Shown here one piece after another: positions 1 through 21,608 of a stretch of DNA of 21,608 nt. Positions within the stretch are counted from its first letter, which is position 1, and each line of letters starts with the position of its first letter. The stretch lies in the IMG/VR virus record IMGVR_UViG_3300049846_001912, positions 1 through 21,608 of that record; one strand, written 5' to 3'. Source of the stretch: a virus. The translations under genes and the position numbers were made by a program. The notes beneath the pieces were generated by a model, which was not told where the DNA came from, did not search any database, and worked only from the letters and a program-made list of their open reading frames with translations.

Positions 1-1060
1 CGATCTTGGCCGACCAGTAACCGGTCGTCTGTGCGTTGACCAAGAGCATTTCGAGGATTTCAAGATCGATTTCCAACGAAATGTATTCGGACAACATAGC
101 AGTCAATTCGGCTTCTGCGTCGATCGAATGGTACGCGTTCAAGTCCTGCGCGAGTTCAGGCGTCCAAACGGCCTTCAACTTACGGGTCTTAGCAACGATA
201 GGCTCGGAGCGAAGCTGCAAGTTGATTTCCGGAATAACGAGGTCAACACCACCAGAATCCTGGTTCGAAGAACCAAGGGTATCTTCGAAGTCGCCACGGG
301 TCGAATCCGTTGGCTGCTTCGAGTATTGAACCATCGTGATCGTATTGCCGACGTTGGCAACGAACGTAATGACGGTCTGGTCAGCATTCAAACGAGTGTA
401 TGCTGGAAGCCAGCCGGTTGCAGCAGAACCGTTGGCGAGCAACGGAATGAACGACTTGGCTGCGGTCAAATCAGCGTTCGTCAAGCCCGAGACGGACATC
501 GAGTATTCGGCAAGACCAGTGATGGAAACACCAGACTCGTAGTTGACCGATGCGGTCGTTGCGGACTGCGAAACAGCTGGGGTAACGGACGCCGAGACGT
601 CATTGATGGAGTAGCCGAAACGGCCTGCGCCATACAAACCACCCGTTGGGACGGTTGCGGAACCCGAGGTCGTACCATACAATGAATTACCAACGGTGAA
701 CGGCTTGACGCTCGTTCCGTACTGGAAATCCATGTAGAAGATAAGGCCGGACGGAAGATTCATCGGCTGAACGGACACGAATTCCTTCGCGGCAATTTCA
801 CCGAAGACCTTACGAACGAGCGGAAGGGCAACACCCGACCACTGTTCGGCATTTGCGCCACCGGTCTTGTTGTTTTCTGTAACGAGCTGGCGGGCCTGGT
901 TCTCAAGGAGAACTGCCATGCTACCGCGGTCGTTATCGGACTTCATACCTTCGAGAAGACCCGTCTTTTCCCACTTCTTGGACAATCCACGGGATTGTGC
1001 CAGAAGGGCATCAAGAGGAGTCGAGCTCTCCGATATCAGTTTGCTTAGATCAAAACTCAT
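1..1060 (-). CDS. 23: Major capsid protein, T4 gp23-like (3' end cut by window edge)
   Basis: This is the hexameric shell subunit of the T4-type head. I translated the first 353 codons by hand from the ATG at 1060; the frame stays open to the window edge, so the C-terminus is missing. T4 gp23 hallmarks are visible: an N-terminal LLEG/LLENQ delta-like region, then LVRKVF...VQPMNLPSGLIF around residues 81-102, and near the left edge KLKAVWTPELAQDLNAYHSI followed by AEAEL, which matches the gp23 signature KLKAxWxPExAQDL. Two candidate prohead-protease sites lie in the N-terminal arm: LLE37|G38 and, at the position equivalent to the T4 processing site, VTE62|N63. The gene lies 21 bp downstream of the scaffold gene, with AGGT about 10 nt before the ATG. 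It was probably missed by start-to-stop ORF calling because it has no stop codon in the window. Family assignment is very secure. Confidence 0.95.
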   Translation of the reverse strand, partial: MSFDLSKLISESSTPLDALLAQSRGLSKKWEKTGLLEGMKSDNDRGSMAVLLENQARQLVTENNKTGGANAEQWSGVALPLVRKVFGEIAAKEFVSVQPMNLPSGLIFYMDFQYGTSVKPFTVGNSLYGTTSGSATVPTGGLYGAGRFGYSINDVSASVTPAVSQSATTASVNYESGVSITGLAEYSMSVSGLTNADLTAAKSFIPLLANGSAATGWLPAYTRLNADQTVITFVANVGNTITMVQYSKQPTDSTRGDFEDTLGSSNQDSGGVDLVIPEINLQLRSEPIVAKTRKLKAVWTPELAQDLNAYHSIDAEAELTAMLSEYISLEIDLEILEMLLVNAQTTGYWSAKI

Positions 1061-1081
1061 ATTGGGATACCTGTGTTAAAG

Positions 1082-2338
1082 TTAGTTAGCGTCTGGACGA
1101 ATTCCAGCGAGCTTTTGCATACGGGCGCGATGTACATCGCCACCTTCGTTTAGAACTTGTGCTGTCTTCGACTTGGTAGAAGCGACAGGCTTCGATGCGC
1201 CTTCAGTGATCTTGGCAGCAATCTTGCGTGCGGTATTTCCACTACCCTTGGCCATCAACGTTTCAGCCAATGTGGTGAATACAATCTTCGCTTCACGAAG
1301 TGTCGTAGCGCGGTCAAGCTGTTCCACAACCTTCTTCTTCTGATCTTCGGCAAGGTTGAACTTACGGAAAATCTTGGTCGTGTACATTAACTTGGAGTTA
1401 AGCAACGTGACCTCGTTGATACGATTACGAAGTAGGACAATAACAGAGCGGTGCTCGCGGAGTGAACGCTTGAGCTCAACGTTTTCAGAAGCAATATTGG
1501 CGTTCGTTTCATCGACGCTCTCTGCTTCCATTTCACGAAGAATTTCGTCTAGGTCTACTTCTTCATCCACAGAACCCTTAGCCTTCGTAAAGTCCTTGGT
1601 GCCAAAGGCGTTTCCAGCCAATTCTGCACCTGGCTTTACTTCCTTGCCACCGTTCACGCCATCCTTGGCGGTCGGGGACTTGCCGTCGCGGGAGACGCCA
1701 TCTTCTGGCTGTCCTGGTACGGTTTCTTCTAGTTCCTCATTACCAGCGAACTTACCTGCCATTGCGTGCTTGCCGGCCTGTGCAGTGTTCCAGTTTTCCA
1801 TTTCTGGCTCTGGTTCGTCACCGAACTGGTCGGGCTCACCACCGAACTCATCGGCGCCGCCTGCGGCACCACCCATCTGGAGATCGGCTTCAAGTTCACG
1901 AATGATAGCTTCAAGGTCGAGCTCATCGCCGCCTTCTTCGCCACCGAATTCGTCACCTTCTTCGCCACCGAGCTCTGCCGGGGCGGTAGCAGCGGTTGGA
2001 TCGCCGCCGAAATCATCAACACCTTCGCCCATCGGTTCCTGTTCGATGCCGGGATTTTCGATATCCGACGAACTGGAAGCGGAAGCGGAAGGCTTCTTTG
2101 GTGCGGGCTCATCAACGGTCGTACCGCTACCACCGATATCAGACGAATCGAGTTTCTTCTGTTCGTCTACGGACTCTTCGTCCATTGTTTCTTGTTCATT
2201 ACGAAGCTTGGCCGTGAGCATCGACGTCAACTGGGGCTTGAAGGCCTCCTTTAATGTCAGCATTGCGTTAGCAATAGCAGCATCCTTGACAGTCTTAGCA
2301 TCGGCAATCGCTTCGGAGAGAAGTCGGTCTTTTGCCAT
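1082..2338 (-). CDS. 22: Prohead core/scaffold protein, T4 gp22-like
   Basis: This 418-residue protein is the likely internal scaffold on which the capsid assembles; it should be proteolysed and expelled before packaging. Residues 50-275 are very acidic and low in complexity (EELGGEEGDEFGGEE-type runs, Gly/Asp/Glu rich). Residues 284-362 form a conserved helical domain containing the LLNSKLMYTTKIFRKFNL and LDRATTLREAKIVFTTLAET signatures of T4-like scaffold proteins. Five (L/I)xE|(A/G) protease sites are visible: LSE9|A, LKE31|A, LRE349|A, ITE379|G and LNE398|G. I chose the ATG at 2338 (MAKDR); a TTG five codons upstream (2353) is possible but has no better SD. The gene sits directly upstream of gp23, as in T4, and 31 bp after an intrinsic terminator. 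The long antisense ORF over it is a by-product of Glu/Asp-rich codons. Confidence 0.88.
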   Translation of the reverse strand: MAKDRLLSEAIADAKTVKDAAIANAMLTLKEAFKPQLTSMLTAKLRNEQETMDEESVDEQKKLDSSDIGGSGTTVDEPAPKKPSASASSSSDIENPGIEQEPMGEGVDDFGGDPTAATAPAELGGEEGDEFGGEEGGDELDLEAIIRELEADLQMGGAAGGADEFGGEPDQFGDEPEPEMENWNTAQAGKHAMAGKFAGNEELEETVPGQPEDGVSRDGKSPTAKDGVNGGKEVKPGAELAGNAFGTKDFTKAKGSVDEEVDLDEILREMEAESVDETNANIASENVELKRSLREHRSVIVLLRNRINEVTLLNSKLMYTTKIFRKFNLAEDQKKKVVEQLDRATTLREAKIVFTTLAETLMAKGSGNTARKIAAKITEGASKPVASTKSKTAQVLNEGGDVHRARMQKLAGIRPDAN

Positions 2339-2368
2339 AGTATTATTACCCAATGCGTACAGAGACGC

Positions 2369-2391
2369 AAAAAAGGCTATTCAGAGCCTTT
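2369..2391 (-). terminator. Rho-independent terminator between the bS21-like gene and the scaffold gene
   Basis: Read on the minus strand, AAAGGCT pairs perfectly with AGCCTTT around a 6-nt loop (CTGAAT), and the stem runs straight into six T residues. This is a textbook intrinsic terminator. It ends the long upstream head operon and lies only 31 bp before the scaffold ATG, so expression of the scaffold and capsid genes needs read-through, antitermination, processing or a promoter in the preceding 100 bp. Confidence 0.85.
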
Positions 2392-2415
2392 ATCGGTGAG
2401 ATAGAAGTCACCCGC

Positions 2416-2433
2416 ACGCTTTAGCAAAAGCGT
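2416..2433 (-). promoter_or_regulatory. Perfect stem-loop upstream of the terminator
   Basis: On the minus strand ACGCTTT pairs with AAAGCGT around a TGCT loop (7-bp perfect stem). No U-tract follows, so it is not itself a terminator. It precedes the terminator by 24 bp in the 2339-2492 gap. It could be an RNA-processing or stabilising hairpin, or a protein-binding site. The function is inferred from position only. I saw no convincing -35/-10 pair or exact T4 late promoter (TATAAATA) in sense orientation in this gap. Confidence 0.5.
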
Positions 2434-2492
2434 ATTCTGTGATCTTGAAATAAATAGACTGTATTCAGTTGTAACGCACGAATTTGTAACAA

Positions 2493-2768
2493 TTAGATAT
2501 CGAATGTATCCGTTTTTGACCACTGAGACTTTCGACTATCACGCTTTCTACGCTTGATGGCTTCGTTTTTTCGATATCGCTTGTATTTGGACGGCGTCAT
2601 ATACGCCTCACGTTCCCGCAGTTCATTCATGATTTCGCTTTTCTTTATGCGCTTTTTGAATTCACGAAGGGCCACATCAACGGCGGCACGATCTTTTTTG
2701 GCATCGCCGGTGTTGTTAACAAATACTTCTAATCCAATGGATTTTACAGACTTTTTCTTTTGGGACAT
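2493..2768 (-). CDS. rpsU: bS21-like ribosomal protein encoded by the phage
   Basis: This 91-residue, very basic protein has the core (residues 28-80) of small-subunit ribosomal protein bS21: a VDVALREFKKRIKKSEIM segment matching the bS21 pattern of FDVALRRFKR-type residues, then ELREREAYMTPS and an Arg/Lys-rich tail RKNEAIKRRKRDSRK. It carries about 20 extra N-terminal residues compared with E. coli bS21 (71 aa). In the ribosome bS21 sits near the 3' end of 16S rRNA, close to the anti-SD, and supports initiation. Phage-encoded bS21 is known from uncultivated and some cultivated phages; the proposed role is to replace host bS21 and bias translation toward phage mRNA. A good SD (AAGGG, 5 nt spacer) precedes the ATG. 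It is the last gene before the terminator at 2369-2391. Homology call is strong; role is inferred. Confidence 0.85.
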   Translation of the reverse strand: MSQKKKSVKSIGLEVFVNNTGDAKKDRAAVDVALREFKKRIKKSEIMNELREREAYMTPSKYKRYRKNEAIKRRKRDSRKSQWSKTDTFDI

Positions 2769-2775
2769 TCAACCC

Positions 2776-3225
2776 TTAACCTTTTGTTGGAGGAACAATA
2801 CGGGATACGTCGGTGTCAGCAACGGCTTCGGCACGGGAGAATTCAGTAACGGTACCACCCACACCACCGGCGCGGGCGAACTCGGTGACCGTACCACCGA
2901 CACCACCAAATCCTGCTTCTTCGACAGCGGCGCCAGCGCTCTGAATTCTTGCCACATCCACTTGCTTCTGACGAGACGACTTGGAAACATACTGCATAAC
3001 GTCAATACCACCCAGTGCGCCAAGGAAAATCAACCAGTTATTGTCGATTGGCATTGGTGACGCCGTACCACCTGTCAAGGCGGCACGTTCTGCTGCGGCC
3101 CAGAACGACAACCAATACGTTACGGCTGTGCCGGACGCAAGAATCGTCGTTACCAGAATACGAACATTTGTGAAAGAGATTTTATTGAAGATGTCGATCA
3201 GTTGATCAAGTTTAGTCATGTTCAT
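2776..3225 (-). CDS. Small membrane protein with tandem 13-residue repeats, unknown function
   Basis: This 149-residue protein is not recognised. It has two likely membrane helices: about residues 22-45 (VRILVTTILASG...WLSFWAAA) and about 64-80 (WLIFLGALGGIDVMQYV). A charged linker (SKSSRQKQVD) follows, then a Gly-rich tail with two adjacent copies of GGVGGTVTEF(A/S)RA (residues 107-132). Size and topology are compatible with a class II-type holin. Its position inside the head block also fits a membrane anchor for prohead assembly, as T4 gp40 assists portal initiation at the membrane. Both roles are inference. The first of two close ATGs is chosen because CAGGTAA lies at a suitable distance; that SD overlaps the stop codon of the upstream gene, 4 bp away. 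Confidence 0.75.
   Translation of the reverse strand: MNMTKLDQLIDIFNKISFTNVRILVTTILASGTAVTYWLSFWAAAERAALTGGTASPMPIDNNWLIFLGALGGIDVMQYVSKSSRQKQVDVARIQSAGAAVEEAGFGGVGGTVTEFARAGGVGGTVTEFSRAEAVADTDVSRIVPPTKG
2830..2907 (-). repeat. Tandem 39-bp repeat (two copies) coding GGVGGTVTEF(A/S)RA
   Basis: Two adjacent in-frame 39-bp units encode residues 107-119 and 120-132 of the membrane protein. They differ by one residue (A or S), with several silent changes in the DNA. This is a recent local duplication in the C-terminal tail. Confidence 0.8.
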
Positions 3226-3229
3226 TCGG

Positions 3230-4012
3230 TTACCTGATTAGTTTCCACGCAGCTCGAATTTGTGTTTCGCGTGGGAGCGTGTCAAAACGAACCAATTGAT
3301 CTCCACGTAACTGTTCTCGTGCCAATCGAACGATACGTTCGGATAGGCCCTTTGCACGCTTGTAACCTTCACTTTCTTTCTTAATCCCCACTTCTTCTTC
3401 GTCTTCGGGTGCTACGGACAGAGCAGGATCATCCATATTGTGTGGGCCTTGATTATCAACAGCGGCAGGAGGAAAGGCACCGCCCATATTGTCTACCTGG
3501 CCACCTTCATGGGACATCTGTGCGGCGTGTTCTGGATCCACGGGTTCCTTACCCGTATTCTGTGCGACGATTTCTTCGCCATCACCAGCATCGTAGGACT
3601 GTTGTTCGCCCTCAGGACCTACTCCACTACCACCGATCTCAAAATATCGTTCGAGCACGCGTCCCATGTCATCATACAACGCGGACATACGCTGGCGGAG
3701 CGTGTCGTGTTCTGCGGCCACCTTGCCGAATTCAGCAACGTAGCCTTTGATTTCCTTCATATTGCGCTTAATCGTATGTTGGTCAAACCAATCATCCGTT
3801 TCACTCATAATGGCCGATTCAGCAGTTTGTGCGATTGCGGCAAGTTTCTGTGCCATCTCACCCATCGTCATTTGAGACTTGAAGTGTTGTCCATACTCAT
3901 TGTATTGGCCAACTACTTCATGAAATCGTTGGTGTGAGTCATTCTGCGGCGGTGCAGAATGACCCTGTTCAATAAATTCAACGAGTGTGGCGAGCGTTGG
4001 TGCCTTTGCCAT
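3230..4012 (-). CDS. Conserved T4-like phage protein of the head block, function unknown
   Basis: This 260-residue soluble protein has a conserved-looking helical N-terminal half (residues 30-127) with YNEYGQHFKS, MGEMAQKLAAIAQ, a TDDWFDQHTIKRNMKEIKGY segment and RMSALYDDMGRVLERYFE. I recall this pattern from hypothetical proteins next to the head genes of marine T4-like phages, but could not check it. Residues 130-205 are an acidic, Gly/Pro-rich linker, and the last 50 residues form a basic helical segment. No catalytic motif was seen. The good SD GGAG and 2-bp spacing to the upstream gene support the ATG at 4012. A prohead core or assembly role is inferred from its position between the protease and scaffold genes. 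Confidence 0.78.
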   Translation of the reverse strand: MAKAPTLATLVEFIEQGHSAPPQNDSHQRFHEVVGQYNEYGQHFKSQMTMGEMAQKLAAIAQTAESAIMSETDDWFDQHTIKRNMKEIKGYVAEFGKVAAEHDTLRQRMSALYDDMGRVLERYFEIGGSGVGPEGEQQSYDAGDGEEIVAQNTGKEPVDPEHAAQMSHEGGQVDNMGGAFPPAAVDNQGPHNMDDPALSVAPEDEEEVGIKKESEGYKRAKGLSERIVRLAREQLRGDQLVRFDTLPRETQIRAAWKLIR

Positions 4013-4014
4013 AA

Positions 4015-4650
4015 TTACTTCTCCGTTTTCTTACGGTCTGAATAGGAACCGGTTTTTAATTTGTCACTGGCCGTACGAATGCCCGAGGCACGCTTGCGAA
4101 ATTTGCTATAGTCAGTATCAGTAGCCTGTCCGCTTAGTGCTTTCTTTACTGGTTCACGCATGCTGTTTTGTGATTTTGCCTTGTATGATTGCAACGTGGA
4201 TTGGTTGAGTTCATTGGTCACTGACTCACTGGCGCGTTTGGTTATCGTATCGGTGGCCGTGGCAATTCCGCGTTCACGTTTATCTGACTTTCTAGCATGC
4301 TTATCACGTTCCGAATAATTCGTTGTGGTTTGTGCATCTTGTGCACCGGTATTGTATCCATGATGGATGGCACTTCCCGCGGCTTTTTTGACATACGAAC
4401 CCAATGTTGAAGTTTTGAGTTCATTCGTCGCTTTCTTACTCGAATCGTTCTTATAGGCATTGGCGGCGGCTTTATTCTTAGCTTCATCGGGACCATACCA
4501 ATAATTTACCACACCATTATTGTTCTTAGCTGCCCACCCCTTATTCTTAGTCTTCCATGCGCTGCCGTTTGGCATTTCTTTGGCCGCAAACTCTTCTAGA
4601 AACAATTCTAGTTCATTACGGACCATCAATCGAAGTTCGTTTAACTTCAT
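4015..4650 (-). CDS. Lys-rich phage protein with duplicated NELxxSTLxSY module (probable virion/internal protein)
   Basis: The 211-residue product starts at the ATG at 4650, 1 bp after the protease stop; an upstream in-frame start at 4680 would overlap the protease gene and is rejected. After an N-terminal acidic helix (NELRLMVRNELELFLEEF) comes a GWAAKNNNGVVNYWYGPDEA segment resembling a short motif seen in other phage proteins. Two copies of a module of about 60-70 residues follow: TNELKTSTLGSYVKKA...YSERDK...GIATATD (75-140) and TNELNQSTLQSYKAKS...YSKFRKR...GIRTASD (145-200). STLxSYxxKA is a recurrent motif in phage proteins of unknown function. The high Lys/Arg content would suit a DNA-contacting internal head protein, but that is inference. 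No enzyme motif was seen. Confidence 0.75.
   Translation of the reverse strand: MKLNELRLMVRNELELFLEEFAAKEMPNGSAWKTKNKGWAAKNNNGVVNYWYGPDEAKNKAAANAYKNDSSKKATNELKTSTLGSYVKKAAGSAIHHGYNTGAQDAQTTTNYSERDKHARKSDKRERGIATATDTITKRASESVTNELNQSTLQSYKAKSQNSMREPVKKALSGQATDTDYSKFRKRASGIRTASDKLKTGSYSDRKKTEK
4051..4428 (-). repeat. Tandemly duplicated protein module in the Lys-rich gene
   Basis: Unit 1 (about 4231-4428) and unit 2 (about 4051-4218) each encode TNELxxSTLxSYxxK, then a YS(E/K) element, then RxxGIxTAxD. The units are diverged at DNA level, so the duplication is old. Boundaries are approximate. Confidence 0.65.
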
Positions 4651-4651
4651 A

Positions 4652-5242
4652 TTAAACCCCCATTTCGGTGATGAAATCACGAATCAACGAATCGATAGTT
4701 TCATATTTATTTGTTTGTATCTTCACTCCCTCATTGAGAAAGGCGCCATGCGTGGAAGGATTCGACACGAGATCGAAACAGATCAAGTTGAAGTCATCTT
4801 CGACTTCGACCTTACCTTCACCCAACGATCGAACGGAACCGACGCCGCGGGAGGATACACCGAGACGGATACCATTCTTCAACAGCTCACGGACGATATT
4901 ACCAGATGGGGTACTCAATACTTCGACCGTACCACAGAGATCGTCACCTTCCCAATGCATTTCCACAATGTTGTGTGACACGTTCTTCAAATTGACAACC
5001 GTCGAGTCCGGGTGATCTAATTCACCAAGAGCACGACGTTGTTTGATGAAATCCGTATCATATTTCGAGGATTCTCGCATCAAAATGTTCTTAGGATACG
5101 AACGACCGTTCTGATTCTCGGCATCTGCACGTTGGAGAATGCCCTTGATTTTGATTGGGGCATTCGGATTGGCAGCAGATTCAGCAAGAATCTGATTCTG
5201 GTCGTACGCTAGTGGAAAATATTCAACTAAGAGGGTTTTCAT
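4652..5242 (-). CDS. 21: Prohead maturation protease, T4 gp21-like
   Basis: This 196-residue serine protease cleaves core and capsid proteins inside the prohead. Family features: an N-terminal IKIKGILQRADAENQNGRSYP segment, GELDHPDS with the likely catalytic His77, HWEGDDLCGTVEVL, the LGVSSRGVG motif with the nucleophilic Ser (130 or 131), and FDLVSNPS with a conserved Asp157. A LNE171|G172 site near the C-terminus fits the enzyme's own (L/I)xE|(A/G) specificity and suggests self-cleavage. I chose the ATG at 5242 (MKTLLVEY), with AAGG upstream and 1 bp after the previous stop; a longer form from 5275 would overlap the upstream gene and has a weaker context. The position between portal and scaffold matches T4. 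Confidence 0.92.
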   Translation of the reverse strand: MKTLLVEYFPLAYDQNQILAESAANPNAPIKIKGILQRADAENQNGRSYPKNILMRESSKYDTDFIKQRRALGELDHPDSTVVNLKNVSHNIVEMHWEGDDLCGTVEVLSTPSGNIVRELLKNGIRLGVSSRGVGSVRSLGEGKVEVEDDFNLICFDLVSNPSTHGAFLNEGVKIQTNKYETIDSLIRDFITEMGV

Positions 5243-5243
5243 A

Positions 5244-5939
5244 TTAGGCCTTGAGTTCGCGGAGACGGTTAGCAATAGACACTAGTTTGCCTTCGAGTTT
5301 GGCGAGTCCCTTCGCGGTACTCTTCCACATTTCTCCACTTTGGAGATTGGTTTCGGTCTTGAGTCGAGCGTTCATACGAACTACACGGTCAAGTTCTGAC
5401 AACTGTGCGTTGATTTCACGAATGGCACGGCCGATCTTTTGTCGAGGCGTACCTTCGGCCATCTTATAGGTCACATATCGGTTTTCCGATACAATAGATT
5501 CGGAAGTAGTACGTTGTGCCGACGATTCCCGTGCTTTATCCTCACGAGCTCGTTCCAATGCTTGTTGCAGGCTACGAACCTTCTGTTTCAAACTATAGTG
5601 CGGTCCACCGAATCCACCAGATCCACCGGCACTTGTAAATGTTTGACCTTTTGTTCGTTCCGTGGCATTCGCCAACTTTTCTTTTGCTGATTTTAATTGT
5701 TGTTCGATTCTAGCAATATCTGCGTCAGCATCTTCTTTCAATGCCCCACCGTTACCACCAAATTTCACAGGAGTGTGATCTTTCTTATCGATGCCTTTCT
5801 TCTGTGGTTTCTTACCCTTTGGACCTACGAATGCACCGGGAATCATGTAGCCTGGAGTGGCGGAGGACGATGTGACTTCGTCTAATTCTTCATCTTTCAA
5901 TTCTCGAATCAACCCGCGAAGTGCATCATTGTGTGACAT
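5244..5939 (-). CDS. Conserved phage protein with SSATPGY motif and coiled coils, function unknown
   Basis: The product has 231 residues. Near the N-terminus is DEVTSSSATPGYMIPGAF, followed by a Lys/Gly-rich segment; a similar T-S-T-x-x-GY-x-x-P-x-AF motif recurs in phage proteins, often in the head gene region. Residues 73-95 and 116-137 look like coiled coil, separated by a Gly-rich hinge. The C-terminal 70 residues (TPRQKIGRAIREINAQLSEL...LAKLEGKLVSIANRLREL) form a conserved-looking helical bundle. No catalytic residues were recognised. An almost perfect SD (AAAGGAGG at 5946-5953) sits 6 nt before the ATG at 5939 and decides this start over a TTG two codons upstream. It overlaps the previous gene by 14 bp. 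An assembly role is inferred from position only. Confidence 0.78.
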   Translation of the reverse strand: MSHNDALRGLIRELKDEELDEVTSSSATPGYMIPGAFVGPKGKKPQKKGIDKKDHTPVKFGGNGGALKEDADADIARIEQQLKSAKEKLANATERTKGQTFTSAGGSGGFGGPHYSLKQKVRSLQQALERAREDKARESSAQRTTSESIVSENRYVTYKMAEGTPRQKIGRAIREINAQLSELDRVVRMNARLKTETNLQSGEMWKSTAKGLAKLEGKLVSIANRLRELKA

Positions 5940-6807
5940 TTTCAACCTCCTTTACGATCTGATATGCCACCATCATCGCGGTGATTTCTGAATCCTTAAT
6001 GGCTTTCTTCTTACCAATGGTACCCAATTGTGAAACCACTTCATTCAATTTGATCTGAATAATACGGTCTTGAACTCGATTCAGCTTCTTCTTGAGTTCC
6101 TGTTGGAGAGCCGGCACTTCTCGTCGAACGTATTCATACAGGGTAGTTTGACTAGAAATATCGTTAATGTATTCACGTAGTAAGTCTTTCTGCTTATCAT
6201 TCAATCCTTCATACTTCTCATTGAATCGATCAATCAAAATCTTGTAAGTCAGTAAACGTAAGTCTTCAGTTTGGTTTTTGAATTCTTCAAGAAGTGCCGA
6301 CTCCTTGCTTTCCTGCTTAGCATTGGTACCCAATAGATGTTCCAACACCGCAAATCGTGCCGAGGCCACATCCTGAATATTCAGAATGGTGTCCTTACTG
6401 TGTCGGGATTCGGTGAGGAAGGTTTTGTAGATGGACGCATGAAGCTTATAAGACGGAATCTTACAGGACATGAACGTCTTCAGGTCGTAATGTTCCTGAA
6501 TTTCACGAATGAGGTCGTATTTTTCGTGCGCCAGCTTCTTTTCATCCAGCGTCTTTCGCTGATTGATGACCATATCAAGGAATTGTAGCGCACGGCTTTC
6601 GCTGAGTTTGTTCGTATTCAGCACCGCTTGATACAACTGCAACTCTTTGCCGAGTTCGCGTTGTCCACCAAAATATTTTTGAAGTAGGTCCAGTGCGTGG
6701 GAGGAGGAACGACCTTCCAATGTATCGGAAGTGATCTGTCGTACCAGGACTTCAAACAATAAGCCGGTGTTTTTGATTTTTGAATGTGCTACGGTAATCC
6801 CTTTCAT
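5926..6807 (-). CDS. Conserved T4-like phage protein between portal and protease, function unknown
   Basis: This 293-residue, mostly helical protein starts MKGITVAHSKIKNTGLLFEVLVRQITSDTLEG. The KIKNTGxLFExLVRQIT segment looks strongly conserved, and I recall similar hypothetical proteins in marine T4-like phages, although no search was possible. A long central helical region contains KYFGGQRELGKELQLYQ and the SYKLHASIYKTFL segment. The C-terminal third is charged and coiled-coil-like (REVPALQQELKKKLNRVQDR). No signal peptide, membrane helix or catalytic motif is evident. GGAG lies 10 nt before the ATG. The ATG forms an ATGA overlap with the end of a 20-codon ORF upstream. In T4 this interval carries the small core genes 67 and 68; this protein is much larger and is not clearly related to them. 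Confidence 0.78.
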   Translation of the reverse strand: MKGITVAHSKIKNTGLLFEVLVRQITSDTLEGRSSSHALDLLQKYFGGQRELGKELQLYQAVLNTNKLSESRALQFLDMVINQRKTLDEKKLAHEKYDLIREIQEHYDLKTFMSCKIPSYKLHASIYKTFLTESRHSKDTILNIQDVASARFAVLEHLLGTNAKQESKESALLEEFKNQTEDLRLLTYKILIDRFNEKYEGLNDKQKDLLREYINDISSQTTLYEYVRREVPALQQELKKKLNRVQDRIIQIKLNEVVSQLGTIGKKKAIKDSEITAMMVAYQIVKEVENVTQ

Positions 6808-6866
6808 GTCGTTAGCTCCGCGAGCGTCAGGTATAACGGTGACCCGATATTCTTCTCACAACCCAT
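6804..6866 (-). CDS. Possible 20-residue peptide (small ORF) coupled to the next gene
   Basis: In the 72-bp gap after the portal gene an ATG at 6866 opens a 20-codon frame (MGCEKNIGSPL...LTT). It ends at a TGA that overlaps the ATG of the following gene as ATGA. AGGAG lies 10 nt upstream of this ATG. The arrangement suggests a translated leader or microprotein coupled to the 293-residue protein. The same frame stays open upstream inside the portal gene, so chance is a real alternative; the longer version is rejected as a shadow. No homology is recognised. Confidence 0.35.
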   Translation of the reverse strand: MGCEKNIGSPLYLTLAELTT

Positions 6867-6879
6867 AAGTATTGTGCTC

Positions 6880-8730
6880 CTACTCTTTAACAATGTGTTT
6901 TTCAAGTATTTCGTCGTCAAGGAACGTACCCTTGTCGGCGTCTGACGACTCGGCGAGCACGGACGGCGTCCGTGACGGGGCGGTTCTGCCAAACTTTCGA
7001 TCAATTCCCTGCTTGATTTCCAACGACAATGGCGGCTTTCGACTTGGTTTACGAGTTTTTTCCATTGAATGGCGGGCAACCTGGTATCGCTCATCGTTAC
7101 CGAGAGGGTCACGACCTCGTGGGTGACTGTCTTGTCCATAGGTTGATCCCACTTTTGGTCGGCCCGGCCCCGCGGCTTCGCCCATTCCCGCAGGTGGGGC
7201 GCCACCGGCATCGTCCATTGGTGCCGATTCATCGACCGGTTCGAGATCCTGTGGATAGCCATACTTGGCCGGATCGGATTCACCGGCTTCAATGGTGTTC
7301 TGACGGAACGTACGCTTGACGTCATTGATGACCCCGGCACGTTGTTCGGCCATCTCATCCTTGCTGAAGTTGAAGACGTTTTCGTAGATCCAGTCCGACG
7401 AAATCAACTTCGTGGCTACGGCGTCCGATGCGGTCTGAATCTTTTCCTTCCACAAATTCAGCTTTTCCTGCTCGTAAATGGTCGATGGAATGGTCAAATT
7501 CAACTTGAAACTGACCAGTTCTTCATCGGTGAATCCCTGGGCATACAAATGGATAATGCCAATTTTATGCAATTCGGCAACGATGATGTCCTGTAGATGT
7601 TCGATGGTACGAGCGAATCGAACGTCTTCCGCGGCAAGAGTCAACTTACCGTTGGTTTCTTCGTCATATCCCAAGAATGGCTTCGGAATTTTCAACGCGG
7701 CCATCATACGATTACGAAGATATTCGATGTCTTCAATAGAATTGAATTCCAATCCACCAAGATTGGTGATTTCCGTACCAGAATCACCACCACGGACTGG
7801 AATATAGAAGTCTTCGAGGATGTTTTGCATATTGTATCGCAGATTGTAATCACCCGAGGACTGATCGATGAACGGCACTTTCTTCATCTTGTCCGCGATA
7901 CGTTGCATATAGGTTTCGATTTCGGCCGGTGGAATATTACCAATGTCTAACTTGATAACACGCTTTTCCGGGGCACGCATAATACGATGGATCAACATAG
8001 CATCTTCCATCAATGTCAGTTGCTTCCATGTACGACGTGCACCTTCGATGGCAGCACGACCATAGGGCAAGAAATTACTGTCCGACATAAGACGGAAATG
8101 GCAGATTTCATAGTTTTCGAACCGGACTTTCTTACCATTCATGCCCATGGTTTGGAAATACACATAGCGGGGGTTGTCCGGATCTTCCCCTTCCACTCGA
8201 ATCGTGTCATATACCGAGAGTGGCTGTGCGTTGATGATGCCGTACTTCTCGTTGATTTCCAAGAACAAGAATGCATCACCGTACTTGCACATATTGCGAA
8301 CCCACGGTCGCAGATTGAACTGAATGTTCAGAATGTCAAAGAACAGGTTGTGTAGAATTTCCTTGACCTTCTCATCTTCACACTCGACCGTCAATACCTC
8401 GCCATATTCGTTCTTCAGCGTGGATTCATCCGCGTAAATATCCAATGCGGCATTGATGATGGGGTCGTTATCCATAATGTCATACTCGCGAAACAACATG
8501 ATACGTTGTGTCTGATATGCCATGTTGAGTCCGTACTGGTTGGACAATGAGTTGCCCATTCCTGACGAACTGAAGATTCGGCTATATCGATCCTTGTACG
8601 CATTGGACATATACGACTGGATGAAATCCGTATCTGCCACTTTCAACTGCTTACCACCAGTATGTCGAACCACTACACCGGTAGAGAACAGTTTTCGGAG
8701 TCGTTGAAATAGATTACCGCGTTCGGCCAT
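6880..8730 (-). CDS. 20: Portal (head-tail vertex) protein, T4 gp20-like
   Basis: This 616-residue protein should form the dodecameric ring that starts head assembly and serves as the DNA channel. T4 gp20 features: REYDIMDNDPIINAALDIYADE (79-102), NMCKYGDAFLFLE in the wing, the strongly conserved MEDAMLIHRIMRAPEKRVIK and LDIGNIP stretch (241-267), LEDFYIPVRGG-DSGTEITNL (305-324) and the stem/crown helices after IEYLRNRMMAALKIPKPFLGY (336-355). The C-terminal 120 residues are a Pro/Gly-rich, then basic, low-complexity tail that I do not recognise from T4. The stop is TAG at 6880. The SD before the ATG is weak (TGGA). Unlike in T4, the gene follows terminase directly, with no sheath or tube genes between. 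Confidence 0.95.
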   Translation of the reverse strand: MAERGNLFQRLRKLFSTGVVVRHTGGKQLKVADTDFIQSYMSNAYKDRYSRIFSSSGMGNSLSNQYGLNMAYQTQRIMLFREYDIMDNDPIINAALDIYADESTLKNEYGEVLTVECEDEKVKEILHNLFFDILNIQFNLRPWVRNMCKYGDAFLFLEINEKYGIINAQPLSVYDTIRVEGEDPDNPRYVYFQTMGMNGKKVRFENYEICHFRLMSDSNFLPYGRAAIEGARRTWKQLTLMEDAMLIHRIMRAPEKRVIKLDIGNIPPAEIETYMQRIADKMKKVPFIDQSSGDYNLRYNMQNILEDFYIPVRGGDSGTEITNLGGLEFNSIEDIEYLRNRMMAALKIPKPFLGYDEETNGKLTLAAEDVRFARTIEHLQDIIVAELHKIGIIHLYAQGFTDEELVSFKLNLTIPSTIYEQEKLNLWKEKIQTASDAVATKLISSDWIYENVFNFSKDEMAEQRAGVINDVKRTFRQNTIEAGESDPAKYGYPQDLEPVDESAPMDDAGGAPPAGMGEAAGPGRPKVGSTYGQDSHPRGRDPLGNDERYQVARHSMEKTRKPSRKPPLSLEIKQGIDRKFGRTAPSRTPSVLAESSDADKGTFLDDEILEKHIVKE

Positions 8731-8799
8731 AGAAAATCCAGTGATTAAAGTGTGTACTGTATACTATAAGTAGCCAGTTCGTATATCGAGTTCGTGAAA
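8731..8799 (-). promoter_or_regulatory. 69-bp gap between terminase and portal with a 7-bp direct repeat
   Basis: On the minus strand the gap carries two copies of ACGAACT 13 bp apart, start to start, followed by an AT-rich CTTATAGTATAC segment and then the portal ATG. No canonical sigma-70 promoter, no exact TATAAATA and no hairpin with a U-tract was found. It is the only sizeable gap between terminase and portal, so a middle/late promoter or operator is plausible but unproven. Confidence 0.25.
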
Positions 8800-10419
8800 T
8801 TACAACAACCACCGAAAATCTTCATCGGTTCCGTCGGCCAGTGGCATCTTGTATGGATCACTCATTCCGTTACCTGGCGTATAAACGGCGTCATAGGTAT
8901 GTACCTTATTGATCTTGTCCAATGAGAGCCGTGTGTATTCAAGACCCCGTTGGTGGACCTGTAGTGCAGTATCTCGAACCCATAGGCCGATACAAAAGGA
9001 CATCACCAAATCGTCATTGTAGTTTTCAGCGGCTTGAGGCTTTCCATTTTCCCAAATAAACGTCTGCAATTCGTCCAATAATCGACCCGAACGAATAATG
9101 ACTTGGGTATCTCGCATGTACTGGTCCAACTTGGAAATGATTAATGGACGCGTTCGAATGGATGTGGTGAATCCGGCGATGGACTTCTTTTCCAACCGAT
9201 TCAATTTATTGGAACGAATTTCATTCGGATCCAAATATTTCAAATCTTCGGTCATGTAGAACAGATTCTTGTACCCACGTTCGATGACCGTTTGGATAGT
9301 GGCCCATCCGACATTTGCGTTTTCAATGATCAGTAGTGCGTCATTGTATTCCGTTGCAATCGCAATCAACAAATGGCCAAAGTCCGTGGTGGACAGCCGA
9401 CCTTTGTATTCCGCTACTTGTGTACAGGTCTCCACGTCGATGACGTGGAACGCAGAATAGTCGCCGGAGTCGGAATTTTCACCGCGGCCGACGTCGGCAC
9501 ACACGATATAGCTTCGTGTATAATTAGGCAGTTCCCATACGAATACATCGCCGCCGGGCCCTTTCTTCAAAATCGGGTCTGCTCGATATGTCTTGTTGTA
9601 AAATTCAATAAGATCGCCATCAATGACCGTATTACCAGAACCAAGGAAATCTGCGTCGTATTCTTGACGAGCTTTTCGTGGGTCCATGATGGTATCTTGC
9701 AGGGCACGCCATTCTGGGGACCGGTTCGGATCGTTTCGCCAATCCAATTTCAACGGGAACATGACTTCGCCGCCGGGATCACGGCCGACGAATTCTTCCG
9801 CTTCCACATATTTCTTGTGGAAAAAGCCACCGATACCGTTCGGCGTAGAAATGATGATGGCCCGACCACCCGTAGACAACGTAGCCTGAGCAGATGTCCA
9901 AATTTCATTGGCATTTTTGATGTGCGCCGCTTCGTCGATGATTAGCAACGAAGCTGCTTCAGAACGGGCCGAATCTTCCGAAGCTGACAGAGCTTTAACC
10001 TGTGATCCATTCTTCAGTCGCATGCTCAATTTGTTGTTTTCCGTCACCGGTACCTGCAACCAGACCGGTAGATTGTCAAACGCGAATCGAATCTTCGTTA
10101 CAATGTTCTTAGCGGTTTCTTGTTTCGTGGCAATGATAACGATGTTCTTGTCTCGATGGAACAACATCAACCACAACGTATGCATGGATACCAGTGTAGA
10201 GAATCCAATCTGACGGCCCTTCAGTACAATGGTGTACTTCTTTTGCTTGAACGTTTCGAGTGCGTCTTTTTGATATGGATAGAGATTGAATAGAAATCGA
10301 CCTTTCTGTGCGTGTTGAATCATTGCATATTTCTGCATGAAGTACGCTTCATCTGTCGCACACTTGACGTACTCGGTACGAATCATATCCTTGAGGTTGA
10401 TTTTCTGTGTGTCGGACAT
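8800..10419 (-). CDS. 17: Terminase large subunit (packaging ATPase and nuclease), T4 gp17-like
   Basis: This 539-residue motor pumps DNA into the prohead and cuts concatemers. ATPase motifs: variant Walker A KGRQIGFST (67-75), Walker B LLIIDEAAH (158-166, D162/E163) and coupling motif STPNG (191-195). The RNase H-like nuclease domain shows CADVGRGENSDSGDYSAF with D309, IIENANVGW with E366, and NYNDDLVMSF with D469/D470. The usual P-loop lysine before the S/T is replaced by Phe73; Lys67 upstream of RQ may substitute, as in other large terminases with displaced basic residues. Length is somewhat below T4 gp17 (610 aa). The gene starts 3 bp after the preceding gene. No small terminase gene is in the window. 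Confidence 0.95.
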   Translation of the reverse strand: MSDTQKINLKDMIRTEYVKCATDEAYFMQKYAMIQHAQKGRFLFNLYPYQKDALETFKQKKYTIVLKGRQIGFSTLVSMHTLWLMLFHRDKNIVIIATKQETAKNIVTKIRFAFDNLPVWLQVPVTENNKLSMRLKNGSQVKALSASEDSARSEAASLLIIDEAAHIKNANEIWTSAQATLSTGGRAIIISTPNGIGGFFHKKYVEAEEFVGRDPGGEVMFPLKLDWRNDPNRSPEWRALQDTIMDPRKARQEYDADFLGSGNTVIDGDLIEFYNKTYRADPILKKGPGGDVFVWELPNYTRSYIVCADVGRGENSDSGDYSAFHVIDVETCTQVAEYKGRLSTTDFGHLLIAIATEYNDALLIIENANVGWATIQTVIERGYKNLFYMTEDLKYLDPNEIRSNKLNRLEKKSIAGFTTSIRTRPLIISKLDQYMRDTQVIIRSGRLLDELQTFIWENGKPQAAENYNDDLVMSFCIGLWVRDTALQVHQRGLEYTRLSLDKINKVHTYDAVYTPGNGMSDPYKMPLADGTDEDFRWLL

Positions 10420-10422
10420 AGA

Positions 10423-11067
10423 TTATTTCCGGTTATTGAACCACACGACCGCGCCGGCGGTTCCTAAGATACCAATTCCAAATGCAGTTTCTGCACTGAT
10501 ATGGGGAAAGATCTTCAGAAATGGCTTCGGTTTCGGTGGCTTTGGCCAATTGATGATGACCTTTCGCAGACTATCACGATCAGTAGTCATATAGGACAAG
10601 CTTAGTCGAATATCTCGTAATTCCTTGACGCGTGTGGTATCACGAGAGACTAATGAATCACGAAGTACGGACAACGTATCGATTTCGGTCTTCAATCCAT
10701 TGATCAACAGTTGTGCATCAGCACATTCCGGTGGTAATGGTCCAATTGCCACTTCCAGACTATCGTTTTGTGTTCGAAGATTGGATACGGACGCTTGCAA
10801 TCGATTGATGGTAACCGTTTGTCGTTGTGCAATTCGTGCCATCGAATCCGCACGGGCCGTTGATCGTGCTTCGAGTCGTTTCAAACTATCCGACCGTTGT
10901 AGTGCTGGTTTGACCACGGTGTCCTGATACGCGGTGAACGTCTTGTTGTACTCGGCAATCAAATCCCGTTGCTTTAGTGCAATACCAAAACACGATACCG
11001 CCATAATCAACACGATACCGGCTACGCCGAGGAGTAAGGTTTTTAGTGGTAACGTAATTTGTTTCAT
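10423..11067 (-). CDS. Membrane-anchored coiled-coil protein, possible i-spanin-like, function unknown
   Basis: The 214-residue product has an N-terminal membrane helix (LLLGVAGIVLIMAVSCFGIAL, about 11-31, given in part), a long predicted coiled coil (about 35-150, rich in Arg/Gln/Leu/Asp with few Gly), a short Pro/Lys stretch (WPKPPKPKPFLKIF) and a second hydrophobic segment at the extreme C-terminus (AFGIGILGTAGAVVWFNN). N-TM plus periplasmic coiled coil is the layout of inner-membrane spanin subunits, but a second C-terminal helix is unusual and no o-spanin lipobox ORF was found nested in it. A structural or DNA-injection role is also possible. Its ATG forms an ATGA overlap with the zinc-ribbon gene, so the two are probably translationally coupled. 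Confidence 0.7.
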   Translation of the reverse strand: MKQITLPLKTLLLGVAGIVLIMAVSCFGIALKQRDLIAEYNKTFTAYQDTVVKPALQRSDSLKRLEARSTARADSMARIAQRQTVTINRLQASVSNLRTQNDSLEVAIGPLPPECADAQLLINGLKTEIDTLSVLRDSLVSRDTTRVKELRDIRLSLSYMTTDRDSLRKVIINWPKPPKPKPFLKIFPHISAETAFGIGILGTAGAVVWFNNRK

Positions 11068-11666
11068 GTGGCCGCCTGTTCATCAAGTTCTTCTTTGGTG
11101 ATTTGTTCCAATCGAGCTTTGCACATTTCGATATCTGCTCGAACTTCGTCAAATGTACCTTCGAATAGAGATTTGGATGCGATTTCTTCCCACCGACCAT
11201 CACCATAATGCTGTTGTGGTGTACGGAAGGTTCGAATGTAATCTTCATGTTCCTGAATCTTTTCATTGAGAAACGCCTTTTCATTCTCTCGCATGATGTG
11301 ACGTTCGTATGCATCAAATGTACCATCAAGTTTCATTTGGGTGTGCCATTTCAACGTGCACTCCATACAAAACCCATGCAATCGATAAAACTTGTCATCC
11401 AATCGATGATTCATGGACTTGGTACATTTCGGACACCAATACGGAGTTCGTAATCCTTCGAATTTACTGATCGATTGGACAATGCCGTTGCGTCGAGTCC
11501 ATTTCTTTCCATTATGATCCTCCCACACTTCATTTTCCTTTCGATCGGCGTGGATGGACTTCGTATCGGTAACAGCAACGGTTATTTTGTCGAACTTCTT
11601 ATCAGTTCGTTGGATCAAATCCTTTCGAATACGATCTAACTGTTGCATCTTCTTCAGATCACTCAT
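11064..11666 (-). CDS. Zinc-ribbon protein, function unknown
   Basis: This 200-residue protein has one clear Cys4 zinc ribbon: CPKC (C78, C81), then an 18-residue loop and CMEC (C100, C103). Just before it lies a conserved-looking segment WEDHNGKKWTRRNGIVQS. N- and C-terminal parts are charged helices. Such ribbons usually bind nucleic acid or a protein partner. The ATGA overlap with the upstream nucleotidyltransferase gene and GAGG 6 nt before the ATG indicate coupled translation, so a partnership with that enzyme is an attractive inference. No enzyme motif was seen. I do not recognise the family with certainty. Confidence 0.75.
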   Translation of the reverse strand: MSDLKKMQQLDRIRKDLIQRTDKKFDKITVAVTDTKSIHADRKENEVWEDHNGKKWTRRNGIVQSISKFEGLRTPYWCPKCTKSMNHRLDDKFYRLHGFCMECTLKWHTQMKLDGTFDAYERHIMRENEKAFLNEKIQEHEDYIRTFRTPQQHYGDGRWEEIASKSLFEGTFDEVRADIEMCKARLEQITKEELDEQAAT

Positions 11667-14600
11667 TTAGAACCTCGTTTGTCTATGAATCGTCGTGCTA
11701 CTTTGTGTGCTGGGTGGGCCGGTGGATATTTCAATGCCGTTTTGACCAGAATTTCATTATCCGTTTCTGGATTTTTGATTGTTGCATTATCGATTGGGTC
11801 TTGTTGAACCGGTGGGGCATCCGACTGGAACGTAGGAACGGCCGTATCGGTCGTGGGTTCATCGATAACGGATATATCCAATTCACTTGGGGGAATTTGT
11901 TTGGTCTTTTGGATGCTATCTTTGATCGCCGCGACGATTTCCGATCGTTGATTCTTGAATCGGAATGACGGCGAGAGAAGCTTTTCGTACATTTTTTCGA
12001 AAGTATCAACTTGATCCCACGTTACACCCTTACCGAACAACATTTGTGTCATTTCATCAGGATCGGACGTCACCAATTTCTTGGATAACGGTACTCGCTT
12101 ACCCTTTTCGTCCATTTTGTACGTGACCAGTTCCAGTCCATTCTTATTGTCGATTTGGAACTTCTGTCGTACCCCCTCTTGATCGGTCGGGAATGAGACA
12201 CGACTGAACGTGGCAATAGGAATCATGTTTCTGGCCACCGCCTTGTGCATACTACCGGCGCCAGCACCAGATTGGAACTTCTCCATCCACGGACGATTAC
12301 CTACAAATACATCCAATTGAACATATCCTGGTACATTCTGCGGTTGGCCGTTTGCATCTATTGCATTCATCGGACGGCCCGTGTCATCGGTCAACGGCAC
12401 CAGAATGCTGAATTGATTCAGTCCTGATTGTACTCGATGTTCGATGTTTTTGCCCGTCAATTGATGTTGAACCGACTGATAGAATTCGGGTGTGCCGTAT
12501 TGCGAACCCAACAATGTTGACAGATCGGATTTATCGATGGCAACGTCAATGTCACCCAAATACGGCTTCGTTTTGTTACCGACGATGCTATGTGGAACGG
12601 TAAGACCGGCGGCCGCCAACCCACGTTGAACGACCGATCCGAGGTGCTGTTGCGGCACCACGGAATTGACCTTATCGAATTGATTGCCACCTTCCATCAG
12701 TGTCTCGCCCAACGCAGATTTTGCAGCTTTGTGTGCGGGGTGATTGGCCGGATATTTCAACGCCGTTTTGACCAGAATCTTGTTCTTGGTTTCCGGATTG
12801 ATGATTCGCTGATTCAACTGACGTTGTAGCTTTGGAGACATCACGTCTGCGTCGACATCGGTCTTTTTCGTTGTATCGTCTACCGATTTTGGTGCCGAAA
12901 GACCTGACGATGGTTCCTTTCGTGGTTCCTTCACACCCGTGGCCAAATCGTTCGCACTGGGTGCAGGTTTGCCCGCCGGTTGCAGTTTGTACGTATAAAT
13001 ACCAACGATTTGATTCACCGGGGCAAACGCACCAGTGAATTTCATCAACTTTCCGTTGAATGTGAATACCAATCCTTCGGCCGGTGCAATCTTATCAATG
13101 CCAACCGTGGACAACGTTCGAAGTTCTTTCTTCATCTTATTGACGTATTCAGGATTGTTGCTCTTCTGAATTGCATCGATGGCATTCTTGAGCTTAGCTT
13201 TCAATTTTTGATCGGTGCCATCGTTGCCCGCGACGAAGTTGGTAACTCGATTCATAGCGTCCGCGCCCACATTAAGTACAACGGATTTGATAGGCGAGAT
13301 AATATCGGATTGAATATCCTTGTAATTTGCGTCGATTGTACGAAATGCAGCATTTTTCTCTGGATCTTTAATACTTCGAATGTTGAACGATTTGTCACCA
13401 AATGCCCATCGGCGAACTAGTCCATCCGTTTCTTCCGGGGTCCACGAATGGCCGGTAGATTGTAATTCTTGTAGCCATGCACGAGATAAGAAATCACCAA
13501 CCGTATCGGTGTCGGATAGACCCGATGATGATGCAATTTGTGACAATTGATCAATGTAGTGTTGTGCACGATGTTGGTCTTCTGGTGTGGTTTTGAACTG
13601 TACTGGATTCTTGCCCACGATTTTGTACTTGGATCCCGATTCACCACCGGCCGCGATGATATTCTGCGCCAGCAAATCCGCAGCATCCTTATCAATATCA
13701 ATTGGATTGCCGGTCGCCGGGTCGAATTCACGAACACTCAACAACATAATCTGATTGGTGTTGTATGGAATCGTATTGGGTAGGTCTTTGTTCAAAATTT
13801 CACCCATGACAAAGTTACGACCGTTTCCAAATATACGATTCAACTCGGCAGGATCCATTTTTTGAACGGCCGATTCTACATCTTTAGCTGCTGCACGGAA
13901 TGATGATGCAACCGTATCCCCGTGACCGGCAAAGAAATCACCAAACTCATCTGCCGTCATAGCCGATTGGCCACCATTCTTAGTATGTTGTGTGTTGCGT
14001 GCGAACTTTACCTGACCGTCTTTGATGGTGAACATGATGTTCTGTCCATCTGTTTTTTCCGTCGCGGACTTACCCAAGTCCCCCACCAATGCTTGATTGG
14101 TGAGGTTCTTAAGATCCCCAAAGGTCATATTCGGATCCTCGTATGGATGTTCGATATGACTCTTTGGTGCCGCTTCGAGAATCAGACTGTGCTCAATCCG
14201 ATTCGAAATAATCGCCCACGTTTTTCCCAGCAAAGTCTCCGACAAGTACGTACCCAAATTCACAATCATTTCATCTTTGGTTTGGGATTTTTCTCGTTCC
14301 TTGTATCGAATATTGACTTCAGGATCCTTCACTCGATTCGGTCGATCCACACCCGCGGCCTTCATTTCTCGTTCCGCCGCTTTATATACAGGCTTCCATC
14401 GAGGGTATTTCAACGCGGACTTGACCTGGATTTCACGACCGGTGTCTGGATTTACAATCATTCGATCCATTGGTGGTGTGTCGTCGGTTTTTTCATCATC
14501 TTGTGTTGCGGGTTTTTCCGCCGGGGCCTGTGTCGGTTCGGCTTTGGTTCGAACGCCAGAACCTTTATCCGTTGCTTTGGTTTTAGCAGGACTCGATGAT

Positions 14601-15262
14601 TTTTCAGGCTCGGCAGTAGACACATCCGATGATTTCTGTACCAACATATTGAAAATTGTATCATCATCTTTGCCATACAATTTTCGGAAGATTTCCTTCT
14701 TCTTCTCTTCAGGTACCTCGGACGATCCCATAACCGCTCGGATCTTTGTGCCGGAATTCATACCGTCATCATCGATCAACTCTGGTGCAACGACATAATA
14801 TCCCGCATCTTTCCATCCTTCGAGAGGAAGATCGTCGATATAATGTCGAAAATACTTGCCACCACTCAGTCGTGCTGCATCCTTGCTGGACACGGCAGAC
14901 ACGTATGCGGTAGTAGCAGGATCGAACTGTGCAAGAATCTCCACAGGGTTGTACGGACTCTTGACCTGTTGTATTTTGTCAGGATCGATATCGAACATCG
15001 TGGTCATTACTTGCTTTTTTTCTTGGAAGTTCAGTGGGCTTCGGCCAGGTTCCGTCTTGTCGGATGTACCGATGAACACATTTTCCTTTCCAAACTTATC
15101 GACCAAGGCTTTGTATACACTGGCGTGGCCGGCGTGAAACGGCTGAAATCGGCCGGAATACACCGCGATCACCCGCTTTACTCCTTTGTCTTCTCGCAGC
15201 ATCTTCTTCAACTCGAACGCGAGTTCGCCGGCGAGCCGATTCGATTCAAATGTTAAATCCAT
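11663..15262 (-). CDS. Three-domain nucleotidyltransferase fusion (HxGH NTase + KxDG ligase + pol-beta NTase)
   Basis: This 1199-residue protein contains three separate nucleotidyl-transfer signatures. Residues 28-206: NMN/cytidylyltransferase-like fold with GRFQPFHAGH (HxGH = H43-H46) and the partner motif NSGTKIRA (169-176). Residues 370-765: covalent ligase/Rnl2-like domain with motif I EKTDGQN (nucleophile K403), R422 after KFA, motif III MGEI (E488), motif IV EGLVF (E729) and motif V KLMKFTG (K738/K741); the III-IV interval is unusually long (about 240 residues). Residues 857-1113: pol-beta-type domain with GGNQF, GDIDVAID (D904, D906) and QLDVFV (D984). Copies of NPxT...ILVKTALKYP flank or separate the domains. 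The likely role is RNA/DNA end repair, tRNA repair or nucleotide/NAD metabolism; this cannot be fixed from sequence. SD before the ATG is poor. It follows the fibre cluster and overlaps the zinc-ribbon gene by ATGA. Confidence 0.85.
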   Translation of the reverse strand: MDLTFESNRLAGELAFELKKMLREDKGVKRVIAVYSGRFQPFHAGHASVYKALVDKFGKENVFIGTSDKTEPGRSPLNFQEKKQVMTTMFDIDPDKIQQVKSPYNPVEILAQFDPATTAYVSAVSSKDAARLSGGKYFRHYIDDLPLEGWKDAGYYVVAPELIDDDGMNSGTKIRAVMGSSEVPEEKKKEIFRKLYGKDDDTIFNMLVQKSSDVSTAEPEKSSSPAKTKATDKGSGVRTKAEPTQAPAEKPATQDDEKTDDTPPMDRMIVNPDTGREIQVKSALKYPRWKPVYKAAEREMKAAGVDRPNRVKDPEVNIRYKEREKSQTKDEMIVNLGTYLSETLLGKTWAIISNRIEHSLILEAAPKSHIEHPYEDPNMTFGDLKNLTNQALVGDLGKSATEKTDGQNIMFTIKDGQVKFARNTQHTKNGGQSAMTADEFGDFFAGHGDTVASSFRAAAKDVESAVQKMDPAELNRIFGNGRNFVMGEILNKDLPNTIPYNTNQIMLLSVREFDPATGNPIDIDKDAADLLAQNIIAAGGESGSKYKIVGKNPVQFKTTPEDQHRAQHYIDQLSQIASSSGLSDTDTVGDFLSRAWLQELQSTGHSWTPEETDGLVRRWAFGDKSFNIRSIKDPEKNAAFRTIDANYKDIQSDIISPIKSVVLNVGADAMNRVTNFVAGNDGTDQKLKAKLKNAIDAIQKSNNPEYVNKMKKELRTLSTVGIDKIAPAEGLVFTFNGKLMKFTGAFAPVNQIVGIYTYKLQPAGKPAPSANDLATGVKEPRKEPSSGLSAPKSVDDTTKKTDVDADVMSPKLQRQLNQRIINPETKNKILVKTALKYPANHPAHKAAKSALGETLMEGGNQFDKVNSVVPQQHLGSVVQRGLAAAGLTVPHSIVGNKTKPYLGDIDVAIDKSDLSTLLGSQYGTPEFYQSVQHQLTGKNIEHRVQSGLNQFSILVPLTDDTGRPMNAIDANGQPQNVPGYVQLDVFVGNRPWMEKFQSGAGAGSMHKAVARNMIPIATFSRVSFPTDQEGVRQKFQIDNKNGLELVTYKMDEKGKRVPLSKKLVTSDPDEMTQMLFGKGVTWDQVDTFEKMYEKLLSPSFRFKNQRSEIVAAIKDSIQKTKQIPPSELDISVIDEPTTDTAVPTFQSDAPPVQQDPIDNATIKNPETDNEILVKTALKYPPAHPAHKVARRFIDKRGSK
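11696..11779 (-). repeat. NPxT/KYP motif copy 3 (residues 1162-1189)
   Basis: Encodes IKNPETDNEILVKTALKYP followed by PAHPAHKVA at the extreme C-terminus. ILVKTALKYPxxHPAHK is shared exactly with copy 2 apart from the two variable positions. Confidence 0.8.
12722..12805 (-). repeat. NPxT/KYP motif copy 2 (residues 820-847)
   Basis: Encodes IINPETKNKILVKTALKYP followed by ANHPAHKAA, between the ligase and pol-beta-like domains. Its DNA is visibly similar to copy 3, including the shared block GCCGTTTTGACCAGAAT on the plus strand, which points to a within-gene duplication. Confidence 0.8.
14375..14458 (-). repeat. NPxT/KYP motif copy 1 (residues 269-296)
   Basis: Encodes IVNPDTGREIQVKSALKYP plus the following WKPVYKAA, between the HxGH domain and the ligase domain. 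This copy retains the NPDTGREI form and may be closest to the ancestral sequence. The NPxTGRxI core resembles short adaptor motifs seen in some viral proteins (for example the 2-cysteine adaptor), but the Cys residues are absent. Confidence 0.75.
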
Positions 15263-15285
15263 AATGTCATCGGTTAAATGGTTTT

Positions 15286-15307
15286 AGGCACCCCACTCGA
15301 AGTGCCT
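15286..15307 (-). promoter_or_regulatory. Strong hairpin upstream of the triple nucleotidyltransferase gene
   Basis: On the minus strand AGGCACTTC pairs with GGGGTGCCT (9 bp including two G-U pairs) around a GAGT loop. AAAACC follows instead of a U-tract, so it is not a classical intrinsic terminator. It lies 24 bp before the ATG at 15262 and downstream of the last fibre-cluster gene. It may be a processing/stability hairpin or factor-dependent terminator. The stem is weaker if transcribed from the plus strand because of a C/A mismatch. Confidence 0.5.
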
Positions 15308-15339
15308 GTCACTTCCTATAAATAGGATGCTGAATTGGG

Positions 15340-15353
15340 ATAATCGATTATCT
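15340..15353. promoter_or_regulatory. Perfect 14-bp palindrome GATAATCGATTATC over a stop codon
   Basis: The palindrome includes the TAA stop of the small fibre-cluster protein (15348-15350). Perfect even-length palindromes of this size suit a dimeric regulator or a cruciform, but the role is unproven. Together with CCTATAAATAGG (15315-15326, itself self-complementary) and the hairpin at 15286-15307 it makes the 85-bp gap unusually structured. Confidence 0.4.
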
Positions 15354-16172
15354 GTAGTCAAAAAACGAAATAGAACCGTAATTTGTCCACGATCCTGTAG
15401 TAGTCAATCGTGCCCGCAACCAAATAGTATGCGTTTCCCCAGGATCGGAAATAAATCCAGTGACATATTGTGTGGAACTACCACTAGGTGTGCCGGAGTA
15501 ACTAGAATTACCGTGCCATTCGACATTAAAGTTGGACAAATCCAATGGTCGTTGACTGGAACTGACCGGAAATCCACCGTTCGGACCGGATCCTGTCGGA
15601 TACAACGTGTAATTGAACCCGCCGAGATCAGGAGCAAAGCTAGGAATAAACTCGGCAACAGAATATGCACCGCCTGGATTCGTGGTTGTTACAAACGCGT
15701 TAAACCGGATACGTTCGGGATCCGTGGCAGTCACGGAATTTGCGTTAAATCGGCAAGAACCACTGTACGTGGCAGTTCCAACCTGTGCACCAGAAACTTC
15801 AAATGCTATAGCGCCGCCGCCGGGGCCGCCAAGACCGTCACCAGGTCCTGCTCCACCGGACACCAATCGATACTCTAATCCAGAAGTTGTTCCGGAAATC
15901 GGGAGCATTTGAAGACTCCACGCACTGATAGTTCGTCGTAAAATTGCCGACGCCGATTCTCCAAAATTTCCCAATGTGAATGAAACACTCAACGACTGTG
16001 ATTTCGGATATGCCGTGCTGGGATTAGGACCACTATCCACCGAGATGCTGGGGATAAGATAGTGTGACATTCGCGTGCCATCGATAGCACCCGTAACATG
16101 GTTTCGAAATGATTGACCAGCCGTTCCACCAAAATTACTAGCTTGAATGAGAGAAATAAGGTCACGAGCCAT
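15348..16172 (-). CDS. Beta-rich, glycine-rich fibre-cluster protein (possible distal adhesin or fibre tip)
   Basis: This 274-residue protein is not recognised. It begins MARDLISLIQASNFGG, then has a Ser/Thr/Gly-rich body with few Lys and many alternating hydrophobic residues, typical of beta-structured virion proteins. A Gly/Pro-rich loop GGAGPGDGLGGPGGG (about residues 106-120) stands out. It overlaps the 3' end of the S74 fibre gene by 11 bp, with AAAGG upstream of the ATG. The slot right after a long fibre is where T-even phages keep gene 38, whose gp38 adhesin also uses Gly-rich loops; this parallel is positional and compositional only. Alternatives are a baseplate or fibre-connector subunit. 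Confidence 0.65.
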   Translation of the reverse strand: MARDLISLIQASNFGGTAGQSFRNHVTGAIDGTRMSHYLIPSISVDSGPNPSTAYPKSQSLSVSFTLGNFGESASAILRRTISAWSLQMLPISGTTSGLEYRLVSGGAGPGDGLGGPGGGAIAFEVSGAQVGTATYSGSCRFNANSVTATDPERIRFNAFVTTTNPGGAYSVAEFIPSFAPDLGGFNYTLYPTGSGPNGGFPVSSSQRPLDLSNFNVEWHGNSSYSGTPSGSSTQYVTGFISDPGETHTIWLRARLTTTGSWTNYGSISFFDYR

Positions 16173-19100
16173 TATGATTTACCTTTCGTTGTAGTTCTTC
16201 GATCTGTGCCTGTTGTGCGTTGATGGCCTCAATCAACAATGGGATGATACGGTCGTATGCTACCGTCAAATATCCCGTACCATCGGTCATAACTGCCTCG
16301 GGCAGGACTTGTTGGATTTCTTGAGCAATAACACCTACTTGTGGTACATCATCGGTTTTGAGTGTATAGGACACACCACGAATCGTACGAATCTTATCCA
16401 GTGGGTTACTGATAAGTACAATGTTCTTCTTCAACCGTACGTCAGAGGACAATTGATAGTTTGGCGCGGTGATAGATCCGGCAAATGATGCTGATCCGCT
16501 TGTCGCAAGCGATCCTGTAATATCTATACCACTCGTAGTGACTTCGAGTCGTCGAACACCGGATCGAATAAATTGAATGTTATTGGTATTGGAATATAGC
16601 GTTGCTGCGTACGCCGATGCGGCTGTAAAGAATGCACCATCGGTGGAACTTTCCAATCCCACATAAAAATCGCCGCCGAGATTTCGAATATTCAAATATT
16701 GTGCACTGGTAGAACCGGGCACTCCGGATTGTATTGCACCAGAAACAATTGCACCGGCAAAAGTTGGAATATCACCGGTTTGTAATCCAGTATCTACATC
16801 TGCATTAACTCCATTGATTGTCGCTCGAACGGTGCCTTGTGCCGGCGAAGAGAATGTCGAGCTTGATACCAATGTTGGAGAATTTATCAAGATACCAGCA
16901 GTATTGGCATACGATGCGGTACCAGCAAAGCCAACATTATTGACCACCGAGCTGGTATAGCCAGATGCCGAAATTACACCTTGGACGTGCAATGTTGTTG
17001 CTGGCGTTGCCGTTCCGATACCCACATTACCCAGTGCATCAATGCGCATGCGTTCTGGCATGTTAATCGTTGCATCAATTGGCGATGTAAACGAACCGGA
17101 TGTATAGAATACAATGTTTCCTGCATTAACACCAAATGCGCCAAGTTTGACCAATGCACGGCCCATTGCACTGCCATAACTGGAATGGAACGTGCCGGTA
17201 ACACTGCTAGAAGGTGCAAGACCCGCAGCGATATTCAAATCTGCAATAGAATGTTGTGTCCAAATGTTGGCGTAGTTATTGGCCATACCACCCCACGAGA
17301 TACCTCGATTGGCGGTGGCGTTACCCAAGTCCAATATGTTTTTTGCCAACGATGATGTACTGGTGCCAATGTGAACTTGACCGCCGAAATAGCCAAGTGA
17401 CGCCGATCCACTGGTCAAATCACGATTACGAATGAAGAAATCAACTAGGTTGTTCTCGTCTTCCGCATAATATGGATAGACTGTTGTACCATCATTGTCA
17501 TAATCGCCAATCCAAACACCAACAACATTACTTGTAACGCTTGCGCTGTTGTACGTACCACCGATGGCGACACGTTTTGTCAACCCCGCAACGCCGCTGG
17601 TGCCGATCCCACCTTGTATGGTGCCTAGTACGATACCTGTTGACCCGGTGAACATGGAGGCAGATACTCTACCTTGTACATGAAGGCCAGCAAATGACGG
17701 TGTATCCGTTGTTTGCAACCCAGTATCTACATCAATATTGACCCCGTTGATTGTTGCACGAACTGTTCCCTGTGACGTAGTTGTGAACGTAGATGCAGAC
17801 ACCAGACCATCTGGTGCACCGGATAGAGTGGACCATGTGGCATTTTGTGCATATGACGCACTGATAGCAGTATACGACGACGAGGCAACCGTAGCAAATG
17901 ATGCCGTAACATTTGGATAACTACCACTCAATCGAAGTGTGATGTTAGCGATCTGTCCACCGGAACTCGAAGACCCAGAGAAATCTGCACCAAAATTCAG
18001 GACTTCCGATATAGCGGTAATATTGGAACCGGTGATTTGAATGGTAGACGTACCGCCACCAACACCTGCTCCGCTACCGGACCCACCCAACAATACAAAA
18101 TCATTTGCAAAAATGGACGCGCTGGAATACATGCCATGAGAGGCAGAAACAAAGCGTGGTGTAATCAATGCACTCGATACCGACGCAATAGCGCCACTAA
18201 TGAAGTGTGTGGATCCGGTATCCACCTGTACCGACGCCGAGAACAGTGTTGGTGTAGCAGTAATTGCGCCAAATGGAATGGATTTCGCAACGGATGCACT
18301 GGTGACAAACGATGCAGATAGTGCATACGACGCCGACAGTCCATATGATGCACTGTTGGCTATATACGATGAGGATGCGAATGTGCCAAAACTTGCCGTT
18401 GTGGCAAAAGATGCACTGTTAGCTCGATAAGATGACGATGCAAACGTGGCAAAACTTGATGTTGTGGCAAAAGACGCTGACAATCCATATGATGCGCTGT
18501 TAGCTCGATACGAAGACGATGCAAACGTGGCAAACGATGCAGTGATGTCATACGATCCTGTTAGAGCAGCAATAGGCACGACGCTGGTGAGATTTGCAGC
18601 ATCCAAGTAGTACGTGCCTTGTTGTCCGTCTAAGAGATCGGCGTCCAGTAGTGAACCAGCGCCATCATTTTGTTCGGTCCAGATTTTCCACGACTGTCCC
18701 CAGGTGCCCAATGCACGCATACGGTAAATCAGTGAGCCGGTGCTGTAGGAAGTAGTTCCGATCTGAACCGAGTATTGACCCGGCGTGCTTGTTGGGTGTT
18801 CAATGTGCAGGCCCATAATGCCGAATTGTGTGGCATTATCCCGATAGAACATGGATCGACTGATATTGTTGGCTCCAATACCGCCGTCGGCCGGCGTTGC
18901 GTTGTATGTACCAACATTAGAATCGCCATAGACAAATCGATATCGGTCCGGCGTACCCAACGCAGACGCGGTAATGTCGTACGAGCCCGTCAATCGTGCA
19001 ATGGGTACGACACCCGTGCTCAAGTTACTAGCATTTTCAAAATATGAACGAGAAACACCGCCCAACGTACTTGCATACGATGCCGTCTGTGTGGCAGGTG

Positions 19101-19989
19101 GGATGGTGACGTAAATATTTGCTGTTGCGCCACCGTTGGTGGACGAGGCGGAGAATTCACTACTTGCAAAATTCAATATGGTGGTTGCCGTAGTGATATT
19201 CGACCCGGTAATCTGTACCGTGGAAACTGCAACTTGGGCACCCGGAATTGTACCGTCGCCGGATACCAACACAAAGTCGGATGAATACACGGCACCACTG
19301 GAATACATACCATGTGAAGCCGAAACGAATCGAGGAGTAATGAGTGCACCGGATACCGATGCGATGGCACCACTAATGAAGTGTGTGGATCCGGTATCGA
19401 CTTGAACCGAGGACGAAAATAGCGTCGGTTTCGCTGTTACGTTGGTGTAAGTAACAGACTGTGCGTACGATGCACTGGTGGCGGTGTTCGACGACGACGC
19501 AAACGTGGCAAACGATCCCGATCGAGCAAAGGACGATGACAGTGCACTCGATGCGGATATTGCAAAAGATGCAGTAGTGGTAAATGAAGAACTCAAGGCC
19601 CACGAAGCGGTGGTAGCGAACGAGGCCGACAATCCGTACGATGCGCTGTTAGCTCGATATGAGGACGATGCAAACGTGGCAAATGAGGACGACAACGATT
19701 GCGACGCCCAACTGGCCGATACACCCGCTAGTAAGTTGATTTGCGTTGATCCGGACAGCAATCCTGCCGGAATATTTGTGATCGCCGACCAATCGGTTCC
19801 TGTTGCCGTGGCAAAGGCAGACCATTCCGTTGACAACGTACCATATTTGGTATACAACGTAGAACTTAGGGCTCCATTTCGACGCACGAACAAACTGCCG
19901 ACGGGCGCATTATAGCCCACCGGCGACCCATCACCCACCAGTATACAGACTCCGGTTTGTGGATCAATGACAGTTCGTTGAATAATCAA
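16162..19989 (-). CDS. Long tail fibre with hexapeptide repeats and C-terminal S74 self-cleaving chaperone
   Basis: This 1275-residue trimeric fibre should bind the host. Residues 25-60 (APVGSLFVRRNGALSSTLYT..., W56) resemble an N-terminal attachment domain of phage fibres. Two blocks (91-177 and 481-570) repeat a six-residue unit of SAS(F/Y)A(T/L) type. A DADLLDGQQGTYY element (449-461) and NVGIGTATPATTLHVQG (988-1004) are common fibre motifs. The end (about 1181-1275), with SSDVRLKKNI, VGVIAQEIQQVLPEAV and a terminal helix, is a peptidase S74 intramolecular chaperone; S1182 and K1187 have the spacing of the cleavage dyad. The start is TTG at 19989: it overlaps the preceding TGA as TTGA, GGAG lies 7 nt upstream, and the frame is closed by TAA further upstream. 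Large internal duplications are present. Confidence 0.9.
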   Translation of the reverse strand: MIIQRTVIDPQTGVCILVGDGSPVGYNAPVGSLFVRRNGALSSTLYTKYGTLSTEWSAFATATGTDWSAITNIPAGLLSGSTQINLLAGVSASWASQSLSSSFATFASSSYRANSASYGLSASFATTASWALSSSFTTTASFAISASSALSSSFARSGSFATFASSSNTATSASYAQSVTYTNVTAKPTLFSSSVQVDTGSTHFISGAIASVSGALITPRFVSASHGMYSSGAVYSSDFVLVSGDGTIPGAQVAVSTVQITGSNITTATTILNFASSEFSASSTNGGATANIYVTIPPATQTASYASTLGGVSRSYFENASNLSTGVVPIARLTGSYDITASALGTPDRYRFVYGDSNVGTYNATPADGGIGANNISRSMFYRDNATQFGIMGLHIEHPTSTPGQYSVQIGTTSYSTGSLIYRMRALGTWGQSWKIWTEQNDGAGSLLDADLLDGQQGTYYLDAANLTSVVPIAALTGSYDITASFATFASSSYRANSASYGLSASFATTSSFATFASSSYRANSASFATTASFGTFASSSYIANSASYGLSASYALSASFVTSASVAKSIPFGAITATPTLFSASVQVDTGSTHFISGAIASVSSALITPRFVSASHGMYSSASIFANDFVLLGGSGSGAGVGGGTSTIQITGSNITAISEVLNFGADFSGSSSSGGQIANITLRLSGSYPNVTASFATVASSSYTAISASYAQNATWSTLSGAPDGLVSASTFTTTSQGTVRATINGVNIDVDTGLQTTDTPSFAGLHVQGRVSASMFTGSTGIVLGTIQGGIGTSGVAGLTKRVAIGGTYNSASVTSNVVGVWIGDYDNDGTTVYPYYAEDENNLVDFFIRNRDLTSGSASLGYFGGQVHIGTSTSSLAKNILDLGNATANRGISWGGMANNYANIWTQHSIADLNIAAGLAPSSSVTGTFHSSYGSAMGRALVKLGAFGVNAGNIVFYTSGSFTSPIDATINMPERMRIDALGNVGIGTATPATTLHVQGVISASGYTSSVVNNVGFAGTASYANTAGILINSPTLVSSSTFSSPAQGTVRATINGVNADVDTGLQTGDIPTFAGAIVSGAIQSGVPGSTSAQYLNIRNLGGDFYVGLESSTDGAFFTAASAYAATLYSNTNNIQFIRSGVRRLEVTTSGIDITGSLATSGSASFAGSITAPNYQLSSDVRLKKNIVLISNPLDKIRTIRGVSYTLKTDDVPQVGVIAQEIQQVLPEAVMTDGTGYLTVAYDRIIPLLIEAINAQQAQIEELQRKVNHNGS
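16741..16866 (-). repeat. Duplicated fibre cassette B, copy 2
   Basis: Encodes about residues 1042-1083, with the same QGTVRATINGVN-DVDTGLQ core as 17674-17799. It lies between the GIGTATP motif and the S74 domain. Confidence 0.8.
17674..17799 (-). repeat. Duplicated fibre cassette B, copy 1
   Basis: Encodes about residues 731-772, SxSTF...QGTVRATINGVNxDVDTGLQT...P(S/T)FAG, paired with 16741-16866. Confidence 0.8.
18091..18258 (-). repeat. Duplicated fibre cassette A, copy 2
   Basis: Encodes about residues 578-633, with QVDTGSTHFISGAIASVS and LITPRFVSASHGMYSS, matching copy 1 at 19264-19431. A 29-bp stretch at 18194-18222 is identical to 19373-19401. Both copies follow a hexapeptide block, so a module of about 200 residues was duplicated. 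Confidence 0.85.
18280..18549 (-). repeat. Hexapeptide-repeat block 2 of the fibre
   Basis: Encodes residues 481-570, a series of SAS(F/Y)A(T/L)-like six-residue units (18-bp period) with repeated SSSYRANSAS elements. Near-identical 40-60 bp pieces recur within the block and in block 1, for example the run around GATGCAAACGTGGCAAA on the plus strand. Confidence 0.8.
19264..19431 (-). repeat. Duplicated fibre cassette A, copy 1
   Basis: Encodes about residues 187-242, the partner of 18091-18258. Beyond this cassette the similarity continues into an (A/S)TxQITGSNIT...LNF segment, showing that the duplication is longer than the best-conserved core. Confidence 0.85.
19459..19719 (-). repeat. Hexapeptide-repeat block 1 of the fibre
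   Basis: Encodes residues 91-177, which can be written as SASYGL/SASFAT/TASWAL/SSSFTT/TASFAI/SASSAL/SSSFAR/SGSFAT-type units. The regular six-residue period suggests a triple-stranded beta-helix-like shaft; the fold is inferred. Confidence 0.8.
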
Positions 19990-21608
19990 TATGGATCTCC
20001 ATCTATGTTATCCCAATATACTTGGGTACTTTCCGCACTATTAGTGTAATTTGGAGCAGAGGTAACTACGCCAGCATAACCGATTTGTCCTGGAGTCGAA
20101 CCAATATTGTACAACAATGTTGGTGACACTTGTGGGCCGGTAGTACCCAATAACACCAACGAATCATTATACACATACAATGTGTATTGAGTGTTGGACG
20201 GCGATCCCGCTGCGGCGATTCCGGTAAAGGTGATATTTGTACCCAATACACCATCAAAAGTCACGGACGGCGTGCCCAACGTTCCGCCGACGGACGTACT
20301 GCTAGAAATTGCGGTGGTTTTCACGCTTTCTGCACCTGCTTCAACTGCGGTGTATTCCCATACATATGAAGTCGCCACATCAAGACCTGTGTGGGTGATG
20401 GCCTGTGTAGTACCGGCACTAGCCGTTCGTAACGTGTCGGCGCCCATGATGGTACCATTTTTGTACGTTCGAATATACGACGCCGGACTGCTTGGAATGG
20501 TCAATCGATTCGTAATCGTGGAAGTGGACGCGGAAACGTATGTTGGCGATGTCCATACACTTGGTGCGGCTACGTTGGTGGTTGTTGCCTGATACACTTT
20601 ATGCGTTGCGGTACCTCGACGATTCAACTGATCATATGGTACGAATGACACTTGTAACCAGTTGCCCGGAAGTGACACAGGAATGCTGAGTTGTGAACGG
20701 CCGTCATCTGCTGTGAGGGGTGAGCCCACTACTTGATATCCACTATATTCAACATTAGATGCCGCCGGCGCCGAACCACTCGATTCCAGTGCCCATACCG
20801 CAACGTGTTGTGCGGTGGAGGTGGATGGAAACGCGTATACTATGTTCACACTGGCACTTCCACTGGTTGCGGACAATACAGAAATGTCAGCAAAACTAGG
20901 ACTAATCGCTTGTTGCGTGGATGGCATTACGTCAAATGCATCTGAATCGGATGCACGATTCACGCTAGCCGTGGCCGAGAAGGTAACACGACCCATGCCC
21001 GTGCCATAGGTTGGTCGGCGGATCGTATACAATGTTTCTGCCGATTCCGACACGATGGAAGAGGTATTTGGTGTGATAGTACCGACGCCATTACCCACAA
21101 CCGATAGATGAATATAGCTACCAGTCAACGGAATACTATCTGTGACCACCACTTTTAGAATCATTTCCGTGTTTGATGAGCTAAATGGCACGATAACGGT
21201 GCGTAGTCGAGCAATGCCATCAACTCGTTCTGGAATTTCCAACGAATCGCTGTCTTGGGTATAGCCGGTTTTCTGTGCTACGAAGGTAATACGGCCCGTA
21301 CCTTGGCCATACGTTGGTCGAGTGATGTAATACAGATACGTGTTTTTGCCTGACGATTGTGATACCGTGCCACTGAGTTGTGCCGACAATCCGGACAACG
21401 AGGAGGATACCACCGATAGTGAAATACCAGCAAGTGTACCCGTTTGTGTGTTGCTATCGTACACTTCCACGGAAGATGTTACCGTTGTTTGCGTTGATGC
21501 AATATTTGTGGCACGAACGGTGAGATATGGTGCCGGATCTTTACTGATGTAAATGGTATCGAGGTCCGGAATAACCAAACTATTAGAGCCGGTTACGGTA
21601 AATGTAAC
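19986..21608 (-). CDS. Ig/FN3-like multidomain virion protein (5' end beyond window)
   Basis: The frame is open to the right edge (541 codons in the window; VTFTVTGSNS precedes the first in-window TTG), so the N-terminus lies outside. At least two tandem beta-sandwich-like repeats are visible: one ending YYITRPTYGQGTGRITF...SDSLEIP and the next ending YTIRRPTYGTGMGRVTF...SDSDAFDV. FN3-like segments follow, such as the part around AVWALESSGSAPAA, SYVWEYTAVEAGAESVKT and the C-terminal QYTLYVYNDSLVLLG. Composition is Ser/Thr/Gly-rich with few Lys, typical of secreted or virion beta-structure. It is probably a fibre, neck or baseplate decoration protein; Ig-like domains often give weak carbohydrate or surface binding. 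Its stop overlaps the fibre start as TTGA, so the two are likely co-translated. The precise role is unknown. Confidence 0.8.
   Translation of the reverse strand, partial: VTFTVTGSNSLVIPDLDTIYISKDPAPYLTVRATNIASTQTTVTSSVEVYDSNTQTGTLAGISLSVVSSSLSGLSAQLSGTVSQSSGKNTYLYYITRPTYGQGTGRITFVAQKTGYTQDSDSLEIPERVDGIARLRTVIVPFSSSNTEMILKVVVTDSIPLTGSYIHLSVVGNGVGTITPNTSSIVSESAETLYTIRRPTYGTGMGRVTFSATASVNRASDSDAFDVMPSTQQAISPSFADISVLSATSGSASVNIVYAFPSTSTAQHVAVWALESSGSAPAASNVEYSGYQVVGSPLTADDGRSQLSIPVSLPGNWLQVSFVPYDQLNRRGTATHKVYQATTTNVAAPSVWTSPTYVSASTSTITNRLTIPSSPASYIRTYKNGTIMGADTLRTASAGTTQAITHTGLDVATSYVWEYTAVEAGAESVKTTAISSSTSVGGTLGTPSVTFDGVLGTNITFTGIAAAGSPSNTQYTLYVYNDSLVLLGTTGPQVSPTLLYNIGSTPGQIGYAGVVTSAPNYTNSAESTQVYWDNIDGDPY
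20922..21521 (-). repeat. Two tandem Ig-like protein repeats
   Basis: Repeat A (about 21228-21521) and repeat B (about 20922-21212) each end with Y-x-I-x-RPTYGxGxGRxTFxA and an SDS element. Each unit is roughly 95-100 residues. The VTFTV sequence at the window edge resembles the end of such a strand, so a further copy may lie upstream. Confidence 0.7.

Follow-up and report, generated by a model that had tools for sequence, protein, structure and literature searches.

A phage-encoded ribosomal protein bS21 gene kept directly before the scaffold and capsid genes in T4-type phages

The window, that is, the whole 21,608-nucleotide stretch of viral DNA analysed here (IMG/VR record IMGVR_UViG_3300049846_001912, positions 1 to 21,608), carries on its minus strand a head-gene module in the order TerL, portal, two ORFs, prohead protease, three small ORFs, bS21, putative scaffold, and Gp23. 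The genes on which the analysis centred are as follows.

8800-10419, minus strand: terminase large subunit (PF03237, 2e-15; phrog_2, 3e-54)
6880-8730, minus strand: T4-type portal protein gp20 (PF07230, 1e-66)
4652-5275, minus strand: prohead protease, Peptidase_S77 (PF03420, 6e-28; phrog_207)
2776-3225, minus strand: small putative membrane protein, HM1 (from the ORF list; the same neighbour in related loci L002, L003, and L083)
2493-2768, minus strand: phage-encoded ribosomal protein bS21, 91 aa (PF01165, phrog_21469, and PDB bS21 chains; conserved in L002, L003, and L083)
1082-2340, minus strand: putative prohead core scaffold, gp22-like by position, preceding Gp23 and with a conserved N-terminus, MAKxxLLxEAIADAK
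1-1060, minus strand: major capsid protein Gp23, truncated at the edge of the window (PF07068, 4e-37)

The placement of bS21 directly ahead of the scaffold-capsid pair and the identity of its neighbours were as the initial annotation had given them. Because the ORF at 1082-2340 had no Pfam or PHROG match, the label "scaffold" reflects its position and composition only; for its start, the ATG at 2338 (2338-2340) was better than the TTG at 2353. The start of the bS21 gene lies 7 nt past the stop of the preceding head gene, HM1, and these two genes are likely co-transcribed.

The ORF at 2493-2768, which begins with ATG and ends with a stop at 2493, encodes bS21. The profile search on which the initial annotation had staked this assignment returned the Ribosomal_S21 family PF01165 (hmmscan, E = 6e-8; its score of 32.7 bits exceeds the cut-off of 27 and was obtained again on repeat), and the protein also matched phrog_21469, "ribosomal protein S21" (3e-9), and 24 bS21 sequences from the PDB (best, 7e-7), so that the identity first proposed was borne out. 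The conservation of residues in contact with 16S rRNA was gauged through the family core, in which nine residues, A33, R35, K38, K43, R51, R53, E54, P59, and K72, were invariant across the window clade and the PDB bS21s. A structure model of the protein was all-helical with a mean pLDDT of 69, and a Foldseek search with this poor model gave zero matches, probably owing to the quality of the model. In comparison with cellular bS21 (PF01165; E. coli and F. johnsoniae), the window protein has the core helix region and the conserved basic residues in common, but is longer at its N-terminus by about 19 residues, part of which form an insert that precedes helix 1. An N-terminal extension of about 20 residues had been noted initially; its length stands, whereas its description as a simple extension does not, as the region consists of about 10 basic residues, a strand-like GLEVxV that is the counterpart of the canonical bS21 N-terminus, and then an insert of 8-9 residues ahead of helix 1. 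The basic tail and the insert are kept in three to four relatives, three of which are 64-65% identical to the window protein.

The conservation of this arrangement was examined in related loci that were fetched with the window bS21, portal, and capsid proteins, nearly all of them through portal or capsid, so that the set was not selected for bS21. A bS21-like ORF was present in 57 of 161 loci, the window included, and in 50 of the 77 related viral loci that have both the protease and the scaffold, although many of the loci are redundant or partial and the counts are not independent. The gene was on the scaffold's strand in all 50 loci and 115-200 nt upstream of the scaffold ORF in 48 of them, with the two exceptional copies at 1.0 and 3.0 kb from the scaffold. 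This check of gene order in related phages, which had been called for at the outset, demonstrated that the position before the scaffold is kept across many phages and across different bS21 sequence types. At the same place, bS21 was absent in 27 of the 77 loci, and none was found in the complete genome of Flavobacterium phage immuto (160 kb) or in a 166-kb relative contig; bS21 is therefore optional, as judged from the 27 loci and immuto. Where present, the gene is under purifying selection, which is strong in close pairs, with dN/dS mostly below 0.4 for these and a median of 0.29 over 295 pairs, synonymous sites being saturated for pairs within the window clade.

A tree of 57 bS21 sequences was based on 66 usable columns with long branches meeting, and allows coarse statements only. 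Most phage proteins grouped with Bacteroidota (84/94 support), and the window clade (97/85 support) fell outside this Bacteroidota-like group at a poorly supported placement. Two profile scans of cellular genome contigs, the second built from the other bS21 type, returned no relatives of the window-type bS21, and the scan with the other type gave only Bacteroidota among its best 80 matches. The occurrence of two or more bS21 types at one genomic position suggests that the gene was acquired or replaced repeatedly there.

Among the ribosomal proteins that viruses encode, bS21 is the most common. Chen et al. (2022) described phage bS21 among head genes, with core structural genes within ten genes in 388 of 900 bS21 phages, reported its late expression together with structural genes from metatranscriptomes, and hypothesized a late takeover of the ribosome (PMC9723584); the idea of a late translational role that the initial annotation had put forward was thus already proposed by these authors. 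Their Bacteroidetes phages and the window phage share myovirus head genes and a bS21 gene near the TerL, portal, prohead protease, and capsid genes. In the published phages, however, the bS21 genes are opposite to the structural genes, whereas those of the window and of the 50 related loci are co-directional; the window bS21, unlike theirs, sits right before the scaffold; and position 54 (F. johnsoniae numbering), aromatic in 61 of 61 of their phages (PMC9723584), is Lys in the window clade. The window is accordingly a further example of a kind of bS21 phage already described, and it and its relatives depart from the phages of Chen et al. in the common strand and, for the most part, in Arg/Lys at position 54. 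Myoviruses with bS21 also include Pelagibacter phage HTVC008M (PMC6375957) and the pelagimyophages (PMC7029224). The HTVC008M protein, the one phage bS21 that has been tested, was incorporated into E. coli ribosomes by Mizuno et al. (2019) and strongly reduced their translation (PMC6375957).

The closest precedent for the gene order is Microcystis phage Mel-JY01 (PP395634), in which an annotated RpsU is co-directional and lies between the prohead protease and the scaffold-capsid pair, as in the window; the arrangement was therefore previously on record. The Mel-JY01 portal is 47% identical to that of the window, while two additional genes stand between RpsU and the scaffold, and its bS21 sequence is distant from the window's. 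Across the related loci, many phages with different bS21 types keep the gene in one place, immediately ahead of scaffold and capsid and in their orientation, which leaves fewer mechanisms worth testing. As a separate observation, Mel-JY01 (locus L163) was deposited as infecting Microcystis, and its head module is closest to phages with a Flavobacterium-infecting known relative; its host label may deserve a check.

The gap between the bS21 and scaffold genes contains a promoter-like box and RNA elements, listed here with a structured RNA found upstream of the scaffold gene in related phages.

2449-2457, minus strand: promoter-like box CTATTTATT, a putative late promoter, with comparable boxes in the corresponding position of L003 and L083
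2406-2443, minus strand: window-clade leader element, GATCACAGAATACG-hairpin-CGTGCGGGTGAC, with near-identical flanks and a changing paired stem in L002 (2171-2208), L003 (7011-7052), and L083 (8718-8758)
2369-2395, minus strand: hairpin B, a 6-bp stem with loop UCUGAAUA, separated from the scaffold ATG downstream by about 35 nt (sole significant match of the R2 covariance model in the window, at E = 9e-8, to a sequence that was in the training set)
L132 8636-8685, L104 8665-8713, L157 8753-8802, and L005 16282-16334: domain A, a structured RNA of 50 nt that precedes the scaffold gene in Bacteroidota-like phages

A copy of CTATTTATT with one mismatch occurs at 15317-15325 on the minus strand, in the intergenic stretch that precedes the gene whose start is at 15262. 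Both CTATTTAT boxes (2449-2457 and 15317-15325, minus strand) thus lie in intergenic gaps upstream of genes, and are possibly the late promoter of the window clade. The promoter-like box, together with the conserved RNA hairpins in the gap, suggested that transcription of the capsid mRNA probably starts separately and provides it with a leader, in which case equal timing of bS21 and capsid would not be guaranteed. The initial description of bS21 as lying at the end of the head operon consequently holds in so far as the gene is grouped with the upstream head genes across a gap of 7 nt, but the scaffold-capsid pair behind it seems to be separately promoted with an RNA leader.

Hairpin B, with the loop UCnnAAUA and a covarying stem, was found once per locus, ahead of the scaffold start, both in the window and in many relatives (for example, L010 6495-6521 and L043 8438-8464). 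A permissive search gave candidates in 89 of 94 leaders, some of them unconvincing, and the covariance model matched 18 of 41 loci (E <= 0.0012), most of these being sequences on which it had been trained. Since members were chosen for forming the stem, their 100% pairing is partly by construction; independent support comes from the position, the single copy, the conservation of the loop, and a chance expectation of 0.085 per window. For immuto, and for two phages at a greater distance, the model gave no significant match, and its match in Mel-JY01 was in the right place at E = 1.1. A plain terminator was not the preferred explanation of hairpin B: a T run follows it in the window, but most relatives have no T run and the loop is conserved. 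Domain A is built of two helices, in which both partners had changed in 9 of the 13 pairs, and has conserved UGAAUA and CCGAA; its covariation score was reached in 0 of 500 shuffles, with members picked by sequence motif and not by pairing. Homology of the window-clade leader element to domain A found no support, the best match of the R1 model in the window being elsewhere (E = 1.2). Rfam gave no match in the window at E <= 1, none credible in the relatives, and none for domain A or hairpin B, and a limited search of the available literature found no published description of the leader hairpins. Expression of T4 gene 43 is controlled via a hairpin operator (PMC3014915), and a translational operator or an mRNA stabilizer is a reasonable guess for the leader hairpin. 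Hairpin B and domain A also occur in phages with no bS21 in the module (L005, L093, L124, L129, and L148, with hairpin B in many more), and a tie of the leader RNA to bS21 was rejected on this ground. The conserved leader RNA, separate from bS21, is worth a study of its own.

As to the role of bS21 in these T4-type phages, we propose with moderate confidence that it refits host ribosomes while virion proteins are in high demand. The phage bS21 would be expressed together with the head proteins; it would join host 30S subunits, either newly made ones or by displacing host bS21; and the ribosomes bearing it would then sustain or bias translation initiation for as long as the demand lasts. This reading is supported by the family assignment, the synteny in 50 of 77 loci, the purifying selection, the RpsU of Mel-JY01, and the published late expression (PMC9723584) and incorporation (PMC6375957). 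Counting against it are the 27 of 77 loci that lack bS21, the lack of a strong Shine-Dalgarno (SD) sequence at the capsid start in most bS21-carrying relatives, the separate promoter-like box of the capsid unit, and the strong loss of translation in E. coli ribosomes with a phage bS21 (PMC6375957). On balance, late expression with a translational bias is plausible for the window phage.

Other explanations were weighed, all of them unlikely. bS21, a small protein, readily comes off the ribosome. If host bS21 were limiting or attacked during infection, the phage might supply a replacement without any preference for phage mRNA. A counter-defence role has been raised (PMC9723584) and the exchange of bS21 on the ribosome has been discussed (PMC9976891), but replacement alone does not explain the constant position before the scaffold, and we give this explanation a small chance. 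That position would be explained by a role in the virion or head, in which bS21 is packaged, helps to assemble the prohead as a basic RNA- or DNA-binding factor, or is brought into the cell upon infection. The tight synteny with the scaffold in different bS21 types, the strongly basic protein, and the delivery in virions suggested by Chen et al. (PMC9723584) favour such a role; however, the core family residues are kept, which a structural role does not need, and relatives build heads without bS21, so that it too appears improbable.

About as improbable is a switch acting through residue 54. The aromatic residue at this position holds the 16S 3' tail in Bacteroidia, and a phage bS21 lacking it might expose the anti-Shine-Dalgarno and favour SD-bearing phage mRNAs. 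In cellular homologues from Bacteroidota, residue 54 was Tyr throughout (67 of 67). Among 40 distinct phage bS21 proteins, a set from which the E. coli entry and a duplicated fragment had been removed, it was Arg in 27 and Lys in 5, 32 together, and otherwise His (4), Tyr (1), or another residue (3). The aromatic that blocks the anti-Shine-Dalgarno is thus mostly absent here, so that the published universal picture does not generalize, and its absence likewise narrows the mechanisms to test. In F. johnsoniae, the yield from a reporter with a strong SD was about 3-fold higher with Y54A ribosomes (PMC9976891). When loci beyond the window clade were compared, strong SDs preceded the scaffold gene in 14 of 24 with bS21, but were about equally common in loci without bS21 (13 of 29), and those before the capsid gene were few and similar in frequency with and without bS21 (7 of 30 against 8 of 45); all these counts are approximate, the start codon having been taken as the first ATG of each ORF. 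No strong SD was present before scaffold or capsid in the window clade, and the host of the window phage may be other than Bacteroidota. An SD switch at the capsid gene was therefore not supported, and the sequences argue against a simple one.

A combined form, in which a bS21 without the residue that hides the anti-Shine-Dalgarno acts together with the conserved leader of the capsid mRNA, yielding ribosomes that favour the scaffold-capsid message in a large phage group, would amount to a dedicated late ribosome if true, but we regard it as very unlikely. Least probable is that bS21 binds and regulates the leader RNA: the hairpins do lie between the bS21 and scaffold genes, but they are also found in the phages without bS21 named above.

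Two large genes elsewhere on the minus strand of the window were also recorded. Close to its N-terminus, the 1199-aa protein at 11663-15262 shows a weak match of cytidylyltransferase-like type; it also contains repeated motifs of the NPET..ILVKTALKYP..HPA type, and Mel-JY01 also has a cytidylyltransferase-like gene upstream of its terminase. The 1275-aa tail-fibre-like protein at 16162-19989 is rich in SSSFATFASSS-type repeats and ends in a C-terminal Peptidase_S74 chaperone domain.

Follow-up and report, generated by a model that had tools for sequence, protein, structure and literature searches.

We analyzed a 21.6-kb IMG/VR virus fragment (21,608 nucleotides, hereafter the window) in which an ORF of 1199 aa, read without interruption over its full length, lies on the minus strand among T4-like head genes. 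The gene order on this strand is fiber genes, the fusion gene, genes for two proteins of 200 aa (CxxC/CxxC) and 214 aa, terminase, portal and protease.

11663..15262, minus strand: fusion ORF (P0001), 1199 aa, ATG at 15262, with three catalytic-type domains and three repeats
11064..11666, minus strand: 200-aa zinc-finger-like protein with two CxxC pairs, a conserved partner gene overlapping the end of the fusion gene
10423-11067, minus strand: 214-aa protein, coiled coil and a hydrophobic stretch at the N terminus
8800..10419, minus strand: terminase large subunit
6880..8730, minus strand: portal protein

Within the fusion protein, the following parts were assigned.

14645..15178, minus strand: HIGH/NMNAT-like nucleotidyltransferase domain, aa 29-206 (Pfam PF01467, PHROG 395 and conservation; NCBIfam NMNAT models below cut-off)
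15125-15154, minus strand: GRFQPFHAGH motif of the NMNAT-like domain, aa 37-46
14738-14755, minus strand: SGTKIR motif of the NMNAT-like domain, aa 170-175
14330..14476, minus strand: adaptor-like repeat 1, aa 263-311 (IVNPDTGREIQVKSALKYP...)
12938..14197, minus strand: ligase-type (covalent nucleotidyltransferase) domain, aa 356-775 (alignments, residue invariance, AlphaFold2 model, Foldseek)
14054-14056, minus strand: ligase K403 codon (KTDG, aa 403-406)
13799-13801, minus strand: ligase E488 codon
13064-13078, minus strand: ligase EGLVF, aa 729-733 (E729)
13040-13042, minus strand: ligase K741 codon (KLMK ends at K741)
12659..12811, minus strand: adaptor-like repeat 2, aa 818-868
11888..12694, minus strand: pol-beta-type nucleotidyltransferase domain, aa 857-1125 (profile, alignment, model, Foldseek)
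12536-12556, minus strand: pol-beta GDIDVAI, aa 903-909 (D904, D906)
12311-12313, minus strand: pol-beta D984 codon, in QLDVF
11666..11800, minus strand: adaptor-like repeat 3, aa 1155-1199

The first-pass annotation had described one protein with three nucleotidyl-transfer domains, and this description holds: homologues support each domain, and structure prediction also supports the last two. The motifs that it quoted (HxGH, SGTKIR, KTDG, E488, EGLVF, KLMK, GDIDVAI and QLDVF) are all present in the ORF, and the three sites are apparently intact, as it had claimed, with ligase and pol-beta catalytic residues that are invariant among relatives. The three-site fusion is real, and it is rare, not unique. 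No paper describing it was found in a literature search with the terms used.

Gene neighborhood

The genes downstream of the fusion are its conserved neighbors. The zinc-finger gene comes next after the fusion in 167 of the 168 relatives whose sequence extends far enough, the terminase lies downstream in 114 of 115, and the portal in 69 of 71. An earlier link to the fiber genes, drawn by analogy with T4 gp63, proved accidental, and the fiber-attachment analogy was rejected because fiber proximity is not a conserved feature. The CxxC/CxxC protein, 150-230 aa long among homologues, has a constant position between the fusion gene and the terminase; it could act as a partner of the fusion protein or be a small terminase subunit that has gone unrecognized. 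The closest relatives likewise keep the 214-aa protein at its place between the CxxC gene and the terminase. A search for the T4 late promoter TATAAATA gave two matches, both on the strand opposite to the gene and not above chance.

The three catalytic-type domains

The NMNAT-like domain belongs to the HIGH superfamily; it passes the Pfam CTP_transf_like (PF01467) gathering cut-off (22.8 bits against 21), matches PHROG 395 "cytidyltransferase" at 1e-12 and carries the HxGH and SxTxxR motifs. The S, T and R of the SGT..R motif are present in all 35 aligned relatives, and HxGH is rearranged in 4 of 34. At the level of the HIGH superfamily, this agrees with the earlier assignment to NMNAT/cytidylyltransferases. 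The NMN adenylyltransferase equivalogs (NadM, NadR and archaeal NMNAT) reached at best 28.8 bits against NCBIfam cut-offs of 127-449, so that an NMNAT activity is putative.

The ligase-type domain, with K403, R422, E488, E729 and K741 as its key residues, shows the motifs of the covalent nucleotidyltransferase (ligase/capping) superfamily in order, namely KxDG as motif I followed by Ia, III, IV and V. In the alignment of 35 relatives (which numbers residues one lower than P0001), all 35 share K, D and G in motif I, A-R-N in Ia, E in III, E-G plus F in IV, and K plus T in V. The AlphaFold2 model has a mean pLDDT of 87.7, and Foldseek against the PDB returned almost exclusively ligases with RNA ligases on top, although these matches are weak (best E 4.7e-4, the single match at E < 0.001; TM about 0.2). 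The nearest PDB folds are archaeal Rnl3-type and T4 Rnl1/Rnl2 ligases, all weak matches, with DNA ligases lower in the list. Against BFVD, "cytidyltransferase-like" phage proteins matched at TMq 0.87, followed by named viral matches that are mostly RNA ligases. We assign the domain as a ligase type because of its motif invariance and this consistent but weak fold match. Pfam searches of the window domain gave no match, no named ligase family was matched significantly by profile, and PDB sequence searches with the ligase profile gave chance matches only. Membership in the Rnl2 family, as first suggested, was rejected: Pfam RNA_ligase (PF09414) does not match the window protein and appears in one relative only (E 0.05), and the nearest folds, all weak, include Rnl3 and Rnl1 types as well. 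One relative weakly matches the adenylation domain of NAD-dependent DNA ligase (E 0.007).

Searched alone, the pol-beta-type domain had no database match, Pfam included, and PDB sequence searches with its profile gave chance matches only. A large phage family (EGGN..GSTGKK..SGDxDLAxD..QxDFMF) emerged from a motif scan, and the profile built from it found the window domain at 2.2e-18 when this was the sole target and at 9.8e-14 in a set of 2027 ORFs; the pattern YLGDID[..]A hit one locus (L005), which is unrelated. Across 31 sequences, there is no variation at D904, D906 or D984. In the predicted model (pLDDT 79.6), the closest folds are DNA polymerase lambda/beta (E 1.2e-5, TMq 0.35), so that the G..DxD motif, the invariant third aspartate and the modeled fold point to a polymerase beta-type domain. 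This part of the first-pass annotation was upheld, whereas the CCA-adding family that it named was not: neither CCA-adding (PF01743) nor RlaP (PF10127) models matched in Pfam, and with Pol lambda/beta as the nearest solved folds, we rejected CCA-family membership for the window's own domain. Of the checks that the annotation had proposed for these domains, structure prediction yielded models with ligase and pol-beta matches in Foldseek, while profile searches left both domains without a Pfam match.

A widespread family of cassette proteins

A single-sequence scan of viral contigs with P0001 found no relative; the later profile scan did recover relatives. In phages, tblastn with the ligase-type domain retrieved three records, two huge phages and the Microcystis phage Mel-JY01 (WWT39297), and in LR756500, one of the huge phages, neighboring genes encode the NMNAT and the ligase-type domain separately. 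A profile from these relatives found at least 552 relatives in IMG/VR, and a second query at least 596. The set used here comprises 173 ORFs in 174 loci, with 62 non-redundant complete proteins of 421-1907 aa. Among these 62, which were drawn from the 80 top-scoring loci per scan and are not a random sample, the ligase-type domain is accompanied by NMNAT in 58, a P-loop kinase in 21, an HNH-like stretch in 4, an AAT-like domain in 3, a ParB-like domain in 2, a CCA-adding enzyme in 2 and pol-beta in 1 (the window protein). The HNH-like label was given by eye and by homology among relatives, as Pfam gave no match.

The survey of domain architectures that had been suggested as a check thus confirmed the ligase-NMNAT fusion and placed the pol-beta cassette in only two further sampled proteins. 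One of these, L218, is a 5′-truncated protein of the order repeat-ligase-NMNAT-repeat-pol-beta-repeat. The other, L221 (521-3727, minus strand), combines pol-beta with two NMNAT domains, of which the first is degenerate (GEFQPFHQGH) and the second intact, and the ligase is cleanly absent. In L210 and L260, the NMNAT-ligase core at the same genomic spot is fused to a CCA-adding enzyme with GGAVRD, DFDLAT and RRDLTIN intact, and the L210 domain has matches in PHROG (tRNA nucleotidyltransferase, 1.6e-57) and in the PDB (1miv, 5.3e-31). The P-loop kinases carry Walker A and match AAA_33, zeta or, in some cases, PHROG polynucleotide kinase rather than the NadR kinase model; in L260 and L085 the kinase is a separate nearby gene. 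On sequence grounds, the family consists of cassette proteins, with lineage-specific cassettes added to a conserved NMNAT-like and ligase-type core, and the window protein is a rare three-site member of this widespread, uncharacterized family from aquatic phages. The ligase-type family is large, has no Pfam name and is annotated as "cytidyltransferase" from its other half alone. An AAT-like (acyl-CoA:6-APA acyltransferase/Ntn-hydrolase) cassette, which might be self-processing, precedes NMNAT-ligase in L085, L271, L274, L275, L276 and L233.

A repeat of ~35 aa (NPxTxxxIxVKTALKYPxxHPxHKxA) occurs in three copies between and after the window domains and at the same domain borders in relatives, flanking the pol-beta cassette in all three proteins that carry one. 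A single copy ends the 251-aa HAD-type phosphatase of L220 (13185-13937, minus strand), which matches PHROG polynucleotide kinase at 3e-8. We infer that the repeat may be an adaptor that marks cassettes and perhaps docks partners. It was not found in cultured phages. The L220 phosphatase gene lies within a head-gene cluster, and a HAD relative also occurs in L006 (17102-17659).

Putative function

Overall, we suggest that the window protein is built of modules and repairs nucleic-acid ends in a T4-like aquatic phage, with RNA (tRNA) as its most likely substrate; we hold this reading to be about evenly poised between right and wrong. The end-repair or tRNA-restoring role proposed at first pass is now the best-supported reading, because in relatives at the same spot the core is fused to a CCA-adding enzyme and often to a P-loop kinase. 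Repair of RNA ends is suggested because RNA ends are healed and sealed with a kinase, a phosphatase, a CCA-adding or pol-beta nucleotidyltransferase and a ligase, and tRNA is favored as the substrate because of the CCA-adding fusions. When host defense nucleases cut tRNA, the pol-beta cassette, replaced by a CCA-adding enzyme in two relatives, would restore the lost 3′ nucleotides, and the kinase and phosphatase, which relatives carry as fusions or as nearby genes, would tidy the RNA ends. The ligase domain would then self-adenylylate on K403, hand AMP to the 5′ phosphate and seal the break. The NMNAT-like domain might make or recycle NAD+ (or an ATP-linked cofactor) depleted by host defenses or consumed by the ligase; such built-in NAD/ATP chemistry, also raised in the first reading, is plausible. 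Location with the packaging genes suggests late synthesis and, as we infer, possibly packaging in the virion for injection. Exchangeable repair cassettes together with a fixed place beside the terminase make a testable case for phage RNA repair in a packaging gene set.

Several points count against RNA repair. The PDB matches of the ligase are weak, and the nearest folds of the modeled pol-beta domain are DNA repair polymerases. A place in the late packaging cluster would be unexpected for tRNA repair if the protein were not injected. Moreover, L221 keeps NMNAT and pol-beta without the ligase, and HxGH is not constant among relatives (rearranged in 4/34).

The main and serious rival, which we judge rather unlikely, is DNA nick or gap repair tied to packaging or entry, in which a Pol X-like gap filler and a ligase, with a kinase in relatives, make the genome continuous before or during terminase threading or just after injection. 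The invariant place beside terminase and portal would fit this role, as would the predicted closeness of the pol-beta domain to the gap-filling polymerases lambda and beta and the weak DNA ligase match of one relative (E 0.007); polynucleotide kinases and HNH-like stretches suit DNA too. However, CCA-adding enzymes are fused in two relatives, the nearest ligase folds are RNA ligases with DNA ligases further down the list, and no OB-fold or DNA-binding module was seen.

That the protein restores NAD+ against NAD-depleting defenses is less probable still. NMNAT, with a NadR-like kinase in relatives, would make NAD+, and the ligase-type domain would be an accessory AMP-transferring or NAD-binding module. 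The NMNAT-like domain is indeed the most constant partner, NadR joins an NMNAT domain with a P-loop kinase, and phages carry NadM/NadR NAD salvage (PMC9503650). Against this, the kinases match AAA_33, zeta or PHROG polynucleotide kinase and no NadR kinase model, the NCBIfam NMNAT equivalogs are far below cut-off (28 against 127-449 bits), and the invariant ligase residues and the CCA and pol-beta cassettes are left unexplained.

A further reading, which we regard as improbable, is a phage-wide, virion-delivered repair machine in which NMNAT supplies NAD+ to an RNA ligase of its own chain and returns NMN from self-adenylylation to NAD+, with repeat-flanked, exchangeable cassettes building 3′ ends and the repeat also recruiting the phosphatase. 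We know of no precedent for an RNA ligase that runs on NAD+ which it recycles itself. A structural role in fiber attachment or virion assembly with incidental enzyme sites, by analogy with T4 gp63, is very improbable: fiber genes adjoin the fusion in the window, but their proximity is not conserved and the catalytic residues are invariant over 35 relatives.

Relation to known systems

In phages, RlaP (RNA ligase-associated Pol-beta) and CCA enzymes have been described as working together with RNA ligases (PMC7824862). The sets that phages use for RNA repair (T4-type RNA ligase with polynucleotide kinase, RlaP and CCA enzymes) combine the same ligase, pol-beta nucleotidyltransferase, kinase and CCA functions. 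In contrast, the functions described here are fused in one chain or encoded together, have an NMNAT-like core and lie beside the terminase, and the window ligase and pol-beta domains have no profile match to known families. Polyvalent proteins are likewise mosaics of several enzymes, very large and encoded close to the packaging genes of phages (PMC5512222; PMC9503650), for which packaging in the virion for injection has been proposed (PMC5512222). A multi-enzyme mosaic architecture in a packaging context is found here as well, as are ParB-like domains in a few relatives. However, no metallopeptidase, ArdC or MuF hub was found in this family, which has a constant NMNAT-ligase core, and the 2H domains of polyvalent proteins, according to Iyer et al. 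2017 (PMC5512222), were never observed together with RNA ligases. The bifunctional NMN adenylyltransferases NadM and NadR also fuse a HIGH-superfamily NMNAT-like domain to another enzyme, but the partner here is a ligase-type domain, not Nudix, and the NMNAT-like domain falls below the NCBIfam cut-offs.

A parallel in sequenced phages is the cyanophage "cytitidyltransferase" with DUF6267 (PF19782), in which a HIGH nucleotidyltransferase is likewise paired with a K-x-D-G-containing domain (BFVD structure match E 1.6e-4). The two are fused in cyanophage S-PM2 (LN828717, 93485-95260; L215:43485-45260) and adjacent in many cyanophages, and the pair is fused or adjacent in > 500 phage records. Members of about 650 aa in the pol-beta phage family also carry DUF6267 behind pol-beta (4.9e-27). 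We do not claim homology between DUF6267 and the window ligase because comparing their profiles gave no significant match (E about 0.3-0.5), even if by eye the two agree in motif I and in the III/IV order. The window family nevertheless gives a lead on the function of this pair, which is present in hundreds of sequenced phages. DUF6267 shows KWDG, GDLL and EGxV in a ligase-like order. The same ligase fold as in the window protein (TMq 0.87) is already deposited in UniProt in two "Cytidyltransferase-like domain-containing protein" entries from uncultured Caudovirales, A0A6J5MCV5 and A0A6J5MBE6, which are 825 and 915 aa long against 1199 for the window protein and are named for the NMNAT half only.
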